In this document: positions 1-64,000 of the stretch, one piece after another | How the letters are laid out: every line of letters starts with the position of its first letter | How positions within the stretch are numbered: the first letter of the stretch is position 1 | Assembly (NCBI GenBank): GCA_026184295.1 | Contig: JAHCJK010000008.1 | Location: 1-64,000, forward strand | Length of the DNA stretch: 64,000 nt | Source: Planctomycetota bacterium | GTDB lineage: Bacteria; Planctomycetota; SZUA-567; H5-PLA8 | Direction of reading: 5' to 3' | The notes under the pieces: generated by a model | The model's database searches: none | Seen by the model: only the letters and a program-made list of their open reading frames with translations | What the model was told of the DNA's origin: nothing | Translations under genes and position numbers: made by a program

Positions 1-332
1 TTCTTCACGGGTTCGCGTCCGCCGCTGAAAAGGAAGTAAAGCCCCGCGATCAGGATCAGCGCGCCCACGCCGAGCAGCGCGGGCGGCAGCGCCTTTCCGC
101 CCTGCGCTATCGCGGGCTTCAGGCGCGCGGAGGTCGCGCGGCTGGAACGCGTGGGCTGCACGCGCGCCTTGGTCGAAGGCCCGACGCGCGGCACGGGCTG
201 GGTACCGGGCGTGCCGGCGGGCGCGCACTGCGCGCAGGTGTAGCGGTTCTCGTCGAGCGGGAAGGCGAGTTTGTTCTCGAGGTCGCTTTCGGAGATGCGG
301 CGGCCGCAACTTTCGCAGTAGACGATTTGCAT
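1..332 (-). CDS. Zinc-ribbon, single-pass membrane protein (3' end outside window)
   Basis: The gene runs off the left edge; about 110 codons are visible, starting at the ATG at 332. The N-terminus carries two CxxC pairs (C6/C9 and C33/C36), a typical small zinc ribbon. A Pro/Arg/Thr-rich linker (about residues 40-80) follows, then one strongly hydrophobic segment (about 84-103). The visible end is a short basic, Gly-rich stretch. This is an N-terminal cytoplasmic zinc finger tethered to the membrane, with the rest of the protein beyond the window. I do not recognise a specific family. Such zinc-ribbon/TM proteins are common and mostly uncharacterised in Planctomycetota. No clear ribosome-binding site is visible. 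Confidence 0.75.
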   Translation of the reverse strand, partial: MQIVYCESCGRRISESDLENKLAFPLDENRYTCAQCAPAGTPGTQPVPRVGPSTKARVQPTRSSRATSARLKPAIAQGGKALPPALLGVGALILIAGLYFLFSGGREPVK

Positions 333-414
333 GGAGCGCGCTCGCCGGCCGGGGAGGGTGCGTCGTCGGGCATCCATCTTAGGTTAGGGCCGAATGAAGT
401 CCACCAAAACCGAG

Positions 415-430
415 TGGCACGTTCCTTGCA
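415..430 (+). promoter_or_regulatory. Sigma-54 (RpoN) promoter
   Basis: The sequence TGGCACGTTCCTTGCA matches the sigma-54 consensus TGGCACG-N4-TTGC(A/T) at every defined position. GG (-24) lies at 416-417 and GC (-12) at 428-429, the required 12-nt phase. Transcription would start near 441, about 67 nt before the ATG of the small gene at 508. No bacterial enhancer-binding protein gene is visible in the window, so the activator is unknown. Confidence 0.85.
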
Positions 431-507
431 TTGGCTGGAACGGAAGCATGGGGGAGTGCACGAGGGCGTCCAAGAACACTGGTCACCTTTGAGAAGGGGG
501 TTCAAAC

Positions 508-627
508 ATGGCGCAGGTTCGCTTGAATTCGAAGGAAGAAGTTGGGGTTAATTGGGGTCAGATGGCGATTACGACGGTGGTTGCACTGGCGCTTATGGCC
601 GGCGGCGCGTGGTGGATGCTGCACTAG
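508..627 (+). CDS. 39-residue single-pass membrane microprotein
   Basis: The ORF starts at ATG 508, preceded by a purine-rich AGGGGG ribosome-binding site. It encodes 39 residues: a polar N-terminus (MAQVRLNSKEEVGVNW) followed by one transmembrane helix (about residues 19-37, rich in Ala, Val, Leu, Met, Gly) ending in WWMLH. It lies between a perfect sigma-54 promoter and a strong intrinsic terminator, so it forms a complete monocistronic unit, which argues that the ORF is real. I do not recognise the family. By analogy with other membrane microproteins it may modulate a membrane complex, but nothing in the sequence proves this. Confidence 0.7.
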   Translation: MAQVRLNSKEEVGVNWGQMAITTVVALALMAGGAWWMLH

Positions 628-694
628 GGCGGACGATGTACAAGATTTGGTAACGCTTTTTGACACCGCTTTGACAAATTTCGGCAGTCGTAAC

Positions 695-749
695 GCATGC
701 GCCGCTATGGAGTTCGCGGGAGAACTCCATGGCCGGCGCGTGCTTTTTT
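695..749 (+). terminator. Rho-independent terminator of the microprotein unit
   Basis: A stem of about 21 bp forms between 695-715 and 722-743. Its top is a perfect 9-bp arm pair (ATGGAGTTC/GAACTCCAT) around a 6-nt loop, and the lower part continues with one bulged base (734) and two G-U pairs. Six T residues (744-749) follow directly. Confidence 0.88.
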
Positions 750-904
750 CAGGTCCGGCCGTCCCGCTTCCGCGTCTGAAAATTTCCCATCAAGCTAATA
801 ACTAAACCCACCGATCCTGCCCAGGATTTCTCCGCAGATAGTTGCGTTGGCCGCCCACGGCTGGGGTATTCGCTAATATTAACAGCCGCGGAGCCTCGCT
901 TGCC

Positions 905-1993
905 ATGACGTCCAAGACTCGGAAACCGCGCGTGACGATGACCGCCATCGCCAAGGCCTCGGGCGTCTCGCAGACGACCGTGAGCATGGTGCTGACGGGG
1001 CGTTCGAAGGAATTCCGGATTCATGCCGAGACCGCGGACAAGGTCTGGGCCGCCGCGCACAAGCTCGGCTACCGGATGCGCCCGCGCAAGAACCGCACGC
1101 GCCCGCTTCCCGTCCCGCCGCTCGAATCCGGCGCAAGCGGCGAGGCCTACTCCGGCGTCGCGACGCTGGCGGTCGTCTTCGTCGAATACCGCGGGCTCTC
1201 CGGCGATATTCTTTACAGCCCGTCGTACCTGGGGCTCTGCCGCGCGGCCACCGGGCACGAGATCCGGCCCTTCGGCGGCATGGGATGGGAAGGCCTTCCG
1301 GCGTTCATGAAGTCGGAGGAACTCGCCCACTGCAAGGGCCTGGTGCTCTTCACGCACCGCGATCCCACGCCCGAGGATCTCGCGCCGATCGAGAAGTCCG
1401 GCATCCCGTACATCCTGATGAACCGCGATCCGCAGGGCGTCCGCGTTCCGCGCGTGCTCTTCGATGCCTACGGCATGGCCTACGGGCTGATGGAACACCT
1501 GATGCTGCGCGGGCACCGCCGCATCGCGATGTTCGGCACCGACCGCAGCATCCCCAGCGCCGTCGGGCAGCGCAACGGTTACCGCGACGCGCTCAAGGCC
1601 GCCGGCTGCTACGACCCGGACCTGGAACGCATCGACACCGCCACCTGGCACGACGCCGAATACCGCGCCGGCGTCCGCGCGCTGCTCGAACGCCGCCCTG
1701 ACGTGACCGCGCTGTACGCCTTTTTCGATTGGGCCGTGCAGGGCATCTATCAAGGCGTGCGCGACGCGGGCCGCCGCATCCCCGAGGACCTGTCCGTCGT
1801 GGCCACGGGCGGCCAGCCGGTCAGCCAGCGCGTCGATCCCGTGCTGACGACGATCCGCTATCCGATGTTCGAGATGGGCGAGGCCGCCTTCCGGCTGATG
1901 GAACGGATCTGGCGCGGCGAATCGGTGCCCGAACGCACCGTCATCCCGGGCGAACTGCTCGCCGGCGGCAGCACCGCCGCGCCCAAGGCCTGA
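905..1993 (+). CDS. LacI-family transcriptional regulator
   Basis: A 362-residue DNA-binding repressor or activator. The N-terminal HTH contains the family signature VTMTAIAKASGVSQTTVSMV, followed by the hinge-helix region ending in HKLGYR. The remaining ~280 residues form the periplasmic-binding-protein-like effector domain (segments such as LMLRGHRRIAMFG and PEDLSVVATGG are typical). LacI proteins usually bind a sugar or sugar derivative. The ATG at 905 is preferred to an upstream TTG at 842 because family homology begins just after it; an AT-rich stretch with TAATATTA at about 875-882 lies upstream. The neighbour on the other strand is a sugar isomerase/epimerase, convergent by 12 nt, so a carbohydrate role is plausible, but the target is not shown. 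Confidence 0.93.
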   Translation: MTSKTRKPRVTMTAIAKASGVSQTTVSMVLTGRSKEFRIHAETADKVWAAAHKLGYRMRPRKNRTRPLPVPPLESGASGEAYSGVATLAVVFVEYRGLSGDILYSPSYLGLCRAATGHEIRPFGGMGWEGLPAFMKSEELAHCKGLVLFTHRDPTPEDLAPIEKSGIPYILMNRDPQGVRVPRVLFDAYGMAYGLMEHLMLRGHRRIAMFGTDRSIPSAVGQRNGYRDALKAAGCYDPDLERIDTATWHDAEYRAGVRALLERRPDVTALYAFFDWAVQGIYQGVRDAGRRIPEDLSVVATGGQPVSQRVDPVLTTIRYPMFEMGEAAFRLMERIWRGESVPERTVIPGELLAGGSTAAPKA

Positions 1994-2005
1994 CCGCGCG
2001 CGGGC

Positions 2006-2848
2006 TCAGCCTTTGCGAATCGCCTCGAGGTAACCTTCCAGCACCTTGCGCGAGTGCGCGGCGCTTGCGTCGAGTTCCTCCGGCGTCTCGCCGGCCAGCT
2101 TCTCGATGCTGACCGGCCCGCGGCAGCCGGCCTTCCAGAGCGTGCGCATCATCGCGGCGTGATCGACCTTGCCGTCGCCGACGTTGGGGAACGCGCCCGG
2201 CCCACCGACGCCCTTGCCGCCCACGTGATCCTTGACGATCAGGCTGCAGCAGGCCTCCGCGACGGGCTTGATGTCCTCGGCGGGATCGAGCCCCTCGTAA
2301 AAACTCACGTTGCCGCCGTCGTAGCTCACGCGCACGCGCGGGCTCGGCACGCGCCGGACGATCTCGGCCAGTTCCTTGCTGCTCGCGGTCACGCCGCAGT
2401 GGGGCTTGAACGAGATCGTCACGCCCACGGCCTCGGCGTGTCTGGCCGCCTCGGGCAGGCGCGCGAAGAACGCGTCCACGTCGCGCTGCCATTCGGCGTC
2501 GGGGCGTAATTCCTTGTGAAAGACCTTCCACGGCCACGGGCCCCAGCAGAGCAGTTCGCTCGCGCCGAGCGCGGCGGCCTGGTCGAGCTTGACCTTGAAC
2601 TCGGCGAGGTCCTTCTCGGTCAGCGGCCCGTGCATGCCGAAGAGCACGTTCACCTTCAGCCCGGCGGCCTCGGCGGTCTTGCGGAGCGCCGCAACTTTCG
2701 GTTCCCAGCCTGGGGTCTGGTCGAAGAGCGGTTGTTCCGCGTGCTTGGGCAGAATGCCCATGTACGCGAAGCCCGCGCGCGCGATGCCTTCGACGGCGCG
2801 TTCGTACGGGTGTTTGTGCCAGGGGAGCGTGAAGCAGCCGATCTGCAT
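2006..2848 (-). CDS. Sugar phosphate isomerase/epimerase (TIM-barrel, IolE-like)
   Basis: A 280-residue protein of the xylose-isomerase-like TIM-barrel superfamily. Conserved segments include SFKPHCGV (metal-ligand strand), RVSYDGGNV with a following FYEGLDP, LIVKDHVG and a C-terminal PVSIEKLAG, where the Glu is the usual late metal ligand. There is no signal peptide, so it is cytoplasmic. Members isomerise, epimerise or dehydrate sugars and inositols; the exact substrate cannot be read from the sequence. The start at 2848 is chosen because GAGG lies 9 nt upstream; an ATG at 2854 is too close to that site. A -10-like TATAGT lies further upstream. The LacI-family gene is convergent next door. 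Confidence 0.88.
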   Translation of the reverse strand: MQIGCFTLPWHKHPYERAVEGIARAGFAYMGILPKHAEQPLFDQTPGWEPKVAALRKTAEAAGLKVNVLFGMHGPLTEKDLAEFKVKLDQAAALGASELLCWGPWPWKVFHKELRPDAEWQRDVDAFFARLPEAARHAEAVGVTISFKPHCGVTASSKELAEIVRRVPSPRVRVSYDGGNVSFYEGLDPAEDIKPVAEACCSLIVKDHVGGKGVGGPGAFPNVGDGKVDHAAMMRTLWKAGCRGPVSIEKLAGETPEELDASAAHSRKVLEGYLEAIRKG

Positions 2849-2945
2849 GGTCATCGTCCTCGCGCGGGACCAGGGGAAAACCAAGTGATTGGCGGGAGAC
2901 TATAGCAGCTTTGCGGCGCGGCGCACCTGCGTGCGGGCCGGGCGC

Positions 2946-3659
2946 TTACGCCGAGACGCGGATCACGTCCATGATCGTCGCGAAGAGCATCAGGCCGATC
3001 AGGAAGACCCAGCCGGCCACCGAGAGCGGCAGGTGGTAGCGGCGGCTCGCCGGCCACACCTTTTCGGCGCAGGCCATCAGCACCTTGCCGCCGTCGAGCG
3101 CCGGGATCGGCAGCAGGTTCAGCACCGCGAGGTTGACGCTGAGCATGCTCGCGAAATGCAGCGCGCGCACGAGGTCGAAGCCGACGTATTCCTGCCCCTG
3201 CGCCACGATGCCCACGACGCCCGAGAGCTGGCCCGGGTGCGAGAAGATCGCGGGGATCGCGCCGAGCACCATGCCGAACATCGCCGCCGCCTGCGCCCAC
3301 GGCAGCACCAGCAGGTTGAACGCCGAGGCGTGGCCCGTGTACGCGTTCAGGAACGCGAAGAGGAGAACCGCCAGCAGCACGTTCGCCGCCGGCCCGCCGA
3401 GCGCGAAGAGGATGCGCTTGCTCGCGGAAATCTTCGACCACTCTTCTTCGGTCTCGATGTCCGGCAGGACGTAGCCGCCGAACGGGAACCAGGCGAGCCC
3501 GAACTCGGTGCCGCGGCGCTTGAACGACCAGAGGATCGGGCCGAAGCCGATCGAGAAGCGCGCCACCGGAATGCCCACCCAGCGCGCCGCGAGGTAATGC
3601 CCGAGTTCGTGGATCAGGATCAGGAAGCCGATGACGAAGGCAATCAGGAGGTAGCTCAT
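2946..3659 (-). CDS. M50-family membrane metalloprotease, PDZ-less (site-2 protease)
   Basis: A 237-residue multi-pass membrane protein. The zinc motif HELGHYLAA (HExxH) is in the first helix, and the second conserved motif LLPIPALDGGK (NxxPxxxLDGG type) is in a later helix. Members cut transmembrane segments of anti-sigma factors or signal peptides (RseP/SpoIVFB class). The usual RseP PDZ domains are absent, so this is a minimal core with the loop ETEEEWSK after the second hydrophobic region. The ATG at 3659 follows a GGGGA Shine-Dalgarno. A distinctive promoter, GCCGAAAGAA-N12-TGGTAAGAT, lies 29-59 nt upstream and recurs at 61106-61136. The substrate is unknown. Confidence 0.92.
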   Translation of the reverse strand: MSYLLIAFVIGFLILIHELGHYLAARWVGIPVARFSIGFGPILWSFKRRGTEFGLAWFPFGGYVLPDIETEEEWSKISASKRILFALGGPAANVLLAVLLFAFLNAYTGHASAFNLLVLPWAQAAAMFGMVLGAIPAIFSHPGQLSGVVGIVAQGQEYVGFDLVRALHFASMLSVNLAVLNLLPIPALDGGKVLMACAEKVWPASRRYHLPLSVAGWVFLIGLMLFATIMDVIRVSA

Positions 3660-3687
3660 GCGCGGTCCCCGGAGACTCCACGACGCT

Positions 3688-3718
3688 ATCTTACCACTTT
3701 TCGGCCGTTTCTTTCGGC
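3688..3718 (-). promoter_or_regulatory. Promoter of the M50 protease gene (motif shared with 61106-61136)
   Basis: Read on the minus strand this is GCCGAAAGAA, then 12 nt, then TGGTAAGAT (an extended -10). The same 19 bases with the same 12-nt spacing occur before the large glycoside hydrolase gene at 61106-61136. The -35 half is not TTGACA-like, so an alternative sigma factor or an activator site is possible. Confidence 0.7.
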
Positions 3719-3727
3719 GCGGGGCCT

Positions 3728-4168
3728 TTAGGAACCGCCCAGCACCAGCGCGGCCATCTTGGCCAAAAAGGCCGCCGGCAAGAGCATCGCGGCGCCCGCC
3801 GCCGCGCCTACCAAGCCGTAGATAAAGACGGTCACCAAGTCCATGGCATCGGCTTTTTCGCCAGTATCCGTCAATCCTTGAAAGGCGCCTACGGCTTGGC
3901 AGAAAAGCAGCACGACCATACCCCACACCCACAGGATTATCTCGACGGCTGGGGTATCCGCCTTCCTGTGCATGAGCAGGATGTACGCGCATAAGGCGAC
4001 GGAGGGGGCCAAACAAAAGAGGATCTGCCATAGATCCTCCCGGCTGTTTTGCGAGCGGGCCTTCCACTTCTGGAAGGCGTCTCGCAGGGCCGGGAGATAC
4101 CGGTATACGGCCAGCGCGACGAATCCCGTCCATAAGAGGAGCATCAGGGCGAGCGTCGCGTGGCTCAT
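3728..4168 (-). CDS. Hypothetical four-helix membrane protein
   Basis: A 146-residue integral membrane protein with about four hydrophobic segments (residues ~4-22, 44-65, 75-93 and 113-138). A charged loop (RDAFQKWKARSQNSREDLW) lies between the first two. No recognised motif. There is no Shine-Dalgarno; instead TAGTCT stands 6 nt before the ATG, a TANNNT arrangement typical of leaderless transcripts. It is downstream of the secreted lipoprotein gene (36-nt gap), so it may also be co-transcribed with it. Base composition is slightly lower in GC than its neighbours. Function unknown. Confidence 0.72.
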   Translation of the reverse strand: MSHATLALMLLLWTGFVALAVYRYLPALRDAFQKWKARSQNSREDLWQILFCLAPSVALCAYILLMHRKADTPAVEIILWVWGMVVLLFCQAVGAFQGLTDTGEKADAMDLVTVFIYGLVGAAAGAAMLLPAAFLAKMAALVLGGS

Positions 4169-4205
4169 GCCGAAAGACTACCGCGCGTCATTCCGCCGGC
4201 AACCT

Positions 4206-6155
4206 TTACCGCTTCGCCGTCAGTTCCGGCGCCCAGAGTTCGCCCTTCACGCCGTGGCCGAGCAGCGAGGGCGTCGCGCCCTTCAGCGCCGGAGCCTTTT
4301 CGAGCGGCGCGAAGGCGCGCGCCTTGAGGTCCCAGGCGTGCCACGCGCCTTTGTCGTCCTGCGCGACGAGGTCCCCTTCGGCGTCTTCGCCCACGGCCAC
4401 GAAGCGCGTGCCCTGCGGCGGCTGGATCGGCGCGGCCGCGGCCTGCGCCGCGTTTGCCGGCTTCACGTACAGGCGTCCGTCCTTGCCCACCAGCGCCAGC
4501 AGCGGCTGTTTCCGTTCGTCCTGCATGCGGGCGAGGTACACGAAGCGCGCGTTCGTGGCGGCGGTCAGCGGCGAGGCCTTCGGCGCGCCGTCGGTGGCCG
4601 GGCCCGCGACCATCACCGTGCCGTCGGCGTAGAGCGCGTACAGGTCGTCGCCCACGCGCGCGACCTGCACGGCCTCGCCGAAGCTGTCCTGCGGGAAGTT
4701 TTCCGTCGAATCGTACGTGACGCCGTCGCTGCCCTTGCCGGTCACGGCGTTCCAGCCGTCGGCCCGGGCTTCCGCCATGTCCGCGATGGTCACGCCCTTC
4801 GGCACGATAAAGGTGAAGCGCGGCTGTAGGATCCCGCGAAAGATCATGTTCGGCGTCTGCGGGTGCGGGCGGATCGCGTCGAGCCGCCCCGCGATCTCGC
4901 GCGGGCCTTTTTCCTTCAGGAGCAGGTCCAGCAGCACCGAATAGCGCGGCGCGAAGTCCACGAAGTAGCAGTACGCCGCGTTGCCCATAAAGCCCGCGCG
5001 CCCGGGCGCGTCGGCCAGGTTCTTTTCGTAGTACCAGCGGATCGGGCGCGCGTACTTGTCGTAGCTCGTGCAGCTTTGAAACGCGAGCAACTGATACGGC
5101 TTCTGCTTCAGCCCGTGGCACTTCGCGGCCAGGTCCTTCTGGTTCTCAAGCCCGATCTGGAAGCGCGCGTATTCCAGAACCGCCTCGGAGACGTAGTACG
5201 TCCCGCTCAGCACGTTCGAATGGCCGTGGTAGATGAAGACGTCGGCGTGCGCGAGCCCTTCCACGAAGTTCGTCACGCCGCGCACGATGCGGAAGTACTG
5301 CGAACTCCCGCCCGTGTGCCGGATGCGCAGGGTCACGTCCCGGCCCATCAGGCGCACGGCTTTCATCGCGACCGAACGGTCCGCGGAGCCGCGGCAGGGG
5401 TAATCCTTCAGGCGCAGCACCTCGAGCTTCTTGCGCAGTTCTTCGACGAAGGCCCACGAGTTGAACGTGCAGCGTTCGTTGTCGTACATGTTTCCGCCGA
5501 CGATGCAGACATCCAGGTAGCCGTCCTCGATCATGCGGCGGTAGTACTCGCGCGGCCCCTGCTTCAGGGACAGCGGCGTCTCCAGGCCCGGCACGGAGGT
5601 CCCGGCCTTCGCGATACCTTGCAGCGCGGCGGCGTGTTCGGCCGCGGCGGCCTTGACCCAGGCCCGGTCGTCGGCGGTCAGGTACTTCTGCGCCGTGGGC
5701 CAGTCTTCGCGCACGTAATACGGCAGGGGCGCGCCGCGAATTTCGAGGTACAGCGCGAGCACCCGCGCCGACGCGCGGCGCCGCTCGGCCGTCTCCGCGC
5801 CCAGGGCCTCGTTGAGCGCCTCCGCAGGGCCCCACAGGTTCGAGAAGACCCCGGTCTCCGGCTGAAAGCGCGTCTCGAGATCGCCCTGCCAGTACGTGCG
5901 CCCCGCGCGCCCCGGCTGCGCGACCTTGGTCTCGACGAAGATTTCGCCCACGCCGTCCAGATGCGGATAGAGCCAGCGGTCCGCGCCGTCGGTGTTCTTC
6001 CCAAGGTACTGAAACCACGAACCGCCGATGAAATACGACTGGCCCACCCCGTACTTGCCCGCCTCCGCCCCGCGCCGGGGGGCCTCGGCCGCTTGCAGGC
6101 TGGCGCATCCCAAAAGAGTCCAAAGGCTTACGAGAAGGGCGGTCTGAAGTCGCAT
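4206..6155 (-). CDS. Secreted lipoprotein with clan CD (caspase/gingipain-like) His/Cys signature
   Basis: A 649-residue exported protein. The signal peptide ends in a lipobox-like LLGC (C17), although an AxA-type site (LQAAEA) follows, so lipid anchoring is likely but not certain. The middle has a hydrophobic strand running into YHGHS (H310-G311), and about 50 residues later another strand running into FQSC (C362). This order and spacing resembles the catalytic His-Gly and Cys of clan CD cysteine peptidases (caspase, gingipain, separase, CHAT). The C-terminal third (~440-649) looks like repeated beta-strands with DGTVMVAG- and DGRLYVKP-type blades, suggesting a propeller or beta-sandwich. 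The peptidase assignment is my inference; I do not recognise the full-length family. Confidence 0.6.
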   Translation of the reverse strand: MRLQTALLVSLWTLLGCASLQAAEAPRRGAEAGKYGVGQSYFIGGSWFQYLGKNTDGADRWLYPHLDGVGEIFVETKVAQPGRAGRTYWQGDLETRFQPETGVFSNLWGPAEALNEALGAETAERRRASARVLALYLEIRGAPLPYYVREDWPTAQKYLTADDRAWVKAAAAEHAAALQGIAKAGTSVPGLETPLSLKQGPREYYRRMIEDGYLDVCIVGGNMYDNERCTFNSWAFVEELRKKLEVLRLKDYPCRGSADRSVAMKAVRLMGRDVTLRIRHTGGSSQYFRIVRGVTNFVEGLAHADVFIYHGHSNVLSGTYYVSEAVLEYARFQIGLENQKDLAAKCHGLKQKPYQLLAFQSCTSYDKYARPIRWYYEKNLADAPGRAGFMGNAAYCYFVDFAPRYSVLLDLLLKEKGPREIAGRLDAIRPHPQTPNMIFRGILQPRFTFIVPKGVTIADMAEARADGWNAVTGKGSDGVTYDSTENFPQDSFGEAVQVARVGDDLYALYADGTVMVAGPATDGAPKASPLTAATNARFVYLARMQDERKQPLLALVGKDGRLYVKPANAAQAAAAPIQPPQGTRFVAVGEDAEGDLVAQDDKGAWHAWDLKARAFAPLEKAPALKGATPSLLGHGVKGELWAPELTAKR

Positions 6156-6292
6156 AAGACAAGTCCCAGGGAAAACTTACGGTTCGCATCGTTGGACGCT
6201 GGCCAGCGCCAAACGTGACCGATTTCAACTAGGAAAACGATGGGTACTCAACGTCTATACGGCTTGCTGGTGTATCCGAAACTGAGGGGTCC

Positions 6293-8101
6293 ATGCGAGC
6301 ACAATCATGCGCGTTGCTCCTTCTTATGGTTTCGACGGCGCCGGCCGTTGCGCTCGATCTTTCCGAGTCCGCGCCATTTTCCAATCCTGCGCTGATCGAG
6401 AAGGAATTCGAGACCAGGTATCTGGTGGGGTTCGCGCGTCTCATCAAGGCGCACCAGGACATCGAACTGGAACTCACCCTCAACGAGCAGGGCGGCGTGC
6501 GCGAAGCGCGCCTTTTTCGCGGGCCGCGCAAGCCGGTCCAACCGCTGGATGAGCGCGCCCAGGCGCTCGCGCGGAAATGGCTGCACGCACTCTCTTCCGA
6601 ATCATTCGACGAACGCGAGGAAGCGACCAGGGCCTTGATCGGCATGGGCCGCGACATCGAGCCGCTGCTGGTGACGAACCGGCAGATGGACCTCGAGACC
6701 CTGCATCGCCACGAAATGGTTTACCGAGCCGTCGAGGGCGCTTTGGACTTGGGCGAGTTGCCGGAGTTCCTCCGGGCGATGCAGTTCGGCAGCGCCGCCG
6801 CCGGCCGGCGCTTTCTGCTGGCGTTCCGCAAGGATGAACTGGAGGCGACCGTTCCGGCGCTGAAGGAATTCCCGCTCTGGAACGGGATCGAGCCGGCCGA
6901 ATCTTACGCGCAGCGCGTCGGCCTTCCGCCCCGTCGTACGATTCAACTGAAGGACGGCGTATCCATGGAATTCATCCTGGTGCCGCGCGCCCGCTTTACC
7001 TTTGGTCCGGTCAAGCCCGAGCCGCCCGGGGCTCCGCCCGAGGACCGGCTGGTCTGGGCGTACTTGGGAGGCGCCGCGCTGGCGGTCCTTGCGATGGCGC
7101 TGATCCTGCGCGCCGCGATAATGCGGCGCAGGTGGAACTTTTCGCTCGGGTACCTTTTCCTGTTCGTGCTCGCGGGATCGCTGGGTCTTTGGGGCGTGGT
7201 GGACTGGCGGCGCGCGGTTGAAACGCAAGCGCGGCACGAGGCGGCCTTGCGCGAGTACAACCTGCGGTATGCGCTGGAACGGAACAACGCCCGCGAAGTC
7301 GTGCTGCAGCGGCCCTTTTACCTTTCGAAGTTCGAGGTGACTTGGCGGCAGTACTGCGCCGTGGCGAGTCGGGAACTGCTCGAAGAGGACATCCAGATCA
7401 ACGCGGGCGGGCGCGCCGAAACGGTCGCCAAACTGGCGAAGGCGCGGCCCGATTCACCGGCCTTCGGCCTTCTGGAAGACGACCCGCGCGAGTACCTGGA
7501 ACTGCTCAACCGGAGCGTGCCGGGCACCTTCCGGCTGCCGTCGGAAGCCGAATGGGAGCTGGCCTGCAACGGAGGCCGGACCGGCGTGTACTCCTTTGGC
7601 TCGGACGCCCGGGACCTCGACGCGCACGCCTGGTACTTCAACAACATCGTGGATGCGTCGAGGATGCCGGGATTCAATCAGGCCCAGTGGAACCGGCTCA
7701 TGGCTGCCGATCCGTACTCGCGGCTGTGCATCCTGTGGACCGGCTGCAAGGCGTTGCCCAAAGACGTGGGCATGAAAGCGCCCAACGCGATGGGCTTTTA
7801 CGACATGCACGGAAACGTGTGGGAACTCTGCTACGACAACATGGTTCAGACGAATCATGCGTACCGCGTGGAACCGCAACCGACGCAGGAGTTCCTGAAC
7901 AAGTATGCCGTGCCGTACGTGTTCTGCGGCGGAGGCTTTGACTCGAATCCGCGCGAATGCCGTTCGGGGTATCGCCTGCGCACCTGCGCCCCGAATGCCT
8001 TCGAAACATGGGGCAACGTGTTCGCGCATCCGGTCGGGTTTCGCGTGCTGATGGAAGTGGACGCGCCGAAGCCGTTCGATCCCGATCACCTGCAGCGGTG
8101 A
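6293..8101 (+). CDS. FGE/SUMF1-like protein interrupted by a transmembrane hairpin
   Basis: A 602-residue exported protein with an N-terminal signal peptide (residues 1-20). Residues ~88-126 hold a HEAT-like unit (SSESFDEREEATRALIG). The formylglycine-generating-enzyme-like domain starts at ~222 with VSMEFILVPRARFTFG, but is then interrupted by two transmembrane helices (~253-275 and ~281-302) and a charged segment. It resumes at ~341 with PFYLSKFEVTWRQYC, FRLPSEAEWELAC, NAMGFYDMHGNVWEL and a final VGFRVL. Those motifs are diagnostic of the SUMF1/EgtB/PvdO fold. The catalytic Cys pair of true FGE is not obvious, so this may be a binding or structural version. The start ATG follows GAGGGG closely. 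Its 3' end overlaps the convergent gene by 16 nt. Confidence 0.85.
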   Translation: MRAQSCALLLLMVSTAPAVALDLSESAPFSNPALIEKEFETRYLVGFARLIKAHQDIELELTLNEQGGVREARLFRGPRKPVQPLDERAQALARKWLHALSSESFDEREEATRALIGMGRDIEPLLVTNRQMDLETLHRHEMVYRAVEGALDLGELPEFLRAMQFGSAAAGRRFLLAFRKDELEATVPALKEFPLWNGIEPAESYAQRVGLPPRRTIQLKDGVSMEFILVPRARFTFGPVKPEPPGAPPEDRLVWAYLGGAALAVLAMALILRAAIMRRRWNFSLGYLFLFVLAGSLGLWGVVDWRRAVETQARHEAALREYNLRYALERNNAREVVLQRPFYLSKFEVTWRQYCAVASRELLEEDIQINAGGRAETVAKLAKARPDSPAFGLLEDDPREYLELLNRSVPGTFRLPSEAEWELACNGGRTGVYSFGSDARDLDAHAWYFNNIVDASRMPGFNQAQWNRLMAADPYSRLCILWTGCKALPKDVGMKAPNAMGFYDMHGNVWELCYDNMVQTNHAYRVEPQPTQEFLNKYAVPYVFCGGGFDSNPRECRSGYRLRTCAPNAFETWGNVFAHPVGFRVLMEVDAPKPFDPDHLQR

Positions 8102-8661
8102 TGGTGGTGGTGCCCGCTGCCGAAGAAGACGCCGAAGCCGAAATCGATCACGAACGGGCTCCCGCTCTCGGTGCGCACGGGGTAGCCTTCGCGCGCCCAG
8201 CGTTCCTGTTCCAGCCGCGCGGCCTCGCGCTCCGCGGCCTCACGTTCGATCTTCTCGCGCTTCTCCTGCGCCTTCTTCTCGGCCTCGGCCTGTTCCTTGA
8301 CGGCCTTCTCGGCCTGCTTGCGCGCTTCCTCGCCGGCCTTGAGCGTCTCCTTCGCGCGCTGCGCCATGCGCTTCATCAGGTCCTTGTCCGACTCGATCTC
8401 GTCGCCCTGCGGCTGCTGGCGCGTCTCGCTGAACGGTTCGAAGCGGTTGCGCGGGTCCTTGAGCAGCAGGCTGCGCGGCGGCACCACGAGGAAATGGAAG
8501 TCCTTGTATTCGACCCACTGCCGCCCGGTCACGCCTTCCAGGTCGCCGCGCTTGTCGAAAGAGGCGTCGGGCACGCCGTCTTCGGCGCGAAGCGTCGAAA
8601 GACTCGCAAGACTCGCGACGAGGATAACGGCGGCACACGCAAAGGGACGATAGCTGCGCAT
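8086..8661 (-). CDS. Secreted coiled-coil protein with C-terminal His tract
   Basis: A 191-residue protein starting at ATG 8661 behind an excellent AGGAGG site (8 nt). A signal peptide (cleavage near LRAED, residue ~26) is followed by a short domain containing VEYKDFHFLVVPPRS. A highly charged Glu/Lys/Ala-rich coiled coil spans about residues 95-155 (EEARKQAEKAVKEQAEAEKK pattern). The C-terminus ends FGSGHHHHHRCR, five consecutive His that could bind metal. The last 16 nt overlap the end of the convergent FGE-like gene. I do not recognise the family. The His tract is encoded in the overlap, so it may be partly a by-product of the neighbouring gene's sequence. Confidence 0.78.
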   Translation of the reverse strand: MRSYRPFACAAVILVASLASLSTLRAEDGVPDASFDKRGDLEGVTGRQWVEYKDFHFLVVPPRSLLLKDPRNRFEPFSETRQQPQGDEIESDKDLMKRMAQRAKETLKAGEEARKQAEKAVKEQAEAEKKAQEKREKIEREAAEREAARLEQERWAREGYPVRTESGSPFVIDFGFGVFFGSGHHHHHRCR

Positions 8662-8805
8662 AACAAAGCCCTCCTGCTTATCTCCATGTTATCAAAAGGA
8701 GTCGAAATTCCAGCAGGAACCGCGCCAAAGGCGGCGCTTGCCCGTCCGGGGCTTAAGCCATTTTCCCAGGCGCTGACACCATCGCAAAAAGCCTAGGCGA
8801 GCGCC

Positions 8806-10809
8806 TTACGCTCCGCCTGCGGCGGCTTCGGTCTTTTGCGCGCCGGCGGGGAAGGTCCAATTCTTCGCGGCGTATTTGGCGTCGCGGGCCAGGCCGTTCA
8901 GCGGCGCGGCGAGCATCTCCAGCTTCTTCTCGTACAGCGGGCTGCGTTCGCAGGCGTCGCAGATGAAGCACGGATCCTTGTCGGCGTCGGCGCAGGTCTG
9001 CGTCACCATGCCCTTTTCGGCGCGCTTCAGTTCGCGCTTGAGAAAGCCTTCGCTGACCGTGTCGTTGACGCAGACCCACGGCAGAATCTCCGTGGTGGGC
9101 CGCTCGCGCAGCGCGTACCAGTCCGCTTCGATGTTGTGCTGCTTGAAGGCCTCGCCCCAGGCGTCCATGCGCAACTGGTCGTCCCAGCCGTCGAAGCGCG
9201 CGCCCAGGCGCCACGCGGTCTCGATGGCCGCGCCGAGCCGGCGGTCGCCGCGCGAAAAGAGCCCTTCCAGGTAGCTGCAATCGGGCTCGTGGACCTTCAC
9301 CTTCACGCTCTTGACCCTGGTGCTGGAACGGATCACCTGCTGGCGACGGCGCCATTCGTCGCGGGTGAGCATCGGGGCCCACTGGAACGGCGTGCCGGCC
9401 TTCGGCACGAAGCTGCTCACGCTGGTGCTCACCTTCGCGGGCGGCTTGCCCACGCGCGTGCGCGTCAGCGCGATGGTGTCGCTCAGGCGGCCGATGGCGC
9501 GCAGGTCTTCGTCGTTCTCGCCCGGCAGGCCGCACATGAAGTACAGCTTCACGTGGTCGTAGCCGTGCTTGAAGGCCTCCAGGCAGCCCGCGATCAGATG
9601 GTCGTCGCGCACGGGCTTGTTGATGATGTTGCGCAGCCGTTCGCTCGCGGCTTCGGGCGCGATGGTCAGGCCGCCCTTGCGCACGCGCGACATTTCCTTG
9701 GGCAGCGTGGCGAGCACCGTGCCGATGCGCAGGCTGGGCAGCGCGACGCCGATGCCGCGGTCTTCGAAGTAATCGTTGAGCTGCCGAGCGAGATCGGTGA
9801 TGCCGACGTAGTCGCTGGACGAGAGCGAGAGCAGGCCGATCTCGTCGTAGCCGGTCTGTTCGAAGCCCTTCTTGGCGAGTTCGATCACCTTTTCGGGGCT
9901 GCGCTGGCGCTGCCCGCGCGTGATCATGCCCGCCTGGCAGAAGCGGCAGCCGTTCACGCAGCCGCGCATGATCTCGATGCTGAAGCGTTCGAAGACGGTC
10001 TCGACGTACGGCACGATCTGCTTCGTTGGGAAGTACGCGTTCTCGAAATCGTGGACCGTGCGCCGCTTGACCGGGAACGGCAGGCGGTTCTTCAGCGGGA
10101 CCACGTCCGCGATGCTGTTGTCCGGGAAATACTCGAAGCGGTAGAAGCGCGGAACATACACGCCCTCGACTTCGCGGCAGAGCCGGTACAGGAGTTCCTC
10201 GCGCGGCAGGCCGAGCTTTTTCAGTTCGACGACTTTGTTGACGACCTCGAGCGCCAGTTCTTCGCCTTCGCCGATGCAGAAGGCATCGACGTAGTCCGCG
10301 ATCGGTTCGGGCGCGAAGGCCGTGTGCCCGCCCATGATGACGATCGGGTGCGACCTGTCGCGCGCTTCGGCCTTCAGCGGGATGCCGGCCAGGTCGAGCA
10401 TCGTGAGCATGTTGGTGAAGCCCATCTCGTACGCGACGCTGAACGCGAGGACGTCGTACTCGGAGACGGGGGTGAAGGTTTCGAGCGTGTAGAGCGGCGC
10501 GCCGTGCTCGCGCATGCGCGCTTCCATGTCGGGCCAGGGCGCGAAGCAGCGTTCGCAGACGATGTCCGGCTGTTCGTTCCAGAGCCCGTAGAGAATCTTG
10601 AAGCCGGTCGAGGACATGCCCATCGTGTAGGTGTCGGGAAAGGCGAGCGCCACCTTCGCGCGCATGGCCGCGTGGTCCTTCACGACCTGGTTCAGTTCGC
10701 CGCCGGCGTACTGCGCGGGCGTGCTGACGAACGGCAGGATCTGGCGTTCGACGTAGCGGCGCAGTTCGGCGTTGCGCAGCCCCGCGGCTTTTTTAAGCGA
10801 AGAGATCAT
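8806..10809 (-). CDS. TIGR03960-family radical SAM protein with B12-binding-like domain
   Basis: A 667-residue cytoplasmic enzyme. The N-terminal third (YTMGMSSTGFKILYG, IVIMGGHTAFAPEPIADYVD and FCIGEGEE) is the cobalamin-binding-like Rossmann domain of this family. The radical SAM core follows with MRGCVNGCRFCQAGM (CxxxCxxC, [4Fe-4S] ligands). Later segments (YFMCGLPGENDEDL, SVSSFVPKAGTPFQW) are typical, and the C-terminus has further cysteines (CADADKDPCFICDACERS). The family is widespread but its substrate is unassigned; in many genomes it sits near ribosomal protein or RNase genes and a tRNA or ribosome modification role has been suggested. The start at 10809 is favoured by a purine-rich GGGGGTGGTG before the ATG and by family length; 10872 is an upstream alternative. 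Confidence 0.92.
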   Translation of the reverse strand: MISSLKKAAGLRNAELRRYVERQILPFVSTPAQYAGGELNQVVKDHAAMRAKVALAFPDTYTMGMSSTGFKILYGLWNEQPDIVCERCFAPWPDMEARMREHGAPLYTLETFTPVSEYDVLAFSVAYEMGFTNMLTMLDLAGIPLKAEARDRSHPIVIMGGHTAFAPEPIADYVDAFCIGEGEELALEVVNKVVELKKLGLPREELLYRLCREVEGVYVPRFYRFEYFPDNSIADVVPLKNRLPFPVKRRTVHDFENAYFPTKQIVPYVETVFERFSIEIMRGCVNGCRFCQAGMITRGQRQRSPEKVIELAKKGFEQTGYDEIGLLSLSSSDYVGITDLARQLNDYFEDRGIGVALPSLRIGTVLATLPKEMSRVRKGGLTIAPEAASERLRNIINKPVRDDHLIAGCLEAFKHGYDHVKLYFMCGLPGENDEDLRAIGRLSDTIALTRTRVGKPPAKVSTSVSSFVPKAGTPFQWAPMLTRDEWRRRQQVIRSSTRVKSVKVKVHEPDCSYLEGLFSRGDRRLGAAIETAWRLGARFDGWDDQLRMDAWGEAFKQHNIEADWYALRERPTTEILPWVCVNDTVSEGFLKRELKRAEKGMVTQTCADADKDPCFICDACERSPLYEKKLEMLAAPLNGLARDAKYAAKNWTFPAGAQKTEAAAGGA

Positions 10810-10923
10810 CACCACCCCCGGAGAACTCGAATCGGAACCCGCGGCGCGTCCATGGCGAACGCGTCTAAACAAGCCCGATCCGGTTCACTATTAAGCCCGC
10901 AGGTGAAAGAGAATGCAAGTACG

Positions 10924-10950
10924 AAGGGAAGGGGAGGGAAGGGGAGGGGG
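10924..10950 (+). other. G-run tract with quadruplex potential
   Basis: At least five runs of three to five G separated by one or two A (GGG-AA-GGGG-A-GGG-AA-GGGG-A-GGGGG) lie about 115 nt upstream of the radical SAM gene start, in the 431-nt intergenic region 10810-11240. Such a tract can form a G-quadruplex on the plus strand. The rest of this interval up to 11115 shows no gene. Confidence 0.45.
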
Positions 10951-11115
10951 ACAGAATTGAAAACGGGAACAAGTGTGGAGAGCCTTACGTTGGTCGAAGG
11001 TTCGAAAGGAGCTGGTTCGCAAGGAGCGATTGGAATCCGTCGATTTCGGGACAAGATTTCATTTCTCGGTTGTGGTTAACCGCCAGGAGACGCAATGTTC
11101 GCACGCGTCAGTTTC

Positions 11116-11212
11116 CTTCCCCGAAGGGGAAGCAGGTGAAAGCCCAGGGTTGCGCGCGCAGCGCGCTACCCTGGGTGTGAGGGCGCGGTCAAAGCTGCCC
11201 TGAATGGGCAGC
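11116..11212. repeat. Left REP-like inverted repeat of the RAYT element
   Basis: Three hairpins in series: CTTCCCC/GGGGAAG (11116-11132), a 33-nt imperfect palindrome bounded by CCCAGGGT and ACCCTGGG with a GC-rich centre (11143-11175), and GCTGCCC/GGGCAGC (11194-11212). The same three occur in inverted order at 11702-11799. This is the arrangement expected for REP sequences processed by a RAYT protein. Confidence 0.85.
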
Positions 11213-11240
11213 ACGAACGCCGAATAAGACGGAGGACCCC

Positions 11241-11687
11241 GTGGGACAATCACTAGCGAACGTCATGGTGCACCTGGTTTTCAGCACAAAGAACCGCGCA
11301 GCGACGATCCACGCGGACATGGAGGCCCCGTTGCATCGGTACATGTCGGGCATCGCGAGAAACCTCGAGTCGCCCGCCCTTTCGGTGGGCGGCATGGCGG
11401 ATCACGTCCACCTGCTCTGCGTCTTGTCGAAGAACCTCGCAATCGCGGAGCTGGTATTGAAGCTCAAGCGCGAGTCGTCCGTATGGGCCAAGAAGCAAGG
11501 CGTGGCCGATTTTTATTGGCAGGGCGGGTATGGCGCCTTTTCCATCGGAGCCTCGGGCCGCGCGCAGGCGGTCGCGTATATTCGGAACCAGAAAAAGCAT
11601 CACCAGAAGCTGTCATTCCAGGAAGAATTTCGCGCGATCCTCGCCAAGTACCGGGTGGCGTACGATGAACGGTACGTGTGGGACTGA
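11241..11687 (+). CDS. REP-associated tyrosine transposase (RAYT, IS200/IS605-like Y1)
   Basis: A 148-residue single-domain HUH nuclease. It begins at GTG 11241, 4-5 nt after GGAGG. Key features are the N-terminal strand HLVFSTKNR, the metal-binding HUH motif HVHLL (H55, H57), the charged helix LKLKRESSVWAKK, and the C-terminal VAYIRNQKKHH, whose Tyr113 is the likely nucleophile. The protein nicks and rejoins single-stranded DNA at hairpins. The flanking REP hairpins are the likely substrates. The reading frame is intact and catalytic residues are present, so it may be active. RAYT genes are usually single-copy domesticated elements that spread REPs rather than themselves. Confidence 0.95.
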   Translation: MGQSLANVMVHLVFSTKNRAATIHADMEAPLHRYMSGIARNLESPALSVGGMADHVHLLCVLSKNLAIAELVLKLKRESSVWAKKQGVADFYWQGGYGAFSIGASGRAQAVAYIRNQKKHHQKLSFQEEFRAILAKYRVAYDERYVWD

Positions 11688-11701
11688 ATCTCGGTGGCGG
11701 T

Positions 11702-11799
11702 GCTGCCCTTATCAGGGCAGCGATGCTTGCCCACTCACACCCAGGGTAGCGCGCTGCGCGCGCAACCCTGGGCTATCACCTGTTTCCCCTTCGGGGAAA
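11702..11799. repeat. Right REP-like inverted repeat of the RAYT element
   Basis: Contains GCTGCCC/GGGCAGC (11702-11721), the 33-nt palindrome CCCAGGGT...ACCCTGGG (11740-11772) and TTTCCCC/GGGGAAA (11783-11799). It is the inverted counterpart of 11116-11212. Confidence 0.85.
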
Positions 11800-12050
11800 G
11801 CGAGTGCGCGGGGAACGCGAGGGCACGGGGCGCGCGAGGGCACGGGGGAACGCGAGGGCACGGGGAGCGCGCGGGCACGAGGGAACGCGAGGGCACGGGG
11901 AACGCGAGGGCACGGGGGAACGCGAGGGCGCTGGGAACGCGAGAGCACGAGGGAGCGCGAGGGCACGGGCGCGCGAGGGCGCGGGGGAACGCGAGTGCGC
12001 GGGGAAGCGAAGGCCCGGGGAAAAGCAACGGCGCGGAGAACGCAACGGAA
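11800..12050. repeat. 17-bp minisatellite (about 14 degenerate units)
   Basis: Tandem units with consensus GGAACGCGAGGGCACGG, 16-18 bp each, start directly at the outer edge of the right REP block and decay toward 12050. The first unit (GCGAGTGCGCGG) continues the last bases of the REP, suggesting the array grew from the element's boundary. The array leaves several frames open in both directions, giving low-complexity Arg/Ala/Gly/Thr translations that I regard as non-coding. Confidence 0.9.
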
Positions 12051-12154
12051 ACAAAGTGATGTGCCGGCTTGTTTGCAACCGATTGTGCGGGCACTGGTTG
12101 TGCTCGAATGGTTTGGATTCCGCCGCACTTGCGAAAAAACATCCCACCCGATGC

Positions 12155-12183
12155 TTGTCTCGCCCGCGCGTTCGCGCTATACC
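12155..12183 (+). promoter_or_regulatory. Promoter of the ZTP riboswitch-glyA transcript
   Basis: TTGTCT (12155-12160), a 17-nt spacer, then TATACC (12178-12183). The predicted start near 12190 falls just before the first paired base of the riboswitch (12194), which supports the assignment. Confidence 0.75.
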
Positions 12184-12193
12184 CAAACGCAGA

Positions 12194-12276
12194 GCTTCAG
12201 GGTCACTGGCGATAATCGTGGAATCAACCACGGGGGAGCCTGAAGCGCCGTACGCACGTGCCGCTCGCCTGGGCTA
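12194..12276 (+). ncRNA. ZTP (pfl) riboswitch
   Basis: Matches the pfl/ZTP aptamer. P1 pairs GCTTCAGG (12194-12201) with CCTGAAGC (12239-12246). The conserved internal-loop sequence ACTGGCGA follows P1, P2 is CGTGG/CCACG (12217-12232), and GGGGGAGCC closes the first subdomain. The second subdomain ends with the diagnostic CCGCTCGCCTGGGCTA (12261-12276). The family senses ZTP/ZMP, which accumulate when 10-formyl-THF is short, and turns on glyA or purine genes. A terminator hairpin follows, so ligand binding should prevent termination and raise glyA expression. Confidence 0.95.
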
Positions 12277-12280
12277 GAGG

Positions 12281-12313
12281 ACACCGGACCGGACGCCGGT
12301 GTTTTTCTGTTTT
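12281..12313 (+). terminator. Attenuator terminator of the ZTP riboswitch
   Basis: ACACCGG (12281-12287) pairs with CCGGTGT (12296-12302), followed by a T-rich tract TTTTCTGTTTT. It lies between the aptamer and the glyA start codon, so it is the expression platform: termination without ligand, read-through with ligand. Confidence 0.88.
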
Positions 12314-12333
12314 CGCCTGGGAAGGAGTCGCAC

Positions 12334-13836
12334 ATGACCGCGCCAGCCGCTACCCGCCTTACCGCGTACCTCAAGAGTCTCGACGGGAAACCGATTCACC
12401 CCGGCACCGCGGCGTTTCTCGCGGCGCTCGACCAGATCGGCGCGCAGTCGCCCGCCGTCGCGAGCGCGATCATGCAGGAACTGCGCGACCAGCGCGCGAA
12501 CCTGAAGCTGATCGCGAGCGAGAATTACAGCTCCCTCGCCGTGCAACTCGCGCAGGGCAACCTCTTTACCGACAAGTATTCCGAAGGCTATCCGCAGCAC
12601 CGCTTCTACGCCGGCTGCGACAACGTCGATGCCGTCGAATCCGAGGCCGTCGGCCTCGCCTGCGAACTCTTCGGCGCCGATTACGCGTACGTCCAGCCGC
12701 ACTCGGGCGCCGACGCGAACCTCGTCGCGTTCTCCGCGATCCTCTCGAGCAAGGTCCAGGCGCCGCTCCTTAAGGAGTACGGCGAAGAGAACCAGTCGAA
12801 CCTGCCGCGCGAGAAGTGGGACAAGATCCGCGGCGCGCTCCACAACCAGAAGCTGCTGGCGCTCGATTACTATTCGGGCGGGCACCTGACGCACGGCTAC
12901 CGCCACAACTTCAGCGGGCACCTCTTCGACGTCTATTCGTACAAGGTGGACGAGAAGACGAAGCTGCTCGACCTCGATTCGATCCGCGCGCAGTTGAAGG
13001 AGATCAAGCCGCTGATCTTCCTGGCCGGCTACAGCGCGTACTCGCGCAAGCTGAACTTCGCGAAGATGCGCGAGATGGCCGACGAAGTCGGCGCGGTCTT
13101 CATGGTGGACATGGCGCACTTCGCGGGGCTGGTCGCGGGCAAGGTCTTCGCCGGCGATTTCAACCCGGTCGCGCACGCGCACATCGTCACTTCCACGACG
13201 CACAAGACGCTGCGCGGACCGCGCGGCGGCATCGTGCTCTGCAAGAAAGAATACGCCGAATGGGTCGATAAGGGCTGCCCGGCGGTGCTCGGCGGGCCGC
13301 TGCCGCACGTGATGGCCGCGAAGGCCGTCGCGTTCCGCGAGGCGATGGCGCCGGAGTTCGCCGCGTACGCGCAGAGGATCGTCGCGAACGCGCAGGCGCT
13401 GGCCGAGGCGTGCATGAAGGAAGGCATGGACGTGCTCACCGGCGGGACCGACAACCACTTGATGCTCGTGGACGTCGCGAAGACCTTCGGGCTGACCGGG
13501 CGCCAGGCCGAGGCCGCGCTGCGCGAATGCCGCGTGACGCTCAACCGCAACTCGCTGCCCTTCGACGCCAACGGCCCCTGGTACACCAGCGGCCTGCGCA
13601 TGGGCACGCCCGCGACGACGACGCTCGGCATGGGCCCCGCCGAAATGGCCGTGATCGCGAAGGTGGTCAAGAGCGTGCTCGGCGCGGTGAAGCCGACGAC
13701 GACCAAGTCCGGCACGCCCAGCCAGGCGAAGTACGTGCTGCCCGAAGCGACGATGAAGTCCGCGCACGAACAGGTCGCCGCGCTGCTCAAGCGCTTCCCG
13801 CTCTACCCGGAACTGAACGAAAGCTACCTCGGCTGA
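12334..13836 (+). CDS. glyA: Serine hydroxymethyltransferase, long form
   Basis: A 500-residue PLP enzyme that interconverts serine and glycine while moving one carbon to tetrahydrofolate. Recognisable motifs are LIASENYSS, TDKYSEGYPQHRFYAGC, the PLP-binding HSGADANLVAF, FMVDMAHFAGLVAG, the Schiff-base lysine segment TSTTHKTLRGPRGG, and ALRECRVTLNRNSLPFD. It is about 80 residues longer than the E. coli enzyme, with an N-terminal extension and an insertion near residues 130-165; similarly long GlyA proteins occur in Chlamydiae and other PVC bacteria. The ATG follows AAGGAG by 7 nt. It is controlled by the ZTP riboswitch and attenuator upstream and closed by a terminator at 13867-13901. Confidence 0.97.
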   Translation: MTAPAATRLTAYLKSLDGKPIHPGTAAFLAALDQIGAQSPAVASAIMQELRDQRANLKLIASENYSSLAVQLAQGNLFTDKYSEGYPQHRFYAGCDNVDAVESEAVGLACELFGADYAYVQPHSGADANLVAFSAILSSKVQAPLLKEYGEENQSNLPREKWDKIRGALHNQKLLALDYYSGGHLTHGYRHNFSGHLFDVYSYKVDEKTKLLDLDSIRAQLKEIKPLIFLAGYSAYSRKLNFAKMREMADEVGAVFMVDMAHFAGLVAGKVFAGDFNPVAHAHIVTSTTHKTLRGPRGGIVLCKKEYAEWVDKGCPAVLGGPLPHVMAAKAVAFREAMAPEFAAYAQRIVANAQALAEACMKEGMDVLTGGTDNHLMLVDVAKTFGLTGRQAEAALRECRVTLNRNSLPFDANGPWYTSGLRMGTPATTTLGMGPAEMAVIAKVVKSVLGAVKPTTTKSGTPSQAKYVLPEATMKSAHEQVAALLKRFPLYPELNESYLG

Positions 13837-13866
13837 GACCTTCGCCCAGGGCAGCGCAGGCAAAAG

Positions 13867-13901
13867 AAAGAAGGAGCGGCTTCGGTCGCTCTTCTTTTTT
13901 T
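13867..13901. terminator. Bidirectional intrinsic terminator
   Basis: A GC-rich stem (GGAGCGGC/GTCGCTCT extended by A-T pairs) with a TTCG tetraloop, followed by seven T on the plus strand and a T-rich tract on the minus strand. It can end glyA and the convergent regulator operon (stop at 13932). Confidence 0.88.
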
Positions 13902-13931
13902 GGCGCAGTCAAGCGGCGAGGCGGACCGCCT

Positions 13932-14219
13932 TCACTTGGTACGGAAGGCCTTGTAGAGCGCGAAGCAGGCGCAGACGATGCCCGCGCACAGGCTCACGCC
14001 GGAAAGCACCGTCAGCACGGGCAGTTCGCGCGTATCGGCCTGCGTCCGGTTGGACGAATCGAAGAAGAAGAGCACGCCGGCGCCGAGCATCAGGCCGATG
14101 CTGAGCAGCCCGAAGAGTTCGCCGTCCAGCATCCGTACGGGTTTCCGGTCGTAGCCTTTCTTCCAGTCGTCGGCCGGGTCGGGCTTCTCGCCAAAGTGCG
14201 GGTCGTCTTCGAGCGGCAT
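13932..14219 (-). CDS. Small two-helix membrane protein
   Basis: A 95-residue protein. The first ~35 residues are polar and acidic (MPLEDDPHFGEKPDPADDWK), followed by two hydrophobic helices (~36-52 and ~68-88). It starts 2 nt after the stop of the LuxR-type regulator, so the two genes are almost certainly co-transcribed and translationally coupled. No motif identifies a function; coupling suggests it may tether, sense for or be controlled by the regulator. Confidence 0.75.
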   Translation of the reverse strand: MPLEDDPHFGEKPDPADDWKKGYDRKPVRMLDGELFGLLSIGLMLGAGVLFFFDSSNRTQADTRELPVLTVLSGVSLCAGIVCACFALYKAFRTK

Positions 14220-14221
14220 GG

Positions 14222-15292
14222 TCAGTCCTGGCGCACGGCGTTGATCGCTTCCACGCGCCCGTTGGCGTGCAGCTTGCGGTAGATGTTCCGCAAATGCGCG
14301 CGCGCGGTGTCGTAGGCGATGCCCTGGTCGAGCGCGATCTGCTTGGTGCTGAGCCCGCGCGCCAGCGCCGCGAAGACGCGCGCCTCGCGCTCCGTCAGGC
14401 CCTTGTCCATCGCCGCGCGCACGACCCGCGCGGGATCGGGGGGCGTGGGCGCGAGCGCGTCCAGCCGCACGATCAGCGCGCCGTCCTCCGCGCCCGGCGG
14501 CGCCTTGAGCGCCGAGAGCGCGTAGCGCCGGCCGTCGCGCGCGGTCCAGACCACGGTGCCTCCGCCCGGCCCGCAGGCCTGCGGCGCCAGGCGCAGGAAT
14601 TCTTCCAGCGCCAGATTGCGGTCCGCGGGCCCTTCGTCCAGGCCCAGGATGCGCGCGGCCGCGGGCGAGGCCGCCGCCAGCCGCTGGTGGCGCAGCGCGA
14701 CGACCGGCTCGCGCACGGCTTCGACCAGCGCCAGCGCCGACTGCCCGCGCTGCCAGCGGTCGTGCCAGGATTCGATGTTGTCGAGCCCGCGGCCCAGGTA
14801 CGGCGCGATATGGGTCAGCAGTTCGATGGTGCGTTTGGAGAAATACTTCGAACGCCGGTCGCGCCCGAGCGCCAGCGCCCAGGCCATCTGCCCCTGGCGG
14901 TTCTTCAGGCGGTAGGCGACGAAGTTGCGCACGCCCACCTTGTCGAGCAGGTCCACGTAGTATTCGGAGTTGAAGTATTCGCGTTCGCCCACCAGCGCGG
15001 GGACGTTCTCGACGACGTGGCGCATGCGCTGGATGTGCGGCCAGACCGGGTTCTTCCAGACGTAGTACGGGCTCGCCTTGGGATACGCTTCGACGTAGTG
15101 CGGCGTGCCCCACACGCGCTCGGCAAACTGGCGGCCCATCACCGTCCGCTGAAAGTGGATGAACTGCCCGTTCTCGGCGCCGGAGAGTTCGGTCAGCGCC
15201 ACCAGCATGTTCTGATGGCAGCGCTCCGGATCGTCCACGCGCGTGACGGATTCGAACAGCTTGCCGATCGCCTCGCGCTCTTCCTTGCGCAT
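14222..15292 (-). CDS. LuxR-type HTH transcriptional regulator with GAF/PAS-like sensor
   Basis: A 356-residue protein. The C-terminus (~295-356) is a LuxR/GerE HTH: LTEREARVFAALARGLSTKQIA, then AYDTARAHLRNIYRKLHANGR. The N-terminal ~190 residues resemble a GAF-like ligand-binding fold (NFVAYRLKNRQGQMAWALAL), followed by a PAS-like segment (~195-280, ALVEAVREPVVALRHQRLAAA). There is no phospho-acceptor receiver domain, so control is probably by a small ligand. It is divergent from the XRE-type gene at 15418; the shared 125-nt intergenic region carries two palindromes that are candidate operators. The downstream small membrane protein gene starts 2 nt after its stop. Confidence 0.88.
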   Translation of the reverse strand: MRKEEREAIGKLFESVTRVDDPERCHQNMLVALTELSGAENGQFIHFQRTVMGRQFAERVWGTPHYVEAYPKASPYYVWKNPVWPHIQRMRHVVENVPALVGEREYFNSEYYVDLLDKVGVRNFVAYRLKNRQGQMAWALALGRDRRSKYFSKRTIELLTHIAPYLGRGLDNIESWHDRWQRGQSALALVEAVREPVVALRHQRLAAASPAAARILGLDEGPADRNLALEEFLRLAPQACGPGGGTVVWTARDGRRYALSALKAPPGAEDGALIVRLDALAPTPPDPARVVRAAMDKGLTEREARVFAALARGLSTKQIALDQGIAYDTARAHLRNIYRKLHANGRVEAINAVRQD

Positions 15293-15359
15293 CCGGCCTC
15301 CGCGCGCACTAGTCCGATTTGCCTAAAACGATTCCCTTGAGAATGTATATTAAAAGAAC

Positions 15360-15398
15360 GTAACCTATTGCAATAAGTTACAAGCCTGAAAATCAGGC
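15360..15398. promoter_or_regulatory. Two palindromic operators between divergent regulators
   Basis: A 22-bp near-perfect dyad occupies 15360-15381 (half-sites GTAACCTATTG and CAATAAGTTAC, one mismatched pair). A second perfect palindrome GCCTGA-AAA-TCAGGC lies at 15384-15398. Both sit between the LuxR-type gene (start 15292) and the XRE-type gene (start 15418), near AT-rich promoter elements (TGTATATTAAAA at about 15342-15353). The 22-bp dyad has the size of a LuxR-family box; the 15-bp one is typical of XRE-family sites. Confidence 0.75.
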
Positions 15399-15417
15399 AA
15401 GGAGCGAGACAGACACC

Positions 15418-15714
15418 ATGGAAGCAAAGCCGTCTCCCGATGGGCACGCGCGCCCCAGCACGGAACTTTCAGACCTGCTCACGTACCGCTACCGCCGCAA
15501 CCTGACGCTGGTTCAGTTGAGCGAACTCACGGGGCTCAGCCCGTCCACGCTGCACCGCCTGGAACGCGGCATCCTCAAGCCGTCGCCGCGTTCGCTGGTC
15601 AAGCTGATGGACGGCCTGGGGCTCAGCGCCGACAAGGTCGAACACATGATCCGCCTCAGCGCCGCGAAGTACGGAAAACCCGCGCGCTCCGGGCGAACCC
15701 ACGGCTTGCGTTGA
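15418..15714 (+). CDS. XRE-family helix-turn-helix protein
   Basis: A 98-residue protein that is essentially one Cro/C1-type HTH: YRRNLTLVQLSELTGLSPST, followed by LHRLERGILKPSPRSLVKLM. Small proteins of this type act as dimeric repressors. It is transcribed divergently from the LuxR-type gene, with two palindromes between them, so autoregulation or cross-regulation is likely. AAGGAG is present upstream but unusually far (about 15 nt) from the ATG, so translation may be weak; no closer in-frame start is visible. Confidence 0.88.
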   Translation: MEAKPSPDGHARPSTELSDLLTYRYRRNLTLVQLSELTGLSPSTLHRLERGILKPSPRSLVKLMDGLGLSADKVEHMIRLSAAKYGKPARSGRTHGLR

Positions 15715-15842
15715 CGCCGGGCCAAACCGGGCGGGTCGCGCCCGGGGCACGCCGGTTCCGGCCTGGGCCGGAGCCCCGGCCTGTCGTTGGCGTGGCGCGG
15801 GGACGAGGTAGCATGGCGGCCAATCCTGCGAGGACACCCGCG

Positions 15843-16898
15843 ATGCCCAAGCGCTCCGCCCGCGAACCCTTCCACTTTTCCCCCACCGAATACCACCGCC
15901 ACGTCATGGACCGCCTCGAGCCCGCGCTCGCGTTCAAGGGCGGGCGGCTTTCGGCGTGGCAGCCCAAGGTCCGCGCGAAGGTCGCGGAACTGGTCGGCCT
16001 GCCGGAAGGCAAGCGCGTCCCGCTGAACGTCCGCGGCATCTGGAAGCGCGCGCACCCGCTGGGCAGCATCGAAAAAATCGTCTTCACGGCCGAGCCCTTC
16101 GCGGACGTTCCGGCCTACGTCTGCCTGCCGAAGAACGCGCGCCCGCCGTACACCTTCATGATCTGCCTGCAGGGCCACAGCACCGGCGCGCACGTCTCGA
16201 TCGCGGTGGATCGCGAGGACGACCGCAAGCCCTTCGCGGTCCAGGGCGACCGCGACTTCGGGCTCGGCTGCATGCGCCACGGCGTCGCGGCGCTGTGCAT
16301 CGAACAGCGTTCCTTCGGCTACCGCCGCGAACGCAAGCAGAAGGCCGTCTCGAACCACGGCTGTCACGACGCGGTGATGCACGCGCTGATGCTCGGCCGC
16401 ACGCTGCTGGGCGAACGCGTCTTCGACGTGGACCGCGGCATCGATTACCTCGCCGCGCGCGGCGACGCGGCCATGGACCGCGTGGGCGTGATGGGCAATT
16501 CGGGCGGCGGCACCATCAGCGTCTTCGCCTCCGCGCTGCTGCCGCGCATCGCGGTTTCGATGCCGAGCTGCTACTTCTGCACCTTCCGCGACTCAATCAT
16601 GTCGATCTACCACTGCGCGGACAACTACGTGCCCGGGCTGCTGCGCTACGCCGAGATGTCCGACGTGATGGGCGCCTTCGCGCCCAAGCCCACGGTGCTG
16701 GTCGCGGGCAGGACCGACCCGATCTTCCCCGTCGCCGCGGTGCGCAAGGCCTACCGCGACCTGAAGCGCATCTACCGCGCCGCCGGCGCCGCGGAGCGCT
16801 GCCACCTGGTCGTCGGCGGCGAAGGCCACCGTTTTTACGAAGCGCTCGCCTGGCCCGTCCTGATGAAGGAACTCCGCCGGCTCGGGCACCCGGGCTAG
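15843..16898 (+). CDS. Alpha/beta hydrolase (acetyl-xylan-esterase/dienelactone-hydrolase-like)
   Basis: A 351-residue cytoplasmic hydrolase. Strand YTFMICLQGHSTGAH holds the oxyanion region, VGVMGNSGGGT is the nucleophile elbow (GxSxG, Ser in GNSGG), the acid residue is the Asp in AGRTDPIFP, and the catalytic His is in VVGGEGHRFYE. An insert near residues 115-175 (RKPFAVQGDRDFGLG and following) matches family members that act on esterified sugars. The start at 15843 is chosen because GAGG lies 9 nt upstream; an in-frame ATG at 15813 lacks such a site. Given the polysaccharide genes elsewhere, an esterase removing acyl groups is plausible, but the substrate is not established. Confidence 0.85.
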   Translation: MPKRSAREPFHFSPTEYHRHVMDRLEPALAFKGGRLSAWQPKVRAKVAELVGLPEGKRVPLNVRGIWKRAHPLGSIEKIVFTAEPFADVPAYVCLPKNARPPYTFMICLQGHSTGAHVSIAVDREDDRKPFAVQGDRDFGLGCMRHGVAALCIEQRSFGYRRERKQKAVSNHGCHDAVMHALMLGRTLLGERVFDVDRGIDYLAARGDAAMDRVGVMGNSGGGTISVFASALLPRIAVSMPSCYFCTFRDSIMSIYHCADNYVPGLLRYAEMSDVMGAFAPKPTVLVAGRTDPIFPVAAVRKAYRDLKRIYRAAGAAERCHLVVGGEGHRFYEALAWPVLMKELRRLGHPG

Positions 16899-16902
16899 CG
16901 TG

Positions 16903-16929
16903 TTGACGCCCGCGCGGGCGGAGTACACT
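16903..16929 (+). promoter_or_regulatory. Promoter with -10 adjacent to start codon (leaderless type)
   Basis: TTGACG (16903-16908), a 15-nt spacer containing the palindrome GCCCGCGCGGGC (16908-16919), then TACACT (16924-16929). Only 6 nt separate TACACT from the ATG at 16936, and there is no Shine-Dalgarno, so the transcript would start at or next to the start codon. Confidence 0.6.
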
Positions 16930-16935
16930 GGTCCC

Positions 16936-18369
16936 ATGCGCGCCACCGTCCTGCTCCTGCTGCTGATGCTCCTGGTCGGCGCCGCCGTCGGCCCGGGCGT
17001 CTTCGCGCCCGAAGAGCGCGCCGACGACGAACTCGTCCTCGTCTCGCCCCATTGGGACGGCATCCGCATCGAATTCGGCCGCGCCTTCGCGGAGGAATGG
17101 AAGGCGAAGACCGGGCGCACGGTCAAGGTCGTCTGGCTGGACCTCGGCGGCGGCGGCATGATCAGCAAGTACGTCTACGAACAGGCTTCGAAGGCCCGCT
17201 GGGACCGGGGCGAAGGCATCGGCGTCGATATTTTTTTCGGCGGCGGCACCTTCGAATACGAACAGATGTGCGACGAGAAGAGCCTCGCCAGACGGAACAT
17301 CGCGCTTCCCGGCGGGATGCTGGCAGCGCACGCGCTGCCGGCCGAGTTCGACGCCGAGATTCCTCCGAAGGTGAACGGCCAGACGCTCCGCGACGACCAG
17401 GGGCGCTGGTACGCGGCCTGCATGTCGGGCTTCGGCTTCGTCTACAATAAGGAAGTGGTCGCGCGCGCGGGGCTTCCCGAGCCCGCGACCTGGAGGGATC
17501 TGGGCCGCCCGGAACTGCGCGGCTGGATCTCCTGCGGCGATCCGGCGCAGTCGGGCTCGCTGCAGATGGCCTTCGAGATCATGCTCCAGGCCTACACGTG
17601 GGACGAAGGCTGGGGCGTGCTCACGCGCATGGTCGCCAACGCGCCGGCCTTCAACGAAGGCGGCGCGTCGATCCCGCGCGACGTCTCGCTCGGCCAGGCC
17701 GCCGCGGGGCCCTGCATCGATTTCTACGCCGCCGCGCCGATGCGCCGCCAGGGCGCGACGCATCTCGAATTCGTCTTCCCCAAGGGCCTCTCGGTCGTGA
17801 CGCCCGATCCCATCGCGATCTTCAGGAATGCCCCGCACCCCCGGGTCGCCGGCGCGTTCGTGGATTTCGTGCTGAGCCGCAAGGGCCAGATGCTCTGGTA
17901 CGTGAAGCGCGGGCTGCCCGGCGGCCCCGCGTCCTTCGACCTCGAGCGCCTGCCGGTCTGGAAGAGCCTGTACGAGCAGACGCCGCCGCTGGAGACCTAC
18001 GCGCTCACCCGCCCCTTCGAGGAAGGCGAAGCCTTCGCGTACGACGGCAGGAAAGGCGGCAAGCGCTGGAGCATCATGAAGGACTTCCTGCGCGCGACGC
18101 TGGTGGACGTGCACGAGGACCTGAAGCAGGCGTGGATGGCCGTCATCGCGCACGGCCGCGCCGACGACCTGGGCCAGGCGCTCGGCCGGCCCGCCGTGGA
18201 CGAAGAGACCCTGCTCAAGATCGGATCGCGCGGATACCCGCAGGCGCAGTTGAACCGCCTCCGCAACCGGTGGACCGGCTGGGCGCGCGCGCGCTTTCAG
18301 GCCATCAAGCGCGCCGCCGAGACCAACGGCCCCGTGCCCGAATACAAGCCGGGTCCGTCCGAGCCCTGA
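16936..18369 (+). CDS. ABC transporter substrate-binding protein (Fe3+/phosphonate-type)
   Basis: A 477-residue exported protein of the extracellular solute-binding family used by iron and 2-aminoethylphosphonate importers. A hydrophobic N-terminal signal (residues 1-25) is followed by LVLVSPHWDGIRIEFGRAFAEEW, the first strand and helix of the fold. The family hallmarks DIFFGGGTFEY, GFGFVYNKEVVARAGLP, WRDLGRPELRGWI and TPDPIAIFRNAPHP are present. It lacks a lipobox, so it may be periplasmic or signal-anchored. A C-terminal extension (~380-477) is Arg/Ala-rich. No permease gene is adjacent; an ABC ATPase gene lies 1.7 kb downstream beyond two minus-strand genes. It appears to be leaderless (see promoter). 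Confidence 0.85.
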   Translation: MRATVLLLLLMLLVGAAVGPGVFAPEERADDELVLVSPHWDGIRIEFGRAFAEEWKAKTGRTVKVVWLDLGGGGMISKYVYEQASKARWDRGEGIGVDIFFGGGTFEYEQMCDEKSLARRNIALPGGMLAAHALPAEFDAEIPPKVNGQTLRDDQGRWYAACMSGFGFVYNKEVVARAGLPEPATWRDLGRPELRGWISCGDPAQSGSLQMAFEIMLQAYTWDEGWGVLTRMVANAPAFNEGGASIPRDVSLGQAAAGPCIDFYAAAPMRRQGATHLEFVFPKGLSVVTPDPIAIFRNAPHPRVAGAFVDFVLSRKGQMLWYVKRGLPGGPASFDLERLPVWKSLYEQTPPLETYALTRPFEEGEAFAYDGRKGGKRWSIMKDFLRATLVDVHEDLKQAWMAVIAHGRADDLGQALGRPAVDEETLLKIGSRGYPQAQLNRLRNRWTGWARARFQAIKRAAETNGPVPEYKPGPSEP

Positions 18370-18371
18370 GG

Positions 18372-19259
18372 CTAGGCGGCGGATTCGGGCGCGGCCACGG
18401 ACATGCGCACGGCCGAACGCAGATGCAGGTCGCGCTGCGGGAAGGGAATCTCGATGCCCGCGGCGCGGAAACCGCGGTCGATCGCAAAATTCATGTCGCT
18501 GACGGTCCGGTACATCTGATACGGCTCCGGCAGCCAGATCAGAAGCTGCAGGTCGAGCGACGAGTCGCCGAAGCCGATAAAGCGCACTTCCGGGGCGGGC
18601 TCGGACAGGACGCGCGGGTGCGACTTCGCGGCGTCCAGCAGCGCTTCGCGGACCTTGTCCATGTCCGAACCGTAGGCGACGCCGACGGGCACGCGAACCA
18701 TGATCTTGGGATCGCGGTACGAATAGTTGATCACATTCTCGCTGATGAACGACGAATTGGGCACGATGATCGACCGGTTGTCCAGGGTGGTGATCACCGT
18801 CGCGCGCATGCGAATCTCGGTCACGTCGCCGATGATGTCGCCCAGTTCCACCCGGTCGCCTTCCTTGATCGGCCGTTCGAAGAGCATGATCAGGCCCGCG
18901 ACGAAGTTGCTGGTCAGGTTCTGCAGGCCGAAGCCGATGCCGACGGAGAGAAAGCCCGCGATCACCGCGAACGAACTCAGGTTGATGCCCACGAACTGGA
19001 GCCCGACGAAGAGCCCCGCCGTCATGATCACGTACCGCAGGAGCCGCGCGATGGACTGGTCGAGCCCGTATTTGAGCTGGTAGCGCGTGAAGACGCGCTG
19101 CACCAGCACGCGCTCCACCACGCGCGCCACGAGCGTGAAGACCAGCAGGATGACGAGAAAGAGCAGCAGGGTGAGCGGCGTCACCACCGTGCCGCCCAGC
19201 GTGAAGAGCGGGTAATGCAGCACCAGCTCGGCGTACTGCAGAAACTGTTCTTGGGTCAT
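18372..19259 (-). CDS. MscS-family mechanosensitive ion channel
   Basis: A 295-residue channel with three N-terminal transmembrane helices (about 15-43, 70-90 and 95-115). The pore-lining TM3 region is followed by the MscS signature AGFLSVGIGFGLQNLTSNFVAG. The beta domain (EGDRVELGDIIGDVTEIRMR) and the C-terminal alpha-beta domain follow. The channel releases solutes under hypo-osmotic shock. The start at 19259 is fixed by AAGGAG at good spacing; an upstream ATG at 19277 lies before that site. Its stop is 2 nt from the end of the convergent solute-binding protein gene. Confidence 0.94.
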   Translation of the reverse strand: MTQEQFLQYAELVLHYPLFTLGGTVVTPLTLLLFLVILLVFTLVARVVERVLVQRVFTRYQLKYGLDQSIARLLRYVIMTAGLFVGLQFVGINLSSFAVIAGFLSVGIGFGLQNLTSNFVAGLIMLFERPIKEGDRVELGDIIGDVTEIRMRATVITTLDNRSIIVPNSSFISENVINYSYRDPKIMVRVPVGVAYGSDMDKVREALLDAAKSHPRVLSEPAPEVRFIGFGDSSLDLQLLIWLPEPYQMYRTVSDMNFAIDRGFRAAGIEIPFPQRDLHLRSAVRMSVAAPESAA

Positions 19260-19392
19260 ACGGGGCTCCTTTCGCAAAGCGTGCCAGTCGCCGGGCGCGC
19301 CGGCTCGATTCGGGCATGTTCAGTGTAACGGAAACGGGCGGAGGCCGGGCGACATTCGACGCGGCGGGCGGCTTCGCGGGCCGCGGGGCGGT

Positions 19393-19803
19393 TTACTCCT
19401 GCGCGCGCGCGGCCTGGTCCTGCCCTTCGATCTTCATCTCGTCCAGCCAGGCGAGCGCCTGAGGCACCGTCTGGAAGACCTGCACCTCGATCTGCGGGTG
19501 GTTCAGAACCGTCTGGTACATGCGCGCGAATCCCAGGTGCACGTGCTCCGGCGCGACGAGCGCGGAACGGAACGCGTTCGAAAAGGCGCGCGCCTGCCGC
19601 CGCTGCGCGAGCGCGAAGATGCCGCCGAACCGAAGGTTGAAATGCGTGACCCGGCTCAGGTTCACGATCCGGTGCGGCGTGGGATGCAGTTGGTCCTCGA
19701 CTTGGCGCGTCAGCAGGGCCACGTCGTCCAGCAAAGTGTTGTCGATCTCGCCCGAGAATTCGATCCACAGCAGCCGGCCGTCGAAGTGTGCGCTTACCGG
19801 CAT
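19393..19803 (-). CDS. SpoIIAA/STAS-like protein
   Basis: A 136-residue soluble protein. The pattern of a first strand pair (DGRLLWIEFSGEI), a helix (LLDDVALLTRQVEDQ), a strand with RIVNLSRVTHFNL and a C-terminal PQALAWLDEM helix fits the SpoIIAA-like (STAS-fold) families, in which the final 'AlaWL' motif is common. These proteins bind partners or nucleotides rather than catalyse reactions. GAGGAA precedes the ATG at good spacing, and a TATAGG -10-like box lies upstream. It is followed by the MscS gene on the same strand (133-nt gap). The stretch 19804-20083 upstream contains no further gene. Confidence 0.68.
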   Translation of the reverse strand: MPVSAHFDGRLLWIEFSGEIDNTLLDDVALLTRQVEDQLHPTPHRIVNLSRVTHFNLRFGGIFALAQRRQARAFSNAFRSALVAPEHVHLGFARMYQTVLNHPQIEVQVFQTVPQALAWLDEMKIEGQDQAARAQE

Positions 19804-20083
19804 GCGAGGCTTCCTCGACGGCCTTCCTATACGCTTCGAGACTACCCTCGGATGGGGCCCGGCACAACGGTCAGCCTTGCACGCCCCGTGAGCGCCGGAT
19901 TAGGTCGGTTGGGAGGGCGAGCGGGGGCCGGCGGGGCCGGACGCGCCGCTCGAGGCAGCTTCGAGCGGCAGGACTTGAGCGCTGGCCGGCATGCCGGGCG
20001 CGCGGGGCAGGTCGATCGTTTGCAACGCGCGCCCGTTCCAATCGGCTCTTTATTGCCTCCCGGCGCGCGCTACAGTCGTACGC

Positions 20084-21157
20084 ATGAGCCTCGACCTTCA
20101 GAACCTGCGCGTCAGCTACGGCGCGGTGCGCGCGCTCGACGGCGTCACGGTCAAGATCGAGCCCGGCGAGATGTTCTTCCTGCTCGGGCCGTCGGGCTGC
20201 GGCAAATCGACGCTGCTGCGCTCGGTCGCGGGCTTTATCGAGGAATTCGATGGCGACATCCGCATCGGCAGCGAATCGCTGAAGGGCGTGCCCCCGCACC
20301 GCCGCGACTTCGGCATGGTCTTCCAGAACTACGCGCTCTTCCCGCACCTGACCGTCTTCGGCAACGTCGCCTTCGGGCTCGAAGCGCGCGGCGTCGCCTC
20401 GGCCGAGATCAAGACGCGCGTCACCGAAGCGCTCAAGCTCGTCGGCCTCTCCGGCTACGAGGAACGCCGTCCGGGCGAACTCTCCGGCGGGCAGCAGCAG
20501 CGCGTGGCGCTGGCCCGCGCGCTGGTGATCCGCCCGCGCGTGCTCCTGCTCGACGAACCGCTCTCGAACCTGGACGCGAAACTGCGCTGGGAGATGCGCA
20601 GCGAGATCAAACGCATCCACGCGCAGACCCGGATCACGACGCTGTACGTCACCCACGACCAGAAGGAAGCCCTCTCGCTCGCCGACCGCATGGCGATCCT
20701 GAAGGACGGCAAGATCGAAGCGCTTGGGCGCCCGCGCGACCTGTACTGGAATCCGCCCTCGCGCTTCGCCGCGGGCTTTCTGGGCGACCTGAACGAACTC
20801 CAGGGCACGCTCGGCGCGGACGCGATGGTGAAGACCGCGCTGGGCGAGATCGCCATCCCCTCCGGCCGTCCCGAAGGCGTGAGCGCCTCGGGGACCGTGA
20901 CCGTCTTCTGCCGGCCCGAAAGCGTCGCGCTGGCCGCGGCCGAAGGCGGCGCGCTGCCCGCGGGCCACGCCGAACTGACCGCCGGCGCGACCGTGGCCGG
21001 CAGCGCCTTTCTGGGCGAGTACACGCTCTACGAGATCGATCTGCCCGGCGGCGCGCGCTGGCGCAGCTACCGCCACGAAGGCGCCGGCGCGGGGCTTTCG
21101 GACGGCGCGAAGGTCCGCGTGGGCGTCGCCGACGGGAGCTGGCGCGTGGTGCCGTAG
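20084..21157 (+). CDS. ABC transporter ATP-binding protein (PotA/FbpC-type)
   Basis: A 357-residue importer ATPase. Walker A is LLGPSGCGKSTLL, the Q-loop region MVFQNYALFPHLTV, signature LSGGQQQRVALARAL, Walker B RVLLLDEPLSN and the H-loop YVTHDQKEAL. The C-terminal ~110 residues (VTVFCRPESVAL and following) form a TOBE-like regulatory domain, typical of spermidine/putrescine, Fe3+ and 2-aminoethylphosphonate importers. This matches the substrate-binding protein at 16936, but no permease is found between or beside them. There is no Shine-Dalgarno; TACAGT (20071-20076) lies 7 nt before the ATG, so the mRNA is probably leaderless. The PHP gene begins 17 nt after its stop. Confidence 0.93.
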   Translation: MSLDLQNLRVSYGAVRALDGVTVKIEPGEMFFLLGPSGCGKSTLLRSVAGFIEEFDGDIRIGSESLKGVPPHRRDFGMVFQNYALFPHLTVFGNVAFGLEARGVASAEIKTRVTEALKLVGLSGYEERRPGELSGGQQQRVALARALVIRPRVLLLDEPLSNLDAKLRWEMRSEIKRIHAQTRITTLYVTHDQKEALSLADRMAILKDGKIEALGRPRDLYWNPPSRFAAGFLGDLNELQGTLGADAMVKTALGEIAIPSGRPEGVSASGTVTVFCRPESVALAAAEGGALPAGHAELTAGATVAGSAFLGEYTLYEIDLPGGARWRSYRHEGAGAGLSDGAKVRVGVADGSWRVVP

Positions 21158-21174
21158 CGGGCCGCGAGACTTTC

Positions 21175-21996
21175 ATGCAGCTTACCTGGGACCACCACAC
21201 CCACACGATCTATTGCCGGCACGCGCATCCCGAGATGACCGTGGAACGGAACCTCGCCGCCGCCGCCGCGAAGGGGCTCACGCGCCACGTCATCCTCGAA
21301 CACGTCCCCGAGATCGGCACGGCCGACCACGGCACCCCGGAACTCTGGTACAAAGCCAAGAACGAACGCTGGCAGCTCAACGTCATCGCCAACGACCTCG
21401 CCGCGATCGACCCGGCCGCGAAGTACCCGAACCTGAAGCTCCTGCGCGGCGTCGAAGTGGACGCCGATCCGTTCACGATGGACGGCTCCGCGATGCTCGA
21501 AGACTTCTCCGGCATCGACGTCGTCGTCGGCAGCACGCATCTTTTTCCCGGCGGCACGGCGTTCTGGTTCGAGAAGGTGGTGCTCCCGCCCGAACAGGCG
21601 CGCCGCGTGGCCGTGCAGTGGCGCGACTGGGCCGTGCGCTTCATCCGCGCGGGGCAGATCGACGTGCTCGCGCATCCCGGCGACCTGGCCGGCGCGCGGC
21701 AGCTCGTTCCGCCCTTTCACGTGCCGGAGACCCTCGCGCTCTTCACGCCGATCCTCGAAGCCCTGGCCGAATGCGGCGTGGCCTTCGAACTCAACGAACT
21801 GCTCGGGACCAAGCTCCCGCCGCCGTACAAGGCCAGCTACGTGGAATTGGTGAAACGCGCGAAACAGGTGGGCTGCACCTTCTCGGTCGCCTCCGACGCG
21901 CACAGCCCAGTCAACGTCGGGCGCTATGAATGGGTGCCGCTCCTTATAAAGGAGAGCGGGATCGGCCCCGCGGACCTGTGGGAACCCGAGTCGTGA
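21175..21996 (+). CDS. PHP-domain phosphoesterase
   Basis: A 273-residue metal-dependent hydrolase of the PHP superfamily. Metal ligands are visible in order: DHHTHT near the N-terminus, the His of LEHVPE, the Glu of GVEVDADP, the His of STHLFPGG, the His of LAHPGDL and DAHSPVN near the C-terminus. The family includes histidinol-phosphatase HisK and many phosphoesterases acting on small molecules or nucleic acids. The gene lies 17 nt after the ABC ATPase gene and is likely in one transcript with it, which may indicate a phosphorylated or phosphonate substrate for that importer (inference). Confidence 0.88.
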   Translation: MQLTWDHHTHTIYCRHAHPEMTVERNLAAAAAKGLTRHVILEHVPEIGTADHGTPELWYKAKNERWQLNVIANDLAAIDPAAKYPNLKLLRGVEVDADPFTMDGSAMLEDFSGIDVVVGSTHLFPGGTAFWFEKVVLPPEQARRVAVQWRDWAVRFIRAGQIDVLAHPGDLAGARQLVPPFHVPETLALFTPILEALAECGVAFELNELLGTKLPPPYKASYVELVKRAKQVGCTFSVASDAHSPVNVGRYEWVPLLIKESGIGPADLWEPES

Positions 21997-22000
21997 GATT

Positions 22001-22030
22001 TTGACGTTCCTCACAGTTTTCCCCTGTCTA
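22001..22030 (+). promoter_or_regulatory. Likely promoter of the heparinase-like gene series
   Basis: TTGACG (22001-22006) followed at 18 nt by TGTCTA (22025-22030), with the AT-rich repeats TATACG and GTATACC directly after. It begins 4 nt after the PHP stop codon and about 100 nt before the first heparinase-like gene. The -10 is weak. Confidence 0.4.
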
Positions 22031-22132
22031 TACGTTGTATACCTCAAGGGTGAGTGGTCGGCGAGTGCGCATGGTGCATCTTTTGACGCCCCGCGCCGTG
22101 TCTTCTTATGTACCGGAACATCCGAGACTGCC

Positions 22133-24628
22133 ATGACTTACGCAAGAGGTATCGTGCTCGCCATGCTGCTGTGCCTGGCGGGTGGAGCGCAGTCGGCCGA
22201 TACGCCTCTGCCCGGCGACCTGCTCAAACGCCTGGTCGAACAGACCGACGGCTTGGTCAAAGCCGGCGAGAAACCCAAGGTCTGGATCGAGATCTTCGGG
22301 AAAAAGACCGAGGTGCAGGTCAAGAGCGCGGACGCGAAGAGCCTGACCGTGCTCATCCAGGGGAACCCGCTGCCGCTCAGTTGGGAGAAGATCTCGCTGC
22401 CGGAGATCGCGGGGATCGCTTCGAGCACCGCGGGGGAGTCGGGCGCGCGGCTGCTGCTGGCGGGCGAGATCGCGCTCGCGGCCGGCAACCACGAACAGGC
22501 CAACAGCCTGCTGGGCAAGGCGCTCGCCGCCGACCCGAACCTGTCCGAACAGATCAAGGCCGCCGCCGCCAAGTTGCCTTCCGCGCTGGAAGCGCCGCCG
22601 CCGCCGAAGCCGCTTAAGATTCGGTTCGAGTCCGGCGGCGGGCAGGCGAACGCGGGCACGGGCAGCGGCACGGCGAGTCCCGCCGACCCGAACGCGGGCG
22701 CGACGGCGACGGTGATGCCCAAGCGCGACGGGCAGGGGCGCACGGAACGCCCGCGCGTGCTCTTCGATGCCGCGCGCCTGGCCGCGGTGCGCGCGCGGGC
22801 CGGCAACCCCGATGGGAAGCGCTTTCTCGGCTACCTGGCCGGCAACGGCAATCAGCTCAGCACCGAAGAGTTCGCGCTGGCCTACGTGATGACCGGAGAC
22901 GCGAAGCACGCGGCCGAAGCGATCGACCGCGTCGAGAAGAACATCATCCCACGCGGCGTGATCACCAACCTGAACAGCAGCTTTCCCGCGATGGCCTGCG
23001 TCGCGACCGTCTACGACTGGTGCCACGACAAGCTCACCGACGACCAGAAGAAGAAGTGGCGCGAATGGATCGCCAAGGAATACGAGGCGATGAAGCCGCA
23101 GTACGTCGAAGGCTACCACAACTACGGCGTCAAGGCCGCGCACGCCTTCGCGCTCTGCGGCTACGCCCTGCGCGGCGACGACGCGCTGGCCGACGACCTG
23201 CTCAAGGAAGCCTACGAGCACCGCTGGCAGCAGCTTATTCTGCCGGCCTGCAAGGCGGGCAACGCCGGCGGGGCCTGGTCCGAAGGCGAAGGCTACGGCA
23301 CGACCACCGCCGCGGTGGTGATGGAACTGGCCGAGGCCGCGCGCTGCGCCGACGGCAAGGACCTGGCCTCCGCCGCGCCCGAATTCTTCGTGGGGCGCCT
23401 GGCCTACATGATGTTCCTCGACATGCCCACGCTGACCCCCGACGGCGGGCACCGCCTGTGGATCAACGGCGACATGCACCGCCGCCGCAACTGGGACGAC
23501 GCGCTCCAGCAGCGCCTGGAACTCCAGGAGATGCTGAAGGGCACCGACCTGGCCGCCTACGCGCAGGAATACGCCGAAGCCAAGGGCTGCAACAAGTGCC
23601 AGTACAACTCCATGAACTGGATCGACGTGATGTGGCGCGACCGCGCGCAGCCGCGCAAGCCGCTCGACACCTTCAAGCTCTCGCACCTGGCCGTGGGCCG
23701 CGGGACGGTGCTGATGCGCAGCGACTGGACCGAGAACGCGACCCACGTCGGCTACGTCGCCGGCCCGCTGCTCTCTTCGCACACGCACTCCGACGCGGGG
23801 CACTTCACCATCTGGAAGCACGGCGAACTGGCCACCAACGCGGGCGACTACCGCGGCACCGGCAAGGGCTGGGCGCTCGACGCCTACATCCGCACGGTCG
23901 CGCACAACTCGCTGCTGATCTACGACCCGGCCGAAAAGATGCGCGCGCGCCACGAGAACGTGCTCAACGACGGCGGGCAGCTCGGCTACGACGGCACCGA
24001 AGGGCGCATGTCCGGCGCGAAGATCGTCGCCTACGACGCACGGCGCTCCTACACTTACATTTGTTCCGATCTGACCGACGCGTACGCCAAGACCAAGGTC
24101 ACCGCCGTGCGGCGGCAGCTCGTCTACCTGCGCCCCGACACGGTGGTGATCGTGGACCGCGTCGCCTCCACGAACCCGGCCTTCCCGAAGATCTGGCAGT
24201 GCTACCTCGCGGGCAACGCCAAGGCCGAAGAGAAGGTCTTCCGCACCGACAACGGCAAGGCCCGGCTGCGCGCGGACGTGCTCCTGCCCGCCGACGCGCA
24301 GGTGAAGCTGCTGGGCGGCCAGGACAAGGCCGTGGACGTCTTCGGCACCAAGGTCCCGCAGCCTCCGGGCGGAAACGGCAGCGACGACGGCCCCGCCTGG
24401 CGCGCCGAAGTGCGCCCGGGCGCGGCGCGCGCCGACGACCTCTTCGTGGTCGTGCTGCGCGCGTACGAGACGGCCGAACCGCCCGCGGCGACGGTGAAGG
24501 CCGACGGCAACACGCTCAAGTTCACCATCCCCGGGGCCGGCGAACTGGTGATGAACGCCGACGGCACGCCGGGCGGTTCGTACAACGGCAAGGCCTTCGC
24601 CACCGGCGTCGTGCCGCAGGAAGAATAG
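22133..24628 (+). CDS. Secreted heparinase II/III-like polysaccharide lyase with N-terminal module A
   Basis: An 831-residue exported protein with a signal peptide to about residue 23 (AQSADT). Residues ~28-150 form a module also present in the next two proteins (KAGEKPKVWIEIFGKK, then SWEKISLPEI, then a helical LLLAGEIALAAGNHEQA). A Pro/Gly/Thr linker leads to an alpha/alpha-toroid domain with YHNYGVKAAHAF and WSEGEGYG, then a beta-sandwich with SSHTHSDAGHFTIWKHGEL. The His/Tyr residues in those segments correspond by position to the catalytic and zinc residues of heparinase II and alginate lyases. The enzyme should cleave a uronic-acid polysaccharide by beta-elimination; substrate not determinable. 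The start at 22133 puts the signal peptide at the N-terminus. Confidence 0.88.
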   Translation: MTYARGIVLAMLLCLAGGAQSADTPLPGDLLKRLVEQTDGLVKAGEKPKVWIEIFGKKTEVQVKSADAKSLTVLIQGNPLPLSWEKISLPEIAGIASSTAGESGARLLLAGEIALAAGNHEQANSLLGKALAADPNLSEQIKAAAAKLPSALEAPPPPKPLKIRFESGGGQANAGTGSGTASPADPNAGATATVMPKRDGQGRTERPRVLFDAARLAAVRARAGNPDGKRFLGYLAGNGNQLSTEEFALAYVMTGDAKHAAEAIDRVEKNIIPRGVITNLNSSFPAMACVATVYDWCHDKLTDDQKKKWREWIAKEYEAMKPQYVEGYHNYGVKAAHAFALCGYALRGDDALADDLLKEAYEHRWQQLILPACKAGNAGGAWSEGEGYGTTTAAVVMELAEAARCADGKDLASAAPEFFVGRLAYMMFLDMPTLTPDGGHRLWINGDMHRRRNWDDALQQRLELQEMLKGTDLAAYAQEYAEAKGCNKCQYNSMNWIDVMWRDRAQPRKPLDTFKLSHLAVGRGTVLMRSDWTENATHVGYVAGPLLSSHTHSDAGHFTIWKHGELATNAGDYRGTGKGWALDAYIRTVAHNSLLIYDPAEKMRARHENVLNDGGQLGYDGTEGRMSGAKIVAYDARRSYTYICSDLTDAYAKTKVTAVRRQLVYLRPDTVVIVDRVASTNPAFPKIWQCYLAGNAKAEEKVFRTDNGKARLRADVLLPADAQVKLLGGQDKAVDVFGTKVPQPPGGNGSDDGPAWRAEVRPGAARADDLFVVVLRAYETAEPPAATVKADGNTLKFTIPGAGELVMNADGTPGGSYNGKAFATGVVPQEE

Positions 24629-24647
24629 TTCCGTGAGGTCCACGGCC

Positions 24648-27086
24648 ATGGTCCGGGCGCGCCTGATCCCTGTTTTCGTGCTGCTGGCCTGCGCCGCGCA
24701 CGCGCGCGCGGCCGACGCCGGCGTGCCCGCGGATCTGCTGCGGCGCCTGGCCGCGCAGGTGGCCGAGGCGGTAAAAGCCGGCGAAAAACCCAAGGCCTGG
24801 GTGGACGTGCTGGGCCGCAAGAGCGAAGTGCCGCTGGGCGGGGCGGACGAGAAGTTCGTGACGGTGCTGGTGCAGGGCAACGCCTTCCCGCTCGCCTGGG
24901 CCAAGATGCGCCCCGAAGACATCGTCTCGGTTGCGCGCGGTTCGGCGGGGCAGCACGGCGAACGCCTGCTGACCGCGGGCGAAGTCGCCATCGCGCTGGG
25001 CCTGGGGGAACAGGCGTCCGACCTGCTGGCCAAGGCGCGCGAGGCCGACCCGAAACTGGCCGAACGCATCGCGGCGCTGGCCAACAAGCTGCCGTCCGCG
25101 CCGCCGCCGCCCGCCGTGCCGCAACCCGCCGCCGCCGCCAAACCCGCCAACGAACCCAAGGAAAGCGCCTCGGCCAGCGCGCTCCCGCCGGTCAAGCTCG
25201 AACCCGGCTGGTGGAAGAACATCCAGGTCGCGGTCCCGAAGGTCTTCGCCTCGCACCCGCGCATCTACCTGCGCGAAAAGCCCTGGGGCGAGAACGGCCT
25301 GACGCTGGATGCGCTGCGCGCCCGCGCGGCCAAGGATCCGTGGAAGGGCTGGATTCCGCGCTTTACCGGCGACCCCGACAACCTGGCGATGAAGTTCCTG
25401 CTCACCGGCGACAAGGCCGCCGCCGACAAGGCCGTCGCCGCGATCCAGTCCAAGCCCTCGCAGGCCGGCGACACCGACGACGGCGACACGCTCGAACAGT
25501 ACTGCATGGCCTTCGACTGGCTGTACGCGGCGTACCCGGGCTTTACCGACGAAGCGAAGAAGAAGGCCGCCGACACGATCGCGGGCGTCGCCGAAGACCT
25601 GGTCAAGCGGCTCACCAGCGGCGGGCCGCACATCTTTCACACGCGCATGTACGCGTGGGCCAACGGCATCGTCTTCGCCGGGCTGGCGCTGAACGGACAC
25701 CACCCGAAGGCCGACGAGTTCGTCCAGTTTGGCTACAAGTATTGGCGCGAGAAACTCTTTCCCGCACGCTGGCATCAGGCCGGCGCGTGGCAGAACGGCT
25801 TCGGCTACGGGCGCAAATACATGTTCCGCAGCACCTGCGCCTTCCTGCATGCCTGGCAGAGCGGCACGGGCGAGGATTTGTGGAAGGTTATCAAGAACGA
25901 GCAGGACGACTGGATCGGCGCGCAACTGCGCTTCCTGGTCACCGTGCAGCGTCCGGACGGCACGTACCCGACCTTCGGCGACTGCTACAACAGCGACGAC
26001 GAAAAGTTCAGCGGCGGCCTGGCGCAGATGCTCGCCGCCGGCACCCGCGACCCGCTCGCCGCGTGGCTCGCCCAGACGCTGCATAAGCGCCACGGGCTGC
26101 GCACGGTCGAGGACCACTGGAACATCTACCCGTTTCTCTTCTTCGATCCCGCGCAGGCGGCCAAGGGCCCCGAGTCCCTGCCCACGTCGGCGGTCTGGGG
26201 CCCGCGCGCGCTGGGCTTCGCGGTGTTGCGGCAGGGCTGGGGGCCCAAGGACGCGTACGTCTTCTTCAAGTGCGGCGATTACTTCGAGAACCACGGGCAC
26301 TACGACCAGGGGCACTTCGAGATCTTCCGCGAGAAGCCGCTGGCCGTGGACAGCGGCGCGTACGTGGGCGGCTTCGACAGCCCGTGGCGCCTGGAATACT
26401 GCCGCCAGAGCGTGGCCAGCAATACGCTGCTCATCAACGATCCGGCCGACGCGGGCGAGACCGGCTGCCAGCGCGTCGTGAACTTTCAGGGCGCCGACTC
26501 GCTCGAGACGTACCTCAACCACAAGTCCTGCGAGATGGGCGACATCCTCGACTTCCGCACGGGCAAGGATTTCACCGCGCTGGTGGCCGAATACGCGAGC
26601 GCCTACGACACGGCGAAGGTGAAGCAGTGCACGCGCATGCTCGTCTTCCTGGCCGGGAAGCACCTGATCGTCTGCGACGCGGTGCAGACGGCCAAGCCGA
26701 TGCGCGTGCGCTTTCTGCTGCACTACGCCGCCGACCCGTCGGTCGAAAAGAACCGCGCGGCGATCGAGAACGGCCCGAGCCGGCTCACCTGCGACACGCT
26801 GCTGCCCGAGAACGCCAAGATCGCGAAGCTGCCCGGCTTCACGCTCAACGGCAAGTCGTACTCGCCGGGCAAACCAATGAGCGAAGACGCGGGCAAGGGG
26901 CAGTTGGAGATCGAAGGCGCGGACCTATCGGCCAATACGGTGCTCCTGAACGTCCTGACCGTCGGCCCCAAGGAGATGCCCGCGCCCAAGGCCACCGCCA
27001 AGAATACCGGCTCCGAAATTGTCGTCGAAATCGAAGGCCGGAAGATTCACTTTTCACTCACGGCGCGCACGATTGCCGTGAAGTGA
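24648..27086 (+). CDS. Secreted heparinase II/III-like polysaccharide lyase, second paralogue
   Basis: An 812-residue exported protein, beginning 19 nt after the previous stop with GAGG 10 nt before the ATG. The signal peptide ends near HARAAD. The N-terminal module (~30-145) repeats that of the upstream gene: KAGEKPKAWVDVLGRK, LAWAKMRPEDIVSVA, LTAGEVAIALGLGEQASDLL. The toroid domain contains HTRMYAWANGIVFAG and WQNGFGYGRKYM; the beta-sandwich contains ENHGHYDQGHFEIFREKPL, the expected His-rich lyase site. Outside the module it is only distantly similar to its neighbour, so the pair probably attacks different linkages. Same strand and tight spacing indicate an operon. Confidence 0.88.
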   Translation: MVRARLIPVFVLLACAAHARAADAGVPADLLRRLAAQVAEAVKAGEKPKAWVDVLGRKSEVPLGGADEKFVTVLVQGNAFPLAWAKMRPEDIVSVARGSAGQHGERLLTAGEVAIALGLGEQASDLLAKAREADPKLAERIAALANKLPSAPPPPAVPQPAAAAKPANEPKESASASALPPVKLEPGWWKNIQVAVPKVFASHPRIYLREKPWGENGLTLDALRARAAKDPWKGWIPRFTGDPDNLAMKFLLTGDKAAADKAVAAIQSKPSQAGDTDDGDTLEQYCMAFDWLYAAYPGFTDEAKKKAADTIAGVAEDLVKRLTSGGPHIFHTRMYAWANGIVFAGLALNGHHPKADEFVQFGYKYWREKLFPARWHQAGAWQNGFGYGRKYMFRSTCAFLHAWQSGTGEDLWKVIKNEQDDWIGAQLRFLVTVQRPDGTYPTFGDCYNSDDEKFSGGLAQMLAAGTRDPLAAWLAQTLHKRHGLRTVEDHWNIYPFLFFDPAQAAKGPESLPTSAVWGPRALGFAVLRQGWGPKDAYVFFKCGDYFENHGHYDQGHFEIFREKPLAVDSGAYVGGFDSPWRLEYCRQSVASNTLLINDPADAGETGCQRVVNFQGADSLETYLNHKSCEMGDILDFRTGKDFTALVAEYASAYDTAKVKQCTRMLVFLAGKHLIVCDAVQTAKPMRVRFLLHYAADPSVEKNRAAIENGPSRLTCDTLLPENAKIAKLPGFTLNGKSYSPGKPMSEDAGKGQLEIEGADLSANTVLLNVLTVGPKEMPAPKATAKNTGSEIVVEIEGRKIHFSLTARTIAVK

Positions 27087-27177
27087 ATCCCCACCGATTC
27101 AAAAGCCGCTCGAAATCCTGTGGTGCCGCCCCGGTTTTAACGTTTACCCTTGTGGACTCGGAAAGGGGTGGAACGGG

Positions 27178-29022
27178 ATGCCGACGAGGTTGACGGGCCT
27201 GACGCTGGCGCTCGGCGCGGCGCTGCTCTCCGCGGCGGCCGCGCGCGGTTCCGACGCGCCGGGCAAGGACGACGCGATCAAGCAGTTGGCCGCGCAGATG
27301 GCGGAGGCGCTCAAGGCCGGCGAGAAGCCGAAGGTCTGGGCGGAGGTCTTCGGGAAGAAGGCCGAGTATCCGCTGAAGTCGGCCGACGAGAAAGGTTTTG
27401 CCGTGCTCGTCGCGGGCAACGCCTTCGGGCTCGAATGGGCCAAGCTCGCCCCCGACGACCTGGTCACCGTCGCGAAGACCTTCGGCGCGGGCCACGGCAA
27501 GCGGCTGCTCACCGCCGCGGAACTCGCGATGGCCCTCGGTCAGAGCGATCAGGCGCTCGATCTTCTCGCCAAAGTCACCGAAGCCGATCCGAGCCTGGGC
27601 GACCGGGTCAAGGCCGCCGCCGCGCGCATCAAGGACGCGCCGGCCGCGGCGCCTGCCTCGAGCGGCTCGAACGAAGCGGCCCCCGGCCCCGCCGCGGGCG
27701 GCAAGATGGTCACGGTCACGCCCGAAGAGGACGCCACCACCCCGCTGCGCCTGCCCGACGCGGGCCTGCAGACGCGCATGTGGTCGGCGCCGCAGGACAA
27801 CTACCTGATGCGCGCGAACATCCTCTACGCCCGCTTTACCTGGAAGGACTGGGGCCTGGACGGAAAGCAGAAGACCGGGCACTTCAAAGGCTGGATGGAC
27901 AAGAAGCGCTACGTCGCCTTCCGCATGTACTGCAACACGGCCGAAGACCTGCCGACCGGCGTCCCGACCGTGACGAGCGAAGGCAAGACCATCCCCGCGT
28001 ACTGGGACCCGAAGTTCCTCGAGTTCCACAAGAAGTTCGTGCAGGGGGTGGCCCAGGAGATCGGCGAGAATCCGTACCTGGCCTACATCGACATCGGCGG
28101 GGTGGGGAACACCGGCGGCGAATGGCTCGTCTATCCCGACGACCGCTGGGGCGACAAACCCGTCTTCGACAAGGTCGGCTACACCGAGGAGGCCAAGGAC
28201 AAGCTCGTCTGGGAACTGATGAAGATGTACCGCGAGGCTTTCCCGCACGTGCGCCTGTACCTGGCCTGCGGCGGCTACGGGCACTGCAAGGACAAGGCGA
28301 AGCTGATCGAGTACATGCAGCAGAACAACATCGGCCTGCGCAGCGACGGGCTCTGCTGGCCCTCCGTGGACGACGCCGACACCTGGAGCGTCCGCAAGAA
28401 CGGCACGCACAAGCTGTGGGAGAACGTCCCGTTCCAGTGGGAAGGCTCGTATTCCACGATGGAGTGGGAAAAGGACGGCTGGAAGACCGACGAGATCATG
28501 AAGCGCGCGCTCGACTTCGGGCCGATCTCGTTCTGCTACGCCGACGCCGACAAGGACGCGCTGCGCTTCGAAGGCGACGCCGCGAAGGTCAAGATTCTCG
28601 AACGCACCGCGCTGAAGATGGGCTACCGCATCGCGGTCGCGAAGGCCTCGTACTACGACACCGCCGCGCCCGGCGGCACGCTGGAACTGAATCTGACCCT
28701 GGTCAACCGCGGGGTCTCGAAGATCTACGCGGACCGGAACTTCGAAGTCGCGCTGCTCGACGCGTCGGGGCAGGTGCGCGGCGCGGCCAGCGCCAAGCCG
28801 ATGCCGTCCACGCGGCTGTGGATGCCCGGGCAGGAGATTCCGGTTAGCCTGAAAGTCACGTTGCCGAAAAGCGTGCCGTCTGGTGAATATAAGCTAGCGA
28901 TCGCCATGCTGGACGAAGACCCGCGCCGGCCGAATCAGGCCCTCCCGATGGCCCTGAAGAACGGGACCGCCGAGCACCGGTATCCTCTTGGCAGCCTTAA
29001 GGTAACGCTGCGAAGTCGATAG
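27178..29022 (+). CDS. Secreted glycoside-hydrolase-like protein with DUF4832-type tail and N-terminal module A
   Basis: A 614-residue exported protein; signal peptide to about residue 23. Residues ~27-150 are the third copy of the shared module (KAGEKPKVWAEVFGKK, LEWAKLAPDDLVTVA, LTAAELAMALGQSDQALDLL). The central part resembles a TIM-barrel glycoside hydrolase (AYWDPKFLEFHKKFVQGVA, YLAYIDIGGVGNTGGEW, LRSDGLCWPSVD, FQWEGSYSTMEW). The C-terminal ~110 residues (GGTLELNLTLVNRG, RLWMPGQEIPVSL, GEYKLAIAMLDEDP) fit DUF4832, a beta-sandwich often found on such enzymes. Catalytic acids cannot be assigned with certainty. GGGGTGGAACGGG precedes the ATG. Confidence 0.78.
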   Translation: MPTRLTGLTLALGAALLSAAAARGSDAPGKDDAIKQLAAQMAEALKAGEKPKVWAEVFGKKAEYPLKSADEKGFAVLVAGNAFGLEWAKLAPDDLVTVAKTFGAGHGKRLLTAAELAMALGQSDQALDLLAKVTEADPSLGDRVKAAAARIKDAPAAAPASSGSNEAAPGPAAGGKMVTVTPEEDATTPLRLPDAGLQTRMWSAPQDNYLMRANILYARFTWKDWGLDGKQKTGHFKGWMDKKRYVAFRMYCNTAEDLPTGVPTVTSEGKTIPAYWDPKFLEFHKKFVQGVAQEIGENPYLAYIDIGGVGNTGGEWLVYPDDRWGDKPVFDKVGYTEEAKDKLVWELMKMYREAFPHVRLYLACGGYGHCKDKAKLIEYMQQNNIGLRSDGLCWPSVDDADTWSVRKNGTHKLWENVPFQWEGSYSTMEWEKDGWKTDEIMKRALDFGPISFCYADADKDALRFEGDAAKVKILERTALKMGYRIAVAKASYYDTAAPGGTLELNLTLVNRGVSKIYADRNFEVALLDASGQVRGAASAKPMPSTRLWMPGQEIPVSLKVTLPKSVPSGEYKLAIAMLDEDPRRPNQALPMALKNGTAEHRYPLGSLKVTLRSR

Positions 29023-29057
29023 CGATTCAACGCCGCGCCAAGTCCCTATGGAATGGG

Positions 29058-29076
29058 TTGACTTGCACTAAGTGCA
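29058..29076 (+). promoter_or_regulatory. TTGACT element overlapped by a palindrome, upstream of the kinase gene
   Basis: TTGACT (29058-29063) is followed directly by the palindrome TGCACT-A-AGTGCA (29064-29076) in what would be the promoter spacer; the region at +17 (AAAACG) is not a convincing -10. The palindrome is a candidate operator 65 nt before the kinase start. Confidence 0.4.
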
Positions 29077-29140
29077 GGTTAAAACGAAACACTTGAATCG
29101 CACGAGATGCACCATTTGAAATGAATAGGTTGGGGGAGAG

Positions 29141-32100
29141 ATGTCAGGGGCAACAACCTATCCGCGGGTGGGCGATTTTGAATTGATCGCGAAGTTAGGG
29201 GAAGGCGGGATGGGCGCGGTGTACCAGGCGCGCCAGATCTCGCTGCAGCGCATTGTTGCCGTAAAAATCCTCGCACCCAAATACGCCCGCGACCAGGAAT
29301 ACGTCCAGCGCTTCCAGCAGGAGGCGCGCGCGACGGGCAAGCTGAACCACCCCAACATCGTCGCCGCGACCGCGGTGGGCTTTGCCGACCGCTATTACTA
29401 CTTCGCCATGGAGTTCATCGAAGGCGAGAGCCTGAAGGCGAAGATCGTGCGCAAGGGCGCGCTGCCGGAGGACGAGGTCGTGCGCATCGGCGCCGCGATG
29501 GCCTCGGCGCTCGCCCATGCGCACGAAGCCGGGATCGTCCACCGCGACGTGAAGCCCGACAACATCCTCATCGACGCCGCCGGCACCGCCAAGCTGACCG
29601 ACCTGGGCCTGGCCAAGCTCCAGGAAAAGGAAGACGGCAGCCTGACCAAGAGCGGCGCGACGGTGGGCACGCCGCACTACATCGCGCCCGAACAGGCCTG
29701 CGGCGAACGCGACATCGACGGGCGCGCCGACATCTATTCGCTGGGCTGCACGCTCTACCACGCCGCCACGGGGCGCACGCCCTTCGAGGCCGCCAACGCC
29801 GCGATGCTGATGGTCAAGCACCTCAACGAGAAGATGCCCCACCCGCAGGCGGTGCGGCCGGAACTGAGCGACGAGTTCTGCGCGGCGATCGGGCGCATGG
29901 TCGCGCGCAGCCGCGAGGACCGCTACACGACGATGGACGAGGCCGCCGAGGACCTGAACGCGCTGGCCCACGGCGAAGCGCCCGCGCGCGGGGCGCTGCC
30001 GCAGGCCAAATCGAACTTCCAGTCGAGCAACCGCGCGCCCAAGCTGGCCACCTCGAAGAAACTGGCGATTCCCGAGCGCGGGCAGTCCAGCCGCATGATG
30101 CCGGCGGCATCGCGCCACGGGGGCGAACGGCGCGCGAAGGAACGGCGCGGCGAGTCCTCCAACGCGATGTACGCGGTGGCCGGCGTCTTCGCGCTGCTGA
30201 CCGTCGCCGCGCTGGGCTGGCTGCTGCTGGGCGGCAAGCCGCCGCCCAGGGACCTGACGCAGGAATCCAAGACGGCGCCCGCCAAGACGTCCGAGAGCAA
30301 GACCGAGCCGGACCCCGAGGGCTCGCCCTGGTACAAGAATCCGGGTTCGAAGACCGAGACGCCGGGCACGCCGGAGGCGCCCAAGGCCGACGCGCTGCCG
30401 CCGGGCTGGACGCGCGTCTTCAACGGGCGCGACCTGACGGGCTGGCGCGTCGAACGGCCGTCCTGGCGGATCGAAGGCGGCGACCTGGTCGGCCAGGGCC
30501 AGGGCGAGGCGCTCGCCATGGCAAGCTACGCCGAGCGCATCAGCACCGATTTCGAGTTCTCCTTCCGCCCGACGCGCCAAGGGATGTACCACATCGACTG
30601 GGCCGACGGGGCCGAGGAGTGCGACCTGCTGCTCCAGAAGGCCGACGGCGTGTTGCAGCTCCTGCGCTACGACGGGAAGAAGAACCGCACCCTCGCCGAG
30701 TACGCGATGCAGCCCTCCGAGCGCCAGAAGGACGTGCGCGTCTCCGTGCGCGGCGGGCAGATCGACGTCTTCGTGGACGCGCTGCTGCGGCTCTCGTACA
30801 GCGACGGGCACTTCACGCCGGGGCGTTCGCGCGGCCTGCACCTGTACGTGTATGCCGGGCAGACGGCGGGCTTCCGCGACCTGGCGCTGCACGAACTGAC
30901 CGGCGCCGCGGCGGTGGCCTCGACGGTGCCCATGGACGCCTTCATGCGCGAAGTCGCCGCGCTGGCCCCGCAGGAACAGGTCAACCGCGTGATGGCCAAG
31001 CTCAAGGAACTGAACCCCGGCTTCCCGGGCGCGTGCGAGCCCGTGATCTTCGGCGGCAAGGTGACCGAACTGCGCATGGAAGGCGCCAAGGTCGCCGACA
31101 TCTCGCCCCTGCGCGCGCTGCGCACGCTGACCAAGCTCCAGATCGCCACCGAATTCCCCAGCAAGAGCCAGATCGCGGACCTGACGCCCGTCAAGGACCT
31201 GCCCCTTACCTCGTTCCAGTGCGACCACGCCCGCGTCGCCGACCTCGCGCCGCTGAAAGGCATGAAGCTCTCCGCGCTGTACCTCGACGGCAACCCGCTC
31301 GCGGACATCTCGCCCCTGGAGGGCATGCCCCTGGCCGTCCTCCAGATCAGCTACTCGCGCGTCGGCGACCTGGCGCCGCTCAAGGGCATGCGCCTGAGCC
31401 GCCTGCGGATCGACGGCTGCCCGGTCAAGGACCTCTCGCCCATCGGCGGGATGCCGCTGATCTGCCTGCTGATGGAACGCACCGCCGTCCGCGACCTCGC
31501 GCCGCTCAAGACGCTCCCGCTGCGCGAGATCCGCATCGACCCGAAGCCCGAGTACGGCAAGACGCTCGCGGAACTCCCGTCGCTTTCCACGATCAACGAC
31601 ACGCCCGCGGAAATCGCCCTGGCGATGCTGGGCGACATCGACGCGCAGGGCTACGTGGCGCTGCTGCGCGAGAAGAACGCCGACGACTGGACGATCCGGT
31701 TCCCCTCCTGGACGCTCAAGGACGGCCTGCTGGAAGGGCAGGGCACGCAGGACCAGGGCAACGCGATCATCCGCCGCAACATCCGCCTGCCCGGCGCCTT
31801 CGATCTCTGCTTTACCGCCACGGTGAACGCGCGCTTCCACTTCTCCTTCGAGAACAAGAACGGCGGCTGGCACATGCAGTGCGACAAGAACGGCATCGCG
31901 CTGGGCGTCACCGCCGATGGGAACAAGGTCGAATTCTCGGGGGAGGCGGCGCAGGTCCCCTTCGACAACAACCCGCACGAATACCGCGTGGTCTTTACCG
32001 CCAAGGCATGGGACGTCTACTTCGACGGGCGCAAGGTCATGCAAGCCGGCGGGAACCTGAACCCCGGCGGCTCGCCGCTGACCCTGACGATCTATGCGTC

Positions 32101-32152
32101 GAAGTCCGGGAAGAGCGTCATCCAGAACCTGCGCGTCCGGCCCGCGCGCTAG
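29141..32152 (+). CDS. Receptor-like serine/threonine kinase with DUF1080-like and LRR-like extracytoplasmic domains
   Basis: A 1003-residue membrane kinase. The kinase domain (13-275) has the glycine loop GEGGMGAVY, Lys42 in VAVKIL, catalytic HRDVKPDN (Asp136) and DLG (Asp154), so it should be active. A basic linker leads to one transmembrane helix (~343-364) and a Pro/Thr/Lys-rich stalk. The outer part starts at ~420 with PPGWTRVFNGRDLTGW, a DUF1080/concanavalin-like domain. About seven 20-22-residue LRR-like repeats follow (VADLAPLKGMKLSALYLDG, VGDLAPLKGMRLSRLRIDG and similar, ~635-800), then a second lectin-like beta-sandwich (~850-1003). This architecture fits sensing of a carbohydrate ligand. 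It lies directly after the three secreted enzymes. The last 35 nt overlap the convergent metal ATPase gene. Confidence 0.92.
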   Translation: MSGATTYPRVGDFELIAKLGEGGMGAVYQARQISLQRIVAVKILAPKYARDQEYVQRFQQEARATGKLNHPNIVAATAVGFADRYYYFAMEFIEGESLKAKIVRKGALPEDEVVRIGAAMASALAHAHEAGIVHRDVKPDNILIDAAGTAKLTDLGLAKLQEKEDGSLTKSGATVGTPHYIAPEQACGERDIDGRADIYSLGCTLYHAATGRTPFEAANAAMLMVKHLNEKMPHPQAVRPELSDEFCAAIGRMVARSREDRYTTMDEAAEDLNALAHGEAPARGALPQAKSNFQSSNRAPKLATSKKLAIPERGQSSRMMPAASRHGGERRAKERRGESSNAMYAVAGVFALLTVAALGWLLLGGKPPPRDLTQESKTAPAKTSESKTEPDPEGSPWYKNPGSKTETPGTPEAPKADALPPGWTRVFNGRDLTGWRVERPSWRIEGGDLVGQGQGEALAMASYAERISTDFEFSFRPTRQGMYHIDWADGAEECDLLLQKADGVLQLLRYDGKKNRTLAEYAMQPSERQKDVRVSVRGGQIDVFVDALLRLSYSDGHFTPGRSRGLHLYVYAGQTAGFRDLALHELTGAAAVASTVPMDAFMREVAALAPQEQVNRVMAKLKELNPGFPGACEPVIFGGKVTELRMEGAKVADISPLRALRTLTKLQIATEFPSKSQIADLTPVKDLPLTSFQCDHARVADLAPLKGMKLSALYLDGNPLADISPLEGMPLAVLQISYSRVGDLAPLKGMRLSRLRIDGCPVKDLSPIGGMPLICLLMERTAVRDLAPLKTLPLREIRIDPKPEYGKTLAELPSLSTINDTPAEIALAMLGDIDAQGYVALLREKNADDWTIRFPSWTLKDGLLEGQGTQDQGNAIIRRNIRLPGAFDLCFTATVNARFHFSFENKNGGWHMQCDKNGIALGVTADGNKVEFSGEAAQVPFDNNPHEYRVVFTAKAWDVYFDGRKVMQAGGNLNPGGSPLTLTIYASKSGKSVIQNLRVRPAR

Positions 32153-34076
32153 CCGGTTCCGGCTCGATCAGCAGATACAACCCGCTGAAGATCGTCAGCA
32201 CCGTGCTGCCTTCGTGGCAGAGCACGGCCACCCAGAGCGGCGGGAAGCGGTCGGTCACGTTCAGGATGTTCAGCACCGTGCCCGCGACCAGCAGCGCGAT
32301 GACCGAGAAGGCGATCGCCAGCCCGCGCCGCACCGTCGCGCGCGAACGCTGCGCCAGCCAGACCGCGAAGGCCAGCCAGCGCAGGTCGTCGCGCATCAGC
32401 ACCACGTCGGCGCTTTCCAGGGCCACGTCGGTGCCGCGCCCGCCCATCGCGATGCCGATCTCGGCCGTGGCCAGCGCGGGCGCGTCGTTCACCCCGTCCC
32501 CGACGAAGGCCACCGGCCCGTGGGCCGCGCGCAGGCGCTTCAGTTCCTCCACCTTGCCGCCCGGGCGGAGTTCGCAGCGGCTCTCGTCGGCGCCCACCTG
32601 CTTCGCGACGGCCTCGCCCACCACCGCGTGGTCGCCGGTCAGGATCGCGGCGTGCCGGATCCCGAGCGCGCGCAGGCGCGCCAGAACCTCGGGCGCTTCG
32701 TCGCGGACGCGGTCGGCGATGCCGAGGACCCCGGCGAGGCCGCCGTCGGCGCCCGCCACCAGCGCCGTCATCCCGCGCGCCCGGAACGCCCGCGCCTTCG
32801 CGCGCACGTCCTCGGGCAGTTCGCGGGACTGGGCCTCGAAAAGCGCCTCGCGGCCGACGCCGATCCACGCGCCGTCCACGGTCGCGTGGACGCCCCGGCC
32901 GACTTGGCTTTCGAAGGTGGCCGGTTCGGTCAGGACCAGGCCGCGGCGGCGCGCCTCGGCCACCACGGCGTGCCCCAGGGCGTGCTCGCTGCGCTGTTCG
33001 GCTGAGGCGGCCAGCGCCAGCAGCCGGGTGAGCGCCTCCGGCCTGCCGGAGGCCTCGTAGATTTCGACGACCTCGGGTTCGCCGCGCGTCACCGTGCCGG
33101 TCTTGTCCATGGCCAGGGCGCGGACGCGGGCGAGCGTTTCGAGATGGGCGCCGCCCTTGAAGAGGACGCCGTTCCTGGCCGCGCGGGTGATGCCCGCGAG
33201 GATCGCCGAGGGCGCGCTGATCACCACCGCGCAGGGGGAGGCGGCGACGAGGAACGTCATCCCGTGGTAGAAGGCCTCCTGAAAACCGTGTTCCATGAAA
33301 AAGTACGGGACCGCCGTGCCCAGCGCCGAACCGGCCAGCACCGCGACGACGTAGGGCGCCTGCCAGCGTTCCACGTGGCGTTCGGTGCTGGTCTTTTCGG
33401 CCTGGGCCTGGCCGACCATGCGCACGATCTTCGCCAGCATCGTGTCGTTGCTCGTGCGGGTGACGCGCAGGAGCAGCGTGCCGCGGTGGTTCAGGGTCCC
33501 GGCGAAGACCTCGTCGCCCGCGGATTTCTCGACGGGCATCGCCTCGCCCGTCAGCGTCGATTCGTCCAGCGAACTCGCGCCTTCCACGACCGTGCCGTCC
33601 ACGCCCAGGCGTTCGGCGGGGACGACGCGCACCAGGTCGCCGGGGCGAATCTCTTCCAGGCGCAGGCGGATTTCCCGGCCGTCGCGGACGACGGTGGCCG
33701 CGTCGGGGCGGAGTTCCACGAGCGCCTCGATGGAGCGCGCGGTGCGTTCGAGCGTGTATTTTTCGAGCGTTTCCGAGAGCGAAAAAAGAAAGAGCAGCGC
33801 GGCGCCTTCGCCCATGCGGCCGATCCCGGCCGCGCCGGCGGCGGCGAGCAGCATCAGCAGATTGACGTCGAGCTGCCTGCGCGCGAGCGCGTGGAAGACT
33901 TCCTGCGCCGGGCCCCAGGCGCCCGCGAGGTACGCGCCGGCAAAGAGGGCCTGCGAAAGCGCGGCGTGCCCCGTGGTCTCGGCGGCGTACCCGCCCAGCC
34001 CGAGACCGGCGCAAAGGGCCGAGCAGACGGCGAGGAAGGCGGGCGAACTGCCGTGGTTGCCGTGGTCAAGACCCAT
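32118..34076 (-). CDS. P1B-type metal-transporting ATPase (P1B-4-like, SPC motif)
   Basis: A 652-residue heavy-metal efflux ATPase. Motifs: TGEA (actuator, 177-180), membrane metal site AASPCAVV (SPC at 280-282), phosphorylation motif DKTGT (Asp324), nucleotide-site region SEHALGHAVV, hinge VGDGVNDAPAL, and CHEGSTVLTI in the last membrane segment. SPC with HEG(S/G)T is characteristic of P1B-4 ATPases, which export Co2+ and in some cases Zn2+ or Fe2+. There is no N-terminal HMA domain, only HGNHG. No Shine-Dalgarno is seen; TACCTT lies 8 nt before the ATG, suggesting a leaderless mRNA. The stop codon lies inside the 3' end of the kinase gene on the other strand. Confidence 0.92.
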   Translation of the reverse strand: MGLDHGNHGSSPAFLAVCSALCAGLGLGGYAAETTGHAALSQALFAGAYLAGAWGPAQEVFHALARRQLDVNLLMLLAAAGAAGIGRMGEGAALLFLFSLSETLEKYTLERTARSIEALVELRPDAATVVRDGREIRLRLEEIRPGDLVRVVPAERLGVDGTVVEGASSLDESTLTGEAMPVEKSAGDEVFAGTLNHRGTLLLRVTRTSNDTMLAKIVRMVGQAQAEKTSTERHVERWQAPYVVAVLAGSALGTAVPYFFMEHGFQEAFYHGMTFLVAASPCAVVISAPSAILAGITRAARNGVLFKGGAHLETLARVRALAMDKTGTVTRGEPEVVEIYEASGRPEALTRLLALAASAEQRSEHALGHAVVAEARRRGLVLTEPATFESQVGRGVHATVDGAWIGVGREALFEAQSRELPEDVRAKARAFRARGMTALVAGADGGLAGVLGIADRVRDEAPEVLARLRALGIRHAAILTGDHAVVGEAVAKQVGADESRCELRPGGKVEELKRLRAAHGPVAFVGDGVNDAPALATAEIGIAMGGRGTDVALESADVVLMRDDLRWLAFAVWLAQRSRATVRRGLAIAFSVIALLVAGTVLNILNVTDRFPPLWVAVLCHEGSTVLTIFSGLYLLIEPEPASARAGRAGSG

Positions 34077-34289
34077 GTGCGGTCAAGGTACTGGCGGGTA
34101 AAGGTGCGTCAATTTAAGGATTGGTAAATGGTTACGTAATTACACGAACCCATACCGAATGGTCGCTTTATGTTCGGGTCTGCAGCGGCGGTGCGGAAGG
34201 GCGCGCCGGGCCTGTAATCCGGCACTCACATGGGTCTGACTCGTGACGGCTACTTAAAGCGAATCATGTACTTGTAGCGAGAAAAATCC

Positions 34290-34317
34290 TTGACACTTAA
34301 TGATAAGGACATAGTCT
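34290..34317 (+). promoter_or_regulatory. Promoter of the MreC-like operon
   Basis: Consensus TTGACA (34290-34295), 16-nt spacer, TAGTCT (34312-34317). It is in the 383-nt intergenic region 34077-34459, giving a leader of about 135 nt before the GTG at 34460. The rest of the interval shows no gene. Confidence 0.72.
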
Positions 34318-34459
34318 TGGCCTGCTCAACAAGTCGATTGTGATCCGTAGTTCTGGCCCGCGCGCCGACGGCTGTTGTTATTTTTGCAGCGCCTGCGCAA
34401 CGTTCGGACAACGGAATCGTGCCAGCGGCGAATGGTTTGATTAGCGGAGGAAGGAACCC

Positions 34460-35338
34460 GTGAGCATCGTTGCCCGCGTATTCGTGGTCCTCAACCTGAT
34501 CCTCTCGGTTGCGTTCTTGATCTTCGCGCTTCAGATCTGGACCGCGAAGACCAAATGGCAGAAGATGTATGAAGAGGAGCGGAAGGTCAATATCCTCGCC
34601 AAGGCCGACATCCAGAAACGCATCGTCGATCTCTCCGACGACACCGTGCGCAAGGAAGAGTGGATCAAGCAGCACAAGCAGCGCATCCGCGAACTCTACG
34701 GCAAGGTGCAGGAAGCCAACGACAGCATCCTGGCGCTGCAGAGCCGCGTCGGCGAAGCCGAAGCCAAGGTCAGCATGTGGCAGGCGCTCAACGAAGAACT
34801 GGTCCGCGAGAACGGCCGCCGCGCTGACGAACTGGCCAAGGTCAAGGGCGTGCTCCTGAAGCAGCAGCAGATGGTCCAGGTCGCCCGCGACAACGAAGTC
34901 AAGGCCCGCAACGAAAAGGCCGAGATGGAGAACGACCTGAACAGCACCAAGCAGACCCTGGCCGCCGTCTACCGCGACAAGCGCGCGATCGAAGACGACC
35001 TGGCGATCCAGACCCGCCGCATCGAGACCCTGCTGGCCAAGAACGTGCCGGTGTGGGAATACCTCCAGGAAGATCCGGAAGCGACCCAGCCGTACATCCC
35101 CGACGCGATGGTCCTGAGCGTCAAGCCCGAGCTGAACCTGGTCATGATCTCGGTCGGTTCGGCCCAGGGCGTCAAGCCCGGCTACCGCTTCACCATCAGC
35201 CGCGGCGACCAGTACATCGCCAAGGCGCAGGTCGAGCGCGTCTATCCCGACATGAGTTCGGCGCGCCTGCTCCTGAAGAAGGGCGAAGTCGAGATTCACG
35301 ACGAAGTGAAGTCGCGCGTGTCGAGCGCCAAGCAGTAA
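34460..35338 (+). CDS. MreC-like single-pass membrane coiled-coil protein
   Basis: A 292-residue protein starting at GTG behind GGAGGAAGG. An N-terminal transmembrane helix (~7-27) is followed by a long coiled coil (~30-200, rich in Lys/Glu/Gln/Leu). The C-terminal beta domain (~205-280) contains VLSVKPELNLVMISVGSAQG, VKPGYRFTISRGDQYIAKAQ and VYPDMSSARLLLKKG. This order (TM, coiled coil, beta domain with a 'VGs.qGVkpG' turn) is that of MreC, although similarity is weak and FlgT-like domains share the turn. The gene is two genes upstream of mreB, which supports a cell-envelope scaffold role. The MreC relationship is an inference. Confidence 0.72.
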   Translation: MSIVARVFVVLNLILSVAFLIFALQIWTAKTKWQKMYEEERKVNILAKADIQKRIVDLSDDTVRKEEWIKQHKQRIRELYGKVQEANDSILALQSRVGEAEAKVSMWQALNEELVRENGRRADELAKVKGVLLKQQQMVQVARDNEVKARNEKAEMENDLNSTKQTLAAVYRDKRAIEDDLAIQTRRIETLLAKNVPVWEYLQEDPEATQPYIPDAMVLSVKPELNLVMISVGSAQGVKPGYRFTISRGDQYIAKAQVERVYPDMSSARLLLKKGEVEIHDEVKSRVSSAKQ

Positions 35339-35379
35339 GCGAACGGGCCCCGTTTGGGAACTGAGCGAGGAAGAGACCG

Positions 35380-35859
35380 ATGCCTGTCGCCGACGAAAAG
35401 CTGGTCGAGAAGCTGCCCTTCGACGTCTACGCCATGATGCTGATCCTCAGCTTCCTGCTGCTGGGCGTCTCGGTGTGGCTGGTCAACGACGATCTCCAGA
35501 CGAACTGGTTCGCGGGCACGCAGGGCCGCGCCTGCGCCGAACACATCACCAAGAGCAACGACAAGCCGGAACTGTACAAGGAAGACGCGGTCGTTTCGGA
35601 CACCGACCTCGAGGACTTCAAGCGCATCACCGGCGAAGAGAAGCCGCCCAAGTACGCTCCGCTGCCGACCTACATGAAGACCAAGCGCATCGAGGTGACC
35701 CCCGGCCACGACAATACCGAAGGTATCGGCGAAGAGGAACTCAAGAAGCTGAAGGACTCCTACGAGTTCCCGCTCAACACGCCGGACGATCCGGACAAGA
35801 AGAAGACCGAGGCTCCGGCCCCGGAAGCCGCTCCTGCGGCGGCCCCCGCCGGCCAGTAG
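35380..35859 (+). CDS. Single-pass membrane protein, partner of the MreC-like protein
   Basis: A 159-residue protein, 41 nt after the MreC-like gene, with GAGGAAGAGA before the ATG. A short cytoplasmic N-terminus and one transmembrane helix (~15-36, YAMMLILSFLLLGVSVWLV) precede an acidic, Lys-rich extracytoplasmic region. It ends in an Ala/Pro-rich tail. It is too short and has too few helices to be MreD. It ends with a strong terminator, so it closes a two-gene operon. I do not recognise the family. Confidence 0.75.
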   Translation: MPVADEKLVEKLPFDVYAMMLILSFLLLGVSVWLVNDDLQTNWFAGTQGRACAEHITKSNDKPELYKEDAVVSDTDLEDFKRITGEEKPPKYAPLPTYMKTKRIEVTPGHDNTEGIGEEELKKLKDSYEFPLNTPDDPDKKKTEAPAPEAAPAAAPAGQ

Positions 35860-35884
35860 GTTCCCTCCGGTACCCAGCCTTTCC

Positions 35885-35909
35885 ACGGCGCCTTCGGGCG
35901 CCGTTTTTT
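35885..35909 (+). terminator. Rho-independent terminator before mreB
   Basis: Perfect stem ACGGCGCC/GGCGCCGT (35885-35904) with a TTCG loop and a T5-6 tract. It separates the MreC-like operon from mreB. Confidence 0.95.
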
Positions 35910-35942
35910 ATGCCCCAGTGCTCGCAAATCCTGAAAGCCGTG

Positions 35943-36041
35943 TAAGATAGCCGTCAGCGGTGGATTCGTTTTCCCCGTTCGTCCAGCGGTTGGGGGGGCC
36001 TGCCAGGGCCCTGCGACGAACTCGGGAAAAACCTCAACGAA
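35943..36041 (+). promoter_or_regulatory. mreB -10 element and structured leader RNA
   Basis: TAAGAT at 35943-35948 is a likely -10. The first transcribed bases can fold into an extended hairpin: TTCGTT/AACGAA (35965-35970 with 36036-36041), TTTTCCC/GGGAAAA, then GTTCGTC/GACGAAC (35977-35983 with 36015-36021), topped by GGGCC/GGCCC. The leader continues to the mreB start at 36176 without an obvious gene. It matches no RNA family that I recognise. Confidence 0.5.
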
Positions 36042-36175
36042 AGTCCAGGCGGGGCCGCAGGAAGGAAGTTTATGTCTGCGCGCGATTTAGCAGCGGATGC
36101 GCGGCTGCTTTGCCGATACTTCCCGGGAGCGCCTGCTGGGGGCAGGCGGTTCAGGGCTTCTCATTCGAGGGGCCC

Positions 36176-37228
36176 ATGATCCTGGATCCACTGCTAAGCA
36201 TGTTCCTGACCAAAGACCTGGGCATCGACCTCGGGACCGCCAACACCCTCGTCTGCGCGCGCGGCGAAGGCATCATTCTGTCCGAACCGTCCGTCGTGGC
36301 GGTCTACCAGGGCACCAACCGCGTCGTGGACGGCAACGCCGTCGGCGAACGCGCCCGCCAGATGCTGGGCAAGACGCCGGGCACGATCCAGGCGGTGCGC
36401 CCGATGAAGAACGGCGTGATCGCGGACTTCGAGATCACCGAGCAGATGCTCGGGTACTTCATCCGCAAGGCGCACGGCCGGACGCACTTTATCCGCCCGC
36501 GCGTGATCGTGGCGGTGCCGAGCGGCATCACGGTGGTCGAAAAGCGCGCGGTGCGCGAATCGGCCGAACGCGCCGGCGCCCGCGACGTACGCCTGATCAA
36601 GGAACCGATGGCCGCGGCCATCGGCGTCGGCCTGCCGGTCAACGAACCGCGCGGTTCGATGATGGTGGACATCGGCGGCGGCACCTGCGAAGTGGCGGTG
36701 ATCTCGCTGCGCGGCATCGTCTCCAGCACCAGCCTGCGCTGCGCCGGCGACGAGATGAACGACGCGATCTCCAAGTACATGAAGGAGGTCTACAACCTCC
36801 AGATCGGCGAACAGACCGCGGAACGCATCAAGATCGAGATCGGCAGCGCGTACCCGCTGGAAGAGGAACTGGCCAAGGAAGTGCGCGGCAGCGACACCAT
36901 CGCGCACCTGCCCCGCACGGTGAACGTGCGCAGCGAGGAAGTGCGCGAGGCCCTGAAGATTCCGCTCGAGAAGATCGTCCGCGCGATCGTCACGACGCTC
37001 GAACGCACCCCGCCCGAACTGGCCGCGGACCTGGTCGAATCCGGCGTCACGCTCGCCGGCGGCGGCGCGCTGCTGCGCGGCGTCGACCGCCTGATCGCGC
37101 GCGAGACCGGCCTGCCGGTGCGCAAGGCCGACGACCCGCTCACCGCCGTCGCGCGCGGCACCGGCATCGTGCTCGACCAGATCGACACCTACTGGAACGT
37201 CCTCGAGAACGGCCACGACGCCGCGTAG
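36176..37228 (+). CDS. mreB: Rod-shape-determining actin homologue MreB
   Basis: A 350-residue actin-like ATPase that forms membrane-associated filaments directing cell-wall synthesis. Motifs in order: phosphate 1 LGIDLGTANTLV, IAVPSGIT-type segment VIVAVPSGITVVE, phosphate 2 MMVDIGGGTCEVAVIS, adenosine region VTLAGGGALLRG and the C-terminal PLTAVARGTG. An N-terminal hydrophobic patch (MILDPLLSMFLTKD) may bind membrane. The ATG at 36176 follows GAGGGG closely; the frame is open further upstream but lacks homology there. mreB is separated from the MreC-like operon by a terminator and has its own long structured leader. The stop is 3 nt from the convergent gene's end. Confidence 0.97.
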   Translation: MILDPLLSMFLTKDLGIDLGTANTLVCARGEGIILSEPSVVAVYQGTNRVVDGNAVGERARQMLGKTPGTIQAVRPMKNGVIADFEITEQMLGYFIRKAHGRTHFIRPRVIVAVPSGITVVEKRAVRESAERAGARDVRLIKEPMAAAIGVGLPVNEPRGSMMVDIGGGTCEVAVISLRGIVSSTSLRCAGDEMNDAISKYMKEVYNLQIGEQTAERIKIEIGSAYPLEEELAKEVRGSDTIAHLPRTVNVRSEEVREALKIPLEKIVRAIVTTLERTPPELAADLVESGVTLAGGGALLRGVDRLIARETGLPVRKADDPLTAVARGTGIVLDQIDTYWNVLENGHDAA

Positions 37229-37231
37229 CGC

Positions 37232-38461
37232 CTAGCGCGTGCGCGCGCCTTCCTGTTTCACCTTCGCATCCAACGCCGGCTTCGCGTCCAGCGCCTCCAG
37301 GATCGTGCGGCTGGCCTTGGCGGCTTCCGGGTCCTCGCCGGCCGCGGCCTTTTCCAGCGCGGGGAAGGCGGCTCCGCCGAGGGCCGTCAGTTCGCGCTGC
37401 GCCTTGTCGCGGACCTCGAAGGCCTCCGCGGCCAGGTCCTTGACCAGGGCGGCCACGCGCGCGTCGAGTTCCGGTTCCATGTGTTCGTGCACGACCAGTC
37501 CCACGCGCACGGTCTTGGCCGGCGCGGGCTTGGCTTCCAGCGGCAGCCATGCGTCGTAGGTGGTTTGCGGGACGCGGTAGAAGATCGTCAGGCCGTCGGC
37601 CTTAAAGAGCGCGTCGTGCCAGACGGCGACGAGCGCCCCGGCTTCGTCGGCGTTCAGGCCCGCCTTGGAAAGGCGTTCGACGAGTTCCTTGCGCAGCCGT
37701 GCCAGGTCCTCGTCGGTGGCGGGGGCGAGCGCCACCTGCACGGAAAGTTCCCCGGGTTCGCCGCCTGCCCAGCGCGTCCACGGGCAGCAGCGCACGCCCT
37801 TGCCGTTGCGTTCGATCACCATCAGGTCTTCGTAATAGAAGCCGGGTTCGTGCTTGATCGTGAGCGCCTCGCCGTCGCGGCGGAGCTTGGGCGTGGGCGG
37901 CGCCTTCATCAGGCCGTCGTAGTAGAGGAAGTGTTCGCTGACGAAGTCGGTGCCCATGCGGCTCCAGCCGTTGTTGGTGTAGACCATGCTGCTCTTGGCC
38001 GCGCGCAGCGTCTCCATCCAGTGTCCCTGCGGCACCTCCTTGGGCGCCACGGCCTGGCCGGGATGGTCCGGCGCGACGAGCGCGAAGCTGAAGTGCAGCC
38101 GGTCGGGCTCGTTGAGGTTGTCCTGCGCGGGCGGCCACCAGACGAGCGGGCGGCCTTCGGCGAAGCGCACGGTCAGCGCGACGTTCACCTTTTCTTTCGC
38201 GTGGAGGTAGATCACGGGCTTGCGCACGGGCCCGCGGTAGGGCAGCTTCGCGGACGGCCAGGCGCGGTTGAAGAACTCGGGAAAGCCGGCCCATTCCTGC
38301 TTCATGTCGCGCTGCGCCCAGGCCTCGTTGCGCGGCACGGTAAAGACGCCCCATTCGTGAAGGTCGTACGCGGGAGCCGCGGGCGCGGGCTCCGCGGCCC
38401 GCGCGGCCGCGGCGAAGACGGCCAGCACCAGCACCCACATCAGCGCGCATCGCATACGCAT
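37232..38461 (-). CDS. Secreted 'LHEWGVF' protein with HEAT-like C-terminus, paralogue 1
   Basis: A 409-residue exported protein; signal peptide to about residue 24 (ARAAEP). The mature N-terminus begins with YDLHEWGVFTVPRNEAW, a motif I have seen only on uncharacterised secreted proteins of Planctomycetota and Verrucomicrobia. Shared blocks with the downstream paralogue include RFAEGRPLVWWP, FLYYDGLMKAP and GLTIFYRVPQTTYDAWLPL. The C-terminus (~350-405) is a HEAT-like unit (EAFEVRDKAQRELTALGGAA). It follows paralogue 2 by 11 nt on the same strand, so the two form an operon. The start at 38461 has AGGAG 4 nt upstream; ATG 38455 has better spacing and is equally possible. Function unknown. Confidence 0.83.
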   Translation of the reverse strand: MRMRCALMWVLVLAVFAAAARAAEPAPAAPAYDLHEWGVFTVPRNEAWAQRDMKQEWAGFPEFFNRAWPSAKLPYRGPVRKPVIYLHAKEKVNVALTVRFAEGRPLVWWPPAQDNLNEPDRLHFSFALVAPDHPGQAVAPKEVPQGHWMETLRAAKSSMVYTNNGWSRMGTDFVSEHFLYYDGLMKAPPTPKLRRDGEALTIKHEPGFYYEDLMVIERNGKGVRCCPWTRWAGGEPGELSVQVALAPATDEDLARLRKELVERLSKAGLNADEAGALVAVWHDALFKADGLTIFYRVPQTTYDAWLPLEAKPAPAKTVRVGLVVHEHMEPELDARVAALVKDLAAEAFEVRDKAQRELTALGGAAFPALEKAAAGEDPEAAKASRTILEALDAKPALDAKVKQEGARTR

Positions 38462-38472
38462 CGTGCTCCTTG

Positions 38473-39711
38473 TCACCGTCCGGAGGCCTTCTTCATCGGG
38501 TCCATCGCGGGCAGGGCGTCCATCGCCCGCAGCAGGTTTCGGCAGGCGCCGGCCGTATCCGCGTCCTCGCTGAGCGCGCCGGCCTCCAGCGCCGGAAAGG
38601 CCGCGCCGCCGATCTTCGCCAGCGCCGCCTGGGCTTTCTCGCGGACCTCGAACTGCTCGGACGCCAGTTGCTTGATCAGCGCGTCCACGCGCGCGCCGAG
38701 TTCCGGTTCCAGGTGCTTGTGGAACACCAGGCCCACGCGCACGATGGCCTTCGGCGCCGGCGTGGCGTTGAGCGGCAGCCACGCGTCGTAGGTCTCCCGC
38801 GGGATGCGGTAGAAGACCGTCAGCCCGTCGTCCTCGAAGAGGCCTTCCCGCCAGACCTTGACCAGCGAGGCCGCCTCGGCGGCGGTCAGGCCGGCGGCCT
38901 GGGTGCGCTTGGTCAACTCGGCGCGGGCGGCTTCGAGTTCCTTCGGACCGGCCTCGGCCAGTTCGACGCGGGTCGAGCGCGCGCCGGGTTCGATCTGGTC
39001 GATCCAGGCCCGGGCCACGCGCACCTTGCCTTCGTGCCGGTCGAGGACGAAGACGTCGCGCATCGCGTGGTCGAGCGAGGTTTCGAGAATCACGGCGTCG
39101 CCGTCGCGCCTAGCCGTGGGCGCGGCGGGGGCCTTCATGATGCCGTCGTAGTAGAGGAAGTCTTCGACGCCGTACGTCTGTCCGGCTTTCTGGCTGTGGG
39201 CACCTGGGGTGATGACGCGCGCGGCCTTGACCTCCCGCAGGTCCTGCACCCAATGGCCGTCGGGGACCGCCGGCGGCTGCGGGTTGCCCGCGTCTTTCAT
39301 TTCCAGCAGGCTCAGGTCGAACTCGATCCGGTCGAGGCGCCCTTCGATCCGCTCGCCGCCCTGCCAGCAGGGCATGGAGGCGTTGGGCCACCAGACCAGC
39401 GGCCGGCCCTCGGCGAAGCGCACGGTCAGCTTCACGTCCAAGGGTTTCTCGGCGTAAAAGAAGACGACGGGCTTGGCCACTTCGCCGCGGTAGGGCAGGC
39501 GGCGTTCGGGCCAGATGCGGTTGAAGAACGCCGGGAAGCCGGCCCATTCTTCCTTCAGATCGCGCATCGCCCACGCGTCGTTGCGCGCGATGGGAAAGAC
39601 GCCCCACTCATGCAGCTCGTACGAGGCCTTCTCCGGTTCGGCGGCCGATCCGTTGCGGACGAAGAACGGCAGCGCCAGCAACAGCGCCAGGCAAAGTGGA
39701 CGTAGCGGCAT
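38473..39711 (-). CDS. Secreted 'LHEWGVF' protein with HEAT-like C-terminus, paralogue 2
   Basis: A 412-residue exported protein; ATG 39711 follows GGAGG by 8 nt. The signal peptide ends near NGSAAEP. It carries the same domain order as paralogue 1: YELHEWGVFPIARNDAW, KLTVRFAEGRPLVWWP, DFLYYDGIMKAP, GLTVFYRIPRETYDAWLPL, and the HEAT-like tail SEQFEVREKAQAALAKIGG. The two diverge most in the central third. The tail resembles the HEAT-like unit in the FGE-like protein at 6293. A -10-like TATCAT lies about 25 nt before the start. The pair arose by tandem duplication; role unknown. Confidence 0.83.
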   Translation of the reverse strand: MPLRPLCLALLLALPFFVRNGSAAEPEKASYELHEWGVFPIARNDAWAMRDLKEEWAGFPAFFNRIWPERRLPYRGEVAKPVVFFYAEKPLDVKLTVRFAEGRPLVWWPNASMPCWQGGERIEGRLDRIEFDLSLLEMKDAGNPQPPAVPDGHWVQDLREVKAARVITPGAHSQKAGQTYGVEDFLYYDGIMKAPAAPTARRDGDAVILETSLDHAMRDVFVLDRHEGKVRVARAWIDQIEPGARSTRVELAEAGPKELEAARAELTKRTQAAGLTAAEAASLVKVWREGLFEDDGLTVFYRIPRETYDAWLPLNATPAPKAIVRVGLVFHKHLEPELGARVDALIKQLASEQFEVREKAQAALAKIGGAAFPALEAGALSEDADTAGACRNLLRAMDALPAMDPMKKASGR

Positions 39712-39820
39712 TGGACGGCCTCCGGTAAATGATAGGTATTAGACCCCTGCCAGACGCCCCGGTTGCGCGGAATCCTCGCGTCTATCCGCCGCGCCTGCTT
39801 GGCTTTGAGAGGAACCGAAC

Positions 39821-41080
39821 ATGCCTGCTTCGCGCCCCGGCCCCGACCGCCTTCGCGTCCAGAAGCGCATCGAAGCGCTGAAGCCGGACCTGGTGGCCTT
39901 CACCAAGGACTTCTGCCGCATCGCGACGGTGAACCCGCCCGGCAACCAGTACCTGGCCTGCGCGAAGTTTCTCGAGAAGAAGCTGCACGCGCTGGGGATG
40001 AAGACGCGCCTGCTGCGCGTGCCGCCCAAGGTCCAGGCGAAGCTCGTCCCGGGCCTGGACAAGTACCCGCGCTACAACCTGATCGCGCGCTGGGACGTGG
40101 GCGCGAAGAAGACGCTGCACTACACCGGGCACTACGACGTCGTCCCGCCGACCTCGGGCTGGAAGACCGACCCGTTCGCGCCGTACGTGCGCGGCGACAA
40201 GCTGATCGGGCGCGGCACGGTGGACATGAAGGCCTGCGACGCGGCCTCGATCTTCGCCGTGCAGGCGCTCATGGACTGCAAGGTGACGCCGCCGTGGAAC
40301 CTGGAACTCTCCTTTACCGCCGACGAGGAAACGGGCGGCTACGCCGGGCTGGGGTGGGTGGTGAAGAGCAAGGCGATCAAGCCCGACGCGGCGGTGCTGC
40401 TGGAAGGCGGCAGCGGCGAGCAGATCGGCTACGCGCACCGCGGCGTGCTCTGGCTGAACGTGACCGTGATCGGGCGCGCGGCGCATGCCTCGAACCCCAA
40501 GGCCGGCATCAACGCGCTCGAGAAGGCCTGCGCCCTGATCCGCGAACTCCAGACGCTCGAACCGGTCTACGCGAAGCGGCGCAGCCGCTTCCAGGCCAAC
40601 AAGATGGCGCGCCGACCGACGATGATGATCGGCGGGGTCAGCGGCGGCGGCGGGAAGATCAACACCATCCCCGACCGCTTCACGTTCTCGATCGACCGGC
40701 GCCTGCTGCCCGAGGACGACCTGGCCGCGGTCAAGGCCGAGATCATGCGCGTGATCGCGCGCGCGCAGCGGAAGGACAAGGACCTGAAGGTCGAGGTCGC
40801 GTACCCGCTGTACGTCGCGCCGGGCTGGACCGACCCCCAGGCCGCGATCTTGAAGGCGGCGCGCGCGGCGCACACGGCCGTGACCGGGCGGAAGAACGGC
40901 CTGCGCATGACCGGCGGCTTTACCGACATGCACTGGCTGACCAACGACGGCAAGGTGCCCACGGTCGGCTACGGGTGCGGCGGAGCCGGCGCGCACTCGG
41001 ACTTCGAATGGGTCGGCATCCGCAGCATGGTGGAGACGTGCAAGATTTACGCGGAGATCGCGCTGCGCATGCCGCGCTGA
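39821..41080 (+). CDS. M20-family metallopeptidase (ArgE/DapE/CPG2-like)
   Basis: A 419-residue cytoplasmic zinc peptidase or deacylase. Metal and catalytic segments are in the family order: LHYTGHYDVVPP (zinc His/Asp), LIGRGTVDMKACDAA (bridging Asp), SFTADEETGGYAG (catalytic Glu-Glu), VLLEGGSGEQIGYAHRG (Asp/Glu ligand region) and GAGAHSDFEWV (final His). The lid/dimerisation domain begins around LWLNVTVIGRAAHAS. Substrates in this family range from N-acetyl-ornithine to dipeptides; the exact one is not clear. GAGAGGAA precedes the ATG. It is convergent with the WaaP-like gene (7-nt gap). Confidence 0.93.
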   Translation: MPASRPGPDRLRVQKRIEALKPDLVAFTKDFCRIATVNPPGNQYLACAKFLEKKLHALGMKTRLLRVPPKVQAKLVPGLDKYPRYNLIARWDVGAKKTLHYTGHYDVVPPTSGWKTDPFAPYVRGDKLIGRGTVDMKACDAASIFAVQALMDCKVTPPWNLELSFTADEETGGYAGLGWVVKSKAIKPDAAVLLEGGSGEQIGYAHRGVLWLNVTVIGRAAHASNPKAGINALEKACALIRELQTLEPVYAKRRSRFQANKMARRPTMMIGGVSGGGGKINTIPDRFTFSIDRRLLPEDDLAAVKAEIMRVIARAQRKDKDLKVEVAYPLYVAPGWTDPQAAILKAARAAHTAVTGRKNGLRMTGGFTDMHWLTNDGKVPTVGYGCGGAGAHSDFEWVGIRSMVETCKIYAEIALRMPR

Positions 41081-41087
41081 ACGCGCC

Positions 41088-41942
41088 TCAGAGCTTGCGG
41101 CCCTTCAGCTTGCCGACGCGGTCCACCCATCGCGACCACTTGGCGGCCTCGGCCAGCGAGCCGCCGTAGGCCTGCAGGAAGACGGTCTTGTGCGCGTCGG
41201 TAAAGCCGTGGTCGTCCTTCTTGGGCAGGAACGAGCGCAGGATCTGATACAGGTTCTTGGCGCGGTTGAGGCGCGAGACGCTGCGGGTCATCGAACAGCC
41301 CAGCAGGTCGATGATGAAGAACTCGCTGGCCGAAGACGGCGCGTGAGGCAGGATCAGGAAGTGCCCGGCCTTGCAGTCGTCGTGGTAGAAGCCGCGGTCG
41401 TGGAACATGAGGATGAAACGGCCGAGGGCGAGCAGCATCTCGCAGCGTTCGGCCTCGGTCTCCAGGCGCCACCAGCGTTCCATCGCGTTCTCGCACTCGG
41501 GAATCGCCTCGGTCGCGAGCAGGCTGTAGCGCGAGACGGTGCCGAGGTCCTCGGCCAGCCAGACCGGGCGCGGCGTGCGGATGCCGGCCTCCATCACCTT
41601 CCAGCCGAGATCGAATTCCTCGCGCGCGCGGCTGTTGCGCGTGACGCGCAGGAGCGGGCCGTACCAGGTCTTGAAGTTGTAGCGCTTCACGTAGAGTTCG
41701 ATGGGCGTGCCGAACTGCCCCGCGGCGAGCTTGACCACCTTGCGGCTGCGGCTGGACTTGGCGATGAACTCCGTTACCGTCGCGAGCGCGTCCGCGTCGT
41801 CCCAGGGGATGTCGAGCCCGCGGAAGCGCTGGTACGGGCCCAGACAGCGGATGCGGTAGCCGTTGCGCTCCTGCGAATGCCACTTCACCGGGCCCGAAGG
41901 CGGGCGCATGCGCGCGCTGCCGTAGATCGTCGTGTCAGCCAT
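41088..41942 (-). CDS. Lipopolysaccharide-core kinase (WaaP/Kdo-kinase-like)
   Basis: A 284-residue protein-kinase-fold enzyme. The nucleotide-binding Lys is in ELYVKRYN; the catalytic loop is RGFYHDDCKAGHFLIL (HDD in place of HRD, with Lys), and the metal Asp is in FFIIDLLGC. This order matches WaaP/KdkA kinases, which phosphorylate heptose or Kdo in the LPS core on the inner face of the cytoplasmic membrane. The ATG overlaps the stop of the glycosyltransferase gene by 8 nt, so translation is coupled. Together they point to LPS-core or glycolipid assembly. Confidence 0.9.
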   Translation of the reverse strand: MADTTIYGSARMRPPSGPVKWHSQERNGYRIRCLGPYQRFRGLDIPWDDADALATVTEFIAKSSRSRKVVKLAAGQFGTPIELYVKRYNFKTWYGPLLRVTRNSRAREEFDLGWKVMEAGIRTPRPVWLAEDLGTVSRYSLLATEAIPECENAMERWWRLETEAERCEMLLALGRFILMFHDRGFYHDDCKAGHFLILPHAPSSASEFFIIDLLGCSMTRSVSRLNRAKNLYQILRSFLPKKDDHGFTDAHKTVFLQAYGGSLAEAAKWSRWVDRVGKLKGRKL

Positions 41943-43062
41943 GCTCGGAAAGGACCTCTCGGTACAGGCGTTCGTGCGCGGCGGCCCAGCCGCCGTAGCC
42001 GTGGTGCTGTTCGGCGCGGGCGCGGCCGGCGTTGCCCCAGGCGGCGCGGCGTTCGGCCGGCAGGTCCAGGACTTCGCCCAGAATCGCGGCCAGCGCGGCG
42101 GGGTCTTCGATGGGAGCCAGCTTCCCGTTCACGCCGTCCTCCACCAGGTCGGGCACGGCGCCGACGCGCGTCGCGGCCACGGGCAGGCCCATGGCCATGT
42201 ATTCCAGGACGGCGCGGCTGAAGCCTTCGCTGCCGACCGAACTGAGCGTCCCGGCGTCGGCGGCGGCCAGAATCCCGGGAATCTCGCCCGGATCGCGCCG
42301 GCCCAGCAGCCGCACCGACGCGCCGAGTTCCAGGGCCTGAACCTGCGCCTCGATCGCCGGGCGGAACGAGCCGTCGCCCACCAGCAGCAGGATAGCGCCC
42401 GGACGGCCGCGCGCGACCGACTTCCAGGCGTCGAGCAGCACGCGGTGCGCCTTGACGGACTCGAAGCGCGCGACGCAGACGGCCACGCGGGCCTCGGCGG
42501 GCAGTTCCAGCTTCGCCCGGGCCTGGGCGCGGTCGGCGCCGGGGGCGAAACGGTCCAGGTCCACGCCGCCGGGGATGCGGACGACTTTTTCAGGCGCGAA
42601 GACCTGCTTGGCGCGCACGTCGGCTTCGACGGCGCTGGAGACCGCGATCAGGCGCGCGGTGCGCCGGGCCAGCATGCGGTTGGCGAGGTTGTTGCGCAGC
42701 GGCGTCGTGACGTGGCGCGTGCGGACGACGGGAATCTTGAGGCGGTGGATGCGCGTGGCGAGGACCGCCAGCCAGTGGTCCTTGCCGCGGTGCGCGTGGA
42801 TCACCTGCACGCCGTGCTCGCGCACCAGGCGGGCGAGCTTCTTCATGTCGGGCAGGTCGTGCGAGGGCCACCAGCGGTGCTTGAGCACGAAGCCGTGCGG
42901 GTCGAGCCCGCGGCGGACGGCGATCTCGTGGGTGGCGTGGCCTTCGCGCAGGCCCAGCAGGACGGCGTGGCCGGCGCGGCGCAGGGCCTCGGTCAGGTTC
43001 AGCGTATGGGCGGCCTCGCCGACGTACAGCCGCGCGCTGTTGAGTTGCAGGACGGTCAGCAT
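41935..43062 (-). CDS. GT4-family glycosyltransferase
   Basis: A 375-residue GT-B enzyme. The N-terminal Rossmann domain begins with VLQLNSARLYVGEAAHTLNL; the C-terminal donor domain contains VVRIPGGVDLDRFAPG, VAVCVARFESVKAH and the EX7E-type segment GSEGFSRAVLEYMAMGLPV. GT4 members transfer sugars from nucleotide donors to lipid or polysaccharide acceptors. The start at 43062 is selected because family homology begins there; an in-frame ATG at 43083 adds only PGPAGP and neither has a convincing ribosome-binding site. It follows the TlpA gene by 52 nt and overlaps the WaaP-like gene by 8 nt. Confidence 0.9.
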   Translation of the reverse strand: MLTVLQLNSARLYVGEAAHTLNLTEALRRAGHAVLLGLREGHATHEIAVRRGLDPHGFVLKHRWWPSHDLPDMKKLARLVREHGVQVIHAHRGKDHWLAVLATRIHRLKIPVVRTRHVTTPLRNNLANRMLARRTARLIAVSSAVEADVRAKQVFAPEKVVRIPGGVDLDRFAPGADRAQARAKLELPAEARVAVCVARFESVKAHRVLLDAWKSVARGRPGAILLLVGDGSFRPAIEAQVQALELGASVRLLGRRDPGEIPGILAAADAGTLSSVGSEGFSRAVLEYMAMGLPVAATRVGAVPDLVEDGVNGKLAPIEDPAALAAILGEVLDLPAERRAAWGNAGRARAEQHHGYGGWAAAHERLYREVLSEHG

Positions 43063-43114
43063 GGGACCCGCGGGGCCGGGCATGGGAGCATCGCGATTCC
43101 GTGCGCGAGGAACG

Positions 43115-44026
43115 TTACTTCGCCTTGCCTTCGAACTCCTTGAGGTCCTGGCTGACCATCGCGGTCTGTTCGTCGGTGACGCAGAGCTTCAGGCATTCCT
43201 TCTGATGGGCGATCGCCTCGGCGGTCTCGCCGGCTTCGAAGAGCGCGCGGGCGTAGGCGACCTGCGGCATCAGTTCCTTGCCCGCGGTGGCCTCGAAGGC
43301 GGCCTTGGAGGCGCGCAGCGCCAGCTTGGTGTCGCGCGTGACCAGGTTCTTCTCGAGCAGGATGGTCAGGGAGAATTCGCTGAGCAGGTCGGGGTTGCTG
43401 GCGGCGTTCTCGACGATCTTGTTGCCCAGCATGCGGGCCTTGCGGTCGTCCTCGCCGCTCATCGCCAGCTTGAAGTACTGCGGAATCAGTTCCTCGACCT
43501 GCATCATGTTGCGGGAAGTCTCCGCGTCGAGCTTGCCGTCGAGCGCCATCTTGACGGCCCATTCCAGGCTGCCGCCGGGGTGGCCGTGCCAGGCGATCCT
43601 GCCGCCCTTGTCGATCACGAAGGCGTGCGGGATGCCCGACTGCTTGAACGGCAGCATGTAGCTCTGCATCGTCTTGTTGGCGTCGTCGATGGCGACGGTG
43701 TAGTTCATGCTCGCGCCGGCGCGTTCGACGAACGGCTTCACGTCCGCGGGCGCCTCGCCCGAGATGCCGACGACGACCAGGCCGCGGTCCTTGAAGCGCT
43801 TCTGGACGACGCTCAGATGCGGGATGCTCTCGCGGCAGGGCGGGCACCAGGTGGCCCAGAATTCGACGACGTAGACGTGCTTGTCCTTGCCCGCGGCCAG
43901 GTCGGCCTTCTCGCCTTTGACGAACTCGGCGACCTGAAGCTGCGGCGCGGGATCGCCGATGTCGAGCGCCCCGGCGCACGCGGCGCCCAGCGAAGCCACG
44001 AACAACAACGCAACCACGGCCTTCAT
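43115..44026 (-). CDS. TlpA-like secreted thioredoxin with C-terminal helical domain
   Basis: A 303-residue exported protein; AAGGAG precedes the ATG. A signal peptide (to about residue 20) is followed by a TlpA/ResA-type thioredoxin fold: IGDPAPQLQVAEF, VVEFWATWCPPCRES (C61-C64), GLVVVGISGEAPADVKPF, and the cis-Pro segment SGIPHAFVIDKGGRIAW. Such proteins reduce disulfides in the periplasm, for example in cytochrome c maturation. Residues ~190-303 form an added all-helical, TPR-like region (ASKAAFEATAGKELMPQVAY, FEAGETAEAIAHQKECLKL), a fusion common in Planctomycetota. First gene of the TlpA-GT4-WaaP run. Confidence 0.93.
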   Translation of the reverse strand: MKAVVALLFVASLGAACAGALDIGDPAPQLQVAEFVKGEKADLAAGKDKHVYVVEFWATWCPPCRESIPHLSVVQKRFKDRGLVVVGISGEAPADVKPFVERAGASMNYTVAIDDANKTMQSYMLPFKQSGIPHAFVIDKGGRIAWHGHPGGSLEWAVKMALDGKLDAETSRNMMQVEELIPQYFKLAMSGEDDRKARMLGNKIVENAASNPDLLSEFSLTILLEKNLVTRDTKLALRASKAAFEATAGKELMPQVAYARALFEAGETAEAIAHQKECLKLCVTDEQTAMVSQDLKEFEGKAK

Positions 44027-44185
44027 AGGTCGGCTCCTTTAACGGCGGTATCCGGGAGTATCGTCCAGGAAGCGAAACCGTCCCAAGTTTAACCGCAGAA
44101 CGGGAAATGTGGTCAAACTATCGCCAAGGAATTGGTAGCGCACGACGTTTGAGCGATTTCGAGGAGCTTCGGAAACGCGCCATGT

Positions 44186-44223
44186 GTGAATTCGAAGGGA
44201 TGCTTTTCCGAATTCACTTTTTT
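44186..44223 (+). terminator. Isolated hairpin with T-tract (possible sRNA terminator)
   Basis: GTGAATTCG (44186-44194) pairs perfectly with CGAATTCAC (44209-44217) across a 14-nt loop, followed by six T. There is no plus-strand gene upstream (the TlpA gene runs away on the minus strand), so it would terminate a short transcript starting in 44030-44180, or act as an operator. The 375-nt interval 44027-44401 contains no supported ORF. Confidence 0.5.
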
Positions 44224-44298
44224 CCTGCTTTGTCGGTAACTTACCCCGGACCGCTCTGGTTACGTCCCCTAACCAAGACGCTCGCTTTAGATGATGTT

Positions 44299-44327
44299 TT
44301 GCCAAAGGCCCCTTCTTTTTGTAGGAT
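44299..44327 (+). promoter_or_regulatory. Promoter of the discoidin/PA14 membrane protein gene
   Basis: TTGCCA (44299-44304), a 17-nt spacer, TAGGAT (44322-44327). It gives a leader of about 65-70 nt before the GTG at 44402. Confidence 0.65.
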
Positions 44328-44401
44328 GGAAAATATTAGTGGCTTTGATTGGCCTTATGCACCATGATAAGTAGCCTTTCGACGTGGGGGAATCGTCCAG
44401 C

Positions 44402-45640
44402 GTGACTCAGGAAGACCTTCCCGAAGAACTTGAGCGGCCCATGGACGGCGACGTGACGCGCGTGGGCCGAAAAGGCGCACCTGGCGCAGACGATACGCGC
44501 GGCCTGAAGATGGCCGCCGCGATCCTCGGCGTTCTCTGCATCCTCTTCGCCACGGCCGCGGGCCTCAAGCTCGCTTCGGGTCCGGCGCCCGCCGCGCCGG
44601 AAGGCCCCGCGTCCGCGTCCGGAAAGCCGGCCGCGACGCCGGTCAAAGGCGCGCCCGCGGCCAGCGCGCCCGCGAACAAGAAGCGCCGCCGGGGCGGCAA
44701 CTGCCTGGTGGCCTCCCGGGGCGCGGTGCCCAGCGGCTGCGACCGGGCCGAGACGATCAACGACGGCATCACGGACTTCGACGGGCACCGCGGCTACTGT
44801 TCGTACGACATGAACAACAAGAGCCTGGAAGGCTGCCTGATCACCCTGCCGAAGCCGGTGGAACTCTCGCGCATCCGCTTCCTGCTCTGGGACAAGGACG
44901 ACCGCCAGTTCACGTACATCGCGTACGTCTCGCCCGACGGCAAGGAATGGCGCGCGGTCAAGGATACTTCCGACAAGCCCACGCGGAGCTGGCAGGACAT
45001 CCGCTTCGACCTGCAGCCGGTCAAGGCCGTGCGCATCAAGGGCCTGACCAGCACGGCCAATTCGTACTTTCACGTGGTGGAAGTCGAAGGCTACGACGAC
45101 GGGCCACTGGTGCCGTTGCGCGCGCCGCCCAAGGCGGGCCCCAGGCCCTCGTCCGCGGACCTGAAGCCGGGCCTGTGGGCCGAGTACTTCGACGAGATGG
45201 ACGGTTACGCGACGGTGGAGGACCGCCCGCTGCTCGCGCGCCCCGAACCCAAGATCGATTTCGGCGCGATGCCGCCGCCGCAGCAGCCGGAGCAGGGCCT
45301 GAAGGGCTGGCCGATGAGCAACGCGAGCGCGGCGGTCTTTACGGGGTACATCAAGATCGAGAAGGCCGACCTGTACACCTTCTTCCTGAATTCCGACGAC
45401 GGCTCGAAGCTGTACATCGACGGCGAACCGGTGATCGACAACGATGGCGTGCACGGCATGACCGAACTGTGGGGGCAGTTGGACCTCAGCGCCGGGCTGC
45501 ACCGCGTCTGGATCACCTACTTCAACATGGGCGGCGCGATGGGCCTGGTGCTGCAGTACAAACCCAGGAACGACGACCGCAAAGTGGTACCGGAGGACGT
45601 GCTCTTCCACGATCCCTCGGAACGGGAAACGCGCGAATAA
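44402..45640 (+). CDS. Membrane-anchored protein with F5/8-type C (discoidin-like) and PA14 domains
   Basis: A 412-residue protein. A short acidic cytoplasmic N-terminus precedes one transmembrane helix (~42-60, AAAILGVLCILFATAAGLKL) and an Ala/Pro-rich stalk. A discoidin-like beta-sandwich follows (~98-225: AETINDGITDFDGHRGY, KPVELSRIRFLLWDKDDR, YIAYVSPDGKEWRAV). The C-terminal PA14 domain (~255-405) shows PGLWAEYFDEM, VFTGYIKIEKADLYTFFLNS, DDGSKLYIDGEPVIDNDG and GLHRVWITYFN. Both modules usually bind carbohydrate. GTG 44402 is chosen because GGGGGA lies upstream; a GTG at 44384 has no such site. The gene 430 nt downstream encodes a diverged paralogue. Confidence 0.85.
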   Translation: MTQEDLPEELERPMDGDVTRVGRKGAPGADDTRGLKMAAAILGVLCILFATAAGLKLASGPAPAAPEGPASASGKPAATPVKGAPAASAPANKKRRRGGNCLVASRGAVPSGCDRAETINDGITDFDGHRGYCSYDMNNKSLEGCLITLPKPVELSRIRFLLWDKDDRQFTYIAYVSPDGKEWRAVKDTSDKPTRSWQDIRFDLQPVKAVRIKGLTSTANSYFHVVEVEGYDDGPLVPLRAPPKAGPRPSSADLKPGLWAEYFDEMDGYATVEDRPLLARPEPKIDFGAMPPPQQPEQGLKGWPMSNASAAVFTGYIKIEKADLYTFFLNSDDGSKLYIDGEPVIDNDGVHGMTELWGQLDLSAGLHRVWITYFNMGGAMGLVLQYKPRNDDRKVVPEDVLFHDPSERETRE

Positions 45641-46068
45641 CGCGGGAGACAGGAACGCGACGATGCCGGCCGGTCATTTCAGAGCGCGCAGGTTCGACCA
45701 TCCCGGGCGGGCCGGGAGCCCGCCCCACGGCAGACCTCGAGGCGTACGCGCCGTCAAGCGGACCTCCGGCGCGCAGCCTCCGGTAAAACGCAGTTCCAGC
45801 GCCGTGCCACCGGCCGCGCGCCGTCCGAACGCGCCGCGCCCGCCGAACGCATCGCTCCGCGCCCGGCCGCAGAAACCGGCTCCAGCGCCCGCGCGTTCCC
45901 GCGCCGGCCGCGCCCGCGCGTGCCGCGGCCAAAGCCAAACAGGCGACAGGCGCCCAGCGCCAGCCACGGCGATTCTCGCCGCCGCCGCCTCTGCGCCGCA
46001 TGAATCACCCAGCTTCGTCAGCGACTTCTCGGGCGGCAGGCCTTATAATGGCCGCCGGAGGAGAACCC
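45641..46068. other. 428-nt interval without a convincing gene
   Basis: A GC- and Arg/Pro/Ala-codon-rich stretch between the two PA14 genes. An ATG at 45663 with AGGA upstream opens a basic Pro/Ala/Arg-rich frame, but its third-position GC is low for this genome and it overruns the next gene. Another frame is also open from the upstream stop. I see a possible TATAAT (46043-46048) 20 nt before the next ATG. The region may be a decayed gene or spacer. Confidence 0.5.
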
Positions 46069-47349
46069 ATGTCTCGCAATTTGCTTCATCTGGCCCTGGT
46101 CGGCCTGCTGGCCGCCGCCTGCGTCGGCCTGGGCGCGACCGCGGGCTGGCTCTGGTTCGGCGCGCCGTCGGCTTCGCCTGAAAACGCCGCCGTGACCAAG
46201 GCCGGCCTGGACGCCCCGGGCGAGCGCTCGGCCGTGCCGGTCTCGAACTCGGGGCGCGCGCCGGCCGCGGAGGAAGGCAACGCGGCGAAGTTCGTCGGGC
46301 GCGACGATAAGCTGGCGGGGAACTGGAAGCAGCGCTTCGGCGGCGACGGGTACGTGATCTTCAACCGCAACGGCGGCGGGCAGCACGAGGTCCAGCTCCC
46401 GACGTACCTTTCCGAAGTCACCTGCACGGGCGACGGGCACGTCTGGGCCGTCAACGACGACGCGCGCGGCCTGGAAGACCCCAACGATCCCAAGAAGCGC
46501 TACCAGACCTGCATGTACTCGAACTCGGACATGCTGCTCTCGGTCAAGGCCGCGCGTCCGCTGCCCTACCGCGTCTCGGTGTACTGCCTCGACGGCGACC
46601 GCCTGGGCCGCAAGCAGAAGGTCGAAGTGCTCGACGGCGACAAGGTGCTGCACGCGCAGGACGTTGAAGAGATGGGCGGCGGCGTCTGGCTCACCTGGGA
46701 ATTCCGCGGCTCGCTGGACATCCGCTTCACCAACACCGGCCCGCACAACGCGGTGCTGGCGGGCATCTTCTTCGACACCGACGAGAAGCTGAAGGTCGCG
46801 AAGCGTTCGCCGCCCAAGGGTCCCATGCCGGGCGAAGACCAGCTCAAGCCCGGCGTCTGGGCCGAGTACTTCGACCAGTTGCCCACCTACCCGAACGTGA
46901 AGGACGTGGCCACGGTGCGGCGGATCGAGCCGGGCATCGCCTTCGGCGGCATGCAGCCGCTTCAGCCCGGCCAGGGGCTGCGCGGCTGGCCGTTCGCCGG
47001 CGCGTGCGCGGCGCTCTTCAGCGGCTACGTGAAGATTCCGGAGGACGGCGCGTACACCTTCTTTGTCGAATCCGACGACGGCGCGCGCCTGTACATCGAT
47101 GGCGAACTGGCCGTGGACAACGACGGACGCCACCCGATGAAGGAGGCCTCCAAGCGCCTGGACCTGAAGGCCGGCCTGCACCGCGTGTGGGTCGAATACT
47201 TCAACGCCGAGCCGCCCATGGGCCTGAACGTGTACATGCAGGGCAAGGACGGCAAGAAGGCGCCCATCCCCGAAGGCACGCTGCTGTACGACCCCAGCGA
47301 AGTGCTGAGCGAATCGTCCCACCACGAGACCGCGGTCGCGCGCCGCTGA
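46069..47349 (+). CDS. Membrane-anchored PA14-domain protein
   Basis: A 426-residue protein with GGAGGAG before the ATG at 46069. An N-terminal transmembrane or signal-anchor helix (~6-32) leads to a polar stalk and a beta-sandwich (~85-235: NRNGGGQHEVQLPTYLSEV, RVSVYCLDGDRLGRKQKVEV, WEFRGSLDIRFTNTG) in the position where the neighbouring protein has a discoidin-like domain. The C-terminal PA14 domain (~255-405) contains PGVWAEYFDQL, LFSGYVKIPEDGAYTFFVES, DDGARLYIDGELAVDNDG and GLHRVWVEYFN. It is a paralogue of the 44402 protein. Probable extracytoplasmic glycan binder; partner unknown. Confidence 0.85.
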   Translation: MSRNLLHLALVGLLAAACVGLGATAGWLWFGAPSASPENAAVTKAGLDAPGERSAVPVSNSGRAPAAEEGNAAKFVGRDDKLAGNWKQRFGGDGYVIFNRNGGGQHEVQLPTYLSEVTCTGDGHVWAVNDDARGLEDPNDPKKRYQTCMYSNSDMLLSVKAARPLPYRVSVYCLDGDRLGRKQKVEVLDGDKVLHAQDVEEMGGGVWLTWEFRGSLDIRFTNTGPHNAVLAGIFFDTDEKLKVAKRSPPKGPMPGEDQLKPGVWAEYFDQLPTYPNVKDVATVRRIEPGIAFGGMQPLQPGQGLRGWPFAGACAALFSGYVKIPEDGAYTFFVESDDGARLYIDGELAVDNDGRHPMKEASKRLDLKAGLHRVWVEYFNAEPPMGLNVYMQGKDGKKAPIPEGTLLYDPSEVLSESSHHETAVARR

Positions 47350-47484
47350 GCCGCCGCTTCCGTCCGCAACCCTCGCAGCCAACGCCCGTCCGAGCCTGTT
47401 TTTGCGAAGGATCGCGCCGCCCCGCGTCCTCTCACGTCGCGAAGGCGTTGGTCTTCGCGAACCCCTGTTCAAACGAGGTGCGGC

Positions 47485-50283
47485 ATGCGAATCTTCCTGG
47501 CGGTCCTGGGCGTCCTGGCGCTGATCGGAGCCGCGCGCGCGGCCGAACAGAGCGTCCTGCTGGCGGACTTCGAAGCGCCCGGGGACAAGGCCTTCGAGAA
47601 GCCGCCGGAGAGCACGATCGTGGCGGAGCACGCGAAGCAGGGCGCGCACGCGCTCAAGTTCGTCCACGGCGGCGAAGGGTACCCCGGCTTTCGCATCGAC
47701 GCCGGCGCGGCGATGGATAAGCTGCACGAGCACTTCGAACGCTTCCCGCTGCTCACGATGGACCTCTTCAACCCGCAGGATTTTCCCGTCCCGCTGGGGG
47801 CGAGCGCCGGGGACGCGCAGAGCAAGGACTACGGCTCGCGCTTCAACGAAGACGGGCTCTCCGCGCCGCCGGGCTGGTCCACGCTGCGCCTGAACTTGAC
47901 CGGGCTGCTCTGCTCGAACTCGAACAACTGGCACGAGCGCCGCCCGCTGAACGCGAAGGACCTGCGCTTTCTCGTCGTCTTCATGCACCCGCACACGCGC
48001 GGGAAGCCCGTCACGCTCTTCGTCGATCGCGTGCGCCTGGAAAACGACGGGTTGCCCAAAGTCGAGGGCCTGCGCGCGTTCGATTTCGGCCCCGCGGTCT
48101 CGGGGGTCTTTCCAGGCTTTACCGCCGTCAACGAACGCACAAACTTCGACGCGAAGGCCGGGTACGGCTGGGTGAACCCCGGGCGGCACGCGCGCGTGGC
48201 CAACCCCGACATGCTGGGCGGCGACTTCGGTTCGGGCGGATCGTTCGGCCTCAAGGTCGAACCGGGCGCGTACGTCGTGCAGATGGTCATCGACGCCTTC
48301 GGCGAGTGGCAGGGACCGCAGGTCTGGTCCGAACGCAGCGTCGCGATCAACGGCAAGACGGTGCTCGAGGAGAAGACCGACGGGCCGACGTTCCTGAAGA
48401 ACTGCTACCTCCAGTTCGAGGAGACCGACGACCTGCCGGGCACCGACCTGTGGGAAGAGCGCGTCAAGCCCGCGCTGCCGGTGCGCACGTTCGAGGCCGA
48501 GGCCGGCGCCGACGGGATGCTCTCGATCGTGGCGAAGAACGACCGCGGGCCCGCGCCGGTCGCCTGGCTGGTCGTGTACCCGAAGGCCAAGGCCGATGAA
48601 GGCGCGGCCTACATGAAGACGCTCGACGCGCGGCGCAAGGAGTTCTTCGAGAGCGCCGTGAACAAGATTCTGCCCAAGCCCAACGCCGAAGCGTTCGCGC
48701 CGGAGCCCGCCGAGACCGCGCGCGGCTTCGCGCTCTTCGCATGTTCGACCCAGGCCGACGTGACGGCCGCGTACGTCCCCAGCGCCGAGGAACGCAAGGC
48801 CGGCCTGAACGTCGCCGCGTGCCCGGGCGAACGCGAGGCCGCGCAGTTCGGGTTCCATCCTTTCAAGAAGCTCGAAAAGGTCTCGGTCTCCGGCGGCGAA
48901 CTGCGCGGCCCGGGCGGCGCGGCGATTCCCGCGGGCGCGATCCAGGTCCGCAAGGTCCGGCACTTTTACGCGCGGCGGGGCAACTCCCTGGTGCTCGTGC
49001 CGCGCATCCTGCAATCGGCCGAGGCGATGACGCTGACGCCGGGCGTGAGCCAGGGCGTGTGGGTGACGCTGAAGGTCCCCGCGGACGCCGCGCCGGGCGA
49101 GTACGCGGGCGAGATCCGGATCGAGGCCGGCGGCGCGAAGAGTTCGCTGCCGGTGCGCCTGACCGTGCGGCCGTTCGCGCTCGACAAGGCCGACGACGTG
49201 ACGATCTCCTGCACGGGCACCACCGGCGGCCACTGGCGCCATTGGGGCAGCGGCCTGGAGGAACGCTGGTGGCAGGTCGCCGAGGAGGCGCTGCGCGACC
49301 AGGCCGAGCACGGCATGAACGCGGTGACCGGCGGCCCGGGCTTTCGCGTCAAGGCGGTGAAGGACGGCAAGGCCGAGATCGATTTCGCCGAGGCCGACCG
49401 CTGGATGAAGCTCGCCAACACCTACGGCCTGACCGGGCGGGGGGACGCCTACCAGGGCCTGGACGCGCACTTCGGTTTCTACCGCAGCTTCAACGCCGAT
49501 TGCATGAAGACGAACGAGGAGCAGGCGCGCAAGGCCTTCGGCGTCGGCTTCGAGGACCTGATCCGCGCCACCTACGCCGAGGTGGAACGCCACGCCGCCG
49601 AGCAGCACTGGCCGCCGCGCGTCTACTACCTGCTCGACGAACCGCGCCCCGAGTTCGGGAACGTCGCGTCGGCCCTGGAGTTCACCCAACTGCACGTCCG
49701 CGCCGCGCCGAACACGAAGTTCAGCGGGTACTATTCGCCGGGCGACGGGCGCGAACCCTACTTCGCGACGATGCCGGTCTCGATCGCGCACCATTCGGAA
49801 GCCTCGCTGAAGATCTGCCGCGAGAACGGCAAGGAGGCCTGGACGTACACGGCCGGCGGCGAACGCCACGACATCGGGCGCTGGCTCTTCTTCGCGAAAC
49901 GGAAGGGACTGACCGGCTACCTGCGCAACGGCTACCAGTACGTGAATTCGAGCGCGTACTACGATTACTCCGACGTCGAAGGCTCCTGGGCGCAGACGTA
50001 CCCCAGCGCGCGCGGGATCGCGTCCACCGTCGGCTGGGAACGCACCGCGCAGGGCGTGAACGATTACCGTTACCTGAAGACGCTCCAGGGCCGCATCTCC
50101 GCGGCCAAACAGAGCGGCGCGAAGCCCGCCGAGACGAAGGCCGCCGAGGCCTTCATGGCCGCGACGCTTTCGGCCCTGACCCTCGACAAGGAAGACTCCG
50201 CGGAACTGACGCCCGCCGGCTGGGTGGAATTCCGCGCGGAACTCGCGAAGCACATCCAGGCGCTCGCGCCGGCCGGCAGGTAA
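47485..50283 (+). CDS. Secreted GH123-like/DUF4091 glycoside hydrolase
   Basis: A 932-residue exported protein; signal peptide to about residue 19 (ARAAEQ). Residues ~20-190 resemble a carbohydrate-binding beta-sandwich (SVLLADFEAPGDKAFE, TMDLFNPQDFPVPL, GKPVTLFVDRVRL). A further sandwich (~200-400) precedes a GH123-type N-terminal region (CPGEREAAQFGFHPFKKLEK, GVWVTLKVPADAAPGEYAG) and a TIM-barrel-like region with HGMNAVTGGPGF and VYYLLDEPRPEFGN; the Asp-Glu of LLDEP is where GH123/DUF4091 proteins place their catalytic pair. GH123 enzymes act on N-acetyl-galactosaminides; this member is divergent, so the substrate is open. It lies upstream of a lyase gene on the same strand (29-nt gap). Confidence 0.82.
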   Translation: MRIFLAVLGVLALIGAARAAEQSVLLADFEAPGDKAFEKPPESTIVAEHAKQGAHALKFVHGGEGYPGFRIDAGAAMDKLHEHFERFPLLTMDLFNPQDFPVPLGASAGDAQSKDYGSRFNEDGLSAPPGWSTLRLNLTGLLCSNSNNWHERRPLNAKDLRFLVVFMHPHTRGKPVTLFVDRVRLENDGLPKVEGLRAFDFGPAVSGVFPGFTAVNERTNFDAKAGYGWVNPGRHARVANPDMLGGDFGSGGSFGLKVEPGAYVVQMVIDAFGEWQGPQVWSERSVAINGKTVLEEKTDGPTFLKNCYLQFEETDDLPGTDLWEERVKPALPVRTFEAEAGADGMLSIVAKNDRGPAPVAWLVVYPKAKADEGAAYMKTLDARRKEFFESAVNKILPKPNAEAFAPEPAETARGFALFACSTQADVTAAYVPSAEERKAGLNVAACPGEREAAQFGFHPFKKLEKVSVSGGELRGPGGAAIPAGAIQVRKVRHFYARRGNSLVLVPRILQSAEAMTLTPGVSQGVWVTLKVPADAAPGEYAGEIRIEAGGAKSSLPVRLTVRPFALDKADDVTISCTGTTGGHWRHWGSGLEERWWQVAEEALRDQAEHGMNAVTGGPGFRVKAVKDGKAEIDFAEADRWMKLANTYGLTGRGDAYQGLDAHFGFYRSFNADCMKTNEEQARKAFGVGFEDLIRATYAEVERHAAEQHWPPRVYYLLDEPRPEFGNVASALEFTQLHVRAAPNTKFSGYYSPGDGREPYFATMPVSIAHHSEASLKICRENGKEAWTYTAGGERHDIGRWLFFAKRKGLTGYLRNGYQYVNSSAYYDYSDVEGSWAQTYPSARGIASTVGWERTAQGVNDYRYLKTLQGRISAAKQSGAKPAETKAAEAFMAATLSALTLDKEDSAELTPAGWVEFRAELAKHIQALAPAGR

Positions 50284-50312
50284 CCTCGTTCGCCCGCACC
50301 TCGGAGAATCGC

Positions 50313-52671
50313 ATGCAAGCCGTCCCCTTCGAAGACGAACGGTCCGTACGCGACGACGATTTTCCCGGGCACCTCGCGCTGCCTGGCCCGGCCGGCCGCG
50401 CGCTGATGTCGGCGCGCAAGGCCGGCGACCGCGGAGCCGTGGCGCGCGATCGCGCGGCACTTCCGCACGCGCGCGGCGCCGTGCTGGCCCTTTTACATGC
50501 ACGGCACGGCCTGGCTGGAGATCGACGGGCGCGGCAAGGTGCTCGAGAAGGCCGACGGCCTGCTGCGCGGAATCTTCCGCAATGCGTGGCCGGACTTCGG
50601 CAACGACGGCCTGGGCGCGCGGCCCGACTGGCATCGCGGCATCGACCTGCAGGGCACCAGCATCGCGCGCAACGTCTTCGCGGTCGAACTCAGCACCGCG
50701 TTCGCGCTCACCGGCAAGGTCGCCTATGCGCGCAAGGCCCTTGAATACATGCGCGCGTACGCCGAGGGCGTGCCGTTCGTCCTCGAGCCGGGCTTTCACG
50801 AAGACCACGACCGCTACTTCGGCGGGCGCGGCAACGAGACGCTGACGCTGATTTACCGCTGCGTGCGCTGGATCGACGTGATGCATTCCGGCGTCATGCA
50901 CGCGCCGGGGGTCTTTTCCGACGAGGACGTCTTCTGGCTCGTGAAATCGCTCTGGTTCTACGCGATGCAGTTCTACCGCTTCGTGGGCGACGCGATGCGC
51001 CGCGACAACCACCACCTGGTGGACCACGGCCACGCGCCGTTCGTCCTCGGGATCATGTTCCCGGAATTCTCGGTGGCCCGCGCGCTGCTCGATCAGGGGC
51101 GCAAGACCATCCTGCACCACTTCGGGCACAACGTCTTCGCCGACGGCGGCTACGCGGAACACAGCACCAAGTATCAGTACCACATCACCTACCACTACCT
51201 GAACCCCATGGCGATCGCGAAGGCCAACGGCCTTCGGCTGTTCTCGCCCGCGCAGGAGGCCCTGCTGGCCAAGTGGGTGGAATTCAACGCGCATGCCTGC
51301 AAGCCCGACGGCGTGCTCAGCGACTTCGGCGACGAATTCGGCGGCTCGCACGCGTACCTTTTCGGATCGCTCGCGGTGCCCGTCATGTCGCCCAGGCTTG
51401 CCGCGCTGGCGCGCGCGCTCGGCTACGAACCGGGTTCGCTGAGCTACGAATCGCCCGCCGCCCTGGCGGCGCGCTTCAAGCATTGGAAGCCCGGCAAGGC
51501 GCCGCGCGTGGGCCTTTCGCCGCATTTCGAGAAACGCAAGGCGCCCGCGAAGCCGGCCGCGAAGGTGCTGCCGGTTCCGGCCGCGCAGTATCCGCACGGC
51601 GGCTACACGTTCCTGCGTTCGGCCTGGACGAAGGACGCGGACTACATGGCGGTCGCGCACTACACCGACTGCCTGCCGCACGGTCACGCGCACTGGGACA
51701 TGCTCAGCTTCGTCCTGCATACGCAAGGCGTGACGCTGATCGGCGACCCGGCGACGTGGATCTACACCGACAAGCGCAACTGGGAATCGCAGGAGATGCG
51801 CGGCTACGCGTACGCGGTGGACGCGCACAACTGCCTGGTGATGAACGACGACACGCTCAAGCCGATCAAGGCCCTCGGGCACGGCTGCTGCTGGGGCGGA
51901 TACCCGCCGAAGCATGGCCTGGGACTTTTGCGGACCGGCGGGCCGATCGAAGTCGCGGAACTCTGGCACGATGCCTACGCGCCCACGCGCCACCGGCGCT
52001 ACGTCGTTCACGTGTGCGGCCTCGGCTTCGTCTTCGTGGACCTGCTTTCGCGGCCGGGGCTGGACCTGCGCCCGCACCAGTATTCGCAGCTCTTCCACTT
52101 CGAAGGCGGCGTGGAGATCACCCCCGGCAAGCCCGCCGCGGGGCAGACGCTGCGCGCGTGGAAGGAACCCGCGAGCTGCCTGATCGTGCCCGGCGCCGAA
52201 GCCGAGACGAAGTGGAAGGCCTGGCGCGACGAACGTCTCGCGAACCTGTACGGCGTCAGCCGTTCGCCCGAAGGCAAGCGCGGCCCCGCGCCGTGGGTCG
52301 CGGAACTGACGCGGCGCATCCAGGGGCCGAGCGTCTTCACCAACTTCCTGATCACGCGCCCGAGCATGGACGTGCCTTCGGTGCCGTCGGCGCGTTACCT
52401 GGGATCGGAGCCCGCGCGCTGGCTCTTCCAGCAGCACGAAGGGCTGAGCGCGCACGCGCTGGACCTGGGGCGCCACGGCACGCTGTACGTCGCGAGCTGC
52501 CCGTACGGGAAGACGCTGGAGCACGCGGAACTGGCCACCGACGCGGAATTGGCGGTCGTCCTGGCCGACGCGCGCGGCAAAAACACCGCGTGGTGTATGG
52601 CAAAGGGTTCGCGCCTGCGCGTGCGCGGCCGGAAACTCTACGCGGGCAAGCGGAGCGACTGGCGTTCCTGA
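50313..52671 (+). CDS. Heparinase II/III-like polysaccharide lyase, apparent frameshift near 5' end
   Basis: The gene probably starts at ATG 50313 (GGAG 6 nt upstream), encoding MQAVPFEDERSVRDDDFPG and then SARKAGDRGAVAR. The homologous continuation, AIARHFRTRAAPCWPFYMHG, is in a different frame, which has a stop at about 50404. The switch must occur near 50440-50455, so the sequence carries a one-base insertion (or two-base loss). From 50497 the frame is open to 52671 (724 codons) with lyase features: RDNHHLVDHGHAPF, YAEHSTKYQYHITYHYL, and LPHGHAHWDMLSFVLH. No signal peptide is evident. It is either a real mutation or a base-call error; the remainder is intact. Clustered with GH123-like and ADP-ribosylglycohydrolase genes. 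Confidence 0.8.
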
Positions 52672-52706
52672 CCGTCGCTGGCGCGCGGGCCGTGGCGTGG
52701 TACACC

Positions 52707-52729
52707 GTTGGCTTCCCATCCAAGCCAAC
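52707..52729 (+). promoter_or_regulatory. Hairpin immediately before the ribosome-binding site
   Basis: Perfect 8-bp stem GTTGGCTT/AAGCCAAC with a 7-nt loop, ending at the base next to the GGAG Shine-Dalgarno (52730-52733) of the ADP-ribosylglycohydrolase gene. There is no T-tract, so it is more likely a translation or RNA-stability element than a terminator. Confidence 0.5.
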
Positions 52730-52741
52730 GGAGACCCGACC

Positions 52742-54865
52742 ATGCCCGCCGCCGTGTCCACGCTGCCCGCCGATTACGTCGAACGCGTTTACGCCGGGGT
52801 GCTCGGCAAGATCATCGGCGTCTACCTCGGCCGGCCCTTCGAAGGCTGGACGTACGACCACATCATGAAGGACCTCGGCGAGGTCAACTATTACGTCCAC
52901 GAGAAACTGAACAAGCCGCTCGTGGTCACCGACGACGACATCTCCGGAACGTTTACCTTTCTGCGCGCGCTCGAAGATTTCGCGTACTCGAAGAACCTGA
53001 CCGCCGCGCAGATCGGCCAGACGTGGCTGAACTACATCATCGAGGACCGCACCATCCTGTGGTGGGGCGGGATGGGCACCAGCACCGAGCACACCGCCTT
53101 CCAGCGCCTCAAGCGCGGCGTGCCGGCCCCGAAGAGCGGCTCGATGGAACTGAACGGGCAGGTGGTGGCCGAACAGATCGGCTCGCAGATCTTCATCGAC
53201 GGCTGGGGCATGGTCAGCCCCGGCGACCCCGAACGCGCGGCGGACCTGGCGAAGAAGGCCGGCAGCGTCAGCCACGACGGCGAAGCGATTTACGGCGCGC
53301 AGGTGGTCGCGGCGATGGTGGCCGAAGCCTTCGTCGAAAAGGACCTGGGCAAGCTCTTCGACACCGCGGTGCGCTTCATCCCGAAGAAGTGCGTCATCCG
53401 CCGCCTCATCGACGACATCCGCGGCTGGCAGGCGCAGGACGGCAACTGGCGCAAGACGCGCGAACGCATCCAGAAGAAGTACGGCTACGATTCCTACGGC
53501 GGCGGCTGCCACATGATTCCCAACCACGCGGTGATCGTGCTCGGCCTCGTCTACTGCGACGACGATTTTCAGAAGAGCCTGATGATCGCGAACACCGCCG
53601 GCTGGGACACCGACTGCAACTCGGGCAACGTGGGCGCGATCATGGGCGTGAAGAACGGCCTGGCGGGCATCGACGCCGGGCCCGACTGGCGCGGGCCCGT
53701 CGCCGACCGGCTCTTCCTGCCCACCGCCGACGGCGGGCGCTGCGTCAGCGACGCGGTGCGCGAGACCTACGAGATCGTGCGCGCGGGCTGCGCGCTGGCG
53801 GGCGAGGCCGCGCCGCGGCCCAAGCAGGGCGCGCGCTACCACTTCGAGCTGCCGGGCTCGGTGCAGGGCTTCCGCTTCGACGACGCGCCCGAATGCAAGT
53901 GCGCCGGCACGGTCTGGAACGCCGAAGGGCACAGCGCGGCCGGTTCGCGCAGCCTGGCCATCGGCTTCGCGCAGCTCGCCCCCGGGCGCATGGCGCGCGC
54001 GAAGGTCGAGACCTTCCTTTCGCCCGAAGGCGCCAAGATGCCGGGGTATTCGCTCGTCGCCTGCCCGAACCTTTACGCGGGTCAGACGCTGCGCGCTTCG
54101 CTGGAGACCGGCGCGGAGTTTTCCGGCGAGGCCAAGGCGCGGCTCTTCGTGCGCCACTACGCCGACAAGGATGCCGTGGTGACGCTGCGCGGCCCCGCGG
54201 TCAAGCTGGCCGCCGGCGCGCACGCCGACCTTTCCTGGAAGGTGCCGTCCACCGGTGGGCAGCCGATCTGCGAGACCGGCGTCGAAATCTTTTCGGGCAG
54301 CCGCGCCGACGGCTGCGCGTACCTCGATTACCTCACCTGGGACGGCGCGCCGCAGACGGTGCTGGGCCGCCCCGAAGCCGGCGGCTTCTGGCAGAAGGCG
54401 TGGGTCAACGCCGCGGACCGCCTCTGGTTCGGCGACGCGAAGTGGCCGTACCACCTGGCGCAGGACGAAGGCGTGGGCATGGCGATTCACGGCACGCGCG
54501 AATGGTCGGACTATTCCGCGCAGGCCGTCGTGCGCCCGCACCTGGCCGAGACCGCGGGCCTGGCCGTCTGCGTGCAGGGCCTGAAGCGCTACTACGCGCT
54601 GGTCGTGACGCGCGGCAACAAGCTCCAACTCGTGAAGGAACAGTACGGCCGCCGCGTGCTCGGGCAGAAGAACTTCAAGTGGACCTTCGACCAGGAGATC
54701 GACCTGCGCCTGGAGACGCGCGGCGGCACGCTGACCGCCTACGTGAACGGCAGGAAGGCGCTGAGCGCCAAGGACACGCGCGCGCCCTTCGTCACCGGCG
54801 CCGTGGGTTTGCTCTGCGAAGTCGGCCGCCTGGACGCCGGGGCCGTGACGGTGAAGCCGCTGTAG
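52742..54865 (+). CDS. ADP-ribosylglycohydrolase-family protein with C-terminal beta-sandwich domains
   Basis: A 707-residue protein without a signal peptide. Residues ~8-355 match the ADP-ribosylglycohydrolase/DraG fold: AGVLGKIIGVYLGRPFEG, the first Mg site TDDDISGT, SHDGEAIYGAQVVAAM, and the second site TAGWDTDCNSGNVGAIMG. The fold removes ADP-ribose from proteins, but many members in carbohydrate clusters probably act on other N- or O-glycosides. Residues ~360-707 form two beta-sandwiches; the last (~520-700: WSDYSAQAVVRPHLAETAGL, YYALVVTRGNKLQLVKEQYG) is concanavalin-like. GGAG lies 8 nt before the ATG at 52742. It follows the heparinase-like gene by 70 nt. Confidence 0.88.
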   Translation: MPAAVSTLPADYVERVYAGVLGKIIGVYLGRPFEGWTYDHIMKDLGEVNYYVHEKLNKPLVVTDDDISGTFTFLRALEDFAYSKNLTAAQIGQTWLNYIIEDRTILWWGGMGTSTEHTAFQRLKRGVPAPKSGSMELNGQVVAEQIGSQIFIDGWGMVSPGDPERAADLAKKAGSVSHDGEAIYGAQVVAAMVAEAFVEKDLGKLFDTAVRFIPKKCVIRRLIDDIRGWQAQDGNWRKTRERIQKKYGYDSYGGGCHMIPNHAVIVLGLVYCDDDFQKSLMIANTAGWDTDCNSGNVGAIMGVKNGLAGIDAGPDWRGPVADRLFLPTADGGRCVSDAVRETYEIVRAGCALAGEAAPRPKQGARYHFELPGSVQGFRFDDAPECKCAGTVWNAEGHSAAGSRSLAIGFAQLAPGRMARAKVETFLSPEGAKMPGYSLVACPNLYAGQTLRASLETGAEFSGEAKARLFVRHYADKDAVVTLRGPAVKLAAGAHADLSWKVPSTGGQPICETGVEIFSGSRADGCAYLDYLTWDGAPQTVLGRPEAGGFWQKAWVNAADRLWFGDAKWPYHLAQDEGVGMAIHGTREWSDYSAQAVVRPHLAETAGLAVCVQGLKRYYALVVTRGNKLQLVKEQYGRRVLGQKNFKWTFDQEIDLRLETRGGTLTAYVNGRKALSAKDTRAPFVTGAVGLLCEVGRLDAGAVTVKPL

Positions 54866-54885
54866 CCGAACGGCGGGCGCCGCCA

Positions 54886-55034
54886 GCGTGCTTCGCTGAA
54901 TTGCTTCGCAGGATTGCTTCGCAGGATTGCTTCGCAGGATTGCTTCGCAGGATTGCTTCGCAGGAGTGCTTCACTGGATTGCTTCGCTGGAGTGCTTCGC
55001 TGGGGTGCTTCGCTTGGGGTTTCGCTGGGGTGCA
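54886..55034. repeat. 13-bp tandem repeat (about 11 units)
   Basis: Units of GGATTGCTTCGCA repeat head to tail; the first five or six are nearly identical and later ones drift (GGAGTGCTTCGCT, GGGGTGCTTCGCT). The array begins about 20 nt after the ADP-ribosylglycohydrolase stop. There are no unique spacers, so it is a minisatellite and not a CRISPR array. Confidence 0.93.
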
Positions 55035-55100
55035 TTTCTCTTTTCGGCATCGCGGCAAGGCCGCTGCCGTTGAAGCGCCGAGGCCCCTCCAATTCCGAAT

Positions 55101-55303
55101 CCCTCGCCCCCACGCCGTTGTGGGGGAGAGGGCAGGGTGAGGGGGCGTTGGTGTGCCTGCCTAACCACCTCCAAGCAAACGTGCAGCCTGGTGGACGTAC
55201 GTTCAACGGACGAGCGCTCGAGCTTGCTTGGACGTTGTTTTTCCGGGACACCTGCGCCCCCTCACCCTCGATCCCTCTCCCCCGCAACTTCGCGGGGGCG
55301 AGG
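55101..55303. mobile_element. MITE-like element with ~80-nt terminal inverted repeats
   Basis: The left arm (55101-55180) and the reverse complement of the right arm (55222-55303) align as CTCGCCCCC-hairpin-GGGGGAGAGGG, AGGGTGAGGGGGCG, GGTGT and TCCAAGCAA, interrupted by a short unique centre. Each arm has its own hairpin (CCCCCAC/GTGGGGG at 55107-55126; CCCCCGC/GCGGGGG at 55279-55298). There is no ORF of a transposase, so it is non-autonomous. Confidence 0.7.
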
Positions 55304-55325
55304 AAAGTTGGGGATTGAGGGTCGT

Positions 55326-55420
55326 TTCGCGGGCCGGATCGCATACCAAGTTGCAGGCCGAGTCGTGTGCCAAATCGCGGACTGAGTCGCATGCCAAATC
55401 GCGGGCCGAGTCGCATGCCG
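55326..55420. repeat. 24-bp tandem repeat (about 4 units)
   Basis: Degenerate units close to AATCGCGGGCCGAGTCGCATGCC. The last two are nearly identical. It follows the MITE-like element and completes a repeat cluster that fills most of the 812-nt gene-free interval 54866-55677; 55421-55620 shows nothing further. Confidence 0.8.
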
Positions 55421-55677
55421 ATATGTCGTTCGACGTAAGGAGATCGGCTAAAACGCGCGGACGTGGAGGATGGGGGTAGGAGCGCGGAAGGCACGCATAG
55501 GGCATCCTCCTTTCGGCCGGGGCCCGGGCAGAACGCCGGGGCCGGATGAATATACCCCATGCTTCGCGCGTTTTTCAAACAGGGAGGCCCCTAAATCGCG
55601 CATTTTCAAGCTGGGTTCGTGCGTCTATCCTTATTAGGAGCCTTTGGGCAAAAGCGGACTGGGCGAGGAAACATTCC

Positions 55678-56067
55678 ATGAATGCGATCGTGCGCGGCGG
55701 GAAGCTGGCGATGCTGGGTCTGAGTCTGGCGGTGCTGGTGCACGCGCAGGCGGTGCGGGCCGAAGAGAAGGCCGAGAAGCCGAAGAAGGAAGTGAAGGAC
55801 ATGAGCTCCGACGAGCTCGAAGAGGCCGGCCGGTGCCCCGTCTGCCGCAACGAACACAAGCTCGTCTACCATTTCGAAGCCGGCGGGAAGACCTACCACT
55901 TCGCCTCGCGCAAGTGCCAGAAGGAATTCTCCGAGAACCCCGAGAAGTTCGGCGTCAAGGCCGACCCCAAGAAGGAGACGGCCAAGAAGACCGAGACGCC
56001 GCCCGCCAAGGAAGAGAAGAAGTCCGAGGACGAAGGCGGGATGGGCGGCGGCATGATGGGCCAATAG
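55678..56067 (+). CDS. Secreted YHS-domain protein
   Basis: A 129-residue exported protein; GAGGAA lies 8 nt before the ATG. The signal peptide ends near VRAEEK (residue ~29). After a charged Lys/Glu segment, residues ~52-93 form a YHS domain: RCPVCRNEHKLVYHF, then GGKTYHFASRKCQKEFSENPEKF. The two N-terminal Cys and the later Cys are the expected metal ligands. YHS modules accompany copper and heavy-metal proteins. The C-terminus is low-complexity Lys/Glu/Thr/Pro ending in GGMGGGMMGQ, which is Met-rich and could bind copper (inference). A terminator follows at 56092. Confidence 0.86.
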   Translation: MNAIVRGGKLAMLGLSLAVLVHAQAVRAEEKAEKPKKEVKDMSSDELEEAGRCPVCRNEHKLVYHFEAGGKTYHFASRKCQKEFSENPEKFGVKADPKKETAKKTETPPAKEEKKSEDEGGMGGGMMGQ

Positions 56068-56091
56068 CACCGCGCCGGTAAACCATCGAAG

Positions 56092-56119
56092 CGGGCGGGC
56101 GAAACGGCCCGCCCGTTTT
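56092..56119 (+). terminator. Rho-independent terminator after the YHS gene
   Basis: Perfect 9-bp stem CGGGCGGGC/GCCCGCCCG with a 6-nt loop and TTTT. The next gene begins 18 nt later on the same strand, so that gene needs read-through or a promoter within the hairpin region. Confidence 0.9.
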
Positions 56120-56137
56120 GCTTATCAGAAGGATGGC

Positions 56138-56845
56138 ATGTCTCCCTCGCGGCCGCCCGGAACCGAACACCGGACCGCCCGGCTCCTGCGCCGGGGGCTC
56201 ATGGTCAGCGCCAGCGCCTCCGGACTCGGGCTGCTGGCGATCATCGCGCATATCGTGTTCCGCCGCCCGCCGAGCGAGTGGCTGGGCTACGGGCTGCTGA
56301 TCTCGCTGGCCCTCTCGCTGCTCTTCGGCCTCGCGCACTTTTTTTACGTGCTCTTCGCCAAAGTGCAGGCGCGCCTGGGCGAATGGATGATCACCTTCCT
56401 CGTCGGCGCGGCGCTGGCGACCGCCCTGATCGCGCTGTACCGGCCGGAGCCGAACCTCGACGAGGCCGATACCCTGACGGCCGCGGGCATCCTGTTCGGC
56501 ACGGTCGTGTGCACCATCATCGGGTCGGCGTGGGGCTGGTCGGTCTGCCAGCAGTTGAAGGAACAGGACGGGCGCCGGCGGCTGAGCATCCTTGCGTACG
56601 GCTGGCTGCTGGTCCTGGGCGCGGCGGGCTTCGCGATGTCCGCGGTGATCGGCCTCATCTTCGTCGCGGCCTTGATCGGCGGGATATCGTTCCCCGATCT
56701 CGGCTTCTTCTTCTACTACTGGCTGGGGGGCATGGCGGCCTCGCCCTGCATGATTCCGGGCCTGAGCGTCGCCGCGCGTGCGCGGCGGGCGGCACGCGAA
56801 CAGGACGGCGCGCGGACTGCGCCACGCCCCGCAGGCGAAGCCTGA
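56138..56845 (+). CDS. Hypothetical polytopic membrane protein
   Basis: A 235-residue protein with AGAAGGA before the ATG and about six hydrophobic helices (~22-40, 50-72, 82-102, 115-135, 148-172, 180-200). The N- and C-termini are Arg-rich. No conserved catalytic motif is visible; it does not match a transporter family that I recognise. It starts just after a terminator and ends 16 nt before the convergent glycoside-hydrolase-like gene. Confidence 0.72.
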   Translation: MSPSRPPGTEHRTARLLRRGLMVSASASGLGLLAIIAHIVFRRPPSEWLGYGLLISLALSLLFGLAHFFYVLFAKVQARLGEWMITFLVGAALATALIALYRPEPNLDEADTLTAAGILFGTVVCTIIGSAWGWSVCQQLKEQDGRRRLSILAYGWLLVLGAAGFAMSAVIGLIFVAALIGGISFPDLGFFFYYWLGGMAASPCMIPGLSVAARARRAAREQDGARTAPRPAGEA

Positions 56846-56860
56846 ATCCGGCGCGCGACT

Positions 56861-59800
56861 TCAGCGCCGCGGTTGCGTGGATTCGGCGGGCGCGGCGGGC
56901 TTGATCTTGATCGCGAGATCGCCCTTCACCGGCGGCAGCAGCACGATCAGCGGTTCGGACGTGCCCGGGCGTTCGCCGCGCTGCACCTGGCCGGTGGCGG
57001 AGCCGGTCTTCTCGCCGCGGCGCGTATCCCAGAATTCGACCGCGTACGCGCCGGGCTCCAGGCCGGGAACTTCCAGGCGCTGGCCGGCCACCTGCGGAAA
57101 GGGCCCGCCGCTGAGCGGCACGAAGCGGTGGTAGACCCAGACGTAGGCGCGGCGGTTGGAACGCAGCGCGCGCGCGGTCAACTGCCGGCCGAGCGGTTCC
57201 AGGGCCAGAAGCTCCGGCTCGAGCACGGCCTCGCCCGCTTCGGGGCGCAGGTCTTCGCCTCTCGCGAAATCGGCGAGCGCCTTGTATTCGCCGTAGCGGT
57301 CGTCGAAGTGGACGTGCAGCCACCACCAGTAACCGGTCGCGCCGGCCAGCGGCTGCACGAACGATCCCCACAGGCCCGCGTGGAGGTCCGCGTCGAGCGT
57401 CTCGCGCGTGTTGTGGGCGAGCTTGCGGCCGTCCTTGATCTCGACGCCCATCCAGTGGCGGCCCTGCTCTTCGACGAGCACCGGCTTTTTGTACGCCTTC
57501 ATGCCGCGAAAGACGCCGCCGCCGAACGCGCTGCCGTCCCAGAAGTCGCTCAGGGCCGCGGCGGCGTCGTTCTTGCCCCAGGCGAGTTCGTCGAAGGCCG
57601 AGTACGCGTTCGACATCGCGATCTCGATCTGCGGCAGGTGGAAGAGCCCCGTGCCGCGCACCGGATGCGAGAAGTGCGACGAGACGAGGTGCTTCCACGG
57701 GTCGATGGACTTGAGGTACTCGGACATCTCGGCGTGCCAGCGTTCGATCTGCGGCGCGGGGCGGTCGGGGACGCCGCGGTCGGTGCGCTGCAGCGACGGG
57801 CGGTATTCGTCGGTGAATTCCAGTTCCGAGAAGAGCGCCCAGGTGAGCACCGCGGGCGAGTGCCCGTAGCGCGCGACCGCGTAGCGCAGCATGTTCATGT
57901 GCGCGGACTTGGCCTCCGCGCGCGTGAAGAATTCCGCCGGCGACTGCAGTGGGCCGCCCAGCGCGGCGTTGAGCGGGTTGTGGCGCCACTCGGTGTCGAT
58001 GACGTGCGAATACTGCCCGTGGTTGACCAGGCACAGGTTGATGCGCACGCCGCGCCGTTCGGCCTCGTCGAGCACGTGGTCCATGCGCCAGGCGTTGGTC
58101 AGGTTGTAGCGCATCGGCCCGCCGTAGCCGGGCCAGTCGCGCCGCCACTGCAGGCCGCCCCACCACGAACACATCCACACGCGCGCCCAGTTGATCCCGG
58201 CCTTCTCGAACGCGGCGAAGTACTCGTCGAACTGGTACGTCCCGCGCCGCCCGATGCGATCGATCTCGTCCTCGTTCCACTTCGGATCGTCGTAGGGCAC
58301 GCGGTTGTCCGACGGGCTGCGCACGCACGGCCCGATGGGATAGAAGAAGGTCCCGTCGTCGAAGCGCAGGTAGCGTCCGCCTTCGTCGGCGCGCACGAAG
58401 CCGTGCCAGCCTTCGGCCGCGGGCCCGGCGGTAAAAGCCTGCCCGAGGTCGAGCCGCGCGGCCAGCTTGCCGGGCTCGAACGCGACCGTCTCCACGCGCC
58501 GCCGGCCTTCCGCGGCCAGTTCCTCGTAACCGTAGACCCAGTCTTCGGGATCGTTGATCGCCGGCGCGAACGGCCGCCCTTCCTCATCGAAGCGGCGGTC
58601 CGGCGCCCACGCGCGCGCGGTCACGTGGTACTTCCCGCCCTCGCGCAGTTCGAAGGCGACCGCGTGCGGGCCTTCCTCCGTGGCGCGGAAGCGCACGGTC
58701 CAGCATTCGGGGCCTTCGGGTTCGACGGTCTCGTCGCCGCCCGGCTTGGCTTCGCGGCGGCGGCAGGGCTGGTCGAAGAACGCCGGCACGCGCACGGTCC
58801 GGCCCGAGGGCGTCGTCACCACCGCCGCCAGGTCGGCCTGCTGCGCGTCGAAGGGGTTCTCGTAGACGTGGTTGATGGCCAGCCGGCATTCCCAGCGTTC
58901 GCCTTTGCGAAGCTCCTTCGGCCCGGCGTTCAGCAGGGCCAGCGCGCGGGCCGGCGGAACGTCCAGCCGGTCGAAGCGCACGCCGCGCAGGCGGGCGAAG
59001 CGCGCGACGATGGGCTGCTCCGGATGCGTGGTGTAGACATGCAGGCCGATCTCGGTCAGGCGCCCGCGGCTGTAGCCGGTCCAGGGTTTCTTATGGCCGA
59101 CTCCTTGCAGGCCCTGCGCGTTGGACTCGCGCAGATCGACGAGGCAGGTCGTCCAGTCGCCCGGGCGGAGCAGGCCCGGAAGAAGCGCCTGGTACCAGAG
59201 GCGGTCGCGGTCGCGCAGGTGAACGCCGGCGCGCAGGTCGGCCGGGGCGTCGGGCGGGAGCCAGACGTCGAAGAGCAGCGCATCGGCGCGGTGAAAATTA
59301 TCCGGCGCGGCCGCGCGGTAATCGGCGGCGGCGACGGCGTAGGGCTTGATCGCGCAGACCGAAGCGTTCTGGCCCTGCGCGTGGATTTCCAGCGCGGGCG
59401 TGTTGTCGTGCGCGACGTAGGAGACACGCGCGGGCAGCGGGTCGCCTGCGTACCACGCGCCCGTGGGATTGCGCGCGCCGAGCGCGAAGCCGCCGGCGTC
59501 GGCGACCGGCATGGGCGGACAGGCCAGCGGGTGAAGCGAGTAGAACGGCTTGCCGCCCTCGCCGAGCCCCGGCCAGCCGCGCAGCGAGGCGGCCAGGCGC
59601 GCGTGTAAGTCGGCGGCGGCGGGCGCGTTCAGGTCGGTGTCGATCAGGAAAGAGGAGACGGCCTTGGAGCGCCCCCAGCGCGCGAGCGCGTAGCGCGCGG
59701 TGCGGCGGCAGAAGTCGATGCCCTGCGGCGCGTTCATCAGTTCGCCGGGTCCGGACAGCGTTCCGCCCTGGGTCAGGTTGAGCGGGTGGCTGGCCCAGTT

Positions 59801-61066
59801 GAAGAGGCCCTGGCGCGCGAACGGTTCGCCGTCGATGACGACCAGCGGTTCGGAGCGGCCGGAACGCGCGGCCCGGGCGAGGAGTTCGTCGAGGCGCGAG
59901 GCGAGGGCGAGGTCGGGACGGCGCGCGCCGCCGAAGGCGCCCCAGCGCGCGTTCCAGAAGGGGACGGGACGCCAGACGTTGCCGGCCGCGGGCGGGCGCG
60001 CGACGGTCCAGGGTTCGCGGGCCTCGGGCGTGAAACGCCAGGCGCCCGGCGCGGAGGCCCAGCGCCCTTCGTCGAGCGGGTCGCGCGCCTGGCCGAGCGG
60101 GACTTCGAGCGGCACGCGCCAGCGCGGCGGAAGCAGGTCGTCGTAGCCGGGCGGGCGGGGAGCGGCGCCCTGCGCGAGCAGCGCGTCGGCGGACATCGTC
60201 CACGCGCGCTCGCCGCTGGTGACCTTCACCTGCGTGCCGGGCGGCAGCGCGGGCAAGTAAGCGCGGTAGCGCGGCAGGGCCGCGGCGGTCTTGCGCGAAG
60301 CGGAGCCTTCGGCTTCGGCGTAGAAATCCTGGTCGAGAAAGGCGAGCGCTTCGCCGCCGGGCCCCGCGCCCAGCACCGAGACGCGCACGTCGGCCGGGCC
60401 TTCGGACGCGAAGGGATCGGCGGGGAGCGGGTCGATGCGGAAGGTCAGCGTCACCGCCGCTTGAAGGTCGGGAGGGCAGGCCTCCAGCGCGACGTCGCAG
60501 AGGCGCGCGGCGCGCGGGGCCGGCGGCGCGGCGCGCGGCGACAGGGCGGGCTCGGAGAGTTCGATCTTGACCGGCTGCGTGCCGGAGCCGTTCGCTTCGG
60601 CGTGGAGTTCCAGCGACAGGATTTCGGCCGCGGCGAGCGCGTCCCACGGGCGCTGGTGGCCGACGGGCGCGAGCGCGCCGGCTTCGGGCGCGAGCTTGAG
60701 CCGCACGTCCGTCGCGCCCGCGGCGGAGAGCGCGACGGCCTCGTTGGCGGCGTAGAGCCCGCAGGCGTGGCTGCGCACGTACCAGCGCAGGCGCACGGCG
60801 CGAAAGGTCTTGCCCAGCGCCTGGGCCTTGACGGAGACGCTCTCGGTCCCGGTCAGATCCCAGGCCGCGGCCGGCGTGGTGTGCACGCGGCGGGCGGCTT
60901 CGGCGTCGCGCGGATCGAAGGTCCAGGGATCGTGTTCGGGGGCGACGAAGGCGCGGAAGAGTTCGCCCGCGCGGGGCAGGGGCGGCCCGGGTTCTTCGGC
61001 CCAAGGGGCTCGCGCGGCGAGCAGGAGGAAGCTGAAAGCGAAGCGTAGGAAGGCTCTGGCGCGCAC
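56861..61066 (-). CDS. Large secreted glycoside-hydrolase-like protein with internal degenerate duplication
   Basis: A 1401-residue exported protein; signal peptide to about residue 23 (PWAEEP). The C-terminal half has a DUF5060-like Ig domain (VYENPFDAQQADLAAVVTTP, WTVRFRATEEGPHAVAFELR) and then a TIM-barrel GH5-like domain: RFDDGTFFYPIGPCVRS, FEKAGINWARVWMCSW, INLCLVNHGQYS, LRYAVARYGHSPAVL. Its probable acid/base Glu is in ALFSELEFTDEY, and its nucleophile Glu in KPVLVEEQGRHWMG. The N-terminal half contains a shorter related stretch (LFNWASHPLNLTQGG, ARYALARWGRSKAVSSF) in which the Glu position reads FLIDTDLNAP, so that copy is probably non-catalytic. A C-terminal beta domain ends the protein. 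Its promoter has the motif shared with the M50 gene. Confidence 0.82.
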   Translation of the reverse strand: MRARAFLRFAFSFLLLAARAPWAEEPGPPLPRAGELFRAFVAPEHDPWTFDPRDAEAARRVHTTPAAAWDLTGTESVSVKAQALGKTFRAVRLRWYVRSHACGLYAANEAVALSAAGATDVRLKLAPEAGALAPVGHQRPWDALAAAEILSLELHAEANGSGTQPVKIELSEPALSPRAAPPAPRAARLCDVALEACPPDLQAAVTLTFRIDPLPADPFASEGPADVRVSVLGAGPGGEALAFLDQDFYAEAEGSASRKTAAALPRYRAYLPALPPGTQVKVTSGERAWTMSADALLAQGAAPRPPGYDDLLPPRWRVPLEVPLGQARDPLDEGRWASAPGAWRFTPEAREPWTVARPPAAGNVWRPVPFWNARWGAFGGARRPDLALASRLDELLARAARSGRSEPLVVIDGEPFARQGLFNWASHPLNLTQGGTLSGPGELMNAPQGIDFCRRTARYALARWGRSKAVSSFLIDTDLNAPAAADLHARLAASLRGWPGLGEGGKPFYSLHPLACPPMPVADAGGFALGARNPTGAWYAGDPLPARVSYVAHDNTPALEIHAQGQNASVCAIKPYAVAAADYRAAAPDNFHRADALLFDVWLPPDAPADLRAGVHLRDRDRLWYQALLPGLLRPGDWTTCLVDLRESNAQGLQGVGHKKPWTGYSRGRLTEIGLHVYTTHPEQPIVARFARLRGVRFDRLDVPPARALALLNAGPKELRKGERWECRLAINHVYENPFDAQQADLAAVVTTPSGRTVRVPAFFDQPCRRREAKPGGDETVEPEGPECWTVRFRATEEGPHAVAFELREGGKYHVTARAWAPDRRFDEEGRPFAPAINDPEDWVYGYEELAAEGRRRVETVAFEPGKLAARLDLGQAFTAGPAAEGWHGFVRADEGGRYLRFDDGTFFYPIGPCVRSPSDNRVPYDDPKWNEDEIDRIGRRGTYQFDEYFAAFEKAGINWARVWMCSWWGGLQWRRDWPGYGGPMRYNLTNAWRMDHVLDEAERRGVRINLCLVNHGQYSHVIDTEWRHNPLNAALGGPLQSPAEFFTRAEAKSAHMNMLRYAVARYGHSPAVLTWALFSELEFTDEYRPSLQRTDRGVPDRPAPQIERWHAEMSEYLKSIDPWKHLVSSHFSHPVRGTGLFHLPQIEIAMSNAYSAFDELAWGKNDAAAALSDFWDGSAFGGGVFRGMKAYKKPVLVEEQGRHWMGVEIKDGRKLAHNTRETLDADLHAGLWGSFVQPLAGATGYWWWLHVHFDDRYGEYKALADFARGEDLRPEAGEAVLEPELLALEPLGRQLTARALRSNRRAYVWVYHRFVPLSGGPFPQVAGQRLEVPGLEPGAYAVEFWDTRRGEKTGSATGQVQRGERPGTSEPLIVLLPPVKGDLAIKIKPAAPAESTQPRR

Positions 61067-61105
61067 GTGCCCTATTCTCGCAAACGCAGGCGAAGGTCCA
61101 CAACC

Positions 61106-61136
61106 ATCTTACCATAACCTAGGACATTCTTTCGGC
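61106..61136 (-). promoter_or_regulatory. Promoter of the large glycoside-hydrolase-like gene (motif shared with 3688-3718)
   Basis: On the minus strand: GCCGAAAGAA, 12 nt, TGGTAAGAT, identical in both parts and in spacing to the M50 protease promoter. It lies 40 nt upstream of the start codon at 61066. Confidence 0.7.
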
Positions 61137-61206
61137 CCGTGCGAGCCGCATAAAAAGGAGAAAAGCAGGCGGGAAAGCGCCGGCGGAGGACGTGCGCGGG
61201 GGGAGG

Positions 61207-61977
61207 TCAGGCGGTCAGCGTGTCGCCGTACTGCTTGCGCCAGAGTTCGCGGATGCGGCCGAACATCACCTGGGCCTTTTCTTCCTTGCCCAGGAAGCGG
61301 TAGATGCGGCCCAGGTCTTCCAGCGATTCGATCAGGACGTCCTCGCCCCAGCCGCGCCCGTGGTCGATCAGCGCGAGCACGCGCTCGTACAGCGGCTCGG
61401 CCTCGGAGTAGCGCCCGCACGCGCGGTAGAACCCGGCGAGCTGCCGCAGGTAAAAGACGAGGTCCGGGTGGCGGTAGCCGCGCCCGTATTCGACGCGCTG
61501 CACCGCCTGCTTGAAGCTGCGTTCGGCGTCGAGCAGGTTGCCGTGGTGCGAATACAGGATGCCGAAGCTGACGTCGCTGAGCGCCAAATCGGGGCACTGC
61601 CGCCCCCAGGCCTTCACGCGGATCGCCTGCGAACGCAGCAGCAGCCGTTCGGATTCGGCCAGTCGTTCGATGACGAAGAGCAGGACGTAATGTTCCAGGC
61701 ATTCGGCCAGGCGCGGATCGTCGGGGCCGTACGCAGCCTCGATGATCTTCGGCACCGAGGCGTAGACGGTGGCGGCGAGGTCCGGCTTCTGCATCATGCG
61801 GTAGACGTGGGCCAGCCCTTCGATGCTCTTGATGCGCCGGCGGTCGTGCGGGCGCAGGCGCTTGGTCGCGCGCAGCGCGCCGAGGTACTTGCCTTCGGCT
61901 TCCACGTACGCGCCGGCCTCGTAGGCGCGCTCGGCTTCTTCGTGGAGGCTCTTCCAGGATGCGCTTCGTTTTTCCAT
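61207..61977 (-). CDS. TPR-repeat protein (kinesin-light-chain-like)
   Basis: A 256-residue soluble protein built from about six tetratricopeptide-type helical pairs. Examples are AERAYEAGAYVEAEGKYLGA, LERVLALIDHGRGWGED-type units and SLEDLGRIYRFLGKEEKAQV, with KLC-like 'H.d.a..l..L...y...gr..eAe.l..r.l' spacing (HPDLVFYLRQLAGFYRACGR). It mediates protein-protein contacts; partner unknown. GAGGAG lies 10 nt before the ATG. An AT-rich tract (GGGTATATTAATTATG) directly upstream is a plausible promoter. No signal peptide. Confidence 0.87.
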   Translation of the reverse strand: MEKRSASWKSLHEEAERAYEAGAYVEAEGKYLGALRATKRLRPHDRRRIKSIEGLAHVYRMMQKPDLAATVYASVPKIIEAAYGPDDPRLAECLEHYVLLFVIERLAESERLLLRSQAIRVKAWGRQCPDLALSDVSFGILYSHHGNLLDAERSFKQAVQRVEYGRGYRHPDLVFYLRQLAGFYRACGRYSEAEPLYERVLALIDHGRGWGEDVLIESLEDLGRIYRFLGKEEKAQVMFGRIRELWRKQYGDTLTA

Positions 61978-62131
61978 ACGCTCGCACTCCTCATTACATA
62001 ATTAATATACCCTTTTTAGATGTTAATTGGCCACGTTTGCACAAGTGAAGACGCAAGAATTGAAGGGAACCGCGCGTGCGATTGTTCGGATTAGCCGTTC
62101 GGAATAGCAACAAATACCGAATTGGTTCCGG

Positions 62132-62812
62132 TCACACGGGCAGCACGTCCGCGAAGACGAATCCGTCGCGCGTGACGACCTCGCCGGCCTTCACCGCGAT
62201 GGGCGCGGAGAACATCGGACCCGCGAAGCAGAACGAGTGGAACTCCCCGTTTTCCCCACAGGGATCGACGCCGGCCGGAAGTTCGTCGAGCAATTTCGGT
62301 TCGAAGACGCGCCCGGCGAAGCGCGGATCGCACTGTTTCGGATCGACGCAGGTGAGCACCGCGCGGAGGCCCGCCGCGAGCATCTCGCGCGCGAGCGCCG
62401 GCGTGCCGGCGCGTTCGCCCCAGACGGGAAAGAGCGGCTCGATGCCGGTGCCCTTCAGTTTCTCGACGCGGTACGCGCGGATGTCTTCAAGAAAGAGATC
62501 GCCGAAGGCGATGCGCGTGATGCCTTCGGCCTTGGCCTTGGCCACCGCGGCGGCCATGCGCGCCTCGTACGCTTCGTTGGGGCAGGGCCAGGGGATCGGC
62601 ACGGGCCAGAGCGGCAGCCCGGCGGCGCGCGCCTGGGATTCCACGAGTTCGCGGCGGACGGCGTGCATCGCGACGCGGTCGAAGTGCTCGTTGATCGTGG
62701 TCAGGAGCCCGACGACTTCGACCTCGCCGCGCTGGCGGAGGACGTGCAGGGACCAGGCGCTGTCTTTCCCGCTGCTCCAGGCGAGCAGCGCTTTGGGGCG
62801 GTCGGCAGGCAT
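62132..62812 (-). CDS. DUF71/COG2102 ATP-pyrophosphatase (Dph6-like, B12-salvage context)
   Basis: A 226-residue PP-loop ATPase. The N-terminal signature is LLAWSSGKDSAWSLHVL (SGKDS at 14-18). The family core continues with VVGLLTTINEHFDRVAMHAV, the strongly conserved GDLFLEDIRAYR, and the C-terminal DPCGENGEFHSFCF. Archaeal and eukaryotic members amidate diphthine; bacteria lack diphthamide, and comparative genomics assigned one bacterial subgroup to vitamin B12 salvage. Here the gene diverges from a cobalamin riboswitch and TonB receptor, which favours that subgroup. It appears leaderless: TAGACT lies 6 nt before the ATG and no Shine-Dalgarno is visible. Confidence 0.9.
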   Translation of the reverse strand: MPADRPKALLAWSSGKDSAWSLHVLRQRGEVEVVGLLTTINEHFDRVAMHAVRRELVESQARAAGLPLWPVPIPWPCPNEAYEARMAAAVAKAKAEGITRIAFGDLFLEDIRAYRVEKLKGTGIEPLFPVWGERAGTPALAREMLAAGLRAVLTCVDPKQCDPRFAGRVFEPKLLDELPAGVDPCGENGEFHSFCFAGPMFSAPIAVKAGEVVTRDGFVFADVLPV

Positions 62813-62850
62813 GCGTGGAGTCTAGAAGAAGGGTGCCCTTTCGCGCAAGC

Positions 62851-62862
62851 CGCACATGTGCG
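62851..62862. promoter_or_regulatory. Palindrome in the DUF71/TonB divergent region
   Basis: Perfect 12-bp palindrome CGCACATGTGCG, located 9 nt upstream of the TonB-side -35 element and just upstream of the DUF71 promoter. It is a candidate operator for both. Confidence 0.4.
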
Positions 62863-62871
62863 CGATTGTGG

Positions 62872-62899
62872 TTGACTGCGGCCCGTGGGACCGTATCTT
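62872..62899 (+). promoter_or_regulatory. Promoter of the cobalamin riboswitch transcript
   Basis: TTGACT (62872-62877), a 16-nt spacer, TATCTT (62894-62899). Transcription would begin near 62906, a few bases before the first paired element of the riboswitch (62918). Confidence 0.75.
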
Positions 62900-62917
62900 G
62901 CCTAACGACAATCACAT

Positions 62918-63185
62918 GAAGACTCTCTTCGGTTCCAACCGTGCTTCGCAGGGTTGGATTCAAAGGGAAGGCGGTGCAAATCCGCCGCGGTGGTCGCCGC
63001 TGTAACCGGGGACGACTCGCTGCTGGGCACTCGCGAGAGTGCCGCCACTGCCCGAACCCAGGCGCAAGCCTGGCAATGGGTGGGAAGGCGCAGCGGGAAG
63101 GACGATCCGGAAGCCAGAAGACCTGCCGAAGCAGCCGAAGTCCGGCTGCGGCCCGGAGGAAGCATGCTCCCGGCCAAGAGTCTTC
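62918..63185 (+). ncRNA. Cobalamin (B12) riboswitch
   Basis: Core motifs of the AdoCbl/Cbl aptamer occur in order: AAAGGGAA then GGTGCAAATCC, GCCGCTGTAACC, GCCACTGCCC and the 3' box GAAGCCAGAAGACCTGCC (63110-63127). A closing helix pairs GAAGACTC (62918-62925) with GAGTCTTC (63178-63185). An extra hairpin GCAGCCG/CGGCTGC (63131-63149) lies between the 3' box and that helix. The part GTCTTCAC (63180-63187) can instead pair with GTGAAGAC (63233-63240), giving an alternative structure. No T-tract terminator is seen, so control may act on translation of the receptor gene downstream. Confidence 0.93.
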
Positions 63186-63353
63186 ACGGGTTTCCTCGCA
63201 CCAAGGATCCCGTGGAGCGGTCGTCTTCGTCTGTGAAGACGGCTTAAGTCCCGCCCAGCGCACCCCTTACAAAAGCGCGTGGCAGGGCTTCCTCCACGGA
63301 AGGAAGCCTGCGACTCTGTTTTCCCCGCCGCACCAGCGGGTGAAGGAGCTGCC

Positions 63354-64000
63354 ATGCTGCGCCGTCTGTTCATTGCTGCCGTGATCGTGGGTTGGACCGT
63401 CTGGGGCTACGCCGCCGAGGAGGCCGCGCCGCCCAAGGAGACGCCGAAGGCCGCCGAACCGAAGGCGGACGAGGCCAAGAAGCCGGACGCCAAGCCCGAC
63501 GAAAAGAAGGACGCCAAGAAGGACGAAGCGAAGAAGGAAGAAGCGAAGAAGGACCAGGAGATCGTGGTCTCGGCCGAAAAGATTCCCGTCGGGCGCGAAC
63601 GGACCGGCGCGTCGGTGACGCGCGTAACCGACCGCGATATTCAGATCAATCAGGACAACCACGCGGCGGAGATCCTGCGCATGGTTCCGGGCGTAGCCAT
63701 CAACCAGTCGGGGCGGCGCGGCGACTTCGCGCAGGTCCGCATCCGCGGCGGCGAGACCGACCACGCGCTGGTGATGTTCGACGGCTTCAAGGTCAACACG
63801 TCCGGGCGCATCCGCCAGTACAACTTCGACGCGCTCGATCCCGTCGGCGTGCAGCAGATGGAAGTCGTGCGCGGCGCGGGTTCGGCCCTGCACGGTTCCG
63901 ACGCGGTGACAGGTTCGATCAACCTCATCACCAAGAAGGGCGAAGGGCGCCCGAAGCTGACGGCGTCCGCGGCCGGCGGCACGTTCGGCACCGACCGCGA
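63354..64000 (+). CDS. TonB-dependent outer-membrane receptor, probably BtuB-like (3' end outside window)
   Basis: The first 215 codons are visible; AAGGAG precedes the ATG by 7 nt. A signal peptide (~1-21) is followed by a long low-complexity Lys/Ala/Glu/Asp/Pro linker (~22-69). The TonB-box-like EIVVSAEKIP then begins the plug domain: LRMVPGVAINQSG, VRIRGGETDHALVMFDGFKV, VVRGAGSALHGSDAVTGSIN. This is the standard plug of TonB receptors. The cobalamin riboswitch in its leader identifies cobalamin or a corrinoid as the likely ligand. The beta-barrel lies beyond the window. Confidence 0.9.
   Translation, partial: MLRRLFIAAVIVGWTVWGYAAEEAAPPKETPKAAEPKADEAKKPDAKPDEKKDAKKDEAKKEEAKKDQEIVVSAEKIPVGRERTGASVTRVTDRDIQINQDNHAAEILRMVPGVAINQSGRRGDFAQVRIRGGETDHALVMFDGFKVNTSGRIRQYNFDALDPVGVQQMEVVRGAGSALHGSDAVTGSINLITKKGEGRPKLTASAAGGTFGTDR

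Follow-up and report, generated by a model that had tools for sequence, protein, structure and literature searches.

Does the start of this contig hold a complete sigma-54 transcription unit devoted to a single membrane microprotein? The question concerns positions 415 to 749 of the window, i.e. of the whole 64,000-nucleotide stretch analysed here, which begins where contig C341 begins, in a genome of 6.39 Mb and 362 contigs. An earlier note had proposed such a self-contained unit with an envelope or stress function; the unit is backed by the joint conservation of reading frame and promoter, by rpoN and by about 24 activators in the genome, and the envelope or stress function stays hypothetical.

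The promoter and its product

The unit comprises the following features:

415-429, plus strand: sigma-54 promoter core of 15 bases, TGGCAC (-24) and TTGC (-12), from the sequence and its conservation in five family members
441, plus strand: putative transcription start, placed by standard sigma-54 spacing 12 nt after the -12 GC
494-500, plus strand: ribosome-binding site AAGGGGG, 7 nt before the ATG, from the sequence
508-627, plus strand: ORF of the 39-residue microprotein MAQVRLNSKEEVGVNWGQMAITTVVALALMAGGAWWMLH, from conservation, third-position excess, hydropathy and AlphaFold2
660-665 and 671-676, plus strand: two copies of TTGACA between ORF and hairpin, from the sequence
695-743, plus strand: terminator hairpin with 21 bases per arm and loop GCGGGA, from folding
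744-749, plus strand: T6 tract of the terminator, from the sequence; absent in G001, the second genome of this genus

The core, TGGCACGTTCCTTGC at 415-429, fully matches the sigma-54 core TGGCAC-N5-TTGC and is followed by ATT; in TGGCACGTTCCTTGCA (415-430) the -24/-12 core plus the following G and A match the consensus. GG and GC lie 10 bases apart, in the -24/-12 arrangement of a sigma-54-dependent transcription unit. Directly before the core the window displays a G, where the published consensus has a pyrimidine. Genome-wide (6.39 Mb), the 15-base core occurred six times against four occurrences of reversed-pattern controls, which is near chance and not significant alone; in the window, TGGCAYN5TTGCA with at most one mismatch was encountered once (1.15 expected). 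The promoter pattern alone was therefore rejected as proof, and the unit stands above chance because ORF and promoter are conserved together in four other genomes.

The 39-residue product is a predicted single-span inner-membrane microprotein. A short charged N-terminus with EVGVNW, (E/D)VG(V/I)NW in the family, precedes one transmembrane helix. All five members displayed one hydrophobic stretch (19-residue mean hydropathy of 1.7-2.7) and, at the C-terminus or close to it, a histidine or a single basic residue. AlphaFold2, run on the single sequence, returned one helix over residues 4-38 with a mean pLDDT of 82.9. Neither the microprotein nor the unit had a match in Pfam, NCBIfam, PHROG, PDB or Rfam, and nothing direct was found in the literature on sigma-54 microproteins.

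Conservation across the taxonomic family

Five out of the seven genomes of the taxonomic family carry the ORF, each in one copy; the two without a hit are fragmented assemblies. The ortholog in G001 is also 39 residues long, is 59% identical and is flanked by the same two genes as in the window, of which one codes for a LacI-type regulator and the other for a divergent membrane protein with a zinc ribbon. In the window, the zinc-ribbon protein with its transmembrane segment (3-377, minus strand) is cut by the contig end; in its G001 counterpart (L008 1820-3031), a 3-keto-disaccharide hydrolase-like domain gave a weak match that stayed under the Pfam cut-off. A second genus is represented by G004 and G006, where MNKHTNPSEVGINWKHLIIGSVSALVLCGIAMFLLLKM and MSKLQIREDVGINWVHLGVGLVSALLVCGILIMLFLKG precede an AraC-type gene, and the more divergent member of a third genus (G003), MAESRAEKHEDIKWLEVLIALCVSLGAIYGVLWYFMR, lacks the VG of the (E/D)VG(V/I)NW motif and lies upstream of a GlnE-like gene (both neighbours named by eye). 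The members from these three genomes scored only E 0.002 to 0.2 before joining the profile; the grounds for including them were size, layout and promoter, and their later strong profile scores are circular. A profile search of 343 genomes of the phylum yielded nothing else convincing beyond the five members; hits outside the taxonomic family, including those in Oleibacter and Comamonas, were either fragments of large proteins or short matches lacking support.

Substitutions were most frequent at third codon positions, both between the window's own genome and G001 (20 third versus 11 first and 10 second) and between G006 and G004 (21 third versus 11 first and 11 second). This conserved short ORF is thus under coding selection, as looked for in a membrane microprotein. 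Since neighbouring genes differ between genera, with no conserved partner gene, what is conserved is the promoter together with the microprotein. LacI was rejected as a conserved partner: the LacI orthologs of G004 and G006 lie elsewhere, without the microprotein. Judged from these sequence comparisons, the microprotein family is genuine and had no name before, a new family of a known kind.

Each of the five copies has exactly one TGG-N9-(G/T)GC within the 330 nt that precede its ATG. These promoter sites, GTGGCACGTTCCTTGCAT, CTGGCATGCATGTTGCAT, TTGGTATGCGTCTTGCCC, TTGGTCCAATTCTTGCAA and TTGGCCCGCCACGTGCTT, lie 72-95 nt upstream (positions -94, -93, -72, -91 and -95 relative to the ATG); when any base was allowed before GC, G004 gained a second, weaker match. 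With the discovery copy left out and a measured rate of 0.001 per base, the chance of four further hits in the 41-base zone is ~3e-6, a guide and not an exact value, for the four copies were treated as independent although G004 and G006 are close relatives, and the calculation was set up after seeing the hits. Comparison of the members' upstream regions revealed no shared upstream motif or activator site. The earlier note had proposed looking for the ORF with a conserved -24/-12 element in related genomes; wherever a relative has retained the ORF, it has retained the promoter as well.

The 3' end and the sigma-54 context

The window hairpin is very stable (-40.7 kcal/mol, z -6.6, no shuffle equally stable), and was not listed by a consensus terminator scan. 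The G001 counterpart, located after the microprotein around L008 1320-1450, is longer (-51 kcal/mol in the analysed fragment) and displayed an identical GCGGGA loop and a changed stem with pairing kept, without a T-run behind it. G003 displayed a strong hairpin followed by T-rich sequence, G004 and G006 only weaker hairpin candidates; one of the five copies is without a clear counterpart of the terminator hairpin. The terminator with T6 described earlier is thus present in the window, while its T-run is not conserved in the congener. Single-gene transcription is likely for the window and G003 copies, and less clear for the other members. The hairpin was rejected as a genome-wide repeat, related sequences elsewhere not forming it.

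TTGACA, in either orientation, was found 3' of the stop in all five genomes, at 7-44 nt in four and at 217 nt in G003, and was not encountered in the 330 nt upstream (window, L008, L062, L063 and L064). It is statistically weak, as 24% of shuffles share some 6-mer and the lineages include only three independent ones; it is possibly an activator or regulator site.

The genome contains rpoN, being one of 12 that have it among 13 relatives (own genome included), and enhancer-binding activators, as a sigma-54 unit needs; about 24 strong sigma-54 activator domains were counted in it and about 24 in G001, none of them located on C341 or, in G001, on contig C2. Other sigma-54-like sites in these genomes precede genes for response regulators, secreted enzymes, prepilin-like proteins and a HAD-type phosphatase (named by eye), so microproteins are not the only genes that sigma-54 would serve. 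TTGGCAT-N5-TTGCA stands before orthologous HAD-type phosphatase genes of the window's genome and G001 (L097 1501-1517 and L104), forming a conserved sigma-54-like unit, and strong sites stand before response-regulator genes in three genomes (L102, L006 and G006 C1 849486). In a census of G006 (1.2 Mb) with self-set scoring weights, the microprotein was the sole family-supported small and strongly hydrophobic ORF (19-residue mean above 2) that immediately follows a high-scoring site. Consensus scoring gave five sites versus two controls at the top threshold, a small excess that serves as context only.

Possible function and rival explanations

The gene is probably a monocistronic, activator-gated sigma-54 gene for an inner-membrane accessory or effector microprotein. 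Plainly observed are the conservation of ORF and promoter, the single copy, rpoN with its activators and the lack of a conserved partner gene. A signal would switch on one of the ~24 unlinked enhancer-binding activators, and only then would sigma-54 RNA polymerase transcribe the gene. The single-span microprotein would enter the inner membrane and, once induced, most likely bind either to itself or to a larger membrane protein, the partner being a guess; its (E/D)VG(V/I)NW stretch would lie at the edge of the membrane, and its helix would serve as the contact surface. Because the neighbours change between genera, the gene for the partner probably lies elsewhere. Confinement to one taxonomic family, the two fragmented genomes of that family without a hit, the lack of a motif shared upstream and the missing VG in G003 were counted against this explanation. 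Somewhat more tentatively, the family may be lineage-specific, its own sigma-54 promoter travelling along as a minimal unit, and may form the dedicated output of one enhancer-binding activator gating a membrane process.

CydX, KdpF, AcrZ and MgrB are accessory membrane microproteins of 30-50 residues with one transmembrane helix and short polar ends. The present microprotein shares their size class, single helix and short polar ends, but differs from them in its sigma-54 control, in the absence of a Pfam or NCBIfam match and in having no plausible partner gene adjacent. Its nearest working analogue is E. coli PspG, encoded outside the main operon under control of sigma-54 and the activator PspF; PspG acts as an effector in the inner membrane, associating with itself and binding PspC (PMC3068692). 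That precedent tempers the earlier statement that sigma-54 control of a single microprotein is unusual. A functional PspG counterpart, protecting the proton-motive force as the envelope-stress effector of a phage-shock-like system, is nevertheless considered unlikely, even though PspA homologues are present in all five genomes (G000, the window's own, G001, G003, G004 and G006). Simple patterns revealed no good sigma-54 site upstream of these homologues, to which the microprotein gene is unlinked, and searches of Pfam, NCBIfam and PDB sequences gave no Psp match. The microprotein is also shorter (39 residues, one helix), with no sequence relation detected in these searches, and a link to PspF or Psp would be conjectural. 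Placing it in the Psp system thus finds no support, given the lack of a visible sequence relation and of visible sigma-54 sites at the PspA homologues.

Qrr is a regulatory RNA driven by sigma-54. Like it and GlnZ, the transcript could act mainly as regulatory RNA, the peptide being secondary; this is held to be decidedly unlikely. It would be a short transcript, or the 3' part of one, from a sigma-54 promoter, and the long hairpin keeps its loop and pairing in the congener despite stem changes. Substitutions nevertheless track codon positions and the frame is kept, so that the element conserved across genera is a reading frame and not an RNA; the hairpin is not recognisable in other genera and Rfam gave no match. 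GlnZ, for its part, is likewise sigma-54-driven (PMC9731577). Highly improbable is a type I toxin-antitoxin pair in which the microprotein would be the small hydrophobic toxin, its gene ending in a structured 3' part. Small size, a single helix and a strong terminator suit such toxins in general, but the gene is single-copy in five genomes of three genera behind a conserved activator-dependent promoter, and a simple scan revealed no antisense promoter-like site, nor Rfam any match. A chance ORF beside a chance promoter match, as the near-chance frequency of the core alone might suggest, is barely credible and largely refuted by the joint conservation of both in five genomes.

Genes this short escape annotation. 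Comparison across genera indicates that a sigma-54 promoter can lead to a genuine microprotein absent from every family library searched, and conserved -24/-12 sites are suggested as a guide to microprotein discovery. For this lineage, the unit offers a small, testable handle on the role of its many activators.

Follow-up and report, generated by a model that had tools for sequence, protein, structure and literature searches.

An undescribed module with a predicted SH3/Sm-like barrel and TPR-like hairpin on secreted polysaccharide-active enzymes of a planctomycete lineage

Three adjacent genes of a planctomycete encode secreted enzymes that begin with the same module, an undescribed domain of about 125 residues which, by sequence comparison, lies on one end or the other of some 20 unrelated secreted enzymes per genome in several Planctomycetota. 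We propose, with a probability of about one half, that it is an extracytoplasmic protein–protein docking domain that gathers chosen enzymes at a common partner in the envelope or periplasm. Planctomycetes encode many polysaccharide-degrading enzymes and the module gives a handle on how these could be organized: it picks out about 20 enzymes per genome of the lineage, probably acting together and many of them unannotated, and provides a single bait with which to seek the partner. No description of it was found in a literature search that lay mostly outside subscription journals. The accessible part of a survey of CAZymes in Planctomycetota treats known CAZy modules only (PMC11131199).

The window locus

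The window (the whole stretch of 64 000 nucleotides that was analysed) contains three module-bearing genes, P0001–P0003, followed by a kinase gene, P0004 (Table 1). The intergenic gaps are short, with 19 bases between P0001 and P0002, 91 between P0002 and P0003 and 118 between P0003 and P0004. No sigma-70-type promoter-like site was detected between positions 21800 and 29400, which is little informative for a planctomycete. The original prediction, made from the sequence, was that the three proteins combine a common N-terminus with differing catalytic domains, and both parts hold. Over 125 residues the modules are 52.8% (P0001/P0002), 56.8% (P0002/P0003) and 44.8% (P0001/P0003) identical, and a search with the first module alone matches the N-termini of P0002 and P0003 with E values of 1.6e-31 and 4.2e-24. 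In their catalytic parts P0001 and P0002 share 27.9% identity, and that of P0003 is unrelated to either.

Table 1. Features of the module locus in the window.
Feature	Position	Strand	Description
P0001	22133..24628	+	831 aa: signal peptide, module, linker, HepII-like polysaccharide lyase domain
Module copy 1 (P0001 residues 26–149)	22208..22579	+	Profile E 7.7e-43; copy modelled with AlphaFold
P0001 linker, low-complexity	22580..22747	+	77% A/P/K/E/G/S/T over 40 residues examined
P0002	24648..27086	+	812 aa: signal peptide, module, linker, second HepII-like lyase domain
Module copy 2 (P0002 residues 26–149)	24723..25094	+	Profile E 1.9e-43
P0003	27178..29022	+	614 aa: signal peptide, module, linker, predicted GH-like barrel, beta-sandwich with terminal DUF4832
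Module copy 3 (P0003 residues 29–152)	27262..27633	+	Profile E 8.6e-40; pLDDT 89–96 within full-length model
P0004 (no module)	29141..32152	+	Ser/Thr kinase, apparent transmembrane segment, 3-keto-disaccharide-hydrolase-like domain, LRR region, second similar C-terminal domain

P0001 and P0002 match Pfam Hepar_II_III_C, and the HepII structures 3e7j/2fuq in the PDB are matched over the C-terminal catalytic part (E 7e-32 for P0001 and 1.5e-25 for P0002); homology of this part identifies both as HepII-like (PL21-type) lyases. The HepB model NF045571 matches P0001 with an E value of 2.7e-41, but the scores of both proteins fall far under the equivalog cut-off and no substrate is therefore assigned. 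Each lyase departs at one aligned residue from the conserved HepII motif NHQHQD...AIDAGSY...IAHN (positions 23708–24172 and 26205–26765): Asn replaces the motif Asp in P0001 (ATNAGDY) and Ser replaces the motif His in P0002 (ASNT). The changed positions may be metal-site residues, and the activity of the two enzymes may differ.

The original assignment of the third protein as GH-like/DUF4832 was also confirmed: DUF4832 (PF16116) scores 72.4 bits against a cut-off of 29.2 and lies behind a predicted GH-like barrel. The full-length model of P0003 shows the module as a separate confident unit, a disordered linker (residues 157–172 with pLDDT <50), a region of alternating strands and helices and a beta-sandwich. 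Glycoside hydrolases (GH30 XynC, GH2 mannosidases, GH10 and GH5) come nearest to it in the PDB, with low TM-scores that indicate fold class only. A second polysaccharide cluster of the window, at 46000–54865, encodes a PA14 protein, a GH123-like hydrolase, a HepII/III lyase (N and C domains) and an ADP-ribosylglycohydrolase, none of which bears the module.

Predicted fold and conserved residues

The AlphaFold model of copy 1 (pLDDT 96.3, pTM 0.87) has a helix at residues 3–18, strands at 24–29, 32–41, 45–50 and 53–58 and helices at 64–75, 79–91, 95–108 and 110–120. The confidently predicted fold is thus a helix followed by a four-stranded SH3/Sm-like barrel and a TPR-like hairpin. No counterpart of the whole module was found in Pfam or the PDB, where no structure matched at E<=0.001, and the searches led to no characterized whole domain; a search of viral structures gave no match. 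In Foldseek comparisons with the PDB, the barrel is most like Hfq and a de novo SH3 barrel, and the tail resembles TPR proteins. Pfam TPR_19 is recognized in eight of 20 modules (best E 2.8e-5), those of P0001–P0003 being under the Pfam cut-off, and the module profile matches consensus TPR proteins in the PDB over its C-terminal half, which is a helical hairpin in the model. The tail had been foreseen as helical and is so, although the model is better described there as a TPR-like hairpin. SHD1 (SLA1 homology domain 1) and bacterial SH3/Sm-like small barrels likewise have a small barrel of four or five strands; in the module helices follow. SHD1 itself (PF03983) was rejected as a candidate, as no match passes the cut-off and the strongest in the genome, with E 2.65, lies elsewhere.

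Conservation is centred on a barrel hairpin, QGN-x-x-P-x-W. Its Trp, which belongs to the predicted LxWxK turn after strand 4, is present in all 82 modules compared (100%), bearing out that turn; Gly31 (97%), Gly52 (96%), Pro56 (81%), Asn53 (79%) and Asp42 (74%) follow. The other proposed core, KAGEKPK-[VA]-W, applies to the sub-clade of the window (nine of 124 carriers), but the wider family has Phe, Tyr or Trp at that Trp position. A role in structure alone could also account for one conserved Trp and a Gly-Asn turn. SH3-like and TPR folds typically bind proteins.

Carriers, distribution and evolution

Queries of the source genome with single copies matched 19 and 20 places, and a profile (A1) built from 20 copies recovered all of these strongly, together with weaker ones. 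By this measure the genome holds about 20 copies, mostly C-terminal. Besides the three window proteins, those with an N-terminal copy are a beta-helix protein (contig C57), a fragment (C352) and, on C295, a 505-residue protein that Pfam does not match. At the C-terminus the module occurs on HepII/III lyases (C6 and C5), beta-helix proteins (C14, C90, C32 and C6), several proteins that match nothing in Pfam and, on C25, an FG-GAP protein that includes an RGL11-like part, such that both HepII/III lyases and beta-helix proteins bear the module at either end. Only four of the 18 HepII/III proteins of the genome carry it, which indicates a tag for a subset of enzymes rather than a signal for export in general; likewise it is on four of about 13 beta-helix proteins and one of five DUF4832 proteins. 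As most members of these three groups are without it, a catalytic or general export role was rejected. On contig C6 of the source genome (locus L037, G000:C6, 7446–15200), four consecutive genes each have a C-terminal module; they encode a beta-helix protein, a HepII/III lyase and two related proteins whose main domain has no Pfam match.

Of 124 carriers, which we gathered from five genomes and some further ones, 42 have the module no more than 60 residues from the N-terminus and 68 no more than 25 residues from the C-terminus, so that 110 have it at a mature end; half of the remaining 14 are kinases or kinase-like membrane proteins. The original description of an N-terminal module is accordingly true of the window trio but not of the family, in which placement is position-independent. 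The carrier linkers are rich in Ala, Pro and Lys, and mostly consist to 55–97% of A/P/K/E/G/S/T. A simple home-made signal-peptide score was passed by 85% of carriers compared with 31% of other long open reading frames at the same loci (p 1e-18). Pfam matches among 80 carriers from four other genomes comprise beta-helix (19), HepII/III (7), polysaccharide lyase 14 (5), BNR (4), GH123 (2) and DUF4832 (2), with FG-GAP, GH42 and others. Nearly all carrier partners with a recognizable domain are polysaccharide-active or beta-helix proteins, and the suggested check, that the module should not turn up on random cytoplasmic proteins, came out in its favour in the source genome and its relatives.

Among 41 genomes searched, 14 gave a match. 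Five genomes of the source's own family (G000, G001, G002, G004 and G006) have 18–26 copies each and G010, from another family of the same class, has 21; all genomes of family f3 but one had no match. In 392 genomes of the phylum, with at most 11 candidates scored per genome and copy numbers therefore being lower bounds, 30 matched at 1e-10. High copy numbers were confined to the same six genomes; f15 genomes have one to three copies each and most others a single divergent copy. A scan reaching beyond the phylum, with one narrow pattern, recovered only Planctomycetota MAGs. G003, of the source's own family, encodes eight HepII/III lyases and two divergent module relatives, with no enzyme-type module detected; together with the untagged homologues this indicates that the module is dispensable for export or catalysis as such.

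The distant relatives make up a wider SH3-TPR family. In a separate clade (L029:3-971, L087:9696-11156, L137, L138, L058, L071 and L061) the proteins are secreted and have an N-terminal SH3-TPR module without the Trp; one scanned carrier matches DUF1570. This clade is likely to be a wider planctomycete domain family absent from Pfam. Locus L057 (G011:C243) has a 1415-residue open frame with three tandem divergent modules behind an apparent membrane segment.

Compared with their sister-species orthologues, the modules of P0001 and P0003 are 61.6% and 71.2% identical and the catalytic domains 74.0% and 82.7% identical, respectively, i.e. at the sequence level the module diverges faster between orthologues than the catalytic domain. 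Despite this, the modules of P0001 and P0002 resemble each other far more closely than their lyase domains do. Most simply, the module was passed among these genes once the lyases were already divergent, or it has been kept alike by a common partner. For recent gene conversion between the copies in the window there was no support, as their third-codon identity (50–57%) is like that of orthologues (48–53%). In a tree of 118 modules, which is based on few columns and has many unresolved forks, the end used changes 15 times over N-terminal, C-terminal and middle positions. The window copies form a single well-supported clade (97%), which also includes those of a beta-helix protein and of a protein that was labelled thioredoxin-like from reading the sequence, Pfam giving no match.

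Proposed function and alternatives

In the mechanism that we put forward at even odds, a folded module comprising the helix, the SH3/Sm-like small barrel and one TPR-like hairpin is fused through a flexible linker to either end of an enzyme. After export, the QGN-x-x-P-x-W hairpin and the TPR hairpin would attach a subset of lyases and hydrolases to a partner that they have in common in the envelope or periplasm, and docking would keep the enzymes that act on a complex polysaccharide together, at the cell. The original suggestion of a targeting, complex-building or substrate-docking module is partly supported, in that an undescribed module is indeed common to secreted enzymes with different catalytic domains. 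We infer that the module binds protein rather than glycan and that its carriers share one partner; the greater likeness of the P0001 and P0002 modules than of their lyase domains is as expected for a common partner.

The arrangement recalls the dockerins of the cellulosome and the 'planctosome', which are likewise small, flexibly linked, usually terminal, present on many secreted enzymes and read as docking to a scaffold. The fold of the module differs from those of dockerin and cohesin. Dockerin (PF00404) has no match in the genome and is not among the Pfam matches of the 20 modules, and the scaffold family cohesin (PF00963) has no match in the genome, which is 94% complete; with both families absent, a dockerin/cohesin system was discarded. 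The 'planctosome' proposed for freshwater planctomycetes involves peptidases and real cohesin/dockerin pairs (PMC6461901). The planctomycete-specific PSCyt/PSD domains, discussed for Verrucomicrobia, are domains of unknown function that are multiplied in PVC proteins, sometimes with carbohydrate-binding domains (PMC5615132). They resemble the module in being lineage-specific and multiplied, but are linked to cytochromes and occur in several PVC phyla, whereas the module is high-copy in two sampled families only and has no Pfam link.

The main rival to docking, unlikely but the foremost of the alternatives, is a new carbohydrate-binding module that holds the enzyme on its substrate or on a glycan of the cell's own envelope. 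The CBMs of multi-modular CAZymes are linker-joined accessory domains at either end of polysaccharide-active enzymes, and the module shares placement, flexible linkers and partners with them. However, none of the 20 modules matches a CBM family of Pfam at E<=1, the SH3/Sm-plus-TPR fold, which has no whole-module PDB match, is unlike known CBM families as far as Pfam and the PDB show, and a single invariant aromatic offers no obvious aromatic platform; diverse lyases, hydrolases and kinases also fit a common partner better than one substrate. Because both ends serve, we regard it as less likely still that the module is a signal sorting its carriers into a dedicated route for export, to the outer membrane or into vesicles, in the manner of the T9SS C-terminal domain or PEP-CTERM, which are also common end tags on many secreted enzymes of a lineage. 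Export of the carriers, the position at the extreme end and the predominance of the C-terminal form would suit such a signal. The module differs from those tags in using both ends and sometimes mid-protein positions, in having no family match (no NCBIfam sorting-tail model at E<=0.5 for P0001–P0003, C-terminal carriers being scanned by Pfam only), in its absence from many homologous secreted enzymes and in being a folded domain of 125 residues rather than a short signal.

It is doubtful that the module merely oligomerizes or stabilizes its own enzyme through an Sm-like ring or a TPR–TPR self-contact, with no outside partner: the best PDB relatives of the barrel in Foldseek include, beside small SH3 barrels, the ring-forming Hfq, but the similarity to Hfq is weak (E>=0.2) and does not extend beyond the barrel, and the modelled barrel has four strands compared with five in Hfq. 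Least probable is a generic planctomycete SH3-TPR domain spread by duplication with no single common role. Single distant relatives are indeed scattered through the phylum, on kinases as well as on other secreted proteins, yet the high-copy form with the invariant Trp is concentrated in two families, on polysaccharide-active enzymes, and its hairpin is strongly constrained.

An extension of the docking proposal, speculative and improbable as a whole, would be a cohesin-free counterpart of the cellulosome in which the SH3-TPR module recruits enzymes to one envelope scaffold and module-bearing Ser/Thr sensor kinases report on or regulate the assembly.

The kinase that had been noted directly downstream of the trio, P0004, does adjoin it, and the sister species has the order HepII, DUF4832, kinase (identities of 67.5, 75.8 and 55.4%) with one lyase fewer. 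Since it is kept beside the cluster in this way, P0004 is a possible partner of the module. A kinase as a general neighbour of module genes was rejected, as module loci totalling about 1.03 Mb contain kinase motifs seven times; closely downstream of module enzymes, these are confined to the window and the corresponding cluster of the sister species. Kinase domains are also encoded at loci L134, L121 and L155, with a divergent module in the half beyond the membrane segment, i.e. extracytoplasmic, which is in line with the docking proposal. Locus L042 of the source genome groups with L134 and L121 on the module tree (99% clade), and the three apparently represent an orthologous membrane protein, with a Ser/Thr kinase in two genomes and with L042 cut by the contig end, past which any kinase part would fall. 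In L042 the divergent module is followed by three similar repeats.
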